A stretch of 64,000 nt of DNA from Sulfuriflexus mobilis. GTDB taxonomy: Bacteria > Pseudomonadota > Gammaproteobacteria > AKS1. The number at the start of each line of letters is the position of its first letter. The first letter of the stretch is position 1. The stretch spans positions 1,984,001 through 2,048,000 of the forward strand of contig NZ_AP018725.1 of the NCBI RefSeq assembly GCF_003967195.1, in the 5' to 3' direction. A program made the translations under genes and the position numbers. The notes beneath the pieces were generated by a model, which saw only the letters and a program-made list of their open reading frames with translations, had not been told where the DNA came from and made no database searches. Positions 1 to 64,000 of this stretch are shown in pieces.

Positions 1-255
1 GACCATGTCGACACCACTGCCTTGTGGGAACAAATGATGACTGGTTGGATTCATATAAAAAAACAAACTGGGCTCTTCAAGCAAAAATGCGGCTTGCCTG
101 GCTGAATTGACCTTGAGTTTGCCGCTTCTCAGGAAATGGATATATCCGAGCCCATCCTGTGCATCAAAACTGGCGGAATGGCATAACGGACCGGCCTGAA
201 AAACACGTGCACGGAGCTCGAATCTATTCAGTAATTCAATCAGACGATCATCCAT
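1..255 (-). CDS. AraC-family regulator, N-terminal part (cut by window edge)
   Basis: The frame read from an ATG at 255 stays open to the left edge, giving 85 residues. They match the start of AraC-type activators with a cupin-like sensor domain (AraC_binding / cupin_6 type): an opening MDDRLIELLNRFEL, a central HSASF and GYIHFLRSG strand pattern, then MNPTSHHLFPQG near the edge. The DNA-binding helix-turn-helix domain would lie outside the window. It is divergent from the cytochrome P460 gene, with about 120 bp between the starts, so it could regulate that gene; this is inference. The reading frame is certain, the family assignment good but partial. Confidence 0.7.
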   Translation of the reverse strand, partial: MDDRLIELLNRFELRARVFQAGPLCHSASFDAQDGLGYIHFLRSGKLKVNSARQAAFLLEEPSLFFYMNPTSHHLFPQGSGVDMV

Positions 256-373
256 AACGATACTCTGGGTGTATAAATTGATTCTAAATGATACCACAAG
301 TATTGATCAGGCTGTCAATATGCCCTCACGCCCTAAATGAATCGTTTTTAATATGTCACAGGAGATTATTCCA

Positions 374-988
374 ATGAAAAATATTTCCATAAATACTACT
401 CGCTCAGCATTACTCTGGATGTCGCTATCGCTCTTATCTCAGCTATTTTTCGCGGGGAATGTGTTTGCAGGAGAGGGCTTCGCCAGGTTCAATAACAACG
501 ATGAACTTATTCGCCCTACAGGCTATCGCGAGTGGATATACATCGGTGCGCCACTCACGCCTAACGATATGAATAATGGTAAGGCCGCTTTCCCCGAGTT
601 CCATAATGTTTATATTGACCCTGACGGTTGGAAGCACTGGAAAAAAACCGGCGAGTTCAAAGACGGTACTCTGATCATCAAGGAGTTGGTCAGTGTTGGC
701 ACAAAATCGTCATCCAGTGGTAAAGGCTACTTTATGGGTGAATACATTGGCCTCGAGGCTGTGCTAAAGGATAAAAACCGTTTCCCGGCGTCGGACAAAC
801 ATTGGGGTTTCTTCCGCTTTACCACGGATGATCATACAAAGCTGCTCAAAGGCAGTAGAGTAGCGCCATCCCAGTCATGTGCGGCGTGCCATAAAGCGAA
901 TGCGGAACAGGATGCCATCTTCACACAGCACTACCCTGTACTGCGGGCAGCAAAAGGCAGGGGTGAACAGGGAACTGGCGGAAAATAA
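374..988 (+). CDS. Cytochrome P460-family periplasmic c-type haem protein
   Basis: The product is 204 residues with a signal peptide (hydrophobic stretch about 11-29, likely cleavage after VFA at 32) and one haem-binding CAACH motif at about 169-173 near the C-terminus, followed by a short polar tail. That layout and the central WKHWKKTGEFKDGT region match the cytochrome P460 / cytochrome c'-beta family. Cytochrome P460 of nitrifiers and methanotrophs oxidises hydroxylamine; other members have no settled role, so a detoxifying or NO/hydroxylamine-related job is inference. The start is set at 374 because AGGAG lies nine bases upstream; a start 21 bases earlier has no such site. The Lys that cross-links to haem in true P460 cannot be assigned by eye. 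Confidence 0.85.
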   Translation: MKNISINTTRSALLWMSLSLLSQLFFAGNVFAGEGFARFNNNDELIRPTGYREWIYIGAPLTPNDMNNGKAAFPEFHNVYIDPDGWKHWKKTGEFKDGTLIIKELVSVGTKSSSSGKGYFMGEYIGLEAVLKDKNRFPASDKHWGFFRFTTDDHTKLLKGSRVAPSQSCAACHKANAEQDAIFTQHYPVLRAAKGRGEQGTGGK

Positions 989-1085
989 CCCCTTTACCTG
1001 TTTTCCCATGACAAACCGGGGTTCGCCACGTATAAAATGGCGAACCCTTTAGTCCTGGACTAGCACAGTAATTTGAGGTGATGTT

Positions 1086-1670
1086 ATGAATCGCACTTTT
1101 CGAGAATTGACTAATGCGATAAGTAATTGTCAAATCTGCGCTAGTCATTTTGAACATGACCCAAGGCCTGTTTTTCAATTAAGTCAGAAGGCTTCAATTC
1201 TGGTGGCCGGTCAGGCACCGGGGCGAAAGGTCCACAAGTCGGGTATCCCATTTGACGATCCCAGCGGTGATCGTCTTCGTGACTGGATGGGAGTATCTAC
1301 TGAAACATTCTATGACGCTGACAAAATAGCAATTCTGCCGATGGGCTTCTGTTACCCGGGTCATGGTCGATCTGGTGATCTGCCTCCACGCCAGGAATGT
1401 GCCGAGGCATGGAGGCAGCAGATTCTGGATGTTATGCCCAATATACAACTGACTCTCGTTATCGGCAGATATGCCATGGAATGGCACCTTGGCTCGTTGA
1501 AAAATTGCAAACTGACTGATGTTGTCAGGGCGTGGAAATCCTATGCACCGACTATAATTCCCTTACCTCATCCCAGTCCGAGGAATAACATCTGGTTGCG
1601 TAAGAATGCCTGGTTTGAAAAAGATGTTCTGCCTGCCCTACAGAGAAGGGTGCGTAAAAGTCTGAGTTGA
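1086..1670 (+). CDS. Uracil-DNA glycosylase, Fe-S (family 4-like)
   Basis: This 194-residue protein carries the two UDG-superfamily active-site motifs: GQAPG at 42-46 (motif 1) and HPSPRN at 162-167 (motif 2). Four cysteines at 15, 18, 89 and 105 are placed as CxxC plus a pair 16 residues apart, the spacing of the 4Fe-4S ligands in thermophile family 4 enzymes. It should remove uracil from deaminated DNA in base excision repair. It stands alone, followed by a palindromic repeat. The ATG has GGTG nearby as a modest ribosome site. Exact UDG subfamily is not settled; the superfamily is. Confidence 0.85.
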   Translation: MNRTFRELTNAISNCQICASHFEHDPRPVFQLSQKASILVAGQAPGRKVHKSGIPFDDPSGDRLRDWMGVSTETFYDADKIAILPMGFCYPGHGRSGDLPPRQECAEAWRQQILDVMPNIQLTLVIGRYAMEWHLGSLKNCKLTDVVRAWKSYAPTIIPLPHPSPRNNIWLRKNAWFEKDVLPALQRRVRKSLS

Positions 1671-1739
1671 ATGTACCTGCAGGCCATGATGCCGCAATGT
1701 GAAAACGTCATAATGATTGTAAATAATAGAGTAAATGTC

Positions 1740-1821
1740 CGTCATACCGGCGACGGCCGGTATCCAGTGTTTTGAATTAGGTGCTTATATTTTCTGGATT
1801 CCGGCCGTCGCCGGAATGACG
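1740..1821. repeat. 82-bp inverted repeat between convergent genes
   Basis: The arms 1740-1767 and 1794-1821 (28 bases each) are reverse complements except for two mismatches, around a 26-base AT-rich loop. The core reads CCGGCGACGGCCGG and its complement. The element lies between the ends of convergent genes, so it may act as a two-way terminator. It looks like a dispersed intergenic palindrome (REP or MITE-like); no gene is inside. The rest of 1671-1905 shows nothing else. Confidence 0.8.
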
Positions 1822-1905
1822 TTCAAATAGAATAAAGGGAGCTAAGGGATTAGAAAATAATTACCACTGCCCCCTTCATTCATCAATCATCAATCACCAA
1901 TATCA

Positions 1906-2532
1906 CTAGTACGACAACCCCGGTGTCTGATGCAGATACGTGTCGTCGCTGAGTTGTTTCAACATAAAGCCCGCCACATCGGCGCGTGAAATCTTCAGCG
2001 TCAGTTTCTTTTCCGTCGGCGCAAAGCCATGCTTATAGCCTTCCGTGGCCGGGCCATCGGTGAACGAAGCCGGGTGTGGGATAACCCAGTCGAGCTGACT
2101 GCGCTTCACGATCGCCTCCTGTGCAACGTGGTCCTTGAATACATTGCGCAGGACCAGGCCGAACATCAGGTACTTCCAGAAAAAATTCAGATTGGCCCGG
2201 CTCTCTCCCACGCCCAGCGTTGACTGGCAAACGAGGCGTTTAACCCCGTGTTGCTGCATCGCCTGCACGATATTTTGTGTGCCGACCGAACGCACCTTGC
2301 CGGTAAGTTTGGATGAGCCCAGTGACACCAGTACCCCGTCACGGCCCTTCACCGCCTCGGCTACGGCCGTGGGTTCAAATACATCGCCTGAAAACAGGCT
2401 CAGGTTAGGGTGCTCGATTCCCAGTGCAGCGGGGTTTCTGGCAAATGCGGTGACCTGGTGACCCTGTTTGAGTGCCTGTTCGACAACCTGCCCGCCTATT
2501 GTTCCTGTTGCTCCAAAGATAGTCAGTTTCAT
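1906..2532 (-). CDS. NAD(P)H-binding reductase, NmrA / SDR-a type
   Basis: The product of about 208 residues begins MKLTIFGATGTIGG, a Rossmann-fold dinucleotide site, and continues with the pattern of atypical short-chain dehydrogenases (NAD(P)H-binding, PF13460 type): a FSGDVFEP turn, a DGVLVSLGSS strand, and a late WVIPHPASFTDGP segment. The substrate is unknown. ATG at 2532 is chosen over an in-frame codon 24 bases upstream because AAGGAG sits seven bases before it. It is divergent from a TetR gene across two operators, so it is probably the target of that repressor, perhaps in response to an electrophile or quinone (inference). Confidence 0.8.
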   Translation of the reverse strand: MKLTIFGATGTIGGQVVEQALKQGHQVTAFARNPAALGIEHPNLSLFSGDVFEPTAVAEAVKGRDGVLVSLGSSKLTGKVRSVGTQNIVQAMQQHGVKRLVCQSTLGVGESRANLNFFWKYLMFGLVLRNVFKDHVAQEAIVKRSQLDWVIPHPASFTDGPATEGYKHGFAPTEKKLTLKISRADVAGFMLKQLSDDTYLHQTPGLSY

Positions 2533-2549
2533 TGTCTTTCTCCTTGTGC

Positions 2550-2564
2550 TTGACACTGTGTCAA
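2550..2564. promoter_or_regulatory. Operator 1 of the TetR/reductase divergent pair
   Basis: TTGACACTGTGTCAA is a near-perfect palindrome just upstream of the reductase start. Its half-site TTGACA recurs in operator 2, whose centre lies about 43 bp away, roughly four helical turns, which fits two TetR dimers on one face of the DNA. Confidence 0.7.
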
Positions 2565-2590
2565 TTGACTGTATGGCAATTAAAGATCAT

Positions 2591-2609
2591 ACTTGACACC
2601 ATGTCAAGT
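2591..2609. promoter_or_regulatory. Operator 2, overlapping the TetR start codon
   Basis: The palindrome has perfect eight-base arms ACTTGACA and TGTCAAGT around three bases. The ATG of the TetR gene (2601) lies inside it, so repressor bound here would block its own gene directly. Confidence 0.75.
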
Positions 2610-3191
2610 GATAATTCTGAAACTACGCGTGATCGAATCCTGAACGCCGCATGGGGCCTGCTGGAGGCCAGCCACGGCAAGGGGGTACGCATGACCGACA
2701 TCGCCAAGCAGGCGGGGATCAGTCGGCAGGCGTTATACCTTCATTTTAGTAAGCGATCTGAACTACTCATCGCCACGACCCGCTATATCGATGAGGTGAA
2801 AGGTGTCGATGCTCGCTTTGAGGCGAGCCGCAAGGCGAAGATAGGTACGGAACGACTTGATGCCTTTATCGATGCCTGGGGCAATTACATCCCGGAGATT
2901 TACGGCGTCGCCAAGGCCCTTCTGGCGATGAAAGACACCGATGAAGCGGCAGACCTGGCGTGGGACGACCGGATGCAGGCCGTGCGCCACGGTTGCGAGA
3001 CCGCGATCATGGCACTCGCCAACGATGGCACGCTGTTGCCTGAATATACTCCCGAACAAGCAACCGATATTCTGTGGACGATGCTGTCGGTTCGTAACTG
3101 GGAACAACTGACCATGGAGTGTAAGTGGTCGCAGGAAAATTACATCAAGACAACCAAGTCACTCGCACGGCGCATCCTTGTAGTCGGCTAG
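2601..3191 (+). CDS. TetR-family transcriptional repressor
   Basis: The 196-residue product has the TetR N-terminal helix-turn-helix: TRDRILNAAWGLL, then TDIAKQAGISRQALYLHFSKRSELL at about 33-57. The C-terminal helical ligand domain is not specific to a known class. It faces the NAD(P)H-binding reductase and shares two TTGACA/TGTCAA operators with it, so local autoregulation is likely. The longer frame opening at 2532 would run through both operators and starts with TTG, so 2601 is preferred. No clear Shine-Dalgarno site precedes it, so a leaderless or near-leaderless message is possible. Confidence 0.88.
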   Translation: MSSDNSETTRDRILNAAWGLLEASHGKGVRMTDIAKQAGISRQALYLHFSKRSELLIATTRYIDEVKGVDARFEASRKAKIGTERLDAFIDAWGNYIPEIYGVAKALLAMKDTDEAADLAWDDRMQAVRHGCETAIMALANDGTLLPEYTPEQATDILWTMLSVRNWEQLTMECKWSQENYIKTTKSLARRILVVG

Positions 3192-3207
3192 ATGCCTGAA
3201 TGAATAC

Positions 3208-3263
3208 ATGGGGTCAGAGCACAGATTTCTCTAGTATCAGCAACAACTATGCTCTGACCCCAT
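3208..3263. repeat. GGGGTCAGAGCA palindrome, copy A1
   Basis: Arms 3208-3223 and 3248-3263 (ATGGGGTCAGAGCA type) are reverse complements with one mismatch. The inside resembles copies A2 (53037-53090, opposite orientation) and A3 (55279-55344), sharing TTCTCTA-TAT-AGCAA. It sits between the ends of two convergent genes. Confidence 0.85.
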
Positions 3264-3280
3264 TTAAGAAGTAGACCATT

Positions 3281-3616
3281 TCAGGGACGGTGTGGGTGTG
3301 AAGATAGCGCCTCATCTTCACGAGTAAGCACGAAATAGTTTGTCGCGGTGTCGTGGTTCACGATATCAAAACCGGCGGTAAGGAACTCATGTAAAGCCTG
3401 TGCACAGGACTCCCCTACTGATATGTGAGGGAGTTTTTGCCTCGTTACATTTACACTCACCGCCTCCACTTCGATCCTTACCGGCTTTTCTGTCGTATCC
3501 AGCACGCAATATATTATTACTACGCTAGCCTCTTTCCCTTTTGTGATGTGACCGGCATTGGCCTGCCCGCAGATGAACAACACGGCACACAACATAACCT
3601 GAATAAAATTACGCAT
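3281..3616 (-). CDS. Small exported protein of unknown function
   Basis: The 111-residue product starts with a clear signal peptide (MRNFIQVMLCAVLFICGQANA, likely cut after 21), so it is periplasmic or secreted. The mature part has two cysteines (YCVLD and ESCAQ) that could form one disulfide, and no motif I recognise. ATG at 3616 is chosen over 3637 because AAGGAGG lies seven bases before it. It stands between a palindromic repeat and thpR, and no function is suggested by its neighbours. Confidence 0.65.
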   Translation of the reverse strand: MRNFIQVMLCAVLFICGQANAGHITKGKEASVVIIYCVLDTTEKPVRIEVEAVSVNVTRQKLPHISVGESCAQALHEFLTAGFDIVNHDTATNYFVLTREDEALSSHPHRP

Positions 3617-3689
3617 GACACTCCTCCTTAAGTTCACTTGTTGAATAGACGCTCCTTCTTCGATGCAACGCTCGCAATAATCAACCCAA

Positions 3690-4244
3690 CTATTGCCAGC
3701 TTTTTACCACTTGATACTCCACCCCTTCCCGGTGCGTAAGAGACTGCACGAGGCAAAAACGATCAACACGCCAGTCGATCGGTTCGGTCTCCATTTCGTT
3801 AAATTCTCTCACTTTCCGCATCAAGGTCAGGTGCGTGGCAAACGGCCGCTCATCCAGTTCGATGTCACAACCGCGCACGCCGCGATTCAGGTCTGCTACC
3901 AATTGCAAAAGTGCCTCGGGTGTTTCGTGCGCGCCGAGCCATAAGACCTTTGGGCGTTTGAACCAGCCGACATGATCAAAGCGCAGATCAAAGGGTGCCA
4001 TGGAGATGGCGTCGGCGGCGGCCTCGACGCATTCGCGTTGCGCCTCGCTGACGTAACCGAGAAAGGCCAGCGTGATGTGCAAGTTGTTAAGCTGAACGGC
4101 CTTGCCATCGTGATTGTTCCTCGCTTGTTTGATGATGCCTGCACAGGCACCACGTACTGCATCATCTGGCCAGAGGGCAAAAAACAGGCGCTGCCGATTT
4201 AATTGTTTCGGCTGTTGTTGCTTGGGCTGTTCAGGCCGAGGCAT
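3690..4244 (-). CDS. thpR: RNA 2',3'-cyclic phosphodiesterase (LigT/ThpR)
   Basis: This 184-residue protein belongs to the 2H phosphoesterase superfamily. The two catalytic motifs are visible: HITL at 56-59 and HLTL at 138-141. Family members open 2',3'-cyclic phosphates on RNA ends and can join tRNA halves in vitro. The first 15 residues are a Gln/Pro/Lys-rich extension, so the true start may be slightly later. Its start overlaps the end of pncC by 14 bp, which implies one transcript. Confidence 0.88.
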   Translation of the reverse strand: MPRPEQPKQQQPKQLNRQRLFFALWPDDAVRGACAGIIKQARNNHDGKAVQLNNLHITLAFLGYVSEAQRECVEAAADAISMAPFDLRFDHVGWFKRPKVLWLGAHETPEALLQLVADLNRGVRGCDIELDERPFATHLTLMRKVREFNEMETEPIDWRVDRFCLVQSLTHREGVEYQVVKSWQ

Positions 4245-4755
4245 GATTTTCCAGTAATTCTAGCACGCCTTGTAAGGCCCTGGCGACGGCTTGCCGGCGC
4301 ACGGCCTCGCGATCACCCTCGAACACTTCACGACAACTGGTGGTCTTGCTGTTACGCATGACCCCGGCGACGCGGTCGGCAATACACCAGGCAAAATACA
4401 CCGTGCCCACGGGCTTTTCTTCACTGCCCCCACCGGGGCCGGCGATGCCGCTGACACCCACGGTGACCGCGGCGCGACTCTGGGCGATGGCCCCTTCTGC
4501 CATCGCCTCAACCGTTGCCTCGCTGACCTCGCCGTGGGCGTCGATGACCGCCGCCGGCACACCGAGCATTTGTTGTTTGGCCTCGCGGTTATAGACGGTA
4601 AAGCCGCAATCAAACCAGGCCGAGCTGCCCGGCACGTCGGTCATGCACTTGGCGACCCAGCCACCGGTGCAGGACTCGGCCGTGGCCATGAAGATGCCCT
4701 TGCTGTTGAGGGCCTGGCCGACAGACTCGGCCAGCGAGTAGAGTGTTTTATCCAT
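4231..4755 (-). CDS. pncC: Nicotinamide-nucleotide amidase (CinA C-terminal type)
   Basis: The 174-residue protein is a stand-alone CinA C-terminal domain. It carries TAESCTGG (about 25-32), the YNREAKQQMLGV segment and SGIAGPGGG followed by KPVGTVYFAW. The enzyme deamidates nicotinamide mononucleotide to nicotinate mononucleotide in pyridine nucleotide salvage. ATG at 4755 matches the usual family start; the reading frame extends 18 codons further without family likeness. In many gammaproteobacteria pncC lies beside mutS and recA; here mutS is about 3 kb away with accessory genes between. Confidence 0.9.
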   Translation of the reverse strand: MDKTLYSLAESVGQALNSKGIFMATAESCTGGWVAKCMTDVPGSSAWFDCGFTVYNREAKQQMLGVPAAVIDAHGEVSEATVEAMAEGAIAQSRAAVTVGVSGIAGPGGGSEEKPVGTVYFAWCIADRVAGVMRNSKTTSCREVFEGDREAVRRQAVARALQGVLELLENHASA

Positions 4756-4940
4756 TTTGTTAGTGTCGCACACTGGATATGAAAAACCAGCGCCCCGATG
4801 CGGGCACACCTATCAAGCAACGGGTCAGCGATACGTCACTATTGCATAAAAGAACGTGTTACTACCTGTAAAGGCTTTTTAATCCAACTCCTCACGACAT
4901 TGCAGGACGGATAACGTGTTGCCCACGGACTGTTGCAGAC

Positions 4941-5273
4941 TCAGCCGGTACTCCAGGCGCGGGGACGTTGCATCCCAGCCAGCTTGCATGCCTGTTTCAC
5001 ATAGCCATAAGGGAACAGCCTGAACAGTTGTTGTTTCGCCTCCTTTTTGTCCACACCCTCTTCCTTGACGAGGAAATTAACCACATGACGCACGTCAGGC
5101 GCTACCTGGTGTTTTGTCCAGTATTCGCGCATGAAGCGGAGTACCGACCAACAGGCCTTGTCCAGCTCAATACCCTCTTCTGCGGCCAGCATCTGGGCCA
5201 CAGACTCATCCCAGTCCAGCGGGTCAAACAGATAGCCTTCGGCATCGCGTACAGGCTGTGTCTCGGTGGTCAT
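4941..5273 (-). CDS. DsrC/TusE-family protein lacking the penultimate cysteine
   Basis: The 110-residue length and the pattern PLDWDESVAQMLAAEEGIEL, YWTKHQVAPDVRHVVNFL and LFRLFPYG place it in the DsrC/TusE sulfur-carrier family. TusE passes persulfide sulfur for tRNA 2-thiouridine; DsrC carries a trisulfide in dissimilatory sulfur metabolism. The functional C-terminal arm normally ends with a cysteine eleven residues after an upstream cysteine. Here the upstream one is kept (QACKLAG) but the catalytic position is Trp (RPRAWSTG end). It is therefore unlikely to work as an ordinary TusE; a regulatory or altered sulfur role is inference. A LysR-type operator lies 64 bp upstream. Confidence 0.85.
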   Translation of the reverse strand: MTTETQPVRDAEGYLFDPLDWDESVAQMLAAEEGIELDKACWSVLRFMREYWTKHQVAPDVRHVVNFLVKEEGVDKKEAKQQLFRLFPYGYVKQACKLAGMQRPRAWSTG

Positions 5274-5336
5274 CGTCGTTCTCCTGTTCAGGTTTTGATA
5301 TGACCACTATAGATGTCTGCTGATACCACAATCAAA

Positions 5337-5376
5337 CGATATTAATTTGTATATAATATCGATAATTTCGATGTTA
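5337..5376. promoter_or_regulatory. LysR-type operator upstream of the DsrC-like gene
   Basis: The 40 bases match 6913-6952 at 31 positions with no gap. They contain an inverted repeat CGATATTA / TAATATCG with a nine-base spacer, followed by a partial second dyad AATATCGAT / TCGATGTT. This points to control by the neighbouring LysR protein. Confidence 0.6.
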
Positions 5377-5483
5377 AAAGCCTCTCAGTCAGCACGATAT
5401 TGTCCTGCACCCGGACATCGAACCTGGGGGCGGTGACAGCGGTGTGAAGGCAGTGAAGCCGTTAAAATACGACGACCCTGTCT

Positions 5484-6104
5484 CTATTCACGGGTAGTGC
5501 CAGCCTTTTTGATCCGGTCGAAGAAGAGCCTGACCAGATCTGAGCGTGTGACCATGCCGATGACATGATGCGCCTCATCACAGACCACCACACGCTTGAT
5601 CCGGTTCTTCTTCATTTCTTCCAGTAAGTCATGCAGTGTGTGGTCCGGTGTAATGCTAATGACATCCCGCGTCATCAAATCGGCAACAGACGCGTCGTCC
5701 GGTTCCTTGAGCTCCAGCGTAGGGGTAAACATGGCTTCCAGCGTCTGCCACAAATTATGCGTCGGATGATGACCGGGCACACCCAGTGCCCGTAAAAAAT
5801 CGGCTTCCGTGATCACGCCCACCAGTTGTTGCTGTTCGTCAACAACGGGCAGCCCGCTGATCTTGTGGGTCGTTAGAATATGTGCCGCCTCGGCCAATGA
5901 ACAATCTGTTTTCACAGTCTTGACCGGTTGGCTCATCAGGTCGCTCACCCGCAGGCTTTCTGTCCTCCGCATTCGCGCATATTTCTCTGCCCTGATATGT
6001 ATATCCATGATGTCTTCCACCATGATGTCGGTGTATACATCAATCTCCTTGAGCGCATTAACGTAATCTTCACGCTGAGGTTTTATACCTTTGTTATTTT
6101 CCAT
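5484..6104 (-). CDS. Tandem CBS-domain protein
   Basis: The 206-residue soluble protein has a short N-terminal helix region (about 1-50), then two CBS domains: SDLMSQPVKTVKTDCSL through GVITEADFL (about 54-108) and VADLMTRDVISITPDHTL through GMVTRSDLV (about 145-200). CBS pairs bind adenine nucleotides and gate an attached or partner protein. It is 50 bp downstream of the HPP membrane protein on the same strand. HPP and CBS domains are also found fused in single proteins, so it probably senses nucleotide state for that transporter. Confidence 0.88.
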   Translation of the reverse strand: MENNKGIKPQREDYVNALKEIDVYTDIMVEDIMDIHIRAEKYARMRRTESLRVSDLMSQPVKTVKTDCSLAEAAHILTTHKISGLPVVDEQQQLVGVITEADFLRALGVPGHHPTHNLWQTLEAMFTPTLELKEPDDASVADLMTRDVISITPDHTLHDLLEEMKKNRIKRVVVCDEAHHVIGMVTRSDLVRLFFDRIKKAGTTRE

Positions 6105-6154
6105 AACATAGCCCTTTTACTATCCATTTATGTCTAAGGTAAAAAGTAGAACCC

Positions 6155-6739
6155 TTATGATTCAGCCTTGCTTGCAGTCTGTTTCGTTCTCTGGCCAGAC
6201 ATCGCGAGCGATATGGGATAACGACGCCAGGGAAAAACATAATTAAACAATACGGCAACAAACAGAATCATCATCGCGTTCAATAATATCGGTGTGACGA
6301 CATACTGAAAGCCTAGCGCATGAAAACTGTCACCGCCAACAACGGCCGTCAGTGCCGTGGCCCCACCCGGTGGATGAAGGCAACGCAGGTAGTGCATGGC
6401 GACGATTGCCAGCGCGACGGCAAGCGAAGCGGCGATGGCCGCATCCGGCAACCATTGAGCACAGGCCACACCAATCGTCGCAGAAACAAGGTGCCCGCCC
6501 AGCAGCGGCCAGGGTTGTGACATCGGCCCATGTGAAGCAGCAAATAACAGCACGGCCGAGGCCCCCATTGAGGCAACCACCCACGGCACGGCGTCAGGCT
6601 CAAGAAAATAGCGGCTGATCAGGATGACACCGAGCATGCCCAACAGGCTGCCGATGGCCGACAGCCACTTTTCCAGATGCCCGGTTGTGTTCTCGGTGAC
6701 CCCGAGCATCACGGTCCACTTCACGAGCCTGTCTCTCAT
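6155..6739 (-). CDS. HPP-family membrane protein (possible nitrite/anion transporter)
   Basis: The 194-residue protein has about five hydrophobic segments and the family signature LHPPGGATAL in the middle. Some HPP proteins of cyanobacteria and chloroplasts transport nitrite; the substrate here is not shown. ATG at 6739 is preferred to an upstream GTG. It leads a two-gene unit with the CBS protein and faces a LysR gene, so it is likely induced by that regulator. Confidence 0.82.
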   Translation of the reverse strand: MRDRLVKWTVMLGVTENTTGHLEKWLSAIGSLLGMLGVILISRYFLEPDAVPWVVASMGASAVLLFAASHGPMSQPWPLLGGHLVSATIGVACAQWLPDAAIAASLAVALAIVAMHYLRCLHPPGGATALTAVVGGDSFHALGFQYVVTPILLNAMMILFVAVLFNYVFPWRRYPISLAMSGQRTKQTASKAES

Positions 6740-6912
6740 CGGCAAAGACTCGACAGAACACACTGACGGACAGGCAGATATTCATTCTCAGGCCGCTGCC
6801 ACGGCGCAAGCCCGTCACGGTCATTGCAATAATACTGCTTACTCAGGTTCAAAATCTGCAACCCCCTGTTAAGTGGACGCAAACTTTATAAGCTTATTTT
6901 ATATATAACAAA

Positions 6913-6952
6913 TGATATTTATTTGATTCTAATATCGATATCATCGATATTA
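6913..6952. promoter_or_regulatory. LysR autoregulatory operator
   Basis: Directly before the LysR ATG lies a perfect palindrome with arms AATATCGAT and ATCGATATT around ATC (6931-6951). A GATATT half-site at 6914-6919 precedes it. The whole 40-base block is repeated at 5337-5376. Confidence 0.7.
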
Positions 6953-6957
6953 ATATC

Positions 6958-7815
6958 ATGGACATCGATCAAGCCCGCACTTTTCTCGCTATCACTGCAC
7001 ATGGCAGCTTCATTGAGGCCGCACAACGCCTGCATCTGACCCAGTCCACCATTAGTGCGCGGATCCGGCGGCTGGAAGAGGAGCTCGGTGCCCGCCTTTT
7101 TGTGCGTAACCGCTCCGGGGCCAGCCTCACGCCAGCCGGTAAACGCTTCCTCGATTACGCCAAGCGTCTGGTGCTCACCGCCGATCAGGCACGTGATGAG
7201 GTTGGTCTGCCCGAGCGTTACCGCGCCAGTATTCGTATCGGCGGACGCATTGCGCTGTGGGAAGGCTTTCTGCCTACCTGGGTGGGCTGGATGCGGAGTC
7301 GTGCCGCCGATGTCGTGATCCGCAGCGAAATCGGTTTTGAGGAAGACCTCATGCATCGGCTGATCGAAGGCTCACTGGACGTCGGTTTAATGTACACACC
7401 CAGCCACAGCCCAGGTCTGATTGTCGAACCGCTTTTCAATGAAACCCTGGTATTGGTCAGCACCCGCCCCGACGATACCGGCCCAGGGGAAGATTATATT
7501 TATATCGAATGGGGGCCGGGGTTCTACGCACAGCACACGCAGAGTTACCCTGACCTCGAGCGACCACCACAGTTCGCCAACATAGGTTGGCTCGGCATCC
7601 AGCTTACCCTGGCCAACGGCGGAAGTTGCTTCCTGCCCGCTCGCATGGCGGCCTCCTTTATCGCCGCCGGCCGACTATACCGCGTGCCCGACTCACCGGA
7701 ATACATTCATCCCGCCTACATGGTCTACCCTCGTGAAAGTGACAATCCAGTAATGGAACAGGCGCTAGAGGGTTTACGGGAACTGGCGGCAAAAGAACCT
7801 GCCGCGTATGAGTGA
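6958..7815 (+). CDS. LysR-family transcriptional regulator
   Basis: The 285-residue protein has the standard LysR N-terminal winged helix (AITAHGSFIEAAQRLHLTQS, then RIRRLEEELGARLFVR, about 11-50) and a C-terminal periplasmic-binding-like effector domain. The effector is unknown. Its start codon follows a strong AT-rich palindrome that is also found before the DsrC-like gene, so it probably controls itself, the divergent HPP-CBS pair and that gene. Sulfur or nitrogen oxyanion sensing would fit but is inference. Confidence 0.9.
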   Translation: MDIDQARTFLAITAHGSFIEAAQRLHLTQSTISARIRRLEEELGARLFVRNRSGASLTPAGKRFLDYAKRLVLTADQARDEVGLPERYRASIRIGGRIALWEGFLPTWVGWMRSRAADVVIRSEIGFEEDLMHRLIEGSLDVGLMYTPSHSPGLIVEPLFNETLVLVSTRPDDTGPGEDYIYIEWGPGFYAQHTQSYPDLERPPQFANIGWLGIQLTLANGGSCFLPARMAASFIAAGRLYRVPDSPEYIHPAYMVYPRESDNPVMEQALEGLRELAAKEPAAYE

Positions 7816-7996
7816 TGTTCTGCAAAGGCCGGCGTACTGACTTCGAGAGTTCCAACAGAATATATGGCATTATGTGCAGGCTTTTTTATAACGTCAGCCA
7901 GGTGCTGTAGGCACTAGGCTGATATTTGTTTTTGATAATCTCACGCCTATTTGCGCGACAGCCTGAAACCAGAAGAATATAACCTTACCAGCTGAT

Positions 7997-10555
7997 ATGA
8001 GTCTTGATACAGACAATATAACAGGCGGCATCGAAAGCCATACGCCGATGATGCAGCAGTTCCTGCGCATCAAGGCCGAATACCCGAACACGCTGCTGTT
8101 CTACCGTATGGGCGATTTTTACGAGCTGTTTTTTGAGGATGCCCGCTACGCGGCCAAGCTTCTCAATATCACCCTGACCCAGCGCGGCCAGTCGGCCGGC
8201 GAGCCCATTCCCATGGCCGGCGTGCCTTACCACGCGGTCGACAATTACCTCGCCCGCCTGATCAAACTCGGTGAAAGCGTTGCCATTTGCGAACAGATCG
8301 GCGACCCGGCCACCTCCAAGGGCCCGGTCGAACGTAAGGTGGTGCGTATTATCACCCCGGGCACGGTCACCGATGAGGCCCTGCTGGATGAGCGCCGCGA
8401 AAACCTGCTCGCCGCCGTGCATGCCGAGGTGGGTCGTTTTGGCCTGGCGACCCTCGACATAGGCAGTGGCCGCTTTTGTGTGCTGGAAGTGGACTCCGAG
8501 GTGGCACTGGCCAGTGAACTGCAACGTCTGCAACCGGCCGAGTGCCTGCTCGCGGAAACGGCCAGTTTACCCGCTGCCGACACCTGTATACACGAGCTCG
8601 CACCCTGGTATTTTGAACAACAGGCCGCGCACCGCCGACTCTGTGAACAGTTCGGCACCCAGGACCTGCACGGTTTTGGTTGTGAAAATTTACCCCTGGC
8701 CATTTGCGCCGCCGGTGCCCTGCTGCAATACACGCAGGAGACACAACGCAGCGACCTGAGCCACATCCACGCCCTGCATGTTGAGGCCACCCATGACAGT
8801 ATCGTCCTCGATGCCGCCACACGCCGAAACCTGGAGATCGATACCAACCTCTCCGGCGGCCAGGAACATAGCCTGCGTGCCGTCATGGACCACACGGCCA
8901 CGGCCATGGGCGCTCGCCTGCTGCAGCGCTGGCTGAACCGGCCACTTCGGGATCACGCGATCCTGAATGCACGTTATGCCGCGATCACCGGCCTGCGCGG
9001 GCAGCAGGCCTGGCAGACCTGCGCCGACACCCTGCGTGGCATCGCCGATATGCAGCGTATCCTAGCCCGCGTGGCGCTGCGCTCGGCACGCCCGCGTGAC
9101 CTGTCGGCACTGCGTGACAGCCTTGGCCTGCTGCCGGCCATCCGGCAACAACTCGACAAACTCGCCGATGACGGGGGCTTACTGAGTCGTCTCCAACAAC
9201 GCATCCAGCCCCATGATGACCTCTATCGACAACTCTGTGCCGCCGTGGTCGACATGCCACCGGTGGTGGTGCGCGATGGCGGCGTGATCGCCGCCGGCTA
9301 CGACCAGGAACTCGACGCACTGCGCACCCTGAGCCGGGACGCCGATCAATACCTGCTGGACCTCGAACAACGCGAACGGCAACGCACCGGTATCGCCACC
9401 CTCAAGGTCGGCTACAACCGTGTGCATGGCTACTATATCGAGATCGGCAAGGCACAAAAGACCGATCGCATCCCGCCGGAATATGTACGCCGCCAGACCC
9501 TCAAGGCCGCCGAGCGTTTTATCCTCCCGGAACTGAAGGCGTTTGAAGACAAGGTACTGAGTAGCCGCGAGCGAGCCCTGGCCCGGGAGAAGGCCCTGTA
9601 CGCCGCGCTGCTTGATGACATCGCCGTACACCTGCTGAGCTTACAGGACACCGCCGCAGCCATAGCGGAGACCGACGTATTACAAAACCTCGCCGAACGT
9701 GCTGACAACATGGGCTTTACAGCGCCTAACTTAAGCGAAATTGCTGGCATCGATATCAAGGCCGGGCGGCACATCGTGGTTGAACAGGCGCAGGCGGCAC
9801 CGTTTATCGCCAACGACATCCAGCTAAATCGGGACCGGCACATGCTGATCGTCACCGGGCCGAATATGGGCGGTAAATCGACCTATATGCGCCAGGTCGC
9901 CCTGCTCGTCATCCTCGCCCATATAGGCAGCCATATACCGGCAAGTTCGGCGACAATCGGCCCTGTTGACCGCATCTTTACCCGTATTGGTGCCTCGGAT
10001 GACCTCGCCGGTGGCCGCTCCACCTTTATGGTTGAAATGACCGAAACCGCCAATATCCTCCACAACGCCACGGCACAGAGCCTGGTGTTGCTGGATGAAA
10101 TCGGCCGCGGCACCAGCACCTTTGATGGCCTGGCACTGGCCTGGGCCTGCGCCGAGGCGCTCGGGACAGAAGACGGCCCCTTTACCCTGTTTGCCACACA
10201 TTATTTCGAGCTGACCAGCCTGCCGGGACAGCATGCCGGTCTCGCCAATGTCCATTTTGATGCCGCTGAACACGGGCAAGGCATTGTTTTTCTTCATGAA
10301 CTCAAGGATGGCGCGGCCAGCCGCAGTTACGGCCTGCAGGTCGCGGCACTCGCCGGCCTGCCTGAGGCGGTGTTGAAGGCGGCGCACCACCACCTGGCCC
10401 GACTGGAAAATTCGCCCACTCCGGCCCCGGCCCCCTCCCCGGCCCAGCAACCGGATACCCCCCTGCGAACCGCCGTGGCCGGGCTAAAACCGGATGAGAT
10501 GAGCCCGAAACAGGCACTCGAGACCCTCTACCGGCTGCAAAAATACCTGGAATAA
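7997..10555 (+). CDS. mutS: DNA mismatch repair protein MutS
   Basis: The 852-residue protein is full length for MutS. The mismatch-reading Phe-x-Glu is at F41-Y42-E43, the Walker A motif GPNMGGKS at 621-628, the Walker B region [11 protein letters not shown] follows, and the C-terminal helix-turn-helix [12 protein letters not shown] is present. It recognises mispairs and recruits MutL in post-replicative repair. In Pseudomonas the next gene is fdxA; here an 11.6-kb chemosensory operon intervenes. No strong ribosome site is visible before the ATG. Confidence 0.97.
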
Positions 10556-10631
10556 CCCCCCTCACCGCGAAGAGGCCCCTCTCTGGCGGCCACATCTTCT
10601 ACATATATAGTTAAAGATTAGATTCCTTACT

Positions 10632-10652
10632 GCCGATACAGGATATATCGGC
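10632..10652. promoter_or_regulatory. Inverted repeat upstream of the Wsp-type operon
   Basis: GCCGATA and TATCGGC form a perfect seven-base dyad with a seven-base spacer, 45 bp before the first MCP gene. It is followed by an AT-rich TATATATAT stretch. It may be an operator or promoter element of the operon; no known factor is recognised. Confidence 0.35.
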
Positions 10653-10697
10653 TGACAGTATATATATGGAGTGGGGAGTCAGCCCTAACAACAAAAT

Positions 10698-12815
10698 ATG
10701 GGTGCTTCCTTGAAGATGACATTAGTATCAAAGCTGTCCTTGCGCCAGCGCATTACCCTGATCGCCCTCCTCGGCATGTTACTCGTGGCCATCACCATGG
10801 CCATCGCCGATCAGCATACCTATCATGTCGCAGAGGAACGCTTCAGCCAGTCGTTACTGAAGACCCAGAAGATGCTCTGGCAACGTATCCTTCAGGATCA
10901 AATCCAGCATAGCCGTCTCGGCATCAGCAGTCTGCGAGACGAGAGTCTGCTAGTCGAGGCCCTGATTAATAATGATAAGGCACAGTTAACAACGCAGGCC
11001 GACAACCTCTACAGCCGTTTACTGAGCAGTGGCATCCTGCAGCACATGCAGATAACCAATAAACAGGGCGAGGTCATCTATCGTACTGACCGCATTGATT
11101 ATGCCGGCAAGAGCCGAATGCAAGTGGTCAAAAATGCCATTACGCACAAGCAGGTGTTCAGTGACCTGGAGAAAGATGCCTCGGGGATGGTCAACACCAT
11201 TACCAGCATTCCTATACTTGTCGATGATGAACTGATCGGTACCGGTGTGTTTATTTATGATTTACAACGGGCGATTGAACAGCTTGCGCATAAAGACGAT
11301 AAAAAAACTCATCTTACGGAAGATAACCATATTGATGCCTTTATTGTTTCAGCCGATGGCACGCTGCAATATTCCTCCAGCAAGGCACTGTTTCAAGATT
11401 TAAATCTTGGTTCACGCACGCTGCATGAAGACTCCGTCGAACGTATTCGAACCGACGATCATATCTATACGGTTTCCGCGCAGGAATTAAAAACCGTCAC
11501 TAACAGCCCGCTGGCAAGGCTTATTATTGCCCGCGATACCACGCCGCAATACCTGGCCAAACGCAATGCGGAATGGATGGCCTATGCCGGTATCAGTCTT
11601 GGCATTCTTTTCACGGCCATTCTGTTGTTACTTTATATTAAACGCGAAATCCATCCGCTCAATGATCTACTCGATACCGTGCACCGTCTTTATGACGGTG
11701 ACATGAGTGCGCGTACAAAAATTAAACGCATGGATGAGATTGGCCGGATCGGCGTGGCATTTAATGGCATGGCAGACAATATGGCCAGTGCCATTGTTCG
11801 CGAACGGATTAGCAAAGAGGAGCTTGAAGGCAGGATTAATATTCTTCTGGATGTGGTCAAACGAATCGGTGAAGGCGACCTGCATGCCGAAGTCATGGCC
11901 TTTAGTGGTGATGACAGTATCGATCACCTTGCCCATGGCGTGCAGGCGATGATCAACAGCCTCAACCAGCTGGTCTCGCAAGTGCAGCAATCCGGTATCC
12001 AGGTGACCAGCTCGGCAACCGAGATCGCCGCCACCGCCAACCAGCAACAGGCCACTGTTACCGAGCAGGCCGCCTCGACCCAGCAGATCATGGCCACCGC
12101 CACCGAGATCTCCGCGACCTCACAGGAACTGGCCTCGACCATGCACGAGGTCGCCAGTATCGCCGACCAGACCGCCCACGCCGCCGCCGAGGGCCAGACC
12201 TCGCTGGCCAGCATGGAGGCGACCATGCACCAGATGAACATCGCCACCGCCTCGATCACCTCGAAACTGGCCGTGCTCAGTGAAAAGGCCGCCAACATCA
12301 ATACCGTGGTCACCACCATTACCAAGGTCGCCGACCAGACCAACCTGCTGTCCCTGAACGCCGCCATCGAGGCGGAAAAGGCCGGTGAATACGGCCTCGG
12401 CTTCTCCGTCGTCGCCACCGAGATCCGCCGCCTCGCCGATCAGACGGCGGTCGCCACCTGGGACATCGAACAGATGGTTAAAGAGATGCAGTCCGCCGTC
12501 AGCGCCGGGGTCATGGGCATGGACAAGTTCTCCGAGGAGGTCGGCCGCGGCGTTGAGGATGTGCGGCAGATCAGCGGGCAGCTGGCACATATCATTGACC
12601 AGGTGCAGACCCTCACCCCCAGTTTTGAAACCGTCAACGAGGGCATGCAGAGTCAGACGCTCGGTGCACAGCAGATATCTGAAGGTATGGTACAGCTCAA
12701 CCAGGCTGCCCAGCAGACCGTCGAGTCGCTCCGCCAGTCTTCGCACTCCATCGAAACCCTCAAGGACGCCGCACATGACCTGCAGCAGGGAATTTCCAGA
12801 TTCAATATTGGATAG
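10698..12815 (+). CDS. Methyl-accepting chemotaxis protein, Cache-type sensor (first MCP of Wsp-like operon)
   Basis: About 705 residues. A first membrane helix lies at about 19-36, a periplasmic region at about 37-290 with Cache-like strand patterns ([32 protein letters not shown]), and a second helix at about 296-316. A HAMP domain and a second HAMP-like segment reach about 430, then the signalling rod. The hairpin tip reads [13 protein letters not shown] and the following [18 protein letters not shown] is the WspA-type variant, not the flagellar one. Residues about 414-698 are identical to the next MCP. An alternative ATG lies six codons in; neither has a convincing ribosome site. It should feed the CheA at 17517. 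Confidence 0.9.
11937..12790 (+). repeat. 854-bp perfect direct repeat, copy 1
   Basis: Every base of this block is repeated at 14196-15049 (offset 2259). It encodes the cytoplasmic signalling half of the first MCP. Both edges are sharp: the flanking codons differ at once. This indicates recent gene conversion or partial duplication. Confidence 0.97.
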
Positions 12816-12830
12816 GACAGTAGCCGAACC

Positions 12831-15083
12831 ATGAATATACGTATTAGCAAGCCGCTCAAACGATTCCAGCGCATGTCGGTAAAAAAGAAGATGTATACCG
12901 GCTTTGGTGCCGTGTTGGTGGTCCTGTCGCTGGTGCTTTTACAAACCTTGCTCGGATTATCCTCTGTCTCAGATGCGACCAGAAACGTATTGGAAAAACA
13001 TCAACCCGTCATGATTACGGCATTAAGATTGTCGGAAAAGGTCAAGGAATCCCTCAGCAGTCTGGGTTTTTATCTCATCAGCCAGGAGGACATTGACAAG
13101 CAGCGATATGAGCAACAGCTCGACGAGGTTAGTAAGCTGATTGATGCCTTACGCAAAGAGGATATTTTCAAGACAAATATCGATGTGCGTGAGCGTATCT
13201 CACATATCGAAGACCTGCTCCAAATCCTTGCCGAGGAACAAGCCATTATGATCGTGGTGTCGAAAGACCCACTCAGAAATTACCCGGCGGTCCGCTATGC
13301 CGAAATTAACATCAATCCGCTTAGCCAGGCCACCCTGCAAAACCTGCAGCAGATCCTCAACTCTGAGGAAGAATATGGTAAAAGAATGCGCATGGACATT
13401 ATCAAGTCCACCAACAAAATGCGTTATACCTGGGCAAGAATAATGAGTGAATTACGCGCCTTTCTTGGTTTCCGCACACAAACCAATTACCAATCATTAT
13501 TGACCCTGCTCGAAGATTATAATAATGAAACGAACAGGCTCGACAAGCTCTTTACGGGTAGATATACATTTGAACAGGAAGAGGCCATTGCCAATATCAA
13601 GTCACTACAGACAAACTTCAGAGAAGAACTGAAGCATACTGCCGATATTCTTAATGATAGTGCCTGGCGACAGGATGCCCATATTTACAGAACACGTACC
13701 CGAAAATATATTGGTGAATTAAATAATGAAATTGACCTGCTCATCAATAACCTTGTCGAGAGCACAAAGCAACAAGGTGATGAGTTATCGTTACAGGCTG
13801 ACGCTATTACACTGAGAATTGTCGGCATGTTGAGTATCGGCATTATTGCCGTGCTCGCGCTTGCTCAACTCCTTGCACATGGCATCATCCGTCCCATGAG
13901 CAATGCTGTCGACTCCGGTATCAAGACAATTAACAAGGCTGTCTCCAGCCTCTCGGGGGATGATAGCCAGGCGATCAGGCATGGTGATGGTGATGAAATC
14001 AGTGAAATGGAAATCACCTTTGATGTCATGTCAAACACACTCAGCAACGCCATTCAACGCCAGCAGGATTACACGACACAATTACAACAACATGTCGACA
14101 CGATCCTTGGTGCCGTCAACCGTGCCGCAGCGGGTGACCTGACCGGTAACCTGTCTGACTTCACCGGTTCCGAGACCACTGACGAGCTCGCCCACGGCGT
14201 GCAGGCGATGATCAACAGCCTCAACCAGCTGGTCTCGCAAGTGCAGCAATCCGGTATCCAGGTGACCAGCTCGGCAACCGAGATCGCCGCCACCGCCAAC
14301 CAGCAACAGGCCACTGTTACCGAGCAGGCCGCCTCGACCCAGCAGATCATGGCCACCGCCACCGAGATCTCCGCGACCTCACAGGAACTGGCCTCGACCA
14401 TGCACGAGGTCGCCAGTATCGCCGACCAGACCGCCCACGCCGCCGCCGAGGGCCAGACCTCGCTGGCCAGCATGGAGGCGACCATGCACCAGATGAACAT
14501 CGCCACCGCCTCGATCACCTCGAAACTGGCCGTGCTCAGTGAAAAGGCCGCCAACATCAATACCGTGGTCACCACCATTACCAAGGTCGCCGACCAGACC
14601 AACCTGCTGTCCCTGAACGCCGCCATCGAGGCGGAAAAGGCCGGTGAATACGGCCTCGGCTTCTCCGTCGTCGCCACCGAGATCCGCCGCCTCGCCGATC
14701 AGACGGCGGTCGCCACCTGGGACATCGAACAGATGGTTAAAGAGATGCAGTCCGCCGTCAGCGCCGGGGTCATGGGCATGGACAAGTTCTCCGAGGAGGT
14801 CGGCCGCGGCGTTGAGGATGTGCGGCAGATCAGCGGGCAGCTGGCACATATCATTGACCAGGTGCAGACCCTCACCCCCAGTTTTGAAACCGTCAACGAG
14901 GGCATGCAGAGTCAGACGCTCGGTGCACAGCAGATATCTGAAGGTATGGTACAGCTCAACCAGGCTGCCCAGCAGACCGTCGAGTCGCTCCGCCAGTCTT
15001 CGCACTCCATCGAAACCCTCAAGGACGCCGCACATGACCTGCAGCAGGGTGTGACACGCTTCAAAACCGCAAGGGATTCTTAG
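12831..15083 (+). CDS. wspA: Methyl-accepting chemotaxis protein, helical sensor (second MCP, WspA-like)
   Basis: The 750-residue protein starts 15 bp after the first MCP. Membrane helices lie at about 23-45 and 325-346. The long periplasmic part between them is mostly helical with no Cache pattern, closer to the helical-bundle sensor of Pseudomonas WspA. HAMP and a second HAMP-like segment ([20 protein letters not shown]) follow, then a signalling domain identical from about residue 456 to 740 to that of the first MCP. Two sensors with one output domain should feed the same CheA. The symbol is given by operon position and topology, not proof. Confidence 0.88.
14196..15049 (+). repeat. 854-bp perfect direct repeat, copy 2
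   Basis: Identical to 11937-12790 at every base I compared, including silent third positions. It codes for the signalling half of the second MCP. Confidence 0.97.
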
Positions 15084-15086
15084 GTC

Positions 15087-15545
15087 ATGTTATTACTCAG
15101 CTTCAACATGGGCAAGGAGCGCTATGTTATAGAAACCAGGAATATTGTCGAAATTGTTCCGCGTGTGCACCTTAAGCGTATTCCCGGGGCAGGTGAATCT
15201 ATCCCGGGGATGCTCAATTACCATGGGCAAGCCATACCGGTGATTGATATCAGTATGTTATGCCATGGAACAGCTGCAGAGGACACGCTGACAAGTCGGA
15301 TCATCCTCGTTAATTATACCGATAACAGAATCCTTGGTCTTCTCGCTGAAAAGGTCACTGAAACATTTTTTATAGAGGAGTCCGAATTCGAGAGCAGCGG
15401 CATTCAGATTAATGACTTTGAATTTCTTGGTGACCTGGCCGAGCATAAAAACGGCCTTGTTCAGTTAATAAACGTCGACCAACTGTTATCCGGGGATATC
15501 CAGGCCATGCTCTTCACCGACAATAGCGGACAAGCGGCGGTTTAG
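15087..15545 (+). CDS. wspB: CheW-like coupling protein (WspB position)
   Basis: The 152-residue protein is a single CheW domain: LLLSFNMGKERYVIETRNIVEI at the start, then IPGMLNYHGQAIPVIDI, the usual hydrophobic loop of CheW. CheW proteins link MCPs to CheA in the membrane-bound array. It lies three bases after the MCP gene and two before cheR, so the genes are cotranscribed. It lacks obvious extra domains. Confidence 0.88.
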   Translation: MLLLSFNMGKERYVIETRNIVEIVPRVHLKRIPGAGESIPGMLNYHGQAIPVIDISMLCHGTAAEDTLTSRIILVNYTDNRILGLLAEKVTETFFIEESEFESSGIQINDFEFLGDLAEHKNGLVQLINVDQLLSGDIQAMLFTDNSGQAAV

Positions 15546-15547
15546 GG

Positions 15548-16822
15548 ATGCCGGCCATATCGAACAAATTGATCGCACAACGGCTCAAAGAAGCAATGGG
15601 CCTGCATAGCGAAACGGTTGGCATGATAACGATCTCCAGTGCTGTAGAGCAACGTATGCGTAAGACCGGTATCAATTCACCTGGTGAGTATCTGAAAATT
15701 CTGGACTCACAAACAGAGGAGATACAGCACCTCATCGAAACAGTCATTATTCCGGAAACCTGGTTTTTCAGGGATGAGCCCGCATATGAACGACTACTCC
15801 AATACATCCAGGCACATTACCCCCTCGACAACGCTAACGTTCCACCCGCATTGAGGATATTGAGTGTCCCCTGTTCGTCTGGAGAGGAGGCCTACTCCAT
15901 AGCCATGTTATTGCATGACCATGGTTATAATCCTGACCAGGTAAGCATTGATGCCATAGATATTAGCCAGACCCTTATCGATAAAGCGATACAGGGTATT
16001 TACCGTCAACACTCCTTCCGCGGCAATAATACCAAATTCAGAGGCCGGCACTTTAGCGCAAATGGCGACGATTATCTGATAAAAAAAGAAATAAAATCAT
16101 ACGTCAATTTCACGCAGGGGAATATGCTGGCAAAAGATTTTTACCCTGGGCATGAAATCTATAACATTATCTTTTGCAGAAACCTGCTCATATATTTCGA
16201 CACAGAAACACAAGCCGAAGTTTTTTCCATCCTGAACCGCTTATTAAAGAAAGACGGCATCCTGGTGCTCGGGCATGCGGAAACCAGTCACAAGTCGTTA
16301 GGCCTGTTTTCCCAGGACAATGAACTTGGCGCCTATATTAATCGAAAATCTTCGTCACCCGGCCTTGAAACAACAGGGAAAAATAAAAAATATTTTACAA
16401 AGAAGCATAAGAAGAAGATTCACAACAAGACGCTTCACACAAACCTGAAAAATCCGGGGCCTGCAATTCCTGCACGAAAGAAACAATCTGCAACGATATC
16501 TAAGGATAACGAAGCGCTGCTGGAAAAGGCATTTGTATTGGCCAACAAGGGTGAACTTGATAAGGCCATGCAGATTGTCTCAAAACATCTTGGTGAAGAT
16601 CGTTTTTCAAGCCGAGGCTACTATTTAATGGGATTAATACATGACGCAGATGGTAATTTCGAGCAGGCGCGAGCATCCATGAAAAAGGCGATATATCTTA
16701 ACCCGGACAATATTGAAGCATTAATACACTTGTCATTAATGGCCGAGCAGCGTGGTGATATAAGCGAATCCGAGCGAATGCGCGATCGGGCAGAGCGCGC
16801 GCAAAACAGACGTGATAAATAA
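15548..16822 (+). CDS. wspC: CheR-type MCP methyltransferase with C-terminal TPR (WspC-like)
   Basis: About 424 residues. The N-terminal helical domain and Rossmann-like methyltransferase domain carry LSVPCSSGEEAYSIAM (SAM site), AIDISQTLIDKA and IIFCRNLLIYF. A basic, poorly conserved linker rich in Lys (about 270-310) is followed by tetratricopeptide repeats (about 320-420: ALLEKAFVLANKGELDKA, YYLMGLIHDADGNFEQA). CheR-TPR fusion is the WspC layout; the enzyme methylates glutamates on the partner MCPs to adapt their signal. Its stop overlaps the next start. Confidence 0.92.
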   Translation: MPAISNKLIAQRLKEAMGLHSETVGMITISSAVEQRMRKTGINSPGEYLKILDSQTEEIQHLIETVIIPETWFFRDEPAYERLLQYIQAHYPLDNANVPPALRILSVPCSSGEEAYSIAMLLHDHGYNPDQVSIDAIDISQTLIDKAIQGIYRQHSFRGNNTKFRGRHFSANGDDYLIKKEIKSYVNFTQGNMLAKDFYPGHEIYNIIFCRNLLIYFDTETQAEVFSILNRLLKKDGILVLGHAETSHKSLGLFSQDNELGAYINRKSSSPGLETTGKNKKYFTKKHKKKIHNKTLHTNLKNPGPAIPARKKQSATISKDNEALLEKAFVLANKGELDKAMQIVSKHLGEDRFSSRGYYLMGLIHDADGNFEQARASMKKAIYLNPDNIEALIHLSLMAEQRGDISESERMRDRAERAQNRRDK

Positions 16823-17520
16823 TGACCGACAATAAAGAAAAAACACTCCCTGCGCCCGCAGTCATCACTGATTGCTGGAATACAATTGGCGTATGGGGGA
16901 ACAGTCCAGAGCGCTGTGCGCGACTTGAAGAACTCATACATTGCCATAACTGTGAAGTTTACTCAAATGCCGGCCGCATGTTGCTCAACCGTGCGGCCCC
17001 GTCCGGCTACGAAGATGAATGGACAGATGTGCTATCTAAAGAAATCGTTAGTCCGGCTGAGAACCTGGAGTCGGTCGTGGTTTTCAGGCTTGGCACAGAA
17101 TGGCTGGCACTACCGGTGGTCATGATCAAGGAAATTACTCTAATGCGTGATATTTGTGACCTGCCACACAATAACAATCTGAAACTACGCGGCATTGTCA
17201 ATATTCGCGGCGAACTTGTTATTTGTATGTCACTGGGCTACTTGATGGGCGTCGAAAAGCCAGACGAAGACTGGCTTAAATTCGAACGATCAATAAGCAG
17301 GCTCATTATGATGCGTGAAGGCAGTGGCTATATTGTATTTCCTGTAAGTGAAGTGCATGGCATCGCCAGACACCTTCCTGAAGAACTCAACAAGGCACCA
17401 GACACTATAAAAAAGACAAATCTAAGCTTTATAAAAGGCATAATAAAATGGAAGGGGAATAATGTTGGCTGCATTGATGAAACCGCACTGACCAATGAGG
17501 TTCTAAGTAACCTAAAATGA
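16822..17520 (+). CDS. wspD: CheW-like coupling protein (WspD-like)
   Basis: The 232-residue protein has an N-terminal segment DCWNTIGVWGNSPERCARL followed by a HCHNCEVYSNAGRMLL stretch, typical of WspD, then a CheW domain (VVVFRLGTEWLALPVVMIKEI; LRGIVNIRGELVICMSLG). It is the second coupling protein of the operon, presumably for array assembly with the same CheA. The ATG overlaps the upstream stop, and its own end overlaps cheA by four bases. Confidence 0.88.
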   Translation: MTDNKEKTLPAPAVITDCWNTIGVWGNSPERCARLEELIHCHNCEVYSNAGRMLLNRAAPSGYEDEWTDVLSKEIVSPAENLESVVVFRLGTEWLALPVVMIKEITLMRDICDLPHNNNLKLRGIVNIRGELVICMSLGYLMGVEKPDEDWLKFERSISRLIMMREGSGYIVFPVSEVHGIARHLPEELNKAPDTIKKTNLSFIKGIIKWKGNNVGCIDETALTNEVLSNLK

Positions 17521-20144
17521 GCAACGACAATTACAATCCGTCTGCGGACCCCGTCATGCTCGATTTGTTCAGGCAGGAAGCGAGCATACATACACGAACA
17601 CTGACAGACGGTCTCTTGAGTCTGGAGCGCTCGGCTGATAATGATGCCATCGAGACCCTGATGCGCGCGGCACACTCGATAAAGGGTGCGGCACGCATGG
17701 TTGGCATTGATGCTATTGTGAAAATATCTCACAGTATGGAAGACTATTTTGTCGCCGTACAAAAAGGTGAATTACGCATCACCGGAGAACACATTGACAC
17801 CCTCCTTCTAGCGGTCGATACCATTGTGGATATTTCCAATAGTAATATCGACAACATCAATGATCCTGGCGTTAATGCGATATGCGACTCGATTAATGTC
17901 ATCGCAGTCAACACGACACATGACTTAATACCTCCGGAGCAAGAAGGGCCTTCTGCAGTGCAGATGAACAATGGGTTTCATGATCTGTTTAAAACAGATG
18001 CCCGCGGATTATATAAAAAAATTCATGGTCTGTTGGGTGACAGGAAAGTTGAGGATATCGATACCCATGTGTTAACAGAAATACATCAGGCCCTGCACAT
18101 GATAAATGGTGGCGCAAAACTCGCAGGGCAACACATACTCGCCGCACTGGGAAAATCCATTGATCAATATCTTCTGGCCTGTATTGAAGGCCGCAGCAAT
18201 TTGTCAGAAGAAACATTCAATAGCCTCAAAGACCTGCTTAATACACTCTTGAAATGGATTGAAGAGGGTCAGGACGAAGACCTTTCAAAAGTTGACTCCT
18301 CTATACAGAAACTCACTCAAGAAACAGCTAATACAGTTTCCACCAGGAAAACAGCTAAAAAAACCGATCCCCAATCGGCACATCGATCAAACACCCAGCC
18401 GTTGCAGCCTGACCATTCAATACGCATCAGCACCCGGAGAATGAACAGATTGGTGGGACTGGCCAGCGAAAATGTCGTTGAGTCGCGCTGGATACGCGCG
18501 CATGCGGATGCCATGCTGATATACAAGCGTCGCCAATCTGTCATCATCAGTGCATTCGACGGATTGAGAAATCACCTTGATGAAGCCAATGTTCCTGAGC
18601 ACATTTATGAGCTATTTAATGACATTCAGCGTCGCAGCAATGATGCCCGTGCCTACCTGAATACCCGCCTGACAGAACTTGAGGAGTTTGATCGTCGTGT
18701 TAGCGGGCTTGCAGAACGATTGAATCACGAAGTTCTGCAAACGCGTATGCGCCCATTTTCTGACTGCACGCAGGGTTTCAAGCGCATGGTTCGCGATCTG
18801 TCCAGGGATATGGGCAAACGAATTAACTTCCGCATTATTGGTGGCAATACACAAGTTGACCGTGAAATCCTTTCTCGCATTGAGGCCCCCCTCAATCACA
18901 TCCTGAGAAATGCGATTGACCATGGGATTGAATCCCCACGAGACCGCATTCAAAACGGCAAGGATGAAGTTGCCAGCATCACCATTGAGGCCGCCCACAA
19001 CATGGGCATGCTCGCCATCAGCATAGAGGACGATGGCAACGGTGTTAATATCGAGGCCCTCAGGGAGAAGATTGTCGAGCGTAGCATGCTCACAGCTGAA
19101 ATGGCACTCAATCTCAACGACACCGAATTACTCGATTTTCTCTATCTGCCGGGATTTTCAACACGCACTGCGGTGACTGAAATATCAGGGCGCGGCGTCG
19201 GTCTCGATGTTGTCCATAACACCATTCAGGAAATGCGCGGCCAAATCCGAACCCGTTCCACCCCTGGCAAAGGTATGCGTATTCAGCTTATGCTGCCTCT
19301 CACCCTGTCCGTTATAAGAAGCCTGTTGCTCGAAATCGGTGAACAGGCCTATGCGATGCCACTGGTACGTATTGATTCCATTCATACTCTGCATAGTTCA
19401 GAAATTGAAACCATTGATGGAAAGCAGTTTTTCCTGTTAAACAATACGCATATTGGTCTTGTTGATGCCGCCCAGGTCCTCGAAACCCACAGTCAGCCTC
19501 ACAATACGGAAATCTTTTCTGTCCTCGTTATCGGCGACCGGCAAACATGCTACGGCCTTGTCGTCGATCGTTTTTTAGGTGAGCGTGACCTCGCTGTGCA
19601 TATCCTTGACCCAAGACTTGGAAAGATTCGCGATATCAGTGCTGCCACCCTGCTTGAAAATGGCTCTCCGGCACTGATTATTGATGCTGATGATATGCTT
19701 CGCTCTATTGAGCTGCTGATATCGGGCGAACGCCTGAATAAGATTGAACATGAATATGCGACGACAAACCAACGCAAGGCAATATTGGTAGTAGACGACT
19801 CGATCACCGTTCGTGAGGTTGAAAGAAAATTACTTGAGTCACGTGGTTATAAGGTTGATGTGGCAGTCGATGGTATGGATGGCTGGAACACTGTGCAAAA
19901 TGCACATTATGATCTGGTCATCAGTGACATTGACATGCCACGTATGAATGGTATCGAATTTGTTACCACAATAAAAAATAATTCAACATACAAAGAGTTG
20001 CCAGTCATGATCGTTTCATACAAAGATCGACAAGAAGACAGGGACGCCGGCCTGCAAGCAGGTGCTGATTATTACCTGACCAAGGGAAGCTTTCATGATG
20101 ATAGCCTCATTGAGGCCGTCATTGACCTGATAGGTGAGGCATGA
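17517..20144 (+). CDS. wspE: Hybrid histidine kinase CheA-REC (WspE-like)
   Basis: About 875 residues. An HPt domain holds the phosphorylated histidine at H53 (AAHSIKGAAR). A second HPt-like repeat at about 155-260 keeps H194 but has HMINGG, missing the usual Lys. The CheA dimerisation and ATPase core follows, with N-box NHILRNAIDHGIE, G1 DDGNGV and G2 GRGVGLDVV, then a CheW-like regulatory domain, and a C-terminal receiver with DDSITVRE, phospho-acceptor D804 (ISDIDMP) and YK. This order is WspE. It should phosphorylate the diguanylate cyclase and CheB. Confidence 0.94.
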   Translation: MSNDNYNPSADPVMLDLFRQEASIHTRTLTDGLLSLERSADNDAIETLMRAAHSIKGAARMVGIDAIVKISHSMEDYFVAVQKGELRITGEHIDTLLLAVDTIVDISNSNIDNINDPGVNAICDSINVIAVNTTHDLIPPEQEGPSAVQMNNGFHDLFKTDARGLYKKIHGLLGDRKVEDIDTHVLTEIHQALHMINGGAKLAGQHILAALGKSIDQYLLACIEGRSNLSEETFNSLKDLLNTLLKWIEEGQDEDLSKVDSSIQKLTQETANTVSTRKTAKKTDPQSAHRSNTQPLQPDHSIRISTRRMNRLVGLASENVVESRWIRAHADAMLIYKRRQSVIISAFDGLRNHLDEANVPEHIYELFNDIQRRSNDARAYLNTRLTELEEFDRRVSGLAERLNHEVLQTRMRPFSDCTQGFKRMVRDLSRDMGKRINFRIIGGNTQVDREILSRIEAPLNHILRNAIDHGIESPRDRIQNGKDEVASITIEAAHNMGMLAISIEDDGNGVNIEALREKIVERSMLTAEMALNLNDTELLDFLYLPGFSTRTAVTEISGRGVGLDVVHNTIQEMRGQIRTRSTPGKGMRIQLMLPLTLSVIRSLLLEIGEQAYAMPLVRIDSIHTLHSSEIETIDGKQFFLLNNTHIGLVDAAQVLETHSQPHNTEIFSVLVIGDRQTCYGLVVDRFLGERDLAVHILDPRLGKIRDISAATLLENGSPALIIDADDMLRSIELLISGERLNKIEHEYATTNQRKAILVVDDSITVREVERKLLESRGYKVDVAVDGMDGWNTVQNAHYDLVISDIDMPRMNGIEFVTTIKNNSTYKELPVMIVSYKDRQEDRDAGLQAGADYYLTKGSFHDDSLIEAVIDLIGEA

Positions 20145-21190
20145 CTATGCGTATAGCCATTGTCAATGATAACAAGGGTCACTTGTTAATGCTTTCCAGA
20201 ATACTGGAAAAGTGTTCGACGCATGAAATCATATGGATTGCCTATGATGGCAGGGAGGCCGTGGAAAAATGCCGACTGGACAAGCCTGATATTATCCTTA
20301 TGGACCTGGTGATGCCAAAGATGAATGGCGTTATGGCGACACGTGAAATTATGGCACAGAGCCCCTGCGCCATCCTGCTGGTAACGGCCTCAGTCGCTGG
20401 CAACGCCTCTCTCATTTTTGAGGCCATGGGTGCCGGCGCACTCGATGTGGTCAAAACACCAATCTTTGGTGACCGTGATGAAGAACGTGATACCGATGCA
20501 ATTTTGGGGAAAATCAGAATCGTCCAAAACCTCATCGCCCCCGGTAAGCCGCTCCGCAGCGATAACTCTCTTGCTGAAAATAACAATGTCCATGTTGAGA
20601 CCCGCAAACCCATTTTATGCTTTGGTGCTTCCACCGGCGGTCCTGCTGCCCTTGCCACCATACTTAGTCAGTTGCCAGTGGACTTCCCGATACCTGTTGT
20701 CATCATCCAGCACGTTGATGAATATTTTTCAGCAAGTTTTGCCGACTGGTTAAATAAACAATGTCAGTTAACGGTTCAAATCGCACGCCATGGCGATCGA
20801 CCCGAGGTCGGCAAGGTGCTGATAGCCGGTACAAGTAACCATATGCTCATGGACAGTCAGCAGCGCCTTGTTTATGCCGACTCGAATGAAGAGAGTAATT
20901 ACAAGCCCTCAGTCAATGTTTTCTTTAACAGTCTGGTCAAACACTGGGATGATTGCATCATTGCCTGTCTGCTTACGGGCATGGGACGTGACGGCGCCAC
21001 TGGCCTATTGAATATTCGTAACAAAGGTGGCTATACCATCACCCAAAGTAAAGACAGCTGTGCTGTTTACGGTATGCCTAAGGCCGCCGATGATATCGAT
21101 GCCTCTATGCACTCTATAACACCGGAAGAGATGCCTTCTTTTATCATGGAATTTCTTAACCACAATAAACAGATGGCGGAACGGTTATGA
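20141..21190 (+). CDS. wspF: CheB-type MCP methylesterase (WspF-like)
   Basis: The 349-residue protein has an N-terminal receiver (IVNDNKGHL, phospho-acceptor in IILMDLVMPKMNG) and a C-terminal methylesterase domain with GASTGGPAAL (catalytic Ser), QHVDEYFSASFADWL and GMGRDGATG. It removes methyl groups from MCPs, and loss of WspF in Pseudomonas leaves WspR switched on. It overlaps cheA by four bases (ATGA), and a second ATG lies two codons later. The VND in place of the usual DD is shared with WspF as I know it. Confidence 0.93.
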   Translation: MTMRIAIVNDNKGHLLMLSRILEKCSTHEIIWIAYDGREAVEKCRLDKPDIILMDLVMPKMNGVMATREIMAQSPCAILLVTASVAGNASLIFEAMGAGALDVVKTPIFGDRDEERDTDAILGKIRIVQNLIAPGKPLRSDNSLAENNNVHVETRKPILCFGASTGGPAALATILSQLPVDFPIPVVIIQHVDEYFSASFADWLNKQCQLTVQIARHGDRPEVGKVLIAGTSNHMLMDSQQRLVYADSNEESNYKPSVNVFFNSLVKHWDDCIIACLLTGMGRDGATGLLNIRNKGGYTITQSKDSCAVYGMPKAADDIDASMHSITPEEMPSFIMEFLNHNKQMAERL

Positions 21191-22173
21191 CTACAGACAA
21201 TTCCACAAACAAGTGTGTCGTCTTGCTGGTTGATGATCAGGCCATTATCGCCGAAGGCATACGCCGCATGCTGGAAAACGAGAGTGATATTATTTTCCAT
21301 TACTGTGACGACCCGACCAGGGCTATCCAGATGGCGACGGATATTGAGGCAACGATCATCCTGCAGGACCTGGTTATGCCGGATATCGATGGTATGACAC
21401 TGGTGCGATTCTATCGCGCCAACCTCGAAACACGTAATATCCCCATTATTGTCTTGTCCAGTAAAGATGAAGCGCAAATCAAGAGCGACGCCTTCAATAA
21501 TGGCGCGAATGATTATCTGGTAAAATTGCCCGATAAAATTGAATTACTGGCGCGCATTCGTGCACATTCACGCAGTTACCTGACCCAGCTTGAACGTGAT
21601 GCCGCATTTCATGCCCTGCGTGAAATGCAAAAGCAACTGGAAGAAACCAACAATGAATTGCAGCGCCTGTCTGCACTCGATGGCCTTACGGGTTTGTCCA
21701 ATCGGCGCCACTTTGATGAAGAGCTCGGCAAGGAATGGCGACGTGCCCAGCGTGGTGACCTGCCGCTCTCCCTGATCCTTATCGATATTGACTACTTCAA
21801 GCTCTATAATGATACTTATGGGCATCTGGCCGGTGATGAATGTCTGCAGGTGGTAGCCAAGGCCCTGCAGGCCAGCATTGTTCGTCCCGCCGATATCATC
21901 GCCCGTTATGGCGGTGAAGAGTTTGTCGTTATCCTCCCAGCGACAAAAGCAGAAGGGGCCGTCGTGGTCGCTGAAAACCTGCGCAATAATATCGCCGACC
22001 TGACCATTCCCCACAGCGCCTCAAGCACCTCGGAGTATGTCAGTATCAGTCTGGGTATCGCCCAGGCCGATTTTTCCACCATGCAAAACCTTGAGGCCCT
22101 CATCGAGGCTGCCGATAAGGGACTTTACGAAGCCAAGAACTCCGGGCGCAACCGTTACCGAATCGCCTCCTGA
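21187..22173 (+). CDS. wspR: Response regulator diguanylate cyclase (WspR-like)
   Basis: The 328-residue protein has a receiver domain (VDDQAIIAEG; phospho-acceptor D61 in LQDLVMPDIDG; SSKDEAQ), a coiled stalk at about 140-165 (EMQKQLEETNNELQRL), and a GGDEF domain with active site GGEEF at 242-246. The inhibitory site RxxD is intact at 233-236 (RPAD). It makes cyclic di-GMP when phosphorylated by the CheA and should show product inhibition. It is the last gene of the operon, overlapping cheB by four bases. The GGEEF and stalk layout match Pseudomonas WspR. Confidence 0.95.
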   Translation: MTTDNSTNKCVVLLVDDQAIIAEGIRRMLENESDIIFHYCDDPTRAIQMATDIEATIILQDLVMPDIDGMTLVRFYRANLETRNIPIIVLSSKDEAQIKSDAFNNGANDYLVKLPDKIELLARIRAHSRSYLTQLERDAAFHALREMQKQLEETNNELQRLSALDGLTGLSNRRHFDEELGKEWRRAQRGDLPLSLILIDIDYFKLYNDTYGHLAGDECLQVVAKALQASIVRPADIIARYGGEEFVVILPATKAEGAVVVAENLRNNIADLTIPHSASSTSEYVSISLGIAQADFSTMQNLEALIEAADKGLYEAKNSGRNRYRIAS

Positions 22174-22224
22174 GCCCTCCACCGGGCTGGTATGCGCGGG
22201 GAAAAGCGAATATCATATTAACTT

Positions 22225-22548
22225 ATGACCTTCGTAGTGACTGAAAACTGCATCAAGTGCAAATACACAGACTGTGTAGATGTCTGCCCGGTGGATTGCT
22301 TCCACGAAGGCCCGAATTTTCTCGTTATCGACCCCGAAGAATGCATTGACTGCACACTCTGTGAGCCGGAGTGCCCCATCGCCGCTATATTTGCCGAAGA
22401 CGACCTGCCCGAGGATCAACGGCAATTCATTGCCCTGAATGCAGAACTGTCACTACTGTGGCCCGTCATTGATGAAGTCAAACCGGCGCCGGCAGATGCC
22501 GACGAATGGAAGGATAAGCCGAACAAGCTCCAATACCTTGAACGCTAA
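22225..22548 (+). CDS. fdxA: 7Fe-8S ferredoxin FdxA
   Basis: The 107-residue protein has the FdxA cysteine pattern: C9, C12, C17, C21 and C25 in the first half, C40, C43, C46 and C50 in the second, giving a 3Fe-4S and a 4Fe-4S cluster. The C-terminal tail ([13 protein letters not shown]) is also typical. It is a low-potential cytosolic electron carrier. In Pseudomonas it follows mutS directly; here the Wsp-type operon separates them. Confidence 0.95.
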
Positions 22549-22578
22549 GCATTTTCCCCTACCAGGAGAGTGCAACTG

Positions 22579-25515
22579 ATGTCGGGCCCGTCTGCTGCCG
22601 GCATTACCCTGCTCCCCTATAGCAGTGACCCACTGCAATACCTCTGTGAACAGATTGGCCTGCAGCACAGCCAGGACCTGCCCGACCTCAGCCGACTGCT
22701 GGTACTCATCCCCGGTGAACTTGCCAAGCAACGACTCGGCCAGTCGCTGCTTGCAACATCAGAAAAGGCTGCCATGCTGGCACCAAAAATGATGAGCCTC
22801 GCGCAGTTTGTTCAAGATTACGGCCACTCCGCACACCCGCGTATTGACTCACATGCCCGCGAGCTGCTCCTCGTCGAGGCCCTGCGTCAGCACCCGGACC
22901 TGTATGGCAACAGCAACCCCTGGCTACTGGCTGAAAACCTGTTGCAATTTTTTGATGAACTCAACCACCAGCAATGCACACTGCCTGATAAGTACCCGCA
23001 GTTCTCACAAACCCTGCAACAGGGCTACGGCCTCGAGGCACAGCACCGCCAGCAACTGGCGCCGTTGCTTAACCGCGAGGCCGAACTTGTGTATACCCTC
23101 TGGCAGGCATGGACTGATCAACTCCAGGCCGAGGGACTCATCGACCCGCATGCCGACTATAGTCAGCGCCTGGCAACATTAGGTCTTCCGACGGACTTTA
23201 CCCACTGTTATCTGCTCGGCTATAGCCGGCTTAACCCTGCCGAGGCCGCCTGGTTCAGTAGATTGGCGCAGGCCGGCAAGGCCAGCCTGTATCTGCAGGG
23301 ACAAAACGGTTACCCGCCGGAGGCCTACCACCCGGATGCGGTCATTGCGGATTTGCTTGCACAGTGTCCGGACATAGCCGTCAATAACCTCGAACACAGT
23401 CAGGCATACAGTGCCGCCCTTGACGCGGTTTATGCACAACACGGTGCCGCCCTGGCTGAACGCGCGCACAGCACGGCCGAACAGCTGCCTGACAGTCCTA
23501 TACAGGGACGCCTGCAGCTATTCACTGCGGAGAGTGCCGAACAGCAGGCGCTCGGCATCGAACTCCAGGTTCGCCTCTGGTTGCAGGAGGGCATTGAACA
23601 CATAGGCATTGTCAGCCAGGACCGTCGCCTGGCCCGCCGCCTGCGCGCCCTACTTGAGCGCGCCGGTATCCTCCTGCAGGACCAGTCCGGCTGGGCGTTG
23701 TCGACGACCAGTGCCGCCGCCGTACTCGAACGCTGGCTGGAATGTATCGAGCAGGACTTTGATCACCTGCCCCTGCTCGACCTGCTGAAATCCCCCTTTA
23801 TGGTCGATGAGGCGGATCGCGAGGCACACTTAAAACTCGTCTATCGTTTTGAACAGGACATTGTCCTGCACGAAAATATCGCCAGTGGTCTGTGGCGTTA
23901 CCGTCGTCATATCGACGCGCGTTATAAGCGCCTGCCCGAGGACTGGGGCAAGGCCACGAGCGATGCCTTGCAGGCACTCTTCAACCGCCTCGAACAGGCC
24001 GCCTCACCGCTACTGGCCCTCATCGGCAAACCCAACCTGCAACCGACCACCTTTATCCACGCCTTGCAGGAAAGCCTGCATCGGCTCGGCCTGTTTGAGA
24101 CCTTCAGTCACGATGATGCCGGACAACGCCTACTCATCGAGCTCGAGGGCATGACACGGGCACTGGATGGCCGCAAACTGCTCATGCACTGGTCTGAATT
24201 GCGCAGCTGGCTGGGCCGCACCCTCGAACGCTATAACTTCTGTCCACAGACACCGGCCAGTCACGTCTCGCTCATGAACATGGATAACGCTGCGCTATCC
24301 GATTTCGATGCCTTGATCATTGCCGCCGCCGATCAGGAACACCTGCCGGGCCAGGTCGAGGCCTCGGCCTTTTTCAATGACGGGGTCCGCCAGGCACTCG
24401 GGCTCAGCATCAGTACCACGCAGCAGCGACAGCGGTTTTACCAGTTTCGTTGTCTGCTGGAATCTTCACCGCATCTGTTAATCAGTTACCATTCTGATCA
24501 GAATGGCGAGAGCCTGTCACCGAGCCCCTGGCTGTCGGCCCTGCAACACTTTCATGAACTGGCATGGGATAACACACTTGAGGCCGACCACATCCAGCAA
24601 CAACTGGCCGCCGGATACCACGGCTTTCACCAGAGCCCCAAGCTGCCTGCAGTCGAGCCCCTAGCGGCACATCCCCGCACCCCGTGCCCGGCTCAGCTTC
24701 TGCCTGCTTCCGTCTCGGCCAGTAGCTACCAACAGCTCATCGACTGTCCTTATCAGTTTTTTGCCGCACGTTGCCTGAAATTAAAGGCCACGGATGAAAT
24801 CCGTACCGCGCTGGAAAAAAGCGATTATGGCAACCGCATCCATGCCTGCCTGCAGGCCTTCCATAGTCAGGTGAATGGCCTGCCGCCGCCGTTTGCGCAA
24901 GACATTCATGCAAACAACCGGCAACAAGCCATAGAACACCTGCAAGCAATCTCCGAGGCCATCTTCGCCCGCGACCTGGAAGATAATTTTCAGCACCGCG
25001 GTTGGTTACGGCGCTGGCAACAACTCATACCTTTATATATAGACTGGCAACAACAACGTCAGCAGACCTGGCACTTTTCACAGGCCGAGTATGCCGGCGA
25101 CAGTCATCTCAATGGTCAGGCCCTGCAGGGTCGGCTGGATCGCCTCGATGTCGCCAATGATGATGCACAGACCTATGCCATTATCGATTACAAGACCGGC
25201 TATACACCGCCACAGGCCGAGGTCGATAGCGGCGAGGCCGTGCAACTGCCGTTCTATGCCCTGCTCCTCGGTGAACATATTCAACGTGTCGAATACCTGC
25301 TGGTCGACACGGATATCAAAGGCCGCGCCCGGCTCGAGGGCGCGGCGCTCGAAGACCTGCGCACGCGTCAGCAACAACGTCTCGGCGAACTTGTTAAGGC
25401 CTTGCAGAGTGGTGCCGAACTGCCGGCCTGGGGCGATGACAAGACCTGCGGCTATTGTACTATGCAGGGTTTGTGTCGGCGCGGCGCCTGGGGCCCTGAC
25501 GAGGCAACTGTATGA
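22579..25515 (+). CDS. AddB-like PD-(D/E)XK nuclease subunit with Fe-S cysteines
   Basis: About 978 residues. The N-terminal part is a degenerate helicase-like region. The C-terminal nuclease domain shows GRLDRLDVA, then IIDYKTG (the D and K of the PD-(D/E)XK core). A cysteine in LIDCPYQFF and three near the end (CGYCTMQGLC) fit the 4Fe-4S staple of AddB-type nucleases. With the UvrD-like partner, which overlaps by four bases, it should resect double-strand breaks. ATG at 22579 is used because AGGAG lies ten bases upstream; a GTG at 22570 is too close to that site. It is the gammaproteobacterial 'probable DNA repair protein' type rather than a classical Firmicutes AddB. Confidence 0.85.
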   Translation: MSGPSAAGITLLPYSSDPLQYLCEQIGLQHSQDLPDLSRLLVLIPGELAKQRLGQSLLATSEKAAMLAPKMMSLAQFVQDYGHSAHPRIDSHARELLLVEALRQHPDLYGNSNPWLLAENLLQFFDELNHQQCTLPDKYPQFSQTLQQGYGLEAQHRQQLAPLLNREAELVYTLWQAWTDQLQAEGLIDPHADYSQRLATLGLPTDFTHCYLLGYSRLNPAEAAWFSRLAQAGKASLYLQGQNGYPPEAYHPDAVIADLLAQCPDIAVNNLEHSQAYSAALDAVYAQHGAALAERAHSTAEQLPDSPIQGRLQLFTAESAEQQALGIELQVRLWLQEGIEHIGIVSQDRRLARRLRALLERAGILLQDQSGWALSTTSAAAVLERWLECIEQDFDHLPLLDLLKSPFMVDEADREAHLKLVYRFEQDIVLHENIASGLWRYRRHIDARYKRLPEDWGKATSDALQALFNRLEQAASPLLALIGKPNLQPTTFIHALQESLHRLGLFETFSHDDAGQRLLIELEGMTRALDGRKLLMHWSELRSWLGRTLERYNFCPQTPASHVSLMNMDNAALSDFDALIIAAADQEHLPGQVEASAFFNDGVRQALGLSISTTQQRQRFYQFRCLLESSPHLLISYHSDQNGESLSPSPWLSALQHFHELAWDNTLEADHIQQQLAAGYHGFHQSPKLPAVEPLAAHPRTPCPAQLLPASVSASSYQQLIDCPYQFFAARCLKLKATDEIRTALEKSDYGNRIHACLQAFHSQVNGLPPPFAQDIHANNRQQAIEHLQAISEAIFARDLEDNFQHRGWLRRWQQLIPLYIDWQQQRQQTWHFSQAEYAGDSHLNGQALQGRLDRLDVANDDAQTYAIIDYKTGYTPPQAEVDSGEAVQLPFYALLLGEHIQRVEYLLVDTDIKGRARLEGAALEDLRTRQQQRLGELVKALQSGAELPAWGDDKTCGYCTMQGLCRRGAWGPDEATV

Positions 25516-28500
25516 AATCCGCCGTGTTGGCCTGTCAGCCACAACAAAGTACCAGCGTGCATGCCTCAGCCGGTAGTGGCAAGACCTGGCTGCTCGTTTC
25601 ACGCCTGCTAAGGCTGTTACTGGACGGGACAAAACCGGATGCCGTATTGGCGATTACCTTTACCCGCAAGGCCGCCGCCGAGATGCAGGAGCGCCTGTTA
25701 TCGCGCCTGTATGAACTGGCCTGCATGGAGGATGCGGACCTCGGTGAGGCCTTGCAACAAATCGGCCTGGCCGCCGAACCGGAACACCTCGAGACCGCCC
25801 GGCAACTCTACGAAAAATTACTGCACAATCCGAGACGGCTTAACATCACCACCTTCCATGCCTTCTCGCAACAGATCCTGCGCCGCTTTGCCTTCGAGGC
25901 CGATGTGCCGGCCGGTTTTGAACTTATCGACAAGACCCGCCTGCTGGAGACCGAGGCCTGGGATGCCCTCTTCAGGGAGGTCACGGCACAACCCGATAGT
26001 GCAGTCGCGCAGGCACTCGACAGGTTGTTTCAGTATTGCGGCGGCATCTATAACACCCGTCAGGCACTCGACAGTTTCCTGCAACACCGTAGCGAATGGT
26101 GGGCATTAACCCAGGCACCCCAAGACCCCGACACGGCCAGCCTGGCACTGGCCGAACAACTCGCTATCGACCCGACCTCGCCACCGGATATCGACGCCTG
26201 GCTTGGACAACATCGCCAGGCACTTCACGACTACGCCACCCTCACCGGCCAACACAAGACCGCCACTCACAGTAAGCGACAACAGGCACTCTATGGCCTG
26301 CTGGAATCCGGGACGGTCGATCGGCAATGGCTGAATAACCTGCAGAAGGAATTTTTCACCGCCAACGGCACACTGCGCGCACTCAAATCTTCCAAGGCAT
26401 TGGAAAAGAGTCTTGGTGATGCCGGGGTTGAACGTTTGCTGTACCTGCATACTGAACTGGCCGGCGCCATCGAAGGCCTCAATGATCAACTGGCCAGGCA
26501 ACACACCTTTCATGTTAACCAGGACTGGTTTGCTGCCGGGCAGCATTATCTCGAACACTACCAGCGCATCAAGCAACAACAACGTCTGCTCGATTTTACC
26601 GACCTGGAATGGCGAGCCTGCCAGCTGCTGAATGACAGCGGCCATGCCCACTGGGTTCAGTACAAACTCGATCAGCGCATTGACCACTTGCTGGTCGATG
26701 AGTTCCAGGACACCAATCCAACCCAGTGGCGTCTGCTGCTACCGTTGCTACAGGAACTGGCCGCCGGTGAGAATGAACGACAACGTTCGGTATTTATCGT
26801 CGGTGATGCCAAACAGTCTATTTATGGTTTCCGCCGCGCCGACGCCAGTCTGTTTAGTCATGCCCGCGGCTGGCTGGAAGACAACCTGCAGGCCGCAACA
26901 ATCCCGCTCGCCATGTCATGGCGCTCGGCACCGGTGATCATGGACTTTGTTAATCACGTCTTTTCAGAGGGCGAGCTTCACCAGCGCCTGGTCGATTTTA
27001 GTCCACACGGCACGCACCGTGACAAGCTATGGGGGCGTGTTGAATTTTTACCCGTAATACGCACCGCAGAGCCGGAGCTTGACGCCCTTACACTGGCGCC
27101 AACGGCATTACGCAATCCGCTGCTAAGACCACGCGAACTGCCGACGAACAGTCTTTATGAAGACGAGGCGCGCATCATCGCGGAAAAGATTGCCGGACTT
27201 GTCGAACAACGAACTCCCATCGAAGACAATGGCAGATACCGCCCGGCAGACTATGGCGATATCATGCTGCTGTTACGCAATCGTACCCATATTGCCAGTT
27301 ATGAACGCGCCCTGCAGGCCGCCGGCATCCCCTATCAGGGCAGCGAACCGGGTAGCCTGCTGGAGACGGTCGAGGTCCAGGACATGCTGGCCCTGCTCGA
27401 CACGCTGATCGCCCCGTATAACAACCTGTCCCTGGCACGTGTTCTGCGTTGCCCGTTGTTCGCCTGTAGTGAACAGGACCTGGTGGTCCTGGCTACCAAG
27501 GTCAGACAAACACCACAGGCCTGGTTCAGTTGCCTGGCGCAACTCGATGATGGCCATTCGGCGAACCTGCTGGCGGCAAGGGATAAGCTGACAGGCTGGC
27601 ATGAACAGGCGGGGCATGTCCCCGTGCATGACCTGCTGGACCGTATCTACAGTGAGGCCGACGTGCTGAATCGTTTCCGGGCGGCCTTTCCCACACACCT
27701 GCAGGGACGTGTCACCGCCAACCTGATGCGCTTTCTCGAACTCGCCCTCGAGATCGACAGTGGCCGTTACCCGAGCCTGGCACAGTTTCGCGCCCGACTG
27801 GCGGTGTTACGCAAACAGGAACGTGATGGTCCCGACCCGGCACCGTCGCTCAATCAGGGCCAACGTGTGCAGATACTGACGATTCACTCCGCCAAGGGGC
27901 TCGAGGCACCTATCGTCTTTATCGCCGACACCGCCAGTGTGCCGAGTGACCGTGCCAGTTATCAGGCGCATGTGCACTGGCCCAGTGGTGCGGAACGTCC
28001 GCAACATATACGCTTGTTACTCAACAGTGGTCATCGTGACAGCGCCACACGAGCCTTACTTGAGGCGCAGGTCACGCGGGATGCCCGTGAAGAGGCCAAC
28101 CTCCTCTATGTGGCCATGACCCGTGCACGGCAATTGCTGTATATCTCGGCGGTCGAGCCGGCGAGGAACAAAGACCAGGGCTGGCATGCCCTGATCAGTC
28201 TGCAACTGCAACGACTCAGGCTTTTGGACGCAGACGGCGCGTGCCTGCTCGAGAGCCTGCCCAGGCCCGCACTCGATGACATGGCGGAGCACGACGACCA
28301 TGATGCGACTGACCAGACCCGATATTCAGGCATCACACCGCCGACAGAGATCATCGACTACCCGCTTCGACATAAGTGGATTGCTCCCAGTGAAAGCATT
28401 GATCACTCACCGGCCGGCAGTGGTGACGAGCTTCGTCAACTGGCCCGCCTGCGCGGCACCATTATTCACCGTCTGTTCGATGCGCTGACACAGGCCGGCA

Positions 28501-28922
28501 GCCATGCGGAGGATGTACGTGCCCGCTGTTTCCGGGAGTTCAGTCAGCAGGCTGACATGGCCTTTATTGATAGCTGTTGGCAAGAGGTCATCGGGGTCTT
28601 GCGGGCACCGCAACATACTGCCTTGTTTTCGGCACACCACTACCAGCAGGCGTGGAATGAAGTGCCGATACTTTACCAGGATGAGGATTCACAGCAGACG
28701 GTCAGTGGTATAATCGACCGGCTTATTCGCTACGATGGACGGCTGTTAATCGTGGATTACAAAACCCGGCGGCTGAACGCGCAGGAACAACCGCAACAAC
28801 TTGCCCAGTCTTATCGTGCACAGCTGGATTATTATGCACGAGGCATTAAAAAATGCTGGCCGGACCTGGCGGTCGAAGCCGGCATCCTCTTCACGGCCGC
28901 TAATCAATTCGTCAAACTCTAA
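25512..28922 (+). CDS. AddA-like UvrD helicase-nuclease
   Basis: The 1136-residue protein has superfamily 1 helicase motifs: Walker A ASAGSGKT at 18-25, AITFTRKAAAEMQERL (motif Ia), LLVDEFQDTNPTQW (motif II), VGDAKQSIYGFRRAD (motif III), ILTIHSAKGLEAPIVF and NLLYVAMTRARQLL (V-VI). At the C-terminus a RecB-type nuclease core reads SGIIDRL then LLIVDYKTRR. It should be the motor of an AddAB-like break-resection complex with the preceding nuclease. It is cotranscribed with it and ends 23 bp before the convergent dsbC. Confidence 0.9.
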   Translation: MKSAVLACQPQQSTSVHASAGSGKTWLLVSRLLRLLLDGTKPDAVLAITFTRKAAAEMQERLLSRLYELACMEDADLGEALQQIGLAAEPEHLETARQLYEKLLHNPRRLNITTFHAFSQQILRRFAFEADVPAGFELIDKTRLLETEAWDALFREVTAQPDSAVAQALDRLFQYCGGIYNTRQALDSFLQHRSEWWALTQAPQDPDTASLALAEQLAIDPTSPPDIDAWLGQHRQALHDYATLTGQHKTATHSKRQQALYGLLESGTVDRQWLNNLQKEFFTANGTLRALKSSKALEKSLGDAGVERLLYLHTELAGAIEGLNDQLARQHTFHVNQDWFAAGQHYLEHYQRIKQQQRLLDFTDLEWRACQLLNDSGHAHWVQYKLDQRIDHLLVDEFQDTNPTQWRLLLPLLQELAAGENERQRSVFIVGDAKQSIYGFRRADASLFSHARGWLEDNLQAATIPLAMSWRSAPVIMDFVNHVFSEGELHQRLVDFSPHGTHRDKLWGRVEFLPVIRTAEPELDALTLAPTALRNPLLRPRELPTNSLYEDEARIIAEKIAGLVEQRTPIEDNGRYRPADYGDIMLLLRNRTHIASYERALQAAGIPYQGSEPGSLLETVEVQDMLALLDTLIAPYNNLSLARVLRCPLFACSEQDLVVLATKVRQTPQAWFSCLAQLDDGHSANLLAARDKLTGWHEQAGHVPVHDLLDRIYSEADVLNRFRAAFPTHLQGRVTANLMRFLELALEIDSGRYPSLAQFRARLAVLRKQERDGPDPAPSLNQGQRVQILTIHSAKGLEAPIVFIADTASVPSDRASYQAHVHWPSGAERPQHIRLLLNSGHRDSATRALLEAQVTRDAREEANLLYVAMTRARQLLYISAVEPARNKDQGWHALISLQLQRLRLLDADGACLLESLPRPALDDMAEHDDHDATDQTRYSGITPPTEIIDYPLRHKWIAPSESIDHSPAGSGDELRQLARLRGTIIHRLFDALTQAGSHAEDVRARCFREFSQQADMAFIDSCWQEVIGVLRAPQHTALFSAHHYQQAWNEVPILYQDEDSQQTVSGIIDRLIRYDGRLLIVDYKTRRLNAQEQPQQLAQSYRAQLDYYARGIKKCWPDLAVEAGILFTAANQFVKL

Positions 28923-28945
28923 CTGAAATCATTTTTCTGCAAATA

Positions 28946-29671
28946 CTATTGGCGAGCCACCTGCTTATTCAGCATCTGTTCAAGTTGCGCGGCCGGAACA
29001 TAACCGGGCAGGCGTTGCCCGTCTTGTGTGAAGATGGTGGGTGTGCCCGCTACACCCAGCACGGCCGCCGCATCCATATGCTTGCCAACCGGGTTGGGGC
29101 ATTGTTTGTTCTCAATGGCCTTGCCCGACTTGGCCGCGTCCATTGCCGCATGCCGATCATCGGCACACCAAACGGATACCGCCTTATCAAACGATGCAGA
29201 CACCCTGCCCGCCCGCGGGTAAAAGGCGTATTTCACCTCGATACCCCTTGAGGTATACGCCTTCATCTCCTGATGCAGGCGACGGCAGTAACCGCAATCG
29301 ATATCGGTAAACACAGTGATCGAGTATTTCTTCCCCTTGTCGGCCGGGTAAATCAACATCTCTTCACGGCTTATCCCGGCCAGTGCCCCGAGCCTTGCCT
29401 CGGCACGTTTCTGTTCGGTCAGGTTGATGTTTTTCTGCAAATCTATAATTTCGCCTTTAATGGCATAGCGACCATCGGCACTCAGATAGATAAAACCATC
29501 ACCAAAATCCACTTCATAAATACCCTTGATGGGCATGTCACTGATGCTGTATTGGGTTTCACCGGGCATGACCTCGGCCAGGCTCTTACGAATGGCTGCA
29601 CGGTCATCTGCCGAGACAGGCGTGATCACTGTCATCAACATGGCCAGACTGGTAAACAAGATAAATTTCAT
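28946..29671 (-). CDS. dsbC: Thiol:disulfide interchange protein DsbC
   Basis: The 241-residue protein has a signal peptide (likely cut after VSA, 21), a dimerisation domain (about 30-80) and a thioredoxin-fold domain with the active site C126-G-Y-C129. The cis-proline is in GTPTIF, and a further disulfide pair lies at VWCADD and KQCPNP. It isomerises wrong disulfides in the periplasm. It lies two genes downstream of xerD, an order common in gammaproteobacteria. Confidence 0.95.
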   Translation of the reverse strand: MKFILFTSLAMLMTVITPVSADDRAAIRKSLAEVMPGETQYSISDMPIKGIYEVDFGDGFIYLSADGRYAIKGEIIDLQKNINLTEQKRAEARLGALAGISREEMLIYPADKGKKYSITVFTDIDCGYCRRLHQEMKAYTSRGIEVKYAFYPRAGRVSASFDKAVSVWCADDRHAAMDAAKSGKAIENKQCPNPVGKHMDAAAVLGVAGTPTIFTQDGQRLPGYVPAAQLEQMLNKQVARQ

Positions 29672-29673
29672 AC

Positions 29674-30156
29674 TTAATCTCTAAAGTTATTAAATTGTAG
29701 TGGCAGGCCGGTGTCCTTGTCCCGCAACAGGGCCATAACGGCTTGCAGTTCATCACGCTTCTTGCCGGTAACACGCAGCTGCTCACCCTGTATGGCTGCC
29801 TGCACCTTGATCTTCGAATCCTTGATCAGCTTAACAATCTTCTTCGCCTGTTCCTTGTCGATGCCATGACGTACGCTGATGACTTGCTTGGCGGATTTCA
29901 GGGCCTCCTCGATATCACCCTGGTCCAGACAGGAAATATCGATACCGCGTTTCGATAATTTCTCGTACATGACAGCACGTACCTGCTCTACGCGGAACTT
30001 GCTGTCACTCTCCAGCCGCAGTTCCAGGTCATTTTGCACGATCTTCGAGTTAGAACCCTTGAAATCGAATCGGTTCCCTATCTCACGATTGGCCTGATCC
30101 ACGGCATTTTTCAGTTCATGCTTATCGACTTCAGAAACAATATCAAATGATGGCAT
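29674..30156 (-). CDS. yajQ: YajQ-family nucleotide-binding protein
   Basis: The 160-residue protein matches YajQ from end to end: MPSFDIVSEVD, RFDFKGSNSKI, VISVRHGIDKEQAKKIVKLIKDS, KIKVQAAIQGEQLRVTGKKRDELQ in two RRM-like folds. Some family members bind cyclic di-GMP and act with a transcription regulator; others bind tRNA or GTP. It sits between xerD and dsbC, two bases from dsbC. A link to the Wsp-type operon in this window is possible but not shown. Confidence 0.95.
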   Translation of the reverse strand: MPSFDIVSEVDKHELKNAVDQANREIGNRFDFKGSNSKIVQNDLELRLESDSKFRVEQVRAVMYEKLSKRGIDISCLDQGDIEEALKSAKQVISVRHGIDKEQAKKIVKLIKDSKIKVQAAIQGEQLRVTGKKRDELQAVMALLRDKDTGLPLQFNNFRD

Positions 30157-30216
30157 TGCAACCTCCGGAAAAATTATTTAGCGCATTATACAGGCAATGT
30201 GACATAAATGATGGGA

Positions 30217-31125
30217 CTAGCCGCGCGGGTGGTGTTCGGCATGCAAACTCTTTAAACGCTCACGCGCAACATGGGTATAGATCTGCGTTGTCGACAGATT
30301 GCTGTGACCGAGTAATAACTGTACCACACGCAGATCAGCACCGTGATTAATCAGGTGTGTAGCAAAGGCATGGCGCAGGGTATGTGGTGACAGAGGTTTG
30401 TTGATACCCGACTTGAGCGCATAACGCCTGAGCAGCTGCCAGAAGGCCTGGCGGGTCATCGGCCCGCCACGACGGGTAGGAAAGATCGCATCCACGGCCC
30501 GACCGTTGATGATGTCGACACGGTCATGGCGGATAAATCGCTCCAGCCAGCTCAGCGCCTCCTCACCCAGCGGCACCAGTCGTTCCTTATTTCCCTTGCC
30601 GGTGACACGTACGACACCCTGTTGCAGGTTGAGCTGTGAGAGTTCCAGCCCCACCAGTTCACTGACCCGGAGCCCGGTGGCATAGAGTAATTCAAGCATG
30701 GTGCGGTCGCGAAAGCCCAGGGCGTCCTCGGCATCCGGCGCATCCAGCAGCCTCTCCACATCCTCTTCGGTCAGTAACTTCGGCAGGGCGCGGGCGATCT
30801 TCGGTGCCTCAATGCGGGCACTTGGGTCATCCTGCAAACGGCCTTCACGGATCTGGTACTGGTAGTAACGACGCATACTCGACAACAGCCGTGCCGTTGT
30901 CCGGGCATGTGCGCCCTTGGCGGCACGCCCGGCAAGATAGGCCAACAGGTCTTCACGCCGCGCCGACTGCAGGTCGCGGTCATCGGCCTGCAGGGCCTTT
31001 GCCAGGCCCTGCAGATCACTGCGGTAGGCACTCAGGGTATTTTCACTCAGATCCCGCTCCATCCACAGGGCATCAATAAAGGCCTCGATCTCGGCCTGCC
31101 CGGGCTTAACGTCTTGCATGCTCAT
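30217..31125 (-). CDS. xerD: Site-specific tyrosine recombinase XerD
   Basis: The 302-residue protein has the N-terminal SAM-like core-binding domain (about 8-95) and the catalytic domain with R153, K177, H248, R251, H274 and nucleophile Y283, all present. With XerC it resolves chromosome dimers at dif. Position next to dsbC and the closer likeness to XerD (short N-terminus) support XerD over a phage or integron integrase. A second ATG two codons in is an equal choice of start. Confidence 0.94.
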   Translation of the reverse strand: MSMQDVKPGQAEIEAFIDALWMERDLSENTLSAYRSDLQGLAKALQADDRDLQSARREDLLAYLAGRAAKGAHARTTARLLSSMRRYYQYQIREGRLQDDPSARIEAPKIARALPKLLTEEDVERLLDAPDAEDALGFRDRTMLELLYATGLRVSELVGLELSQLNLQQGVVRVTGKGNKERLVPLGEEALSWLERFIRHDRVDIINGRAVDAIFPTRRGGPMTRQAFWQLLRRYALKSGINKPLSPHTLRHAFATHLINHGADLRVVQLLLGHSNLSTTQIYTHVARERLKSLHAEHHPRG

Positions 31126-31251
31126 GTTCGAGTGGCCAAGGTTTCATCTCAACAAGTTTGCCGCCAGTGGCCCCAGCATAACCACCCAGCCCTGTTTTTA
31201 CCACGTCCCGTGGCAATGACAGTCTTATGATTGCCGAATAGTCCTGCACCC

Positions 31252-33003
31252 TTAACCTTTATTGTCGCGCAACCAAAGTTGTTGCAGGCGTCGTTGCAGG
31301 ACGGCGCGACGCGCCTCATCCTTACTCACATTCAATAACTGCGAATAGATCCTTCGTGCATCACGAATAAGCCCTGCCTCGGTCAGTGCCTCGGCTGCCT
31401 GGTAGAGCGCTGATTGTGCCCACAGGTCCGGCAAGTCCTGTCCGGGTACATCGGCTGAACGCAGATAAAGTACGGCCGCCTCGGCATACTGTTGCTGCGC
31501 CTTACGTGAATCGGCCATCCAGTAAAGTATCTCTCGCTGTAGTTGTGGATCACCCGTTTGTAACCGCAGTTTTTCAAACAAGCGAAGTGCCTGTTCATGC
31601 TCATTGAGCGTCTGCAGGTCGAAGACTACCTGCATAAAACGATCGGTTGCCGCCTTATCAAAGACCGCCTCACCCTTCAATACGGTGGCCAGCACCTCGC
31701 TACCACGTTCAACATCACCTGCCATAATAAATACACGGGCGCGACGCATTTCCCATAACAATGGTGCCACGCCCTTCGGCGCCTGCTGCAAGCCCTGTAA
31801 CAGGCTCGAGGCCAGGCTCACATCGGATTCCGTCAGGGCCTGTTCCAACAGGGTATAACGGGCAATAGGCGGTAGCCTGGCGATATCGGCATAACGCGAG
31901 CCTTCAAGGTAGAGACGCCGCATGATTTCAGGACCCGCCTTTTGCTTCTGCAGTGAACGGATCAGTTCCTCATGGGCGCGCAGGCGTGCCGTCTCATCAC
32001 GGGCAGTCTCACTGAGTAAGGCATAAAACGCCCTTTGCCTTACCGGTTTGGATGCATACTTACTCGCCTGGGCAAACCACTGTTTGTCGTCGCCTATCAA
32101 CAGTTGTCCACGATTACCCACTGCCTGGGCATGTGCACTATAGGCCTCCCAGAGGGCATCGGCCTGCAATGTGATCAGGCCATCATCGAGTTGACTGGCA
32201 CGCGTCTCGCTGAAAATATTCTCCAGGGCAACGACACGGCTGCCGGTATCAGATTCGGCAAGGCTGGCCTCGGCAACCGTCGCCCATAAACGCAGACGCA
32301 CAACCTTATCCAGCCCCTTGGCCTTGATGCGTTTTTTGGCCTGCTTGATGACTGTTGTTGCCGGCAGGCTTGCGCTACGCAGTGCCGCCAGCAGGTACAG
32401 GCTTTGCGCCTCGACAGACTTGCTATTCGTCAGAATATCGGCCGCATCCTTGGCGCGACCGGCCTGTAGCAATACCGATGCGCGCAGGGTCTGTGTGGCA
32501 TTGGCTTCGGCACGGTAGTCCTGGTTATGTCGCAGCATGGCGATGTGTGCGGCATTGGCCTGTTTATCGAGGAGATAACTGCGAATCAACAATTCTCGCC
32601 AGTGGATCAGACTAGCTGTTGGCGGAGATATCTCGGCTTGCCAGATCAGCCTGCGTAAAGCCTGTCGCGCCGCCTTGCCATCACCCAGCGCCAGCCATGC
32701 CGCCACTTGCTGCGTGGCAAACCAGTTACGCGCTGCGAGCGGGATGTTTTGTTGCTGCGTATCAATACGCTGGATCAAGCTTTGCCAGGCCTCGGTCCTG
32801 CTATACAGATCGATACGCAGACGTTCCCAGCGCAGCCAGTCGTCAGCACTTAACTCCGGGCGGGCCTGTTGCCGTTCGATCTTTTGCAGGGCCAATTGAC
32901 CGGCACCGAGCCCGGCAATAAATTCTGCCTCAGTGAATGGGTCGGTTGCGGCAACCGCGACCAGCGAAGAGAACGACAGGATTAAAAGAATCAGACTACG
33001 CAT
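31252..33003 (-). CDS. Exported TPR-like helical-repeat protein, unknown function
   Basis: The product of about 583 residues begins with a signal peptide (MRSLILLILSFSSLVAVAA, cut about 19). The rest is repeated paired helices of the tetratricopeptide type (for example LRSLQKQKAGPEIMRRLYLE, LYQAAEALTEAGLIRDARRI). Such periplasmic repeat proteins often scaffold envelope complexes, but no specific role is visible. The frame runs 29 codons further upstream, through a terminator hairpin and with no signal-like start, so 33003 is chosen. It follows rplS on the same strand, only nine bases past that hairpin. Confidence 0.7.
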   Translation of the reverse strand: MRSLILLILSFSSLVAVAATDPFTEAEFIAGLGAGQLALQKIERQQARPELSADDWLRWERLRIDLYSRTEAWQSLIQRIDTQQQNIPLAARNWFATQQVAAWLALGDGKAARQALRRLIWQAEISPPTASLIHWRELLIRSYLLDKQANAAHIAMLRHNQDYRAEANATQTLRASVLLQAGRAKDAADILTNSKSVEAQSLYLLAALRSASLPATTVIKQAKKRIKAKGLDKVVRLRLWATVAEASLAESDTGSRVVALENIFSETRASQLDDGLITLQADALWEAYSAHAQAVGNRGQLLIGDDKQWFAQASKYASKPVRQRAFYALLSETARDETARLRAHEELIRSLQKQKAGPEIMRRLYLEGSRYADIARLPPIARYTLLEQALTESDVSLASSLLQGLQQAPKGVAPLLWEMRRARVFIMAGDVERGSEVLATVLKGEAVFDKAATDRFMQVVFDLQTLNEHEQALRLFEKLRLQTGDPQLQREILYWMADSRKAQQQYAEAAVLYLRSADVPGQDLPDLWAQSALYQAAEALTEAGLIRDARRIYSQLLNVSKDEARRAVLQRRLQQLWLRDNKG

Positions 33004-33011
33004 ACACAAAC

Positions 33012-33031
33012 ACGGCGCCCGAAGGCGCCGT
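33012..33031 (-). terminator. Hairpin after rplS, abutting the TPR gene
   Basis: CGGCGCC and GGCGCCG pair perfectly around a TTCG tetraloop when read on the minus strand, followed by GTTTGTG. It should end the rpsP-rplS message, but its T-tract is weak and it lies only nine bases before the next start codon, so partial read-through is likely. Confidence 0.7.
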
Positions 33032-33100
33032 ATAAAAAAGGCAAACAATCCTGCAGACCGTGGGCAGCGCTGGCTGACAGCAGTCTGCATAATGCCTGGC

Positions 33101-33445
33101 TTAGAGCTTTTCCTTGATGCGCGCAGCCTTACCGGTCAGCTCGCGCAGGTAGTACAGCTTGGCCTGACGAACGTCACCGCGACGCTTGATATTGATGCTG
33201 TCGATAATCTTGCTGTGTGTCTGGAAGACACGCTCAACACCTTCACCGTTTGAAATCTTGCGCACGGTGAAAGCAGAGTGCAGACCGCGGTTACGCTTGG
33301 CGATTACTACACCTTCGTAGGCCTGGATACGCTCACGCTCACCTTCCTTGACCTTAACGTTAACCACTACGGTGTCGCCCGGACCAAATGCAGGCACGTC
33401 GTCCTTCATTTGTGCTTTTTCGATCTGTTCGATAATCTTGCTCAT
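33101..33445 (-). CDS. rplS: Ribosomal protein bL19
   Basis: The 114-residue protein matches bL19 throughout: [50 protein letters not shown] and the basic C-terminal [14 protein letters not shown]. It lies at the interface of the two ribosomal subunits. It is last in the conserved rpsP-rimM-trmD-rplS unit, followed by a hairpin terminator. Confidence 0.98.
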
Positions 33446-33482
33446 GATGTACTCCTGATTAACCCTTTAACCGGTCACCCGA

Positions 33483-34235
33483 TCAATGTTCATTGTGTTC
33501 CGTAATAAATTCATCCAGCAATTTTTGCTGCTCTTTCGTTAACTCAACCTGCTCCAGCAAGTCGGGCCGTCTTAACCATGTCCTGCCGAGTGACTGTTTC
33601 AACCGCCAGCGCGCAATCGCCGCATGGTCACCACTCAGCAATACCGCCGGCACCGGTCGGCCATCAACGTCTTCCGGCCGCGTATAGTGCGGGTAGTCGA
33701 GCAGGCCATTAATAAATGAATCCTGCTCCGCAGAGGCCTCATCACCCAGCGCCCCGGGTAAAGTCCGCACCACTGCGTCGATCATGACCGCTGCGGCCAG
33801 TTCACCGCCACTCAGTACGTAGTCACCTATCGACCATTCGTCATCGACTTCGCTTTCAATCACACGCTCATCAATGCCTTCGTAACGTCCGGCGATCAAA
33901 ACCAGCCGTTCCGTTTGTGCCAGCTCGGCCACACCGGCCTGATCCAGCTTGCGACCCTGTGGTGACAGGTAAATCACCCTGGCCTCACCGTCACAACTCT
34001 CGCGCGCCTCATTAATCGCCGCGCGCAGTGGCTCCACCTGCATAACCATTCCGGGGCCACCGCCGTAGGGTCTGTCATCGACCGTACGGTGTTTATCCTC
34101 TGCGTGTGCCCGCGGGTCATGCAGACTCAAACCAATAATACCGTTCTTGAGTGCACGTCCGGTCACACCATACTGCGTGACATCACGCAACATCTCCGGG
34201 AACAAGGTCACCACCGCAATGTGTTGCAATGACAT
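33483..34235 (-). CDS. trmD: tRNA (guanine-37-N1)-methyltransferase TrmD
   Basis: The 250-residue SPOUT-family enzyme has the trefoil-knot SAM site ([13 protein letters not shown], then [11 protein letters not shown]) and the family start VVTLFPEML. It methylates G37 next to the anticodon of tRNAs reading CNN-type codons and prevents +1 frameshifts. It starts ten bases after rimM and lies before rplS, as in E. coli. Confidence 0.97.
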
Positions 34236-34244
34236 CCCTGCTTC

Positions 34245-34769
34245 CTAAAAGTCCGGGTCCCAGTCGACACGCACACGCCTGGCGGCGGTATCGACTTCAA
34301 CCACAACGTCACCCTGCACAAACGGGATTAAACGTTCCCGCTCACCGGCGACGACGATGACATCGTTGGCACCGGTCTCCATCATGCTTTCAATGTGACC
34401 CAGCTCAACACCGTCCAGAGTTTCCACCTGGCAGCCAATCAGGTCTGACCAGTAATACTCGTCTGCAGCGAGGCCGGCCCGTTGCTCAGGCTTAATGGCC
34501 ACTTCCGTACCCATTAATGCGGCGGCGGCATCCCGATCATCACAACCCTGAAGGTGGACAATAATGCCCTTGCCCTGCTGGCGGCCTTCGACCACTTCCA
34601 CTGCCTGCCATGCATTGTCCTTGCGGAGATACCATGGCGAATACTTGAGTATGTTGTCACGGGGTTCAGTGTGGGAAAACACCTTGCACCAACCTCGTAC
34701 ACCATAAAGTCCGGATATCTTGCCAACCACGATCATATTCTGCGCCACCTTACTATCCGGTTCGCTCAT
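34245..34769 (-). CDS. rimM: Ribosome maturation factor RimM
   Basis: The 174-residue protein has the N-terminal beta-barrel (VVGKISGLYGVRGWCKV) and a PRC-barrel C-terminal domain (EYYWSDLIGCQVETLDG, ending LIPFVQGDVVVEVD). It assists late 30S assembly at the head, with S19. ATG at 34769 is chosen because GGAG lies eight bases upstream; the ATG two codons earlier is only three bases from it. Confidence 0.96.
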   Translation of the reverse strand: MSEPDSKVAQNMIVVGKISGLYGVRGWCKVFSHTEPRDNILKYSPWYLRKDNAWQAVEVVEGRQQGKGIIVHLQGCDDRDAAAALMGTEVAIKPEQRAGLAADEYYWSDLIGCQVETLDGVELGHIESMMETGANDVIVVAGERERLIPFVQGDVVVEVDTAARRVRVDWDPDF

Positions 34770-34826
34770 GACCATGACTCCAGACCCTTCATTGTCACGA
34801 TACAGCGTGACAACGACAAAACTGAT

Positions 34827-35075
34827 TTAGGCGGCAGCCTGCTGCTTGAGCAACTTGGCAACACGCTCAGAGGTCTGCGCACCGAGCTTGACCCAGTGAG
34901 CAACGCGATCGGTATCGATGCGCAGGCTGTCTTCCTTCTCGCTACGCGCAACCGGATTATAAAAACCCAGGCGCTCAAGGTAACGGCCGTCACGACGGTT
35001 ACGGCTATCGGTGACAACAATGTGATAAAACGGACGCTTCTTGGCGCCGCTGCGTGATAAACGTATAGTGACCAT
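34827..35075 (-). CDS. rpsP: Ribosomal protein bS16
   Basis: The 82-residue protein matches bS16: [53 protein letters not shown]. It is the first gene of the rpsP-rimM-trmD-rplS unit and lies 57 bases after a strong hairpin that follows ffh, so a promoter or attenuator in that gap is expected. Confidence 0.98.
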
Positions 35076-35131
35076 GTGCGGGGTAAACCTCTCGCTGCAA
35101 ATCGGCTAAAAGTAGCCAAAAAATAAATAAC

Positions 35132-35155
35132 CGGGGGCGACAGTGATCGCCCCCG
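35132..35155 (-). terminator. Intrinsic terminator or attenuator between ffh and rpsP
   Basis: CGGGGGCGA and TCGCCCCCG pair perfectly around a six-base loop on the minus strand, followed by GTTATTTATTTTTT. It should stop the ffh message before rpsP. A smaller GGCTA/TAGCC hairpin lies just downstream at 35104-35117. Confidence 0.85.
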
Positions 35156-35246
35156 AAAAATCGCTGCATTTTACGCTAATTTCAGTAAAAAGAAAGACCT
35201 GTGCGGGAATTTCATGTCCTTTCCCGCCACGGCTGATCCGCAGGGC

Positions 35247-36602
35247 CTAGAACGGCATTTTACCCATACCCGGCAGGCCGCGCATAAGTTTTTTCATGCC
35301 CCCGCCCTTGCCCATTTTCTTCATCATCTTCTGCATCTGCTTGAATTGTTTGAGTAATTTATTCACATCCTGAACCTGCACACCCGAACCGGCGGCGATA
35401 CGCTTTTTCCGCGAGCCCTTGATGATGTCCGGTCGCTGGCGTTCACCCGGGGTCATGGAGTCGATAATCGCCCCCAGGCGCAGCATATCGCGGTCATTGA
35501 CCTGGTCTTTGACGTTGGCTGGCAGGTCGCCCATGCCCGGCAACTTGTCCATGAGACTCGCCATGCCGCCCATATTCTGCATCTGCCGCAGCTGCTCGCG
35601 GAAATCGGCGAGGTCAAAACCCTTGCCCTTTTTCAGCTTGTGGGCGAGTTTCTCGGCCTCCTTGTGGTCGACCTTGTGCTGGGCCTCCTCGATGAGGCTG
35701 AGCATGTCGCCCATACCGAGGATGCGTGAGGCCACACGCTCGGGGTGAAAGGCCTCCAGGGCGGTGGTTTTCTCGCCGACACCGAGGAATTTGATGGGTT
35801 TGCCGGTGATCTCACGCACCGACAGGGCGGCACCGCCGCGGGCGTCACCATCGGCCTTGGTCAGGACCACACCGGTCAGCGGCAGGGCCTCGTTAAAGGC
35901 CTGGGCGGTGTTCGCGGCATCCTGGCCGGTCATGCTATCGACCACAAACAGGGTCTCGATGGGATTGATGGCCGCATGTAAGCGCTTGATTTCATCCATC
36001 ATTTCCGCGTCGACGTGGAGTCGGCCGGCGGTATCGATGATGACAACATCAAAAAACTGTTTTTTCGCCTGCTCGATGGCGCCCTGACCGATAGCGACCG
36101 GGTCCTGCTCGGTCGAGCTGGGGAAAAACCCGGCACCGATCTCGGCGGCCAGGGTCTCAAGTTGTTTGATCGCCGCCGGTCGGTAGACGTCGGCACTGGC
36201 GACCAGCACTTTTTTCTTCTCGCGCTCGGCGAGGAATCGCGCCAGCTTGGCAACACTGGTGGTCTTACCCGCACCCTGCAGGCCCGCCATGAGGATCACG
36301 GCCGGCGGTGTGGTGTGCAGGTTCAGGGCCTCGTTGGCCTCGCCCATGACATGCACCAGCTCCTCGTGCACAATCTTGATCAGGGCCTGGCCCGGGCTCA
36401 GGCTTTGCAGGACCTCCTGACCCACCGCGCGCGCCCGGACCTTGTCGATAAAGGCCTTGACCACCGGCAGGGCCACATCGGCCTCGAGCAGGGCCATGCG
36501 CACGTCACGCAGGGCCTCTTTAATATTGTCTTCGCTAAGCCGCCCCTGGCCACGCAGGTTTTTCAGGGTCTTGCCTAGTCGTTCGGTAAGGGAATCAAAC
36601 AT
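35247..36602 (-). CDS. ffh: Signal recognition particle protein Ffh
   Basis: The 451-residue GTPase has the N domain (about 1-85), the G domain with GLQGAGKTT (P-loop), IIDTAGRLHVD, TKADGDARGG and the methionine-rich M domain (QMQNMGGMASLMDKLPGMG; RGLPGMGKMPF end) that binds 4.5S RNA and signal peptides. It targets inner membrane proteins with FtsY. A TATAAT overlaps the stop codon of the upstream metallo-hydrolase gene and may be its -10 box. Confidence 0.98.
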   Translation of the reverse strand: MFDSLTERLGKTLKNLRGQGRLSEDNIKEALRDVRMALLEADVALPVVKAFIDKVRARAVGQEVLQSLSPGQALIKIVHEELVHVMGEANEALNLHTTPPAVILMAGLQGAGKTTSVAKLARFLAEREKKKVLVASADVYRPAAIKQLETLAAEIGAGFFPSSTEQDPVAIGQGAIEQAKKQFFDVVIIDTAGRLHVDAEMMDEIKRLHAAINPIETLFVVDSMTGQDAANTAQAFNEALPLTGVVLTKADGDARGGAALSVREITGKPIKFLGVGEKTTALEAFHPERVASRILGMGDMLSLIEEAQHKVDHKEAEKLAHKLKKGKGFDLADFREQLRQMQNMGGMASLMDKLPGMGDLPANVKDQVNDRDMLRLGAIIDSMTPGERQRPDIIKGSRKKRIAAGSGVQVQDVNKLLKQFKQMQKMMKKMGKGGGMKKLMRGLPGMGKMPF

Positions 36603-36669
36603 GGGGGATTTTTATCTTGCCGCTATATCCGTTGACGAAATAAGGCCTTGTGCCGCCTCGAAACGGGGA

Positions 36670-37434
36670 TTATAACGTAAAGACCTCGCCACCCGACAGG
36701 CCTTTCAGCTTGCGGGACGGCATCTGCTCACAACACTCCTGCAGGATGCGCGTCTCTTCACCGGGTTTACGGTGGCTGATGTAGATCTCGGGGTCCAGCT
36801 GCAGTTTTTTCATGTCCTCGGCCAACAGGCTGGGGCAATAGTGCTTGGCCATCTTGCTCAGTTCGAGGTTGTGGTCGGCAAAGGCCGCCTCAACGATGAG
36901 CAGGTCCAGTTGTCCATGGGCGTTCAGGGCCGCCCAGAGGCTGTCATTCGTGCTGGTGTCACCACTGAAGGCAAAACTGCCGCTCTCGCAAGCCACCCGG
37001 TAGGCAACCGCCGGCACAATATGATTAACGGCAATCATCTCGATATCGCGGCCGTGATTCTCCCAGACCTCACCCGGCCGCATGGCCCGATAACTGAGGA
37101 CGGGCGACTCGGGGCGGGGCAGTTCGGCAAAGTCCGGCCAGACCACCCAGTTAAAGATATAGGACTGCAGGGCCTGCAAGGTGCTTTCCTGACCATGAAT
37201 AATGACCGGTTCCTTGACCAGGTCAAAAATGGTATCGATCAGCAGCGGGATGAAACAGACGTGGTCGAGGTGTGAATGCGTAACAAAAATATGCCGGATT
37301 CGGCCCATTTCTTCCAGGGTCAGGTCACCCAGCCCGGTGCCCGCATCGATGAGGATGTCGTCATCAATCAGCAACGAGGTACTGCGCAAGCCTGCGCCGA
37401 TACCACCACTACAGCCAAGAATCCGTACTTTCAT
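36670..37434 (-). CDS. MBL-fold hydrolase, class II cyclic-nucleotide phosphodiesterase-like
   Basis: The 254-residue protein has the metallo-beta-lactamase metal motif THSHLDHV (about 53-60), an early GCSGGIGAGLRSTSLLID and LIDAGTGLG pattern, a late FSGDTSTND aspartate and an ISHRKPG histidine. The arrangement resembles class II 3',5'-cyclic nucleotide phosphodiesterases and related RNase Z-like enzymes. The substrate cannot be told from sequence. It is upstream of ffh on the same strand. Confidence 0.75.
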   Translation of the reverse strand: MKVRILGCSGGIGAGLRSTSLLIDDDILIDAGTGLGDLTLEEMGRIRHIFVTHSHLDHVCFIPLLIDTIFDLVKEPVIIHGQESTLQALQSYIFNWVVWPDFAELPRPESPVLSYRAMRPGEVWENHGRDIEMIAVNHIVPAVAYRVACESGSFAFSGDTSTNDSLWAALNAHGQLDLLIVEAAFADHNLELSKMAKHYCPSLLAEDMKKLQLDPEIYISHRKPGEETRILQECCEQMPSRKLKGLSGGEVFTL

Positions 37435-37674
37435 ACTGATCTGATTTACCTGTGTAAATTCTTATTTATTATTGTAGTTAAATAAAGATCAGTCTGCCTT
37501 ATCTGGCCGCTGATTTCCGTATCCTTGTCACAAAACCCATTATCCCGCCATGCCCCAAGGTTGGGCCATTTCAGGCCATTGGCCCTTCAACCGAGGCGGC
37601 GAATGTGCCATTATTCGGTAAAATTTGAGCCTAACAGAGTTAACAATAAACGGCTACTGCCGGCGGCCAACAAC

Positions 37675-38481
37675 ATGAAAGTACTTATAATTACCAGTTT
37701 AACCGTATTCCTCTACCTGGGGACTACCCTGCTCCTGAGCCGGCGCCTGGCCAGTGGCATGGTCGCCAGCCAGGGCGCACGACTGGGCCTGATAGCCCTC
37801 GGTCTGGGTGCCGTGATCCTGCACGGCGGTCTCGTCTATAACACCATCTTTACCGAGGCCGGCCTGAACCTCGGTTTTTATAGCGCCGCCTCGCTGATCA
37901 TGAGCCTGGTCGCCCTGCTCATGCTGTTGGCTGCCATCACCCAACCCATCGAGAATCTCGGCATCGTAGTCCTGCCACTCGCGGCCATTAGCCTGTTACT
38001 CGATCAGTTTTTATCCTCACAGCACATCCTCGCGAGCAATACGACCCAGAATATCGAGATCCATATCATTCTTTCACTGCTCGCCTACAGCCTGCTAAGT
38101 ATCGCCGCCGTGCAGGCCGTGTTACTCGCCGTACAGGACTACCAGTTACGCCATAAACACCCGGGGGGCTTCATGCGCGCCCTGCCACCCATGCGGGTCA
38201 TGGAGTCACTGTTGTTCCAGATCATTGGCGTGGGCTTTTTCCTGCTCAGTCTGGCCCTGCTCAGTGGTATCATTTATCTCGAAGATATCTTTGCCCAGCA
38301 CCTGGTACACAAGACCGTGCTGTCCATCATCGCCTGGCTGGTCTTTGCCATCTTGTTATTCGGTCGCCGGCTGGCCGGCTGGCGTGGCCGCACGGCGATT
38401 CGCTGGACACTCGCCGGTTTTGTTACCCTGCTACTGGCCTATTTTGGTAGCAAGTTGGTACTAGAAATCATTCTTGCTTAA
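37675..38481 (+). CDS. ypjD: Cytochrome c assembly-like inner membrane protein (YpjD family)
   Basis: The 268-residue protein has about eight membrane segments and the layout of the CcsA/YpjD family: AVILHGGLVYNTIF, GFYSAASLIMSLVALLMLL, IEIHIILSLLAYSLLSIA and a final helix pair. YpjD is always near ffh and corB in gammaproteobacteria; its link to haem handling is inferred from the fold and not proven. The reading frame opens 50 codons earlier, but membrane-protein character starts at the ATG at 37675. About 240 bp before it hold AT-rich promoter-like DNA and a GGGCCA/TGGCCC dyad. Confidence 0.85.
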   Translation: MKVLIITSLTVFLYLGTTLLLSRRLASGMVASQGARLGLIALGLGAVILHGGLVYNTIFTEAGLNLGFYSAASLIMSLVALLMLLAAITQPIENLGIVVLPLAAISLLLDQFLSSQHILASNTTQNIEIHIILSLLAYSLLSIAAVQAVLLAVQDYQLRHKHPGGFMRALPPMRVMESLLFQIIGVGFFLLSLALLSGIIYLEDIFAQHLVHKTVLSIIAWLVFAILLFGRRLAGWRGRTAIRWTLAGFVTLLLAYFGSKLVLEIILA

Positions 38482-38541
38482 CGGCATGTTGGGCATCATT
38501 TATGCCCGCGCCAGGCAGACTCCACACGAGGCAAACTGTTC

Positions 38542-39831
38542 TTGAACGAATTACCTTTAGGCCTGTTGCTTGTTGCATTGGTCGTACTGATTATTATTTC
38601 AGGCTTTTTCTCCGGTTCGGAAACCGGGCTGATGGCCCTGAACAAATACCGCCTGCGTCACCTGGTGCGGGATAAACACGCGGGGGCTATGCGCGCTCAC
38701 CGTTTGCTCGAACACCCGGACAGGCTGATCAGCCTGATCCTGCTCGGCAACAATGCCGTCAACATCATGATCACCCTGCTTGCCGCGATCATTATGCTGC
38801 GCATGTTTGGTGAACTGAGTGTATTTGTCTCAACAGTTATCCTGACCTTTATCATGGTGTTGTTTGCCGAGGTGACACCCAAGACACTGGCCGCGCTGCA
38901 CCCGGAGCGTTTTGCCTTCCCGGCCACCTGGATCCTTAACCCCTTAATGCGGATTGGCTATCCGGTAGTCTGGTTCTTTAACAAATTGATGCATGGCATT
39001 TTCAAAATATTTCGCATCGACTCCTCGCACCAGGACTCCATGCACCTGAGCCCGGAAGAATTACGCACCGTGGTGATCGAGGCAGGCAGCATGATCCCGC
39101 GTTCTCACCAGGACATGCTGCTAAGTATCCTCGACCTTGAACAAGTCTCGGTGGATGACATCATGGTGCCGCGCGGAGAGATCGTCGGTATCGATATCGA
39201 AGATGACTGGCAGTCCATCCTCGATCAGTTATACAGCGCACAACACACACGCCTGCCCGTCTATCGTGGTGACATTAACCATGTTATCGGCATTGTGCAC
39301 CTGCGCCGAACTATCAAACTGCTGACCGAAGAAAACTTTAGCCGCGAGACCTTACTCGAGGTTGTACCCGAGGCCTACTTCGTCCCGGAAAGCACGCCCC
39401 TGCACACACAGCTCATCAACTTTCAGCGTGCCCGGCGCCGTATCGCCCTGGTCGTTGACGAATACGGTGATGTGCAGGGACTGGTGACGCTCGAAGATAT
39501 CCTTGAGGAAATCGTTGGTGAGTTCACCACCGACCCGGCCGCCAGTATCAAGGAAGTCCACCCGCAGGAGGATGGCACCTGGCTGGTCGATGGCAGTGCC
39601 AATATCCGTGAACTCAACAAACTCCTCAACTGGGACCTGCCCGTTGATGGGCCCAAGACCCTCAATGGGCTGATCCTCGAACACCTGGAGGCCATCCCCG
39701 AGGCCAGTACCAGCCTGAAGATCGCCGACTACCCGATTGATATCCTGCAGGTCAGCGATAATGCGGTAAAAACCGCACGGATTTACCCCTCACTCAGTAA
39801 TGAAACAGTCCAGAGTCAGACAGACGGCTGA
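38542..39831 (+). CDS. corB: CorB-like CNNM/HlyC-CorC membrane protein
   Basis: About 429 residues. A DUF21 membrane domain with four helices (about 8-145: FFSGSETGLMALNKYRL, NNAVNIMITLLA, LFAEVTPKTLAALHP) is followed by two CBS domains (VDDIMVPRGEIVGIDI; FVPESTPLHTQLINF, VVDEYGDVQGLVTLEDILEEIVGE) and a C-terminal CorC/HlyC domain. CNNM-type proteins export or regulate Mg2+. The start is a TTG at 38542 with GAGG upstream; no ATG lies nearby. It follows ypjD in the usual order. Confidence 0.92.
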   Translation: MNELPLGLLLVALVVLIIISGFFSGSETGLMALNKYRLRHLVRDKHAGAMRAHRLLEHPDRLISLILLGNNAVNIMITLLAAIIMLRMFGELSVFVSTVILTFIMVLFAEVTPKTLAALHPERFAFPATWILNPLMRIGYPVVWFFNKLMHGIFKIFRIDSSHQDSMHLSPEELRTVVIEAGSMIPRSHQDMLLSILDLEQVSVDDIMVPRGEIVGIDIEDDWQSILDQLYSAQHTRLPVYRGDINHVIGIVHLRRTIKLLTEENFSRETLLEVVPEAYFVPESTPLHTQLINFQRARRRIALVVDEYGDVQGLVTLEDILEEIVGEFTTDPAASIKEVHPQEDGTWLVDGSANIRELNKLLNWDLPVDGPKTLNGLILEHLEAIPEASTSLKIADYPIDILQVSDNAVKTARIYPSLSNETVQSQTDG

Positions 39832-39852
39832 TACCGTATGACGGGCGGCACA

Positions 39853-39880
39853 TTGAGCCTGTATGCCAATCAGCTATAAT
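39853..39880 (+). promoter_or_regulatory. Sigma-70 promoter of the FHA gene
   Basis: TTGAGC and a perfect TATAAT are 16 bases apart. Transcription would start at about 39887, only a few bases before the ATG at 39895. Confidence 0.65.
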
Positions 39881-39894
39881 TAGTTGCAGGACAA

Positions 39895-40566
39895 ATGGTT
39901 ACGGAAAATGCCTCAGTGCCAACACTAACACTGGCTTTTAAAAATAATACCCTGCAAGTCATCCCCCTGCGTGATGACATGATGACCATTGGCCGTGAAC
40001 CCTCTTCTGATATTTTTATCGACAGCCTGGCCGTTGCCCCACAGCATGCACGACTGATGCGACATGACGGACAATACACGCTGCAGAATCACCATGACGA
40101 GGAGGTCTTCGTCAATCACCAGCGGGTTAAGGAACACACCCTGCAAAATAATGACCTGATCCGTATTGGTAAACATACCCTGCGTTATGCCAGTGTCGGC
40201 GAGGCATTAGCCGACACACGGCCCGCGACCCTGGAGAAACCTGTCACGGCAACGGCCCCCACCGAGGTGGCAAGCACAGCCCCGCCGTCGAACAATACCA
40301 GCAAGGATGGCTGGTTGCAGGTATTGAGCGGCAGCCACCTCGGCAAGACCATCAAGTTACGCAGCGGCATGACCGACCTCGGCAAGATAGGCATCACCCC
40401 GGCCCTGATCTCCCTGCGTCGTGACGGCTACTTTATTGCCAACCTCGGTGAGAACGACAACCTTTGTGTGGGTGAAAACAACATAGGTGACAAGACCTGG
40501 CCGCTGAATGACGGTGACCTGATACAGATAGACAAACTCAAACTTCAATTTCATTTGCAATCGTAA
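39895..40566 (+). CDS. Tandem FHA-domain protein
   Basis: The 223-residue protein has an N-terminal FHA domain (TIGREPSSDIFIDS at about 31-44, then QHARL and NNDLIRIGKHTLRY) that should bind phosphothreonine peptides. A Pro/Thr/Ala-rich linker (about 105-135) leads to a second, degenerate FHA-like fold (LQVLSGSHLGKTIKL; ending GDLIQIDKLKLQF). No kinase is adjacent. It is followed by a PilZ gene 25 bp downstream, so the pair may connect Ser/Thr phosphorylation and cyclic di-GMP signals; this is inference. Confidence 0.85.
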   Translation: MVTENASVPTLTLAFKNNTLQVIPLRDDMMTIGREPSSDIFIDSLAVAPQHARLMRHDGQYTLQNHHDEEVFVNHQRVKEHTLQNNDLIRIGKHTLRYASVGEALADTRPATLEKPVTATAPTEVASTAPPSNNTSKDGWLQVLSGSHLGKTIKLRSGMTDLGKIGITPALISLRRDGYFIANLGENDNLCVGENNIGDKTWPLNDGDLIQIDKLKLQFHLQS

Positions 40567-40591
40567 ATGACATGGACAGAGGATTCTGGTT

Positions 40592-40966
40592 ATGAGTGAC
40601 TCACTACCCATCAATGAACATCGTCATCATCTACGCATTCTTTTTGAAGCCCCCGTCACCATCATTATCCGCGGTGAAAAATTCCAGAGCACGGCAATCG
40701 ACCTGTCCCTAAAGGGCGCACTGATCAAGCGCCCGGACAACTGGTCGGCAGTGGTCGGCGACGCCGGCATTTTGCAAGTCGCCCTCAGTGACGGTGAAAC
40801 GGTGATTGATATGGAAGTATCCGTGGCACATAGCGAAGGCCACAAGATCGGTTTTCACTGTGACCATATCGATATCGACAGTATTACCCACCTGCGTCGA
40901 CTGGTTGAACTCAATCTCGGTAATGAAGAATTACTGGAGCGTGAGCTGTCACATTTAAACGATTGA
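40592..40966 (+). CDS. PilZ-domain cyclic di-GMP-binding protein
   Basis: The 124-residue protein is a single PilZ domain with both binding motifs: RHHLR (RxxxR, about 11-15) and DLSLKGA (DxSxxG). It should bind cyclic di-GMP and pass the signal to a partner. It follows the FHA gene, with AGAGGA as ribosome site. The diguanylate cyclase of the Wsp-type operon is a candidate source of the ligand in the cell. Confidence 0.88.
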   Translation: MSDSLPINEHRHHLRILFEAPVTIIIRGEKFQSTAIDLSLKGALIKRPDNWSAVVGDAGILQVALSDGETVIDMEVSVAHSEGHKIGFHCDHIDIDSITHLRRLVELNLGNEELLERELSHLND

Positions 40967-40972
40967 TGATTT

Positions 40973-41083
40973 TGTACATGGATGTACGAATGTCACGAGA
41001 GGGCAGAAAGCCCGAAGTGACCGGCCTAGAACGGCTAAATGAATCAGCTGAAACAAAAAAAGCCAGCTAATGCTGGCTTTTTT
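40973..41083 (+). ncRNA. Structured 3' region or small RNA ending in a terminator
   Basis: Three stem-loops follow one another: GTACAT/ATGTAC (40973-40986), a long stem GTCAC...GTGAC enclosing GGGC/GCCC, and the terminator at 41061-41083. It is either the 3' end of the PilZ message or a separate small RNA. No known RNA family is assigned. Confidence 0.3.
41061..41083 (+). terminator. Intrinsic terminator after the FHA-PilZ genes
   Basis: AGCCAGC and GCTGGCT pair around TAAT and are followed by six T residues. It lies about 95 bp after the PilZ stop codon. Confidence 0.9.
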
Positions 41084-41252
41084 ATGTCGGTCTTTACTCT
41101 TACCTCAAACACCGCAAATACTGATTCATTCTGTCCTGAAAGAACAGAATCTTCTTTGCAGCCCATTCTTCTTTTATCATACACAGTAAAGCCACTGGCA
41201 TTACAACACGCAGAAACGCGGCCATGACAGAGAGGCATCCATAAGTCTTGTT

Positions 41253-41278
41253 ATTCCGTATACGAATATATGATATTC
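41253..41278. promoter_or_regulatory. Overlapping palindromes upstream of the first DUF4395 gene
   Basis: GAATAT-ATG-ATATTC (41264-41278) is a perfect dyad, and it overlaps ATTC-CGTATAC-GAAT (41253-41267). ATTC...GAAT dyads are typical of ArsR-type thiol or sulfide sensors such as BigR/SqrR, but no such regulator is in the window. Confidence 0.45.
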
Positions 41279-41362
41279 AATTTCCGTCTGTTATGGAGAA
41301 ATTTAGAATGAAGTAGCATTGCAGCTATCCGTTACTGGGCAGATATATAGCTGGAAGACACT

Positions 41363-41851
41363 ATGAACGAAAAAATGAAGCAACAGCAGGTTGATCAAAA
41401 TGAGATACGCACCCATCAGGTATTCATCCTGACCGGGTTGTTGATCGGGTTTGTCACCGATCGCTGGGAATGGGTCGCGGTTCAGGCTGTCGTATTTTTA
41501 CTTACTGTCTTGCTCCCCACCCTGGGCCCTTATGTGCTGGTTTATACAAAAGTGTTAAAACCTCTGGGGCTGCTTAAGCCCGATATCAGGGTCGATGTTC
41601 CCCAGGCCCATCGTTTTGCCATGAGTATTGGATTGTTGGTTACCGGCTATTCCAGCTATCTGCTCTATAGCGGTAATACTGTGCTGGGGTGGTCTTTAGT
41701 CTGGCTGGTGTTAATTCTGGGGGCGATCGCCCTGGCAGGTTGGTGCGCAGGCTGCTTTACCTACTATATGCTTAATCGCATGGGACTCGGTGGCTTTTTC
41801 AAATATGGAGCCATCAGCGGGATCTTCCCGGGGGCTCGACCAGGCAAATAG
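41363..41851 (+). CDS. DUF4395 membrane protein, paralogue 1
   Basis: The 162-residue protein has about four membrane segments and the DUF4395 family pattern: an N-terminal EIRTHQVFILTG, a PLGLLKPDIRV loop, HRFAMSIGLLVTGYS, and a late CxxC at C128 and C131 (WCAGC) followed by a basic MLNRMGL. Function is unknown. The membrane-end CxxC could take part in thiol exchange with the thioredoxin-like protein encoded downstream (inference). It has its own upstream dyads and is separated from paralogue 2 by 334 bp. Confidence 0.75.
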   Translation: MNEKMKQQQVDQNEIRTHQVFILTGLLIGFVTDRWEWVAVQAVVFLLTVLLPTLGPYVLVYTKVLKPLGLLKPDIRVDVPQAHRFAMSIGLLVTGYSSYLLYSGNTVLGWSLVWLVLILGAIALAGWCAGCFTYYMLNRMGLGGFFKYGAISGIFPGARPGK

Positions 41852-42104
41852 ACCATATGATTTATCCCATAGTCAAATGTTTATCGCCCGGCCCAGGGCT
41901 AATCAATTGCCTATCTTAGGCATTGCAGAATAACCTGCAGCCACCTGTTTCCTAAAGGTTTCCAGTACTGCCGTAGTGCTGAAGCTACAGGCGACTATGT
42001 ATACTTCTAGTGCATAACACCTATAACCTTAAACACCATTATCAAAGTAGACAAAATAATCTAGTATTTCATACATGGTGATTATTTCCCTCTGTCGGAA
42101 ACAA

Positions 42105-42118
42105 CAATATTAATATTG
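42105..42118. promoter_or_regulatory. Perfect 14-bp palindrome upstream of the second DUF4395 gene
   Basis: CAATATTAATATTG equals its own reverse complement and lies about 70 bp before the start. The surrounding gap 41852-42185 shows no gene; it is AT-rich in its second half and probably holds the promoter of the three genes that follow. Confidence 0.4.
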
Positions 42119-42185
42119 CTGACTTCAGGTGCTGTCGCGCAATGACATGTCCATCTATTAGTTAAGTTATGAAGGGGTAATGCAT

Positions 42186-42716
42186 ATGAATACTAATGAA
42201 AATGCAATTAATGACGATCGTTTCAACACGGTTCCGGATGATAGATGGCTTGATGCCAGCGAAATTCGCACAGGCCAGTTTCTGGTTGTTGCGATGGTTG
42301 TTGCTGCCTATGTGTTTGACAGATGGGAGTTGGTTGCATTCCAGTGTGGCATTTTTGTGCTGGGTGTTATTTCACCTAAAACACTGGACGTCTACTCATG
42401 GATCTACAAGGGTATTTTGAAACCATTAGGCATTCTGAAACCAGACATGCGCATAGATAACATCGAAGCATACCGCTTTGCAAACATGATAGGCATGGTG
42501 GTCTCTGGAACGGCGGCTTATCTCATCTATAGTAACCATGCCACGATTGGCTGGGGTCTGGCGTGGATGATGATTGGCCTTGGTAGCCTGGCGTTTCTTG
42601 GTTGGTGTGCCGGCTGCTTTATGTATTATATGATCCAAAAAACAGGCATCAAGGGATTCTTTGGCCATATACAGGTTGGCAGTGTTTTTCCGGGTGTCAG
42701 AGCGCCTCGTCCTTGA
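42186..42716 (+). CDS. DUF4395 membrane protein, paralogue 2
   Basis: The 176-residue protein is a clear homologue of the protein at 41363-41851: EIRTGQFLVVAMVVAAYVFDRWE, LKPLGILKPDMRI, YRFANMIGMVVSG and the CxxC WCAGC at C141 and C144 before MYYMIQKTGIKGFF. A longer N-terminal polar segment differs. Start at 42186 follows AAGGGG by eight bases; an ATG two codons earlier is less well placed. It lies 21 bp before a thioredoxin-like gene, a pairing I associate with this family in other phyla (from memory). Confidence 0.75.
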   Translation: MNTNENAINDDRFNTVPDDRWLDASEIRTGQFLVVAMVVAAYVFDRWELVAFQCGIFVLGVISPKTLDVYSWIYKGILKPLGILKPDMRIDNIEAYRFANMIGMVVSGTAAYLIYSNHATIGWGLAWMMIGLGSLAFLGWCAGCFMYYMIQKTGIKGFFGHIQVGSVFPGVRAPRP

Positions 42717-42737
42717 ATTGGACCCGAGGTATTTAAT

Positions 42738-43148
42738 ATGTACGAGCGTTTACTTATTGTAATTGTTGCTGCCGTTCTGGGCGCGACTGTATATCTGCTA
42801 TTACGCCGGTCACAGTTGAATAGAGCTCAGAATGCGGCAGTCGAGCAAAACGGAGTTCAACTAAAAGCTGGCATACTTCATATTGTCTATTTTTGGTCAG
42901 AACATTGTTCGCAGTGCAAAAACGCCCAAAAGCCGATATTAGAAGGATTGTTAGAAAAAGTTGGTCAGGAGAATGTTGAGCTTCTTACATTACGCGTAGA
43001 AGATTTTGGCAGTATAGCCAAATCATGGGGCGTGCGAACACTTCCGACCACGTATATTGTTGACCAAAAATGTAATGTTACTCATGTAAATAACGGACTT
43101 ACGTCCGAATCACACCTGCTGCTGCAGTTAAACCTGAATACGGATTAA
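42738..43148 (+). CDS. Membrane-anchored thioredoxin-like protein
   Basis: The 136-residue protein has an N-terminal membrane helix (about 5-22) and a thioredoxin fold with active site C57-S-Q-C60 (YFWSEHCSQCKNAQKP) and the cis-proline in RTLPTTYIVD. The domain should face the periplasm if the helix is an uncleaved signal anchor (positive charges RRSQLNR follow the helix, so the opposite side is possible). GAGGT lies seven bases before the ATG. Partner proteins are probably the DUF4395 proteins upstream. Confidence 0.85.
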   Translation: MYERLLIVIVAAVLGATVYLLLRRSQLNRAQNAAVEQNGVQLKAGILHIVYFWSEHCSQCKNAQKPILEGLLEKVGQENVELLTLRVEDFGSIAKSWGVRTLPTTYIVDQKCNVTHVNNGLTSESHLLLQLNLNTD

Positions 43149-43336
43149 GTAAGTTATTAAAGAGTTCACTATGAATAGTGACACCATCAAATATTTGAGT
43201 TTTCTAAGCCTGTTTGTTAGAGCACAGTTCGTCTGATCTGGACAACCCATTACCGTAAACATCAAATGCCTGTCACATGATACGACACTTTTGAAATGCA
43301 ACCTTATTAGAAAGCAACTCACTACAGAGAAAGACT

Positions 43337-43813
43337 ATGGCCTTGAATGAAGATAAAAATGGCGCATCGGTAAAATTGCCTCCTCCAGTAGTATTTATAC
43401 TATTTATACTCATCGCATATGGCATACATTATTACTTTCTGGCCGTAGAAATTAGCAGTATGTCTTTTTTGTTCTACATCGGCTCATTCTTCGTAACGCT
43501 AGGCCTTACCACCTTACTTGTGGCGACAGTTTCATTTAAGCGCGCGCAAACAAATATTAAACCCTGGAAGCCAACAACTAAAATCATATCAACCGGTATA
43601 TTTTCATACTCACGGAATCCTATTTATCTTGCGTTTTGCATTGTAACTATTGGCATAGGCCTCATTGTTAATAATCTCTGGATTACCTTAAGCTTTATAC
43701 CTTCCATATCTGTCATATACTTCACCGCCATCAAGAAGGAAGAGTCTTATTTGGAAAAGAAATTTGGGCAAGACTATTTGGCATATAAAGAAAAAGTCAG
43801 GCGTTGGTTCTAA
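43337..43813 (+). CDS. Isoprenylcysteine/phospholipid methyltransferase-like membrane protein
   Basis: The 158-residue protein has about four membrane segments and the C-terminal methyltransferase signature of the ICMT/PEMT family: GIFSYSRNPIYLAF, then EESYLEKKFGQDYLAYKEKVRRWF. Bacterial members methylate unknown membrane substrates. It may share a message with the DUF4395-thioredoxin genes, but 188 bp separate it. Codon use looks more AT-rich than its neighbours. A terminator at 44036-44064 follows. Confidence 0.8.
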   Translation: MALNEDKNGASVKLPPPVVFILFILIAYGIHYYFLAVEISSMSFLFYIGSFFVTLGLTTLLVATVSFKRAQTNIKPWKPTTKIISTGIFSYSRNPIYLAFCIVTIGIGLIVNNLWITLSFIPSISVIYFTAIKKEESYLEKKFGQDYLAYKEKVRRWF

Positions 43814-43910
43814 TGAAAGCTAGCAGCATGTCAGGCCGAGTCATTACTAATGTACAAAAAAACAGGTCAGCACCCTTTTTTATTAAGGGGAATAACGACA
43901 AACAACAATG

Positions 43911-43940
43911 ATAATAAGACTTATTTGTCACCGCCCCCTT
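43911..43940 (+). repeat. GACTTATTTGTCACC element, copy D1
   Basis: The stretch TAATAAGACTTATTTGTCACC followed by GCCCCCTTT matches copies at 46490 and 49863. Here it is enclosed by an eight-base inverted repeat ATGATAAT / ATTATCAT. The remaining gap to 44035 holds nothing I recognise. Confidence 0.6.
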
Positions 43941-44035
43941 TGATTATCATGGGGCCGGTATAGCGTTCATCGGCCACCCCCGCACGGGATAGTCCATTTG
44001 CTTAATCTGTTCGCGCTGGTTGAAAATAAATGACG

Positions 44036-44064
44036 CGAGCCTTTAATTTTTCGGCTCGTTTTTT
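44036..44064 (+). terminator. Intrinsic terminator after the methyltransferase gene
   Basis: CGAGCC and GGCTCG form a stem around an AT-rich loop and are followed by six T residues on the plus strand. It also separates this unit from the minus-strand microprotein gene. Confidence 0.8.
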
Positions 44065-44070
44065 CCGGTT

Positions 44071-44166
44071 TCATACACCGCCCGTTGCCACCTTGGCATA
44101 GACAACAAAAAACAATCCTGCAAAGACCAGCACCGTCAGCAATAGCTTCAGCCATAAGAACTTCAA
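44071..44166 (-). CDS. 31-residue single-pass membrane microprotein
   Basis: A TTG start at 44166 follows AGAGGAGAAG, a strong ribosome site. The reading frame encodes a short Lys-Leu start (KFLWLK), one hydrophobic helix (LLLTVLVFAGLFFVVYA) and a short KVATGGV tail, then TGA. This is the classic layout of small membrane regulators that sit beside a larger membrane complex. It has no named relative that I recognise, and no larger gene in its transcript. The call rests on ribosome site and helix, not homology. Confidence 0.5.
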   Translation of the reverse strand: MKFLWLKLLLTVLVFAGLFFVVYAKVATGGV

Positions 44167-44286
44167 CTTCTTCTCCTCTTGTGAAAATACAAATATATTA
44201 CTGACCACACATCGTTTTATACAAAGGATGTGCCCCCTTTTATTTTTAGTTTTTACTATAACCCCAATTATCGCTTCTTTAATGTG

Positions 44287-44607
44287 TTACTGAACAGGCA
44301 TCTGCATCATCTCAGACACCTCAAGCGAACCGTCAATTTCAAGAAAAGGGCAGTCCTGTGCAATCGATAGTGCAGCCTCCCTCGATTCAGCTTTAATAAT
44401 CGAGAACCCAGACATGGCACTACTCCCCCCTTCTCTTACAGTTCCATCAGGGCTTACTGTAACGGTATCCTTTAACGGAATGGTAGGAATGACAACCGAC
44501 TCGCCGAGTGATGATAGCCATTTCATATATTTCGCAAAATGCTTATTAGCTTCCTCCGGGCTGGATGGCTGATTACCGCCCAGATAAACAAATACGAACT
44601 GTTTCAT
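44287..44607 (-). CDS. YCII-related (DGPF-type) protein
   Basis: The 106-residue protein has the YCII/DGPF pattern: KQFVFVYLGGN start, a KYMKWLSSLGES helix, and GFSIIKAESREAALSIAQDCPFL before a beta strand. Family members are small ferredoxin-like folds of unclear enzymatic role, often near sigma factors of the ECF type; none is here. It forms a single-gene unit. Confidence 0.8.
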   Translation of the reverse strand: MKQFVFVYLGGNQPSSPEEANKHFAKYMKWLSSLGESVVIPTIPLKDTVTVSPDGTVREGGSSAMSGFSIIKAESREAALSIAQDCPFLEIDGSLEVSEMMQMPVQ

Positions 44608-44673
44608 TCTAATTTCCTCACTAAATAAAATTTCGATAAATCTTGCCGCCTGCCATGCCTGCAGTTTATTTTT

Positions 44674-45297
44674 TTAAAAACGAACGGATTTAGATGCCAG
44701 CACTTTGAGATAAGTCGCATAGGTTAATACCGCGCCTTGATTAATACCCAGGTCGTTGAAGGCATCCATCATTTTCTGAAAGGCCGCTTCGTTTTGAGGT
44801 TCTGCCTTGAGTGTTTCAAGAGAATCGAGCAGGGGCTTGATATCTTTCTCATCCAGGTATGTTTTCAGCATGGTGATATCATTATCCAGTCTTTCTGCAT
44901 TAACAGGCTGAAAGCTGATTTCATTTTGCGCATTGTCAGATTCCACGAATTCCGGTGGTTCCTCATACACATTCCTGGCAAGGGCTGATTGTGCAGTTTC
45001 CGGGGATACTGTCTCAGCACTGTCCTCCCCTGTTATTTTCTGCTTCAGCGCATCGACAAAGGCGTTAAATTTCTCTGCATTCGGGTTATTTAATAACAGA
45101 GAGAAAACCGGACGTCCCTTATGAGGGCTGTAAAATGCCAGCTCTGAACCATTTATGACAGGTTCAGGGTCAAGGGTGGACAAATCAACGGTTAATTTCT
45201 GTTCCTTAAACAAGGATTTTATGCGCACGTATACCGTATCATCGACTATCTCAAATTCCCTGCTGCCTTTTAGAAAGCGTTTTTGTACAAGTTTCAT
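44674..45297 (-). CDS. Hypothetical cytosolic protein
   Basis: The 207-residue protein has no signal peptide or membrane helix. The first 90 residues look like beta strands (FEIVDDTVYVRIKSL, KLTVDLSTLDPEPVI, RPVFSLLLN) as in a PH-like or scaffold fold. A Glu/Pro-rich acidic linker (about 95-130) follows, then a helical C-terminus. I recognise no family. The start has no clear ribosome site, and both flanks are AT-rich. It is transcribed in the same direction as its neighbours at 44287 and 45390. Confidence 0.55.
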   Translation of the reverse strand: MKLVQKRFLKGSREFEIVDDTVYVRIKSLFKEQKLTVDLSTLDPEPVINGSELAFYSPHKGRPVFSLLLNNPNAEKFNAFVDALKQKITGEDSAETVSPETAQSALARNVYEEPPEFVESDNAQNEISFQPVNAERLDNDITMLKTYLDEKDIKPLLDSLETLKAEPQNEAAFQKMMDAFNDLGINQGAVLTYATYLKVLASKSVRF

Positions 45298-45389
45298 AGT
45301 GATAGCATTGTCATTATTTCAAAAATTCCAAAATATAGAGTTTATATGAAATTCAGTATAAATACCTTTTCATATAACCCCAAGTATCG

Positions 45390-46418
45390 TTATTGTTTTT
45401 TCAGTATACGCTTCAGCGATGCGACAAACCGTTCATACCACCCTGCGGGCTTAACACTTTTCACACAACTCAAGGCGAAACGTTCCCGGCGATCAGACAT
45501 CCAGTCCTGCTTGTAAGCGTCATTACCCGTCAGAAAGTCGATCTCCTCTACCTTATCGGTATCGATCACGTACTCCATCAGGAAGCTGGTCAGTATTGAA
45601 CCCGGTGAATACGGCTTCCAGGCCTTATCATACGCCAGCCTGAATATACTCGCTTTACCGTGGCCTACAAACCAGAGCTGTGCCGCGACGGGCTGCTCTT
45701 TGATATACAGAATCGCAAGCCGGCTCCAGCCCGCTTTTGAAAAGCGCGCCACCATAGTATCCACAAAGCCCGCATACTGTTCGTTTGCCTTCCAGCTGGC
45801 GCTGTAGACCGCATAGTAATCAGGCATTTTGTGCGGTACGTCATCGCCGCTAAAAAGGTGAATGTCGTAACCGTGTTCACGTTCAAGTTTACGTTTTTTA
45901 CGCGAGATCGTATTGCGCAGTTTAGCAGGTCGCGCCGCCATATACTCCGCATAGGACTGCCCCTGCACGCGCAAAAACCAGTTATAAAACCGAAATAGAC
46001 GATCACAGCCAAACCCGGCCGCTTGCATGCTGCCCTGCAAGCCCTCCAGATGACCATCCTTGTCGGCCACCGGCTCCAATAACAATGCCTCAAGCGGCAA
46101 TTGATGCAAACCCTCAACCAGGCAAGCGAGAACCTGCTGTTGATCATCCTTAGCAAGTAGCAGGCTATAAAGTGGCGTATAGCGATGTTTAAGGGCGTAG
46201 CCGATATTCCCGGCACTCTTCATCAGCGGCAGGATGGCCATGACCTTGCTGCCAGCTACCACGCAGGCCAGGGCCATCGTTTCATCGTCATTGAGGGCGG
46301 TGGCCACATTCTCAAACCACGGGCGCGAGAAAAAGAGGCTGTCTTTCTCTGCCTGCAAAAACAGTGCATTCGCACTCTCGGGGAGTTGATTCCAGTCGGT
46401 GTAACATACGAACTTCAT
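45390..46418 (-). CDS. FemAB/BioF2-type GNAT-fold acyltransferase
   Basis: The 342-residue protein has the double-GNAT pattern of the Acetyltransf_6 family used in envelope and exopolysaccharide synthesis: AEKDSLFFSRPWFENV near the start, PAKLRNTISRKKRKLERE (about 140-160), and YIKEQPVAAQLWF ... FRLAYDKAWKPYSPGSIL ... EIDFLTGNDAYKQDW at the C-terminus. The last motif is the strongest match. It could transfer an acyl or aminoacyl group; the substrate is unknown. No polysaccharide genes are adjacent. Confidence 0.82.
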   Translation of the reverse strand: MKFVCYTDWNQLPESANALFLQAEKDSLFFSRPWFENVATALNDDETMALACVVAGSKVMAILPLMKSAGNIGYALKHRYTPLYSLLLAKDDQQQVLACLVEGLHQLPLEALLLEPVADKDGHLEGLQGSMQAAGFGCDRLFRFYNWFLRVQGQSYAEYMAARPAKLRNTISRKKRKLEREHGYDIHLFSGDDVPHKMPDYYAVYSASWKANEQYAGFVDTMVARFSKAGWSRLAILYIKEQPVAAQLWFVGHGKASIFRLAYDKAWKPYSPGSILTSFLMEYVIDTDKVEEIDFLTGNDAYKQDWMSDRRERFALSCVKSVKPAGWYERFVASLKRILKKQ

Positions 46419-46489
46419 CACGATAAAGGGCTATGACACCTTTAATGGTATTAATGCTTGCAGCGCAGGGTTCGAGTGATAAACCGCAA

Positions 46490-46526
46490 TGGTAATGAGA
46501 CTCATTTGTCGCTGACCCCATTTTTC
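46490..46526 (+). repeat. GAGACTCATTTGTC element, copy D2
   Basis: TGGTAATGAGACTCATTTG followed by TCGCTGACCCCATTTTT is close to copy D3 at 49863-49899 (TGGTAATGAGACTTATTTG, then TCACCGACCCC) and to D1. It lies between the transporter stop and the acyltransferase start. Confidence 0.75.
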
Positions 46527-46539
46527 CATTTTTGGCGCG

Positions 46540-48372
46540 TTACAAAGCATACATGGCCGGTAGCAGGATAGACAGCCCGATCCAGACGATGACGGTAAGG
46601 GGCACACCGACACGAACAAAATCCATAAACCTGTAACCACCCGCACTCATCACCAGCAAGTTGGTCTTGTAGGCCATGGGTGTGGCGTAACTCATGTTGG
46701 CACCAAACAGTACCGCAATGACAAACGGTTCCGGGTCAACATTCAGTTGCTGTGCGATGCTGATCGCAATGGGTGTGCCAATCACGGCCGCGGCATTATT
46801 CGACACGACATTCGTCATAATCGCCATCAACAGCATCAATCCCGACAGGATGACCGCCGGCGTGGCGCCACTCGTGAGCGCGACAAATACCTGTGCCAGA
46901 TATTCGGCCCCCCCTGTCTTTAGTAGCGCCGCACCCAGTGCCAAACTTGCCACCACGATAAGGATCACCTGCGTACTTAAGGCCATGGCGGCATGGCGCC
47001 ATGTCAGGCAACGGCTAATCAGCATCAGCAAGACGCCACACACGGCACTGATCGCGATCGGTGCGAGTCCGAACGCCGAGACGACAATGACACCTAGCAT
47101 AATCAATAGGGCCGTTATAGATTTTTCGGTGTGCGGCAGATCGGCCGTGGCGTCGAGCACGAGTAACTCTCCGTTACGTTTGATCTCGGCGATAGTGTCA
47201 AGGTTGCCCTGCACAAGCAGGACATCACCTGTGCGCAAATTGACCTGTTCGATCTTCTCGCGCAAGGTCTCTGGCGACTGACCTGGGCGGTGTATCGCCA
47301 GCACCATTAACTGGTAGCGATCTGAAAAGTTGATCTGTCTCAGTGTCATCCCCAGCAAGGGTGAGCCCTGCAATACGACGATCTCGGCAATCTGTTGCCC
47401 CTCATCGGACAAGGGGTGCTCTGCATCGACCTGAATGTCACCGACATAAAGAGCGGTACCCAGTGCCTTCTCGAACTCCATCAGGTGCTCAGGTGTGTCA
47501 TTGACGAGTAATCTGTCGCCGGCATAGATATGGGCGTCCGGCAATGGCAGAATAAAGGTCCCGCTGTCACGCATAATGCGTGACACGGCCAGCATGCCAC
47601 CGGTCTTTTCGATGAGCTCACCCAGCGTCTTGCCGGCGGCAAATTCATCTTCAACAACGGCGAGTTGTGCAGCAAAAATTCTCGGGGAGGTATCAGTAAG
47701 CGAGGCCTCCCGTGCGGGTAACAGGCGCGGCGCAATCAACCACAGATAGACAATCGCGATACAGGCGACGATGGCCGCGGGGACAAAAAAATCGAACATC
47801 TGTATACGTCGCAGGCCCATGTCTGCGGCCACCGACACCACCAGCAAGTTGGTCGAGGTGCCGATGCTGGTGCTCATACCACCAACCAGGGTTGCAAACC
47901 CCATGGGCATTAACACCCCGGAGGCCGGTGTCCCGGTCCGCAACGACACACTGACAAGGATGGGTAGCAGCAACACGACGATGGGGACGTTGTTGACAAA
48001 GGCACTGAGGAAGGCGCCAACTATCAGCGTCAATAGCATGCTCAGTGCAGGGCTCGTTCGCCACAAACGCGCCAGATTGCGGCCAAGGGGCTCGAGTGCA
48101 CCGGTGCGCACCAGGCCATTGCCGGCAATCATCAATGCGCATACCGCGACCAGCGCCTCATGACCGAAGCCGCTGAAAAAGGTCAGCGCCTCGAGGTGTT
48201 CCCCATCAGCCATCGTATACGGAAAGGCAGAAAAACCGCTGGTCAGTATGGCCAGAATGAACAGGCTCGATGTCTCGATGGCAACATCATCACGAGTAAA
48301 CAGATACAGGGCAAGCACGGTCAGTGCCAGAACGGCCAGAGCATGAGGATCGGGAAGCGGTGGTAGATTCAT
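46540..48372 (-). CDS. SLC13/DASS-type anion transporter with two RCK-C domains
   Basis: The 610-residue protein has about five helices at each end and two soluble TrkA-C (RCK_C) domains in the middle (about 205-375: VEDEFAAGKTLGELIEKTG, VLQGSPLLGMTLRQINF, TGDVLLVQGNLDTIAEI). Family signatures are the N-terminal NNVPIVVLLLPI and SIGTSTNLLVV and the C-terminal NNAAAVIGTPIAISIAQ and TNLLVMSAGGY. Related proteins move sulfate or dicarboxylates; the substrate is not clear here. It stands alone. Confidence 0.88.
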   Translation of the reverse strand: MNLPPLPDPHALAVLALTVLALYLFTRDDVAIETSSLFILAILTSGFSAFPYTMADGEHLEALTFFSGFGHEALVAVCALMIAGNGLVRTGALEPLGRNLARLWRTSPALSMLLTLIVGAFLSAFVNNVPIVVLLLPILVSVSLRTGTPASGVLMPMGFATLVGGMSTSIGTSTNLLVVSVAADMGLRRIQMFDFFVPAAIVACIAIVYLWLIAPRLLPAREASLTDTSPRIFAAQLAVVEDEFAAGKTLGELIEKTGGMLAVSRIMRDSGTFILPLPDAHIYAGDRLLVNDTPEHLMEFEKALGTALYVGDIQVDAEHPLSDEGQQIAEIVVLQGSPLLGMTLRQINFSDRYQLMVLAIHRPGQSPETLREKIEQVNLRTGDVLLVQGNLDTIAEIKRNGELLVLDATADLPHTEKSITALLIMLGVIVVSAFGLAPIAISAVCGVLLMLISRCLTWRHAAMALSTQVILIVVASLALGAALLKTGGAEYLAQVFVALTSGATPAVILSGLMLLMAIMTNVVSNNAAAVIGTPIAISIAQQLNVDPEPFVIAVLFGANMSYATPMAYKTNLLVMSAGGYRFMDFVRVGVPLTVIVWIGLSILLPAMYAL

Positions 48373-48519
48373 CTGACTGCGAGCGCCCCGCCAAGACCCG
48401 TTGTAGTGTCATTGAACATATGGACATCCTAACACCTGACTTGCTTATACGTCACCGTTAAAGAAGCCGCCAGTCCGTATCGGTACACCCTACACTCATT
48501 TCTGAAGGAATTATTAGGA

Positions 48520-48552
48520 ACAGACCACGTTTGATTTTAAAACGTGGTCTGT
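48520..48552. repeat. ACAGACCACGTTT hairpin (element E1)
   Basis: Perfect 13-base arms ACAGACCACGTTT and AAACGTGGTCTGT enclose seven bases. The same GTGGTCTGTCCCC end occurs at 55821-55842. It lies in the 453-bp gap after the start of the SLC13 gene; the rest of the gap holds only element B1. Confidence 0.8.
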
Positions 48553-48697
48553 CGCCTATTGCACAGCCATACAAAAACATTGTAAGGCCGAGATTTTAGA
48601 ATTATTCGGAGTGTCCCGACGCCCCTCTTGTTTAGCGTTCACTCTCGCGATATGTGCACTGCATATTCTTATTCATCCGGCCACCCCTCACCGGTAA

Positions 48698-48784
48698 TTC
48701 GAAAGGTTAAACAGGGTCAGAGAGGAATTAGCAGTAATATTCCAGTCTTCTTATATTAGAACAAATTGCTCTGACCCGGTTTTT
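48698..48784. repeat. GGGTCAGAG palindrome, copy B1
   Basis: The block TTCGAAAGGTTAAACA, the palindrome with ends GGGTCAGAG and CTCTGACCC, and the tail CGGTTTTT are repeated nearly base for base at 52364-52451. The inside AGTCTTCTTATATTAGAACA is shared. B1 and B2 are in the same orientation and flank the unknown exported protein and katG. Confidence 0.9.
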
Positions 48785-48825
48785 AGGGATTTGACTCGAC
48801 GCAATAAAGGTAGTTAATTTAGAGT

Positions 48826-49842
48826 ATGGAGAAAATCTGGATGCAGGCGGTGCTGATTCTTGTAATCGGCGCGATTGGATTGCCCACTGTTGCTGCAGGG
48901 AATGGTATCGTCGTTAACAAGCTGGCGGTAAAGCAGATTCCGTATCATAATCCTGATCCTGCAGCCGGCCCGCTGGTCAATCTTCCATATTTCGATGTCC
49001 AAAACGGGCTCCGATGGAATAACGATTTAGTCCATACCGAAACTACGGGGGATTGCGACCGGGTTCCACGGCCGGTGAATGTCAATGGCTACCCGATTTA
49101 TCCACGACGTACTCACTTGGCAAAGCCGCGTGTCGACGAACGGCACTGCCTGAAGGAAATTGACGGTAGGGTAACGAGCAAGAGCGTCCTCATCGGGGTT
49201 GATTCAACGGACGGGGTTCGTTGGCAACGGCCGATGGTCTTCCCATCCGGAAAACGTGAATTTCAAGAATATGTTATTGGCGCGACGCCTGATGGCCTGG
49301 TGTTGAATATTCTCGAGGTGCTGTCGCCCGAAACCGGTAAGACCATCTTTCCAGCGCCGGTAAAAGAAATTGCCTCGGAGAATCGCAGTGTGCCTAAATA
49401 TCGATTTACAGGCGCGGGGCAGTTTCGTCCATCCACGAAACGTTTTTACGTCTATGATGCGGAGGTGACACTATTTTCGTCAACCGGCGGTTTGTACGAA
49501 ATCGACCCGGTATCCGATGACAAGAAACTTATCCAGTCGGCGAAATCTACGCTCTGGCGGGGTCATATAATTATCGAAAAAATGGCGCTTAATGAAGAAC
49601 TGGGGGTTTTATTGCTCGCGAAGCGACTGGAACAACGTGGCCCGGGTTGGGTTGCTTTCTCAGTGTTTGATCTTGCCACACAACGCGAAGTGTTCGAAGA
49701 GCGTTTTGGTGATAACTGCTATTGTACGGACCCCTATGTCGTATTGGGCAAGAATGGTGATGTAGGATTCTCGTACCGTAATCAGAACGATAATAATTAT
49801 GGATTGGTACATTACCGCATAACGCGAAGTACAGACCGTTAA
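48826..49842 (+). CDS. Exported protein of unknown function
   Basis: The 338-residue protein has a signal peptide (hydrophobic core about 7-22, likely cut after AAG/AG near 24). The mature part has scattered beta strands and six or so cysteines (GDCDR, RHCLK, DNCYC), which could form disulfides. Repeats such as YEIDPVSDDKK and FSVFDLATQREV suggest a beta-propeller-like fold, but I recognise no family. It lies between palindromes B1 and D3, as if a cassette. An ATG five codons in is an alternative start. Confidence 0.65.
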   Translation: MEKIWMQAVLILVIGAIGLPTVAAGNGIVVNKLAVKQIPYHNPDPAAGPLVNLPYFDVQNGLRWNNDLVHTETTGDCDRVPRPVNVNGYPIYPRRTHLAKPRVDERHCLKEIDGRVTSKSVLIGVDSTDGVRWQRPMVFPSGKREFQEYVIGATPDGLVLNILEVLSPETGKTIFPAPVKEIASENRSVPKYRFTGAGQFRPSTKRFYVYDAEVTLFSSTGGLYEIDPVSDDKKLIQSAKSTLWRGHIIIEKMALNEELGVLLLAKRLEQRGPGWVAFSVFDLATQREVFEERFGDNCYCTDPYVVLGKNGDVGFSYRNQNDNNYGLVHYRITRSTDR

Positions 49843-49862
49843 CGATAGCGGCACCGGCAGTT

Positions 49863-49899
49863 ATGGTAATGAGACTTATTTGTCACCGACCCCTTTTAT
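49863..49899 (+). repeat. GAGACTTATTTGTCACC element, copy D3
   Basis: ATGGTAATGAGACTTATTTG followed by TCACCGACCCCTTTTAT lies 20 bases after the stop of the exported protein. It matches D2 at almost all positions and D1 in its centre. Only one half of a palindrome is seen. Confidence 0.75.
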
Positions 49900-49968
49900 C
49901 TGTTTTACTTTTATAATTATATATCCCCACGCCGCGATTATGCGCGGCGCGGGGATGTACACTGTAAA

Positions 49969-52128
<2,160 letters not shown>

Positions 52129-52201
52129 CTAATCTCCTGTTTTATAAGTAAAAAAGGATTTCTTGTCAGCACAACGTAATATTGTACTCAGGCCACAATA
52201 T

Positions 52202-52229
52202 CGATTATTTCAAACAATTTGTGAAATCG
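52202..52229. promoter_or_regulatory. Imperfect dyad upstream of katG
   Basis: CGATTATTTCA and TGAAATCG form an imperfect dyad with a three-base insertion, about 80 bp before the katG start. It may be an operator. The rest of 52126-52363 is AT-rich without a gene. Confidence 0.25.
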
Positions 52230-52363
52230 TTTATTCCTAATGTATTAATTTATTTTACCTATCAACAAAGAATAGTGGGTGACTTTTAGTGAAAATGATT
52301 CCCGCTATCTATATTTTGCATAGCAAAACATGAGTCTCCAGAGTGACTGCATCAGGTTCCGAG

Positions 52364-52451
52364 TTCGAAAGGTTAAATAGGGTCAGAGAGGAATTAACAG
52401 TAATATTCCAGTCTTCTTATATTAGAACAAATTGCTCACTGACCCGGTTTT
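52364..52451. repeat. GGGTCAGAG palindrome, copy B2
   Basis: Near-identical to B1 (48698-48784) with a few substitutions and a two-base insertion in the right arm (CTCACTGACCC). Its tail ends three bases before the stop codon of the next gene. Confidence 0.9.
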
Positions 52452-52453
52452 TC

Positions 52454-53005
52454 TTAGGCATTTTTATCTTTGATATGTATAGGTTTCCCGTCAAGGCTTA
52501 TCTGGTTTTTCGCTAACCAGTATTCTTTTATTCCAGCATCTCCTTTTTTGGATGCCCAATTTTTTAGTTGCTCTCTTTCTTCAACATAGTCAAAAAATGG
52601 AACAGCCATACCACAAGAAGTTTGAACAAGATCGACAGTTAGATTAAATAATTGCCTTGCGCCAGGAATAGGATTAAACAAAGAAAATAATTCATTCCAT
52701 TCTGGATTATTTTTATGGATAACATTTGCATTTCCATAAAGACGTAGAATCATTGGGTTCCCCTCAAAAGCAGAAAACATTATGGTCATTCTAGGATTTT
52801 CTTGAATATGAGCAGATGTTTCATTTCCACTTCCTGTTACGTTTAGCCACACAACTCGGTTCTTACCTAAGACTCGCAAAGAGTCCATTCCCTTCGGAGA
52901 TATATTTACTCTACTGTCAGCCGTAGCAGTGCCTACAAAGAATATTTTTTGATCTTCGATAAACTGTTTCAGTTTATCGGAAATTTCAGAATATCGTTGA
53001 CCCAT
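52454..53005 (-). CDS. PPOX-fold flavin-nucleotide-binding protein
   Basis: The 183-residue protein has the pyridoxamine 5'-phosphate oxidase-like split barrel: KLKQFIEDQKIFFVGTAT, RVNISPKGMDSLRVL, RVVWLNVTGSGNETSAHI and MTIMFSAFEGNPMILRLYG. It probably binds FMN or F420 and reduces or protects a small molecule; the true substrate is unknown. ATG at 53005 follows AAGGA by nine bases. It lies between palindromes B2 and A2. Confidence 0.82.
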   Translation of the reverse strand: MGQRYSEISDKLKQFIEDQKIFFVGTATADSRVNISPKGMDSLRVLGKNRVVWLNVTGSGNETSAHIQENPRMTIMFSAFEGNPMILRLYGNANVIHKNNPEWNELFSLFNPIPGARQLFNLTVDLVQTSCGMAVPFFDYVEEREQLKNWASKKGDAGIKEYWLAKNQISLDGKPIHIKDKNA

Positions 53006-53036
53006 TTTGATTCTTCCTTCAATAAATGGCAATAAA

Positions 53037-53090
53037 TGGGGTCAGAGCACAGTTATTGCTAATATTAGAGAAATCTGTGCTCTGACCCCA
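53037..53090. repeat. GGGGTCAGAGCACAG palindrome, copy A2
   Basis: Perfect 16-base arms TGGGGTCAGAGCACAG and CTGTGCTCTGACCCCA. The loop is the reverse complement of that in A1 and A3, so this copy lies in the opposite orientation. Confidence 0.93.
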
Positions 53091-53108
53091 CTTAATTCTA
53101 TTACTCTT

Positions 53109-53447
53109 TTATAATGTAATCACCTGATCTGGCATATTTACAGACAGCGCGCCGTAAAGGTTGGGAAAACATCCTATCGTCGCACCTTCGATCAATTTCC
53201 CATCGATTTCTCTTTCATAGCAACATTGATCACAACCCATTAGTAACATTCCCGTATTCTTCGCTACCTTCGCTAAACGCTCCCCAAGCGGGTCACCCTT
53301 TACGAGAACGTAATTGTTATCTTCGAAAAAAAACATACCTACGACATCGACTCCATGCGCATTTTCTTCCAGCTGCGGAAGAATCATTTTGCCTAGTTTG
53401 TAAGATACAGTGTGCCCTTGAGATGAGAATATGTATGCTACTTTCAT
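53109..53447 (-). CDS. DsrE-family sulfur-relay-like protein
   Basis: The 112-residue protein has the DsrE-like fold: KVAYIFSSQGHTVSYKLGKMIL, GVDVVGMFFFEDNNY, RLAKVAKNTGMLLMGCDQCC, and a C-terminal GATIGCFPNLYGALS. The cysteine cluster GCDQCC at about 70-75 replaces the usual single DsrE cysteine. It resembles the SaoD branch as far as I recall. A persulfide or thiol role is likely but unproven. It is an isolated gene between palindromes A2 and C. Ribosome site AAAGGA is present. Confidence 0.75.
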   Translation of the reverse strand: MKVAYIFSSQGHTVSYKLGKMILPQLEENAHGVDVVGMFFFEDNNYVLVKGDPLGERLAKVAKNTGMLLMGCDQCCYEREIDGKLIEGATIGCFPNLYGALSVNMPDQVITL

Positions 53448-53507
53448 AAAATTTCCTTTTTAGTTAGTTTTATTTCTTGTAAACATAATAGTGATATAAA
53501 ATAAATA

Positions 53508-53579
53508 GGGTCAGATCCCAGTATTCGCTTATATTAGAGAAAACTGGTATTAATTAAAGGAATTAAAGGGTACTGACCC
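53508..53579. repeat. GGGTCAG palindrome, copy C
   Basis: GGGTCAG (53508-53514) and CTGACCC (53573-53579) are the ends of a diverged relative of A and B. The inside TTATATTAGAGAAA is shared with them, but a direct TAAAGGAATTAAAGG stretch is added. Together with flanking AAATAAATA / TTTATTTA the whole region folds. Confidence 0.75.
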
Positions 53580-53671
53580 CTTTATTTAGTAAATATTCTG
53601 GACATCAACAAGTATAATGACTTTTTCCATCGGTTCTCTAAATCCTTGATAAAGGGCTCTGACCTCTTTAA

Positions 53672-54052
53672 TTATCCGTAATTCACCCAGTGAAGGGTAA
53701 AAGCTCCCCAACCGAGAATAAAAAATAGACCGCCTAGTGGTGTGATGGGGCCAAATATTTTCTTTTGTGTTAAAGCAAGAAGATAAAGTGAACCACTAAA
53801 AAAAATAATACCAACAGCAAAAAATACGAACGCCCAGGTTAAATACATACTTTGTTCAATACTCTGTGCAATCAGTGACAATCCAACCAGGGCTAACGCG
53901 AAAGAGTGGTAAAACTGGTAATCGACACCTGTTCTGAAAACAGACATCATATCGGGTGATATTTTCTTCTTTAGCCCATGAGCGGCAAATGCGCCCAGCA
54001 TGACTGATAATCCGCCAGATATCCCGGCGATGAGCATAATTAATTTTGCCAT
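53672..54052 (-). CDS. DUF423 (YgdD-type) small membrane protein
   Basis: The 126-residue protein has four membrane helices and the DUF423 pattern: ISGGLSVMLGAFAAHGLKKK, FRTGVDYQFYHSFAL, FFSGSLYLLAL and FGPITPLGGLFFILGW. The function is unknown. It lies between palindromes C and the inverted repeat at 54213. Confidence 0.9.
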   Translation of the reverse strand: MAKLIMLIAGISGGLSVMLGAFAAHGLKKKISPDMMSVFRTGVDYQFYHSFALALVGLSLIAQSIEQSMYLTWAFVFFAVGIIFFSGSLYLLALTQKKIFGPITPLGGLFFILGWGAFTLHWVNYG

Positions 54053-54212
54053 AGCGTTATCTCATTATTGTTATTGGCCATATTAGGGAAAAGTGTGACC
54101 AGAACCTTTGGTTCAGGAAGTTGCCCTGACACTGGAAGTGTAGGGTACTCATAATGAACCCGATAGGGTTCTCTGAGCAATAATGGAGCGCTTTAGAGTT
54201 CCTAAGTGTGCT

Positions 54213-54294
54213 CTGAAGCCCCCCAGGTTTCATAGAGTCTCAGATAAGGGGATACTACCCCGAGGAGAGACCTATGAAACCTGGGGGGCTTCAG
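54213..54294. repeat. 82-bp inverted repeat with perfect 23-base arms
   Basis: The arms 54213-54235 and 54272-54294 (core CTGAAGCCCCCCAGG) are perfect reverse complements. The 36-base loop holds a further GGGG-ATACTA-CCCC hairpin. It looks like the ends of a small mobile element or a very strong terminator after the Mrr gene. It is not like the GGGTCAG family. Confidence 0.85.
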
Positions 54295-54302
54295 TCTGTC
54301 CC

Positions 54303-55256
54303 CTATTCATTTAATAATTTGTTATAAGAGCTTTTCATTTTCATAACATACTCGTTAACCTTCGATGTCCAATTAACATCAATTTTTCTCATATCACGAT
54401 CCAAGTCATCCAAATTTATAAGTTCAATGCGTTTTGATTTCTTAGCCTCTATTGTTGCTGGTTTAGTGAAGAAAGAAGATGCAACGATAACGGCTTTTGT
54501 TGCATTTTTTACAACAAGAGTACCCAAGACACCCCTCACAATAATGACGCCAATGTTTTCTTCATATCTTTTGCATTCTATATGAAGTCTTTCACTTTCC
54601 CTATTATTCTCCCTTTCCGCCAACACATCATACCCACCATCGCTTACCCTTGGAGTAACTACTACATTATATCCTTTGCTTTTGTATAGGTATGCAATGA
54701 GTAATTCAAAATCTCGCGGCGTCAAATTTAGTAAAACATTCTTTACTGGTAATTCATGCTCCAAATACCTAGATCTAATTATTTTAGACGCATCAGATAA
54801 ACCATCCAACCTTCCATCTGGTAGTAATTGACAATGAGCAAGAAAGTAGGCGTCAATCGAACTTATTGCCTCTTGCGGGAAATGTGGTAATAAATCAATA
54901 ACCCAGCTTAGGCCTTGCCATGGACTCGAAGAACCAGAAATATCCAATAATCTTTTAAAATACGAATGTTGAGCTTTTTTTTTCTCTCGCTCTATAAGAG
55001 TCATTGATAACAACCAACTTCTCATTGTTTTATCTACACCTAAATGACCACCCGAAATCAAAAAGTTATTCAGTATAATCTGAATTTCATTTTCATCTCG
55101 ATCATGAATAGAATTGATATATTCATCTAGATGTTGGTCTGTAACAAAATAACTATCCTCAATAAGACATGGTCTCATCTGCTCAGGCACTAAAACCAGC
55201 TTTAGCCACTCATCTAGAGTTAGCTCTTGTGCGTTAACAAATGGCTTCTTTGACAT
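54303..55256 (-). CDS. Mrr-type restriction endonuclease
   Basis: The 317-residue protein has an unassigned N-terminal helical region (about 1-175) and a C-terminal Mrr_cat-type nuclease core: LTPRDFELLIAYLYKSKGYNVVVTP, GGYDVLAE with the catalytic Asp, and LHIECKRYE giving the E-x-K pair. Mrr enzymes cut methylated or foreign DNA. No methyltransferase is next to it. Base use is AT-rich, unlike the core genes. It is bordered by palindromes 54213-54294 and A3. No clear ribosome site. Confidence 0.82.
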   Translation of the reverse strand: MSKKPFVNAQELTLDEWLKLVLVPEQMRPCLIEDSYFVTDQHLDEYINSIHDRDENEIQIILNNFLISGGHLGVDKTMRSWLLSMTLIEREKKKAQHSYFKRLLDISGSSSPWQGLSWVIDLLPHFPQEAISSIDAYFLAHCQLLPDGRLDGLSDASKIIRSRYLEHELPVKNVLLNLTPRDFELLIAYLYKSKGYNVVVTPRVSDGGYDVLAERENNRESERLHIECKRYEENIGVIIVRGVLGTLVVKNATKAVIVASSFFTKPATIEAKKSKRIELINLDDLDRDMRKIDVNWTSKVNEYVMKMKSSYNKLLNE

Positions 55257-55278
55257 ATTAAAGTATTTAAAAAATGGA

Positions 55279-55344
55279 AATAAATAGGGTCAGAGCACAG
55301 ACTTCTCTAATATTAGCAACAACTGTGTTCTGACCCTATTTATT
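55279..55344. repeat. GGGTCAGAGCACAG palindrome, copy A3
   Basis: Arms 55279-55300 and 55323-55344 are reverse complements over 22 bases with one mismatch. Its loop matches A1 at nearly every base. The right arm lies inside an HNH reading frame and ends it. Confidence 0.93.
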
Positions 55345-55463
55345 ATATGATGTAGTTGTAGCGTAAGAATATTGCGACAGGTTGGATTGGCGCATTTGTA
55401 TCCCGCTTCACGAAGCACTTCATCACGAACTAGAGGTGATATTTTTTTACGAGATGTAGTCAT
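55290..55463 (-). pseudogene. HNH endonuclease, truncated by palindrome A3
   Basis: A frame from ATG 55463 reads MTTSRKKISPLVRDEVL, then REAGYKCANPTCRN and LTLQLHHI, the start of an HNH nuclease with the first zinc-type cysteines and the catalytic HH pair. Directly after HHI the frame enters palindrome A3 and stops after 57 codons, with no second zinc knuckle or final His. It is thus a broken gene whose 3' part is missing. On the far side of A3 only the Mrr gene follows. Confidence 0.7.
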
Positions 55464-55477
55464 AATGGTTTTTATGG

Positions 55478-55714
55478 TTATGGAATTGGTTTATAAAAAA
55501 TCTCTTTACAAACTTCACACTTGACTGGTTCAAAACCTCCTTTTTCAGGAAGAGGCATAAGTGATGATTTTACACCTTTTTGTGTAAAGCATAATGGGCA
55601 AGGAGATCTTTCATGTTTAGTCAAAGACTCCCAGTACTCTTCGTAACTGGATGAGTCAATTCCTTTATTTTCTAGCTCTCCTTTTAGGAAATTAAATAGA
55701 TCTGCATTTTCCAT
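55478..55714 (-). CDS. Small zinc-ribbon protein
   Basis: The 78-residue protein has a helical N-terminus and two cysteine pairs, CPLC at about 39-42 and CEVC at about 66-69, spaced as a zinc ribbon. AAGGGG precedes the ATG. No family is recognised. It lies 136 bp downstream of the OLD-like nuclease on the same strand and just upstream of the HNH remnant, so it could be part of a three-gene defence unit; this is inference. Confidence 0.65.
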   Translation of the reverse strand: MENADLFNFLKGELENKGIDSSSYEEYWESLTKHERSPCPLCFTQKGVKSSLMPLPEKGGFEPVKCEVCKEIFYKPIP

Positions 55715-55820
55715 ATTCTATCCCCTTATATAAATGTCCGCTTCGGGTCGGTTCCTGCCTGTCGTTCTATTCTAGCCGATTCTTGCCTGGTTATGTCGCT
55801 GATTGGCCATTAACGGACTC

Positions 55821-55842
55821 TCGATATTCGTGGTCTGTCCCC
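55821..55842. repeat. GTGGTCTGTCCCC element E2
   Basis: TCGATATTCGTGGTCTGTCC lies between the OLD-like gene and the zinc-ribbon gene. It shares its right end with hairpin E1 (48520-48552), but no partner arm is visible here. A CAGTCTGTCCCC piece at 54293 is similar. Confidence 0.4.
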
Positions 55843-55850
55843 GAATAGCA

Positions 55851-57659
55851 CTACTCATAGAGCCCTCGTCTGTAACGGTCCAGCCCCTGAAGAAGATTGA
55901 CTAAATCTTCCGGAAACTCTTCTTTTGTGAATTCAGATACTATCTTGTGGTCCGTCAGATTTACAGAATACAATCTCGTTATTTCTGTACGTAGAGATGC
56001 TAGAACTGCTTTTCCTGGTATAATGGCCATGCGACTAGAAATATGATTCCAACTTGATTCAAAGTCATTTATCGCATCAGAGGTAATAGTTGCGCTATCA
56101 ATCCTTGAACCTCGAAGATACTCAACTCGTTTAGCTATATATTGCGATTGTGTTCCTGCGCGTATTGGATTAGTTATTGATTCGAGTAGCTCTTCAATTG
56201 AATGTGTGCGCTTTCGTACTTCCCCCACCCGACGCTCACGTTCACGTAAGGCCTTTTCTAAAACACGTTCCAGTACAGTTGGAACAAGTAAATAGTTTTC
56301 TACCTCTTTACGATCATGTATGTGTGAGAATTCTAAATGCCGTTCTAACTCCTCTTTAATTGCTGATATTTCTTCGTCACACCAGAAGTCTCGGTCAAAT
56401 ACCGCACCAACATGTAATTCGAATCCAAGAGCCTGCTCAAACCCTGAGGCTAACGCTCTAATTCTTTCCCAGGACGAAAACCCGCCCGACTCAAGCGCAG
56501 TTAAGTCTGTCCCAGCAGCAAGCTCACTCATCCCATACTTTCGAGCAAAACGCCTTATAAGACGGAAATCAGAATCTCCTTCAACGAATAGAATGCGCTT
56601 GTTTCTAGCTAAACGTGTTAGGGTAATATTTTGTATAGAGCCTATTGAATCTAGAGCAATCTGTACGCCTTCCGCATCCTTTAATCTTTCTGCTTTTTTC
56701 TTCTTTTTATCAATCATCAGTATTTCAGATGGATCTGCCTCACTCATTATTTCTGTTGAGTGTGTTGCAAGTAATACATCAGGCCCACGATCTCGGAGGA
56801 TACCTAATAATTGACGTTGAACGTCAGGGTGGAGATATATTTCTGGTTCATCTACAACAATCAAAGTAGAGTTTTCTGAACGTGATATGTGTGTAAGCAA
56901 TTGCAGCCATATTTGAAAACCAAACCCAGCCCAGTAAAGTTCCCTAGAAATGCGCTTCTCAAGACAAAACATTCCAACAACATCGCCCAACCGCTCTGGC
57001 ATTACTATATCCATATCCGGCCAAGTACTTCTTACTAGAGCAGAAAACTCATCAAACCTATCAGGATACTGAAGCCAATAATTTCTAAAATTTCTAGATG
57101 CACGAGTTGTTTGTAGGTTTCTTTTTATTGTCTTTTCAGTAACAATCTTTTCTTTATGTTCAACGGGGCCAAGAATTGGAATAACCTGCACATTTACCGG
57201 CATTTCCCGCTTAAACTCACCAGGTGTTCGAATGATGCCACCTTCGGAATCCGCAAAAAAGTTGCATCCTCCTTCTTCAGGGAAATACAGAATGAACTTG
57301 CCTCTATTTGAAGTATGAAATACAACGGTTGTGTCTATATCTTGATAATCCTTGTGAATATTTTCAGCTGAAATAGGAAGTGCCTCGTCAGGGAGCTGCC
57401 ATCCACGTCGCCTCCTTTCTGGCCCCTGGATCGTTGTTGCTCGAACTGACATCGCTCTCCGTATCGCCTGAGCCAAAACTCTAAATGCACCTAGAATTGT
57501 TGATTTACCGCAGTTATTCGGACCGACAAGAATATTCATATGGGATAGACGAATACTGTACTCGTCAAACGCCTTATAGCCTGATAGTGAGACTGAAGTA
57601 ATTGAGATGTGATTGCTCATACCATAATTAAAGGACTCAGTACCCTTTTCCTCATTCAT
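55851..57659 (-). CDS. OLD-like ATPase-TOPRIM nuclease, probable defence gene
   Basis: About 602 residues. The N-terminal ABC-type ATPase has Walker A GPNNCGKST, Walker B LIVVDEPEIYLHPDVQRQLL and the LLATHSTEIM switch histidine. The C-terminal half is TOPRIM/DUF4435-like: ILFVEGDSDFRLI, then GAVFDRDFWC and RKEVENYLL, giving the acidic metal site. Such standalone proteins cut or nick DNA in phage defence (OLD, GajA relatives). The ATG at 57659 overlaps the radA stop by one base (TGATG), so translation is probably coupled to radA. A later ATG (57611) is possible. It is AT-rich, unlike radA, so it is likely acquired. Confidence 0.8.
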   Translation of the reverse strand: MNEEKGTESFNYGMSNHISITSVSLSGYKAFDEYSIRLSHMNILVGPNNCGKSTILGAFRVLAQAIRRAMSVRATTIQGPERRRRGWQLPDEALPISAENIHKDYQDIDTTVVFHTSNRGKFILYFPEEGGCNFFADSEGGIIRTPGEFKREMPVNVQVIPILGPVEHKEKIVTEKTIKRNLQTTRASRNFRNYWLQYPDRFDEFSALVRSTWPDMDIVMPERLGDVVGMFCLEKRISRELYWAGFGFQIWLQLLTHISRSENSTLIVVDEPEIYLHPDVQRQLLGILRDRGPDVLLATHSTEIMSEADPSEILMIDKKKKKAERLKDAEGVQIALDSIGSIQNITLTRLARNKRILFVEGDSDFRLIRRFARKYGMSELAAGTDLTALESGGFSSWERIRALASGFEQALGFELHVGAVFDRDFWCDEEISAIKEELERHLEFSHIHDRKEVENYLLVPTVLERVLEKALRERERRVGEVRKRTHSIEELLESITNPIRAGTQSQYIAKRVEYLRGSRIDSATITSDAINDFESSWNHISSRMAIIPGKAVLASLRTEITRLYSVNLTDHKIVSEFTKEEFPEDLVNLLQGLDRYRRGLYE

Positions 57660-59026
57660 CAGTCCCAAACACTATCCAACACCTCCGACAACCGGCTCAC
57701 CCCCTGCACCTCCATACCCTCTATCGGCTTCTTCGGTGCATTGGCCTTCGGCACAATCGCCCTGGTGTAACCATGCTTGGCCGCTTCCTTCAGGCGCTCC
57801 TGACCACCCTGCACCGGCCGGATCTCGCCGGCCAGGCCGACTTCACCAAAGATGATCCACTCCTTGGGTAAGGGCCGGTCACGGTGGCTGGAGAGGATGG
57901 CGAGTATTAGCGCGAGGTCGGCGCCGGTTTCGTTGATACGCACACCGCCGACGGCATTCACAAACACATCCTGGTCATACATGGCGATACCGCCATGGCG
58001 GTGTAACAGCGCCAGTAACATTGACAGGCGTTGGGCATCCAGCCCCAGCGCCACACGCCTGGGGTTCGCCAGATGACTCTCGGCGACCAGGGCCTGCACC
58101 TCCACCAGCAAGGGGCGCGTGCCCTCACGGGTCACCATGACCACACTGCCGGGCACGTCTTCGGCATGTCTTGAGAGAAAGATCGCCGAGGGGTTGGCGA
58201 CTTCACGCAGGCCGTCTTCGGTCATGGCGAACACGCCGAGTTCATTGACGGCGCCGAAACGGTTCTTGACCGCCCGAATCACCCGATACGGGCTGCTGCT
58301 GTCGCCTTCAAAATACAGTACGGTATCGACCATATGCTCGAGCACACGCGGTCCGGCCAGTGTGCCCTCTTTGGTGACATGGCCGACGAGGAACAGGGCC
58401 GTGCCGGTTTGCTTGGCGAAGCGCACCAGCTGCGCGGCACTCTCGCGCACCTGTGCCACCGAACCGGGGGCAGACTGCAACATGTCGGTGTACACGGTCT
58501 GGATGGAATCAATGACCATGACCTGCGGTTTTTCTTTTTGTGCGATAGACAGGATGCGTTCAACGCGGGTCTCACTGAGCAGACCGATATCGACATGACT
58601 CAGGCCGAGGCGGTGGGCGCGCATGCTGACCTGTTGCAGGGATTCCTCGCCGGTGATGTACAGCGTCTTTAGGGTTTTACCCAGCGCGGCCATGGCCTGT
58701 TGCAGGATGGTGGACTTGCCGATGCCCGGGTCGCCGCCGATCAAGACGACCGAGCCGCGCACCAGGCCACCGCCGAGCACACGGTCGAGTTCGGAGATCC
58801 CTATCGGGCTACGGCTTTCCTGTTGCGGCTGGATATCACTTAAAGACTGCACCTTGCTTTCACCGGCGTAACCCTGAAAGCGTGCCGCCTTGTCACCGCC
58901 AATTTTGGCCTGGGCGACAGACTCTTCAATGCAGTTCCACTCACCGCAATCGCCGCACTGCCCCGCCCACTTGCTCGACTGTGCGCCGCAGGCGGTACAG
59001 GTATAAACGCGTTTCTCTTTGGCCAT
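57659..59026 (-). CDS. radA: DNA repair protein RadA
   Basis: The 455-residue protein has the N-terminal zinc finger (CTACG ... CGDCGEW), a RecA-like core with Walker A GGDPGIGKS and the RadA-specific KNRFG motif, and a C-terminal Lon-type domain (VFVNAVGGVRINETGADLAL, FGEVGLAGEIRPV). It drives branch migration in recombination. It follows alr by six bases. Its stop codon overlaps the start of an OLD-like gene, an unusual neighbour. Confidence 0.96.
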   Translation of the reverse strand: MAKEKRVYTCTACGAQSSKWAGQCGDCGEWNCIEESVAQAKIGGDKAARFQGYAGESKVQSLSDIQPQQESRSPIGISELDRVLGGGLVRGSVVLIGGDPGIGKSTILQQAMAALGKTLKTLYITGEESLQQVSMRAHRLGLSHVDIGLLSETRVERILSIAQKEKPQVMVIDSIQTVYTDMLQSAPGSVAQVRESAAQLVRFAKQTGTALFLVGHVTKEGTLAGPRVLEHMVDTVLYFEGDSSSPYRVIRAVKNRFGAVNELGVFAMTEDGLREVANPSAIFLSRHAEDVPGSVVMVTREGTRPLLVEVQALVAESHLANPRRVALGLDAQRLSMLLALLHRHGGIAMYDQDVFVNAVGGVRINETGADLALILAILSSHRDRPLPKEWIIFGEVGLAGEIRPVQGGQERLKEAAKHGYTRAIVPKANAPKKPIEGMEVQGVSRLSEVLDSVWD

Positions 59027-59032
59027 ACCGGA

Positions 59033-60103
59033 CTAGACCTCGACAAACGGCACACGTGCCGTGACATGACAAAACAGTTCATAGGCGATCGTGCCGGCCG
59101 ATGCGGCCACTTCCTCGGCCGGTAGCCCCTGTCCCCATAAGACGACCTCGTCACCCGCGCTTGCATGCATGCCGCGCAGGTCGACGGTGATCATGTCCAT
59201 GGAGACACGACCGATGAGCGGCACACGCTGGCCATTCACCAGCACCGGCGTGCCTTCTTTGGCGTGCCGTGGGTAACCGTCGCCGTAGCCACCGGCCACC
59301 ACGCCCACGGGCATGGCCTCGGGGCAGACCCACTGTGCACCGTAACCGACGCTGTCGCCCTGGCTTAATTGCCTGACCGCAATTAAGCGGCTTTTTAATG
59401 TCATCACCGGTTGCAGGCCCAGGCCTGCTGCGGTCTCACCTTGCAGGGGGCTGGCGCCATACAACATGATGCCGGGGCGTACCCAGTCGGCATGGCTCCC
59501 GGCATGGGCGAGTATACCGGCCGAGTTGGCCAGCGAACGTTGCCCCGCCACGCCGTCGAGGCAATCGGCAAACTGTTGCTGTTGCCGGGCGGTTAGGGGA
59601 TTGTCCGGGTCATCGGCACAGGCAAAGTGGGTCATGAAACGTATCTCACCGACGGCCGTGCAGTCGTGCAGGCGTTCATACATGGCCCTGGCCTGCTGCG
59701 GGGCGATACCTAAACGGTGCATACCCGTATCAATCTTCAGCCAGACAACCAACGGCTTGGGCACGTTGGCAGACTCCAGCCATTCGACCTGTTCGACACA
59801 GTGCACCGCCAGTTGCAGCCCATAGGCCTGCACCAGTACCAGCTCCTCGGCACTGAAGATGCCCTCGAGCAATACCACCGGCCGGGAAATGCCGCTTTCA
59901 CACAGGTGAATGGCCTCTTCAATACTGGCGACGGCAAAGGCATCGGCCTCGTGCAGGGCATGGGCGACGCGGGCCATGCCATGGCCATAGGCGTTGGCCT
60001 TGATGGCCGTCATGATCTGTGAATGTGGGGCCGCCGCGCGGACGCGTTGCAGGTTATGTCGCAGTGAGGAAAGGCGGATTTCCGCGCGCAGCGGACGACT
60101 CAT
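59033..60103 (-). CDS. alr: Alanine racemase
   Basis: The 356-residue fold-type III PLP enzyme has the Schiff-base lysine at K35 (TAIKANAYGHG), the opposing catalytic Tyr in DSVGYGAQW, and the VSMDMITVDLRG strand. It makes D-alanine for peptidoglycan. It overlaps dnaB by four bases and precedes radA, the order of many gammaproteobacteria. Confidence 0.96.
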   Translation of the reverse strand: MSRPLRAEIRLSSLRHNLQRVRAAAPHSQIMTAIKANAYGHGMARVAHALHEADAFAVASIEEAIHLCESGISRPVVLLEGIFSAEELVLVQAYGLQLAVHCVEQVEWLESANVPKPLVVWLKIDTGMHRLGIAPQQARAMYERLHDCTAVGEIRFMTHFACADDPDNPLTARQQQQFADCLDGVAGQRSLANSAGILAHAGSHADWVRPGIMLYGASPLQGETAAGLGLQPVMTLKSRLIAVRQLSQGDSVGYGAQWVCPEAMPVGVVAGGYGDGYPRHAKEGTPVLVNGQRVPLIGRVSMDMITVDLRGMHASAGDEVVLWGQGLPAEEVAASAGTIAYELFCHVTARVPFVEV

Positions 60104-61512
60104 TCATAATCCCTGCCATAGGCATCGGGGGCGAAATTTTCAAAGCGGGTGAACTGGCCACGGAAGGTCAGGGTCACCTTGCCAATCGGACCATTACGTT
60201 GCTTGCCGATAATGATCTCGGCAGAACCCTTATACTCCGTATTCTCGTTGTAGACCTCGTCACGGTAGATAAACAGGATGACATCGGCATCCTGCTCAAT
60301 AGCACCGGACTCACGCAGGTCAGACATGATCGGGCGTTTGTCGGTGCGTTGCTCGAGGCTACGATTGAGCTGCGACAGGGCGATCACGGGCACATCGAGT
60401 TCCTTGGCCAGTGACTTCAGGCCGCGGGAGATTTCTGAAATTTCGGTGGCGCGGTTTTCACCACGGCTGTTCATGCTGCCCTGCATCAGTTGCAGGTAAT
60501 CGATAACGATCATGCCCAGCTTGCCATCATTATCACGCTTGATGCGGCGGGCACGCGTGCGCAGTTCGCCGACGGTCAGCGCCGGGGTGTCATCGATAAA
60601 CAAGGGCGCCTCGGAGAGGATACTCACCGCCGAACTCAGCGCCGGCCAGTCATCCTTTTCCAGCGCACCGGTACGCACCTTGTTGGAATTGATGCGACCC
60701 AGTGACGACATCATACGCATGGTCAGCTGTTCACCGGGCATTTCCATACTGAAGATGGCCACCGGCTCAGCGGACTTGATGGCCGCATATTCGGCGAGGT
60801 TCATGGCAAAGGCGGTCTTGCCCATCGAGGGGCGACCGGCGACGATGATGAGGTCTGAGCGTTGCAGGCCCGAGGTCATGTCATCGAGGTCATCAAAGCC
60901 GGTGGAGATACCGGTGATCCCCCCACCCGATTTGTACAGGGTGTCGATGCGATCCAGGCTGGCATTCAGCAAGTCCTTGATATTACGGGCGCCCTTGCGG
61001 CCGCGGGCACGTTGTTCGGCGATCTCAAAGACGCTGCGCTCGGCCTCGTCGAGGATGTCGGTGCTCTGTCTGCCCTGGGTGTTAAAGGCCGCGTCACTGA
61101 TATGGGTGCTGACCGAGATCAGTTGCCGTAATACCGAGCGCTCACGGACGATCTCGGCATAGGCGCGGATATTCGCCGCACTCGGGGTGTTTTGCACAAT
61201 GCTGGCCAGATACCCCAGGCCGCCGACATTCTCCAGTTCCCCCAGGTCGTGCAGGTATTCAGAGACCGTCACCGCGTCGTAGGGGCTGTCCTTGCCCGCC
61301 AGGTAGGCGATGGCACGAAAGATCAGGCGGTGGTCCTGGCGATAGAAGTCGATGTCGCTGAGGATCTCGACGACCGTGTCCCAGCTCGCATTTTCAAGCA
61401 TGAGCCCGCCGAGGACGGACTGCTCGGCCTCGACCGAATGCGGTGGGACCTTGAGTGCCGCCAGCGCCGAATCCGGGGCGGAGAAACTGGTGTTTTTGAC
61501 GATTTCTACCAT
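60100..61512 (-). CDS. dnaB: Replicative DNA helicase DnaB
   Basis: The 470-residue protein has the N-terminal helical domain (PPHSVEAEQSVLGGLML) and the RecA-like C-terminal domain with Walker A GRPSMGKTA, Walker B GMIVIDYLQLM and the arginine finger region ALSQLNRSLEQR. It is the hexameric motor of the replication fork. It is separated from rplI by a terminator and a 180-bp inverted repeat, so it must have its own promoter. Confidence 0.97.
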   Translation of the reverse strand: MVEIVKNTSFSAPDSALAALKVPPHSVEAEQSVLGGLMLENASWDTVVEILSDIDFYRQDHRLIFRAIAYLAGKDSPYDAVTVSEYLHDLGELENVGGLGYLASIVQNTPSAANIRAYAEIVRERSVLRQLISVSTHISDAAFNTQGRQSTDILDEAERSVFEIAEQRARGRKGARNIKDLLNASLDRIDTLYKSGGGITGISTGFDDLDDMTSGLQRSDLIIVAGRPSMGKTAFAMNLAEYAAIKSAEPVAIFSMEMPGEQLTMRMMSSLGRINSNKVRTGALEKDDWPALSSAVSILSEAPLFIDDTPALTVGELRTRARRIKRDNDGKLGMIVIDYLQLMQGSMNSRGENRATEISEISRGLKSLAKELDVPVIALSQLNRSLEQRTDKRPIMSDLRESGAIEQDADVILFIYRDEVYNENTEYKGSAEIIIGKQRNGPIGKVTLTFRGQFTRFENFAPDAYGRDYE

Positions 61513-61699
61513 CTTTTGATAACTATCTGACTCGGTCTGTGACTTCGGTTAAGTATACCAATGTTCGGGCAGCCATAGCTGAAATCTCGGCCGCCGCGGT
61601 CACCTTCTTATGCCGGAAATACTACGCCCGCCCCTGTCGGCGGACAATGGATAAGCCTGTGGATAAGTTCTGTATAAAATAGAAGGGTTGGGAGTTAAT

Positions 61700-61878
61700 A
61701 ACGCAAAGGTCGCAAAGACGCAGAGTGCGCGAAGAAAAAGCTTAAAACAGTATATATTTAGGGAAAACCATCAAATCGTGCCTGAATAGTGGTACTTTTC
61801 GCCTGTGCTCGGCTTAGCTCCTGAACGAAAAAACTTATAGCCCTTTGCGTCCTCTGCGTCTTTGCGACCTTTGCGTTT
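61700..61878. repeat. 179-bp element with perfect 26-base inverted ends
   Basis: The ends at 61700-61725 and 61853-61878 (AACGCAAAGGTCGCAAAGA type) are perfect reverse complements around about 127 bp of AT-rich DNA without a gene. It is a MITE-like or intergenic hairpin element. The remaining gap 61513-61976 holds the rplI terminator and presumably the dnaB promoter. Confidence 0.88.
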
Positions 61879-61916
61879 ATGACTCGAAATGAAACATGGG
61901 CATATGATACTCCATA

Positions 61917-61948
61917 AAAAAGCCCGGCCTGCTTTCGCAGACCGGGCC
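61917..61948 (-). terminator. Terminator after rplI
   Basis: On the minus strand GCCCGG-TCTGC pairs with GCAG-CCGGGC around GAAA and is followed by six T residues. It ends the rpsF-rpsR-rplI message. Confidence 0.92.
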
Positions 61949-61976
61949 TTTTAGCCAGCCGAAACCCGTGGGGTTA

Positions 61977-62423
61977 TTATTCGCCCGCCACAACCACCTT
62001 AACGGTGCTGTTGATGTCGGTGTGCAGGTGAACGGCGATATCGAACTCACCTATATCACGAATGGCACCTTCCGGCATGCGTACTTCGGACTTGCTGATT
62101 TCAACGCCGGCGGCCGTAATGGCATCCGCGACATCGATATTGCTCACAGAACCGAACAGCTTGCCTTCGTCTGAGGCCTTGCGGCTAATCGTAACCGTCA
62201 GATCAGCCAGCTTATCGGCGCGGGCCTGGGCGGCGGCCAGTTTCTCAGCAGCGACCTTCTCCAGCTCGGCGCGACGGGCTTCAAATGCCGCCACATTACT
62301 TTCTGTAGCTGGCACAGCCTTGCCGGTCGGGATCAGGAAGTTACGACCAAAACCTGGCTTAACATTGACCTTATCACCCAGATCGCCGAGGTTCTGTACT
62401 TTTTCAAGCAGGATAATTTGCAT
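61977..62423 (-). CDS. rplI: Ribosomal protein bL9
   Basis: The 148-residue protein matches bL9: [33 protein letters not shown], a long connecting helix (about 42-75) and the C-terminal domain with [15 protein letters not shown]. It binds 23S rRNA near L1. It ends 29 bases before a strong terminator. Confidence 0.98.
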
Positions 62424-62441
62424 TATTCAGTACCCCTAACC

Positions 62442-62666
62442 TTAGTGTGAATCTGTGTACGGCAACAGCGCCAGGTAACGTGCGCGCTTGATGGCCGTGG
62501 CGAGCTGGCGCTGGTAGCGCGCCTTGGTACCGGTGATACGGCTAGGGACAATCTTGCCGTTCTCGGTAACGTAGTTTTTCAGGGTGGCGATATCTTTGTA
62601 ATCAATGTGATCGACACCTTCTGCGGTAAACCGGCAGAATTTTTTGCGACGGAAATAACGTGACAT
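62442..62666 (-). CDS. rpsR: Ribosomal protein bS18
   Basis: The 74-residue protein matches bS18: [41 protein letters not shown] and [11 protein letters not shown]. It pairs with bS6 on the small subunit. It lies between rpsF and rplI in the standard order. Confidence 0.98.
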
Positions 62667-62696
62667 TTTCTATTCTCCTCGAATCGTCGGCGCGCC

Positions 62697-63131
62697 TTAC
62701 TCGGCAGCGGCCTCGGCGTCTGTGCTTGCTTCAACAGGGGCTGCGGTGGCAGGGGCTTCTTTGCCCGCTACATCAGCCGGGGCAGACCTTTCTGCAGGCT
62801 TTTCACGCTCATCCTTGGCCTTGGCCAGGGGTGAGGTTTCAGTGATGGCGGCATCACACTTGATGACCATGTTACGGATCACGGCATCGTTGAAACGGAA
62901 AGCAGACTCAAGTTCATCCAGGGCGTCCTGGCCGCACTCGATGTTCATGAGCACGTAGTGGGCCTTGTGGATTTTGTTGATAGGGTAAGCGAGCTGACGA
63001 CGACCCCAGTCTTCAAAACGGTGGATTTTGCCTTCTTTGGCTTCGATGCCTGAACGGTAACGTTCAATCATCGCCGGGACCTGCTCACTCTGGTCAGGGT
63101 GGACCAGAAACACGATTTCATAGTGTCGCAT
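62697..63131 (-). CDS. rpsF: Ribosomal protein bS6
   Basis: The 144-residue protein has the bS6 ferredoxin-like fold ([47 protein letters not shown]) and an Ala/Glu-rich disordered tail of about 35 residues, longer than in E. coli and a place where glutamates are added by RimK in some species. The ATG at 63131 with GAGGAG ahead is used, not the codon eleven earlier. A leader hairpin and sigma-70 promoter lie upstream. Confidence 0.97.
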
Positions 63132-63150
63132 AGTGCTCCTCGCGGAATTA

Positions 63151-63172
63151 GCCTCCCGATTCACGGTGAGGC
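63151..63172 (-). promoter_or_regulatory. Possible S6:S18 autoregulatory leader hairpin
   Basis: GCCTC and GAGGC pair around a loop holding an unpaired CCG, 20 bases before rpsF. This resembles the leader to which the bS6-bS18 complex binds to repress its own message. The match is by eye. Confidence 0.45.
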
Positions 63173-63219
63173 AAGGAGTTAAACAAATTGTGGCTCGCAG
63201 TCAGACTGTGAGGTCGCGC

Positions 63220-63248
63220 ATTGTACCCATACCCGGCAAAATAGGCAA
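63220..63248 (-). promoter_or_regulatory. Sigma-70 promoter of rpsF operon
   Basis: On the minus strand TTGCCT (63243-63248) and TACAAT (63220-63225) are exactly 17 bases apart. Transcription would start near 63213, giving an 80-base leader. Confidence 0.75.
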
Positions 63249-63412
63249 ATCCTTTGCCTTGTCAGGCGCTTAGCCACTAGACGAAGAGACCGGACCACAA
63301 GCCGGCACGGGTCGCCTTGTGCCGTCCGGGAAGTCCCGTCATGATAGCGGGAAATGGCTTTTCCCTTGTAAAAACAATGCTAAAGCCGGGGTGGCAGGCA
63401 AATTACCAGGGC

Positions 63413-64000
63413 TTACATGCCACGCTGGCGCAACGCCTCGAATAGACACACGGCCGTTGCCACCGAGACATTCAGGCTCTCGACACTGCCCCGCATCGGG
63501 ATCTTCACCAGCACATCACAGGCCTCGCGGGTCAGACGACGCAGGCCCTTGTCTTCGGCACCCATAATGATGGCCAGCGGCCCTTTCAGTTCGGCCGCAT
63601 ACAGCGAGGTCTCGGTTTCACCGGCGGCCCCCACCAGCCAGATACCGCGTTCCTGTAAGCTGCGCAGGGTACGGGCTAGATTGGTCACGGTGATAAAGGG
63701 CACGGTCTCCGCGGCACCGCTGGCGACCTTGCGCACGGTTGCGTTCAGGCCCGCGGCACGGTCTTTTGGCGCGATGACCGCATGCACACCCGCGGCATCG
63801 GCGCTGCGCAGGCAGGCGCCGAGATTATGCGGGTCTTGCACGCCGTCCAGTACCAGTAATAGCGGTGGTTCGTTCAGGTCATCCAGCAACGTCTGCAAGG
63901 CATTCTCGTTCTTCGCCGAGGCGACGCGGCAGCGCACGACCACGCCCTGATGCCGATCGGCCTTGACCAGATCGGTGAGCTGATCTTTTTTGAGTAACTG
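63413..64000 (-). CDS. rlmB: 23S rRNA (guanosine-2'-O)-methyltransferase RlmB, C-terminal part (cut by window edge)
   Basis: The frame enters from the right edge and ends at TAA 63413. The 195 residues seen hold the SPOUT methyltransferase domain: [59 protein letters not shown] and the C-terminal knot [23 protein letters not shown]. RlmB methylates G2251 of 23S rRNA. The N-terminal RNA-binding domain is only partly inside. It lies upstream of rpsF, as in many gammaproteobacteria. Confidence 0.95.

Follow-up and report, generated by a model that had tools for sequence, protein, structure and literature searches.

What does a membrane-anchored thioredoxin do beside two copies of a membrane protein that has no assigned function? 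This is the question raised by a locus in the window, as we call the whole 64,000-nucleotide stretch of Sulfuriflexus mobilis DNA analysed here, in which two DUF4395 genes are followed by genes for a tethered thioredoxin and a methyltransferase-like protein. Judging by record titles, the DUF4395 domain occurs in several phyla, and it is also found on plasmids; no function is attached to it in Pfam. In the literature searched, two papers mention it in passing, one when listing lineage-specific proteins and the other when tabulating hypothetical proteins from a UV expression study, and neither assigns it a function in the portions of text available to us. Little is known of how sulfur passes between the membrane, its carriers and the compartments that handle it, and the cysteines of these small proteins are obvious targets for mutation.

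The genes and their surroundings

Four plus-strand open reading frames were confirmed at the locus. The first two, at 41363-41851 and 42180-42716, encode membrane proteins of 162 and 178 amino acids, here called DUF4395-A and DUF4395-B, which match Pfam DUF4395 (PF14340) with 83.0 and 85.1 bits against a curated cut-off of 24.5, over positions 1-130 and 2-130 of the 130-position profile. The third, at 42738-43148, encodes a thioredoxin of 136 amino acids with a single N-terminal membrane helix (approximately residues 4-22), which reaches 35.3 bits with Pfam Thioredoxin (PF00085; cut-off 23.5), carries the hallmark CxxC and conserved proline stretch (TLPTT), and finds in the PDB nearly exclusively ordinary thioredoxins, TrxA included. 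The fourth, at 43337-43813, encodes a PEMT/ICMT-family methyltransferase-like membrane protein of 158 amino acids (47.7 bits with Pfam PEMT, cut-off 25, and 35.6 with ICMT, cut-off 24). At the level of NCBIfam, none of the four reaches the cut-off of any model: the thioredoxin stays below the TrxA/TrxC equivalogs (36.0 vs 96.8 for TIGR01068, with the others also under their cut-offs), and the methyltransferase-like protein below the isoprenylcysteine methyltransferase equivalog NF040696 (54.9 vs 160). The gap from DUF4395-B to the thioredoxin is only 21 bp, while 328 bp separate DUF4395-A from DUF4395-B and 188 bp the thioredoxin from the methyltransferase; no thioredoxin stands directly behind DUF4395-A. 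The initial annotation had pointed to a WCAGC motif in both DUF4395 proteins and a CSQC motif in the thioredoxin, and all three are indeed read in these frames, whose Pfam matches lie over cut-off. WCAGC ends the fourth transmembrane helix (TM4) in both proteins, its cysteine codons being 41744-41746 and 41753-41755 in DUF4395-A and 42606-42608 and 42615-42617 in DUF4395-B, and the CSQC codons are 42906-42917. The same genome (3.11 Mb, one contig) holds a third DUF4395 gene, of the classical type, at C1:901055; read by eye, it is flanked by a sigma-factor-like gene, a TetR-like gene and efflux genes, and by none with an obvious link to sulfur or thiols.

The genes lie in an AT-rich block at 40967-45389, with a GC content of 0.426 as compared to a window mean of 0.522. 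GC content alone is a weak sign, since a random stretch of this size from the window is equally AT-rich in 5% of cases; DUF4395-A itself, at 0.507, is near the window mean. A PilZ gene is kept in three genomes of the same genus (G001-G003), and none of the window's next genes stands behind it there: G002 has a RadA-like gene in that place, and G001 and G003 have another gene, perhaps the same one in both. It is possible that the block represents one or more lineage-specific insertions, in a comparison where two of the three contigs stop after another 0.6 and 2.4 kb and no empty site is readable. Rfam models over 36000-50000 and promoter and terminator scans gave nothing beyond chance, and a repeat search returned short two-copy repeats only, the longest being the conserved WCAGC stretch itself.

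The initial annotation had taken the two DUF4395 genes for a duplication, and in this it was right, except that the event does not look recent. In our tree, the seven window-type proteins form one clade (support 100/99), in which DUF4395-B pairs with the gene of another family's genome, G046 (100/100; 66% identity), and DUF4395-A, which shares 52% identity with the gene of G135, branches just outside these two (98/93). Because of this position, the duplication must predate the split of DUF4395-B from the G046 gene. DUF4395-A is therefore an old paralogue, and the two copies of the window are only 44% identical to each other.

A conserved pair within the set of four

DUF4395 is present in 37 of 369 genomes of the class, taken to be the Gammaproteobacteria, in 34 of them over the cut-off. 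Among the class members whose sequence was read for type, i.e., all except the DUF4395 genes of G100, G161, G306, G180, G184 and G194 (the last three being under the cut-off) and the second match of G108, the window type occurs only in the window's genome, G046 and G135. In the latter two, a thioredoxin gene follows DUF4395 after 16 and 11 bp, in the same order and on the same strand as in the window. Across the three genomes with the thioredoxin, all four DUF4395 proteins of the window type retain the CxxC, whose loss beside thioredoxins would have counted against a partnership. The methyltransferase gene was not seen beside the pair in either G046 or G135 (loci L039 and L045, read by eye). 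In other words, DUF4395-B and the thioredoxin are a conserved unit, and the set of four genes that had been proposed as belonging together is too wide, as it includes a methyltransferase from outside that unit.

A model of the thioredoxin (A3) matched at E ~1e-70 in 3 of 369 class genomes, namely the same three, with one further match at E 4e-11; this sample was drawn without a completeness limit, unlike the sample of 369 used for DUF4395. Neither gene was seen alone, which is not an independent test, given that the DUF4395-type and thioredoxin models were both built from these three genomes. In a phylum-wide sample of 398 genomes, the window-type model matched only the window's own genome, and in the order of G046 only G046 (one of four genomes). 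In the order of G135, 5 of 54 genomes matched: G135, G936, G937, G943 and G938, the last through a chance A2 match which, by eye, lies inside a CcmF-like gene and was rejected. The DUF4395 proteins of G936, G937 and G943 read WCIGC; their genes stand next to a divergent LysR-type gene and have no thioredoxin as an immediate neighbour (Pfam-checked in one of the three; two of these contigs end approximately 300 bp behind the gene). The thioredoxin thus accompanies three of the six genomes of the window-type clade, those closest to the window's. A contig scan with the single protein DUF4395-B returned no relative.

Could DUF4395-B and the thioredoxin simply be chance neighbours, functionally unrelated to each other? 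The pair is seen in three genomes only, and the three related genes just described have no adjacent thioredoxin, as one would expect if the two had merely come to lie side by side. However, the order, the strand and the short gaps (11-21 bp) are the same in three different families of the class with otherwise different surroundings, and this thioredoxin type was not seen elsewhere in the 369 genomes, so that we consider a chance association highly improbable. A thiol partnership between the two proteins, as initially suggested, is likely: the pair recurs, the thioredoxin type is found only with it, and both cysteine motifs are predicted to lie on the same face of the membrane (see below).

The LysR-type genes bring up another explanation, in which the membrane protein would be a redox or sulfur sensor or a scaffold and not an enzyme, its thiol state signalling to regulators or the protein holding the thioredoxin at a membrane site. 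Three clade members stand divergently beside such a gene, and SoxT1B, a YeeE-type membrane protein with conserved cysteines, acts in signalling according to the part of PMC11582611 available to us. That said, the LysR genes accompany precisely those members that have no thioredoxin, and no regulator lies next to the window pair; for the pair itself, a sensor or scaffold role seems unlikely.

Cysteine motifs across the family

How far does the core motif extend beyond the window type? In a first set of 100 DUF4395 frames found by our own HMM, in which one gene (L036/L067) was counted twice, G-x-C-x-x-C was present in all 100. In a wider set of 131 loci, with frames found in 124, CxxC was present in 125 of 126 frames; the lone exception is a piece of a frameshifted Microbacterium gene, the other piece of which carries the motif. 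The seven loci that the HMM missed are all fusions to rhodanese with CxxS in place of CxxC. For this reason, we rejected the idea that CxxC is universal across Pfam DUF4395; the first cysteine is kept in the fusions. What is more, while the CxxS fusions weaken any claim of a universal CxxC, they strengthen both the importance of the first cysteine and the case for sulfur or thiol partners.

The types differ in what accompanies the core pair, as sorted by simple patterns. Classical frames carry three pairs, in the outer half of TM4, in the core and in the tail, in 94 of 96 cases; in L067, for example, the outer pair is C128/C131 and the cytosolic-tail pair C161/C166. The long type has core and tail pairs (11 of 11), and the 15 other frames, mostly of a short type from the class of G751, have the core pair alone in 12. 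The window type has the core pair alone (4 of 4), and the outer and tail pairs are also absent in the three clade sequences added later. The search for relatives used classical members and gave 570 confirmed stretches, from which the 80 best were taken.

Predicted topology and fold

Charges were counted in seven window-type and five classical proteins. Lysine and arginine are abundant in the TM2-TM3 loop and in the residues that follow TM4, by which the core pair is placed at the inner face of the membrane. In the three thioredoxins, the anchor helix is preceded by 3-5 residues without net positive side chains (neutral or acidic) and followed by an arginine-rich stretch, and therefore an N-out/C-in orientation with a cytosolic thioredoxin domain is expected. 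The CxxC and the thioredoxin are accordingly predicted to share the cytosolic face, a placement that the partnership needs and that comes from charge rules only. The N-terminal tails of DUF4395 speak against it: expected on that face as well, they are net acidic in 12 of 12 proteins, which alone would favour the outside. With a simple scale, all four transmembrane segments were recovered for some of the proteins only, DUF4395-A and -B giving two each.

The AlphaFold2 model of DUF4395-B is of middling confidence (pLDDT 75.5, pTM 0.60). Its helices, at 26-46, 50-64, 66-83, 95-117, 121-139 and 144-169, amount to four helices of transmembrane length, of which the second is split in two, and a further helix at the C-terminus, with C143 directly preceding the last helix. 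In the model of the classical L067 (pLDDT 82.8, pTM 0.78), C144 likewise directly precedes a helix (145-153). Fold searches of both models against the PDB gave no match at E <= 0.001, and the DUF4395 profile matched no PDB chain at E up to 1. A second fold look listed helical bundles with Z up to 8.3 and 6.1, neither of them convincing; DsbD, CcdA, DsbB and VKOR chains are absent among the fold matches listed, which proves nothing.

These predictions bear on the initial suggestion of transfer across or along the membrane in the manner of DsbD or CcdA, which would here mean electrons from a cytosolic thioredoxin passing through DUF4395 to an outer partner. The classical proteins, with an outer TM4 pair and a tail pair in addition to the core, would suit such a transmembrane relay of electrons or sulfur. 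Yet the window proteins and the rest of their clade have neither of these two pairs, no outer partner was recognised nearby, and the thioredoxin is predicted at the inner face. DUF4395 is the only Pfam match at E up to 10 in four of four clade members, in searches where the HMMER filters drop most weak matches. Given their single conserved cysteine pair, a DsbD/CcdA-like relay is not supported for the window proteins, and we regard it as quite improbable.

Rhodanese fusions and neighbouring genes

The fusions point to sulfur. In nine class genomes (G004, G013, G036, G038, G233, G263, G275, G292 and G361), the DUF4395 domain has a rhodanese domain fused behind it. The two domains score over their Pfam cut-offs in all seven fusions tested; those of G263 and G361 were recognised by motif only. 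The rhodanese C.SG.R site is present in all nine genomes, and the core of the membrane domain reads HFCxLS, with the first cysteine kept and the second replaced by serine.

We also surveyed 104 close same-strand neighbours (within 150 bp, at 79 loci; families as among the first 25 of 125 in the tally) against 85 distant genes, 19 of the 104 drawn having been left out as window genes or repeats; the surveyed set includes the window, G046 and G135 genes, with L067 and L159 dropped as duplicates. Most close neighbours are not sulfur genes. The tally includes 13 class-V aminotransferases, 8 zinc-type dehydrogenases, 6 AhpC-TSA proteins, 3 thioredoxins, 2 rhodaneses and 2 HMA proteins, in families that overlap, a thioredoxin possibly being counted again under AhpC-TSA. 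Among the distant genes, each of these families appears at most once, class-V aminotransferases included. The Aminotran_5 excess has a p of 0.002 when one control gene is granted, a statistic that ignores relatedness, and it comes largely from one group of related genomes; the best match of the two class-V neighbours examined closely is SufS, under its cut-off.

Individual loci point in the same direction. In L157, a family 2A encapsulin shell and its cysteine-desulfurase cargo, both over NCBIfam cut-offs, lie directly behind DUF4395, and SoxB (L063), CysK (L181) and peroxiredoxins (L178 and L187), all over cut-off, stand beside it at other loci. On a Microbacterium plasmid (L149), DUF4395 is surrounded by an MBL-rhodanese resembling persulfide dioxygenase, TauE, a rhodanese and a thioredoxin, and on a Thiothrix plasmid a classical DUF4395 gene overlaps that of a protein with an N-terminal thioredoxin-like (DsbH) domain. 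A DsrE_2 gene lies approximately 1.7 kb from the G135 pair. No sulfur gene is annotated beside the copy on a Sulfurovum plasmid. A plasmid search with classical DUF4395 found four plasmids, and a Microbacterium query the same four; with DUF4395-B, none was found. Taken together, neighbourhoods and fusions support the sulfur or thiol chemistry that had been proposed.

Some neighbourhoods, on the other hand, would suit a soft-metal protein of the MerT type, in which the cysteine pair would take copper, mercury or arsenic from a carrier in the periplasm or membrane and deliver it to the cytosol, the thioredoxin doing no more than maintain these cysteines in reduced form. In L183 and L179, an HMA protein (MerP/CopZ-like, under NCBIfam cut-offs) directly precedes or overlaps DUF4395, and L183 also encodes a metal-sensing repressor and a small protein resembling thioredoxin; copper genes surround L150, and an arsenate/arsenite oxidoreductase small subunit and cytochrome c peroxidases are annotated near L147. 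Cysteine pairs as such fit metal and sulfur alike. Nevertheless, the two HMA proteins stand against the 13 aminotransferases, 6 AhpC-TSA proteins, 3 thioredoxins and 2 rhodaneses tallied above, and nothing metal-related was seen beside the window pair. What is more, rhodaneses act on sulfur, and the nine fusions keep a single core cysteine. A metal-handling role is consequently doubtful, even if parts of the neighbourhood evidence favour it.

Proposed mechanism

The explanation that we prefer, with a probability of about 0.5, is that DUF4395-B presents a membrane thiol to the cytosol, where it would pick up sulfane sulfur or a disulfide and be restored by the protein's own thioredoxin. The two proteins would form a thiol unit at the cytosolic face of the inner membrane, a location that is predicted, as is the fold; the chemistry, the direction of transfer and the substrate are what we infer from motifs and partners. 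The reactive thiol would be the first cysteine of WCxxC, which in the predictions sits where TM4 reaches the cytosol and immediately ahead of a helix. A small molecule or a partner at the membrane may supply it with sulfane sulfur, giving a persulfide, or with an oxidising equivalent, whereupon the second cysteine would resolve the intermediate to a disulfide, releasing sulfide in the case of a persulfide. The membrane-held thioredoxin would then reduce this disulfide, using the ordinary thioredoxin reductase of the cell. In other branches of the family, a fused or neighbouring rhodanese, a cysteine desulfurase or a peroxiredoxin might take the place of the thioredoxin.

More generally, DUF4395 has the appearance of a family for sulfur or electron transfer at the membrane that has received little study. 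One could speculate further that its members are undescribed membrane conduits for sulfane sulfur or electrons, the classical ones using the three pairs of TM4 and its tail to pass these from the membrane's outer half inward to dedicated acceptors in the cytosol (encapsulated cysteine desulfurase, rhodanese, peroxiredoxin), and the window clade being a cut-down form with one pair and its own tethered thioredoxin; we offer this only tentatively and think it rather unlikely. In any case, the pairing with a tethered thioredoxin, the fusion to rhodanese and, in one genome, the position at the head of an encapsulin and cysteine-desulfurase run make a role in membrane sulfur or thiol chemistry testable.

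Comparison with known systems

Within the family, the window proteins share with the classical PF14340 members a domain over the cut-off, four core transmembrane helices and the G-x-C-x-x-C that ends TM4. The window clade differs in that its members are shorter and have neither the upper pair of TM4 nor that of the tail; some of them are paired with a thioredoxin. The rhodanese fusions have the same membrane domain and, likewise, a sulfur or thiol partner; they differ in that this partner is fused and that the second core cysteine is serine. Outside the family, DsbD and CcdA are alike in having membrane cysteines served by a thioredoxin. However, their two cysteines sit in different transmembrane helices and pass electrons outward, whereas the window proteins have one pair, within the same motif and at the predicted inner face.

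Two further systems are suggested by individual loci. The Streptomyces CsoR-PDO-TauE-rhodanese circuit for sulfane sulfur (PMC7533328, in the part available) resembles L149, where MBL-rhodanese, TauE and rhodanese are likewise found, but the window has none of these genes next to the pair, and the term DUF4395 does not occur in that paper. Family 2A encapsulin systems with cysteine desulfurase, as found in L157, have been tied to sulfur in the accessible parts of PMC8049743 and PMC8346489, and in the latter the accessories with the strongest enrichment are serine acetyltransferase and rhodanese. Finally, YeeE/TsuA/SoxT and PmpA/PmpB with their TusA-like partners show the same general combination of membrane cysteines and a cytosolic sulfur-carrier partner (PMC11582611, in the part available). 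PmpA and PmpB even have four predicted transmembrane helices, as here, but belong to another family than DUF4395, and import of thiosulfate or sulfur has been shown for TsuA and SoxT1A (same source and extent). By analogy, SoxT, PmpAB and TsuA with their TusA-like partners would appear to be the nearest functional precedent in the literature searched, as far as these excerpts go, for a DUF4395 protein and its own thioredoxin.

Other arrangements of DUF4395

In nine genomes of the class, taken here as Gammaproteobacteria, DUF4395 is naturally fused to a rhodanese in proteins of 258-284 aa (loci L040, L041, L043, L044, L059, L060, L064, L025 and L029), and the core position of these fusions reads CxxS. 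A small motif, A[IM]GHExxWxLHNxC, is fused at the C-terminal tails of the DUF4395 proteins in loci L015 and L017, and is found as a separate small protein after DUF4395 in L046 (2246-2491) and in L047, there encoded by the second small gene downstream.

The classical DUF4395 of L103 (genome G751) clusters with Ignavibacteria/Bacteroidetes-type sequences although its record is titled Beijerinckiaceae, and we infer that the assembly is possibly mislabelled or mixed. On a Microbacterium plasmid (L149, 4971-5717), the N-terminal and CxxC parts of DUF4395 lie in different frames, and the gene looks frameshifted.

Genomic surroundings

The most AT-rich stretch of its size in the window, 52001-56423 (GC 0.383), lies at a different site from the AT-rich block holding the DUF4395 genes, and is possibly an acquired segment.

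As for neighbouring genes in other genomes, a LysR-type gene adjoins the WCIGC-type DUF4395 in divergent orientation in three of them (L205, L206 and L207). In L157 (3032-6284), the gene for a family 2A encapsulin shell starts 29 bp after DUF4395 and overlaps the gene for its cysteine-desulfurase cargo.
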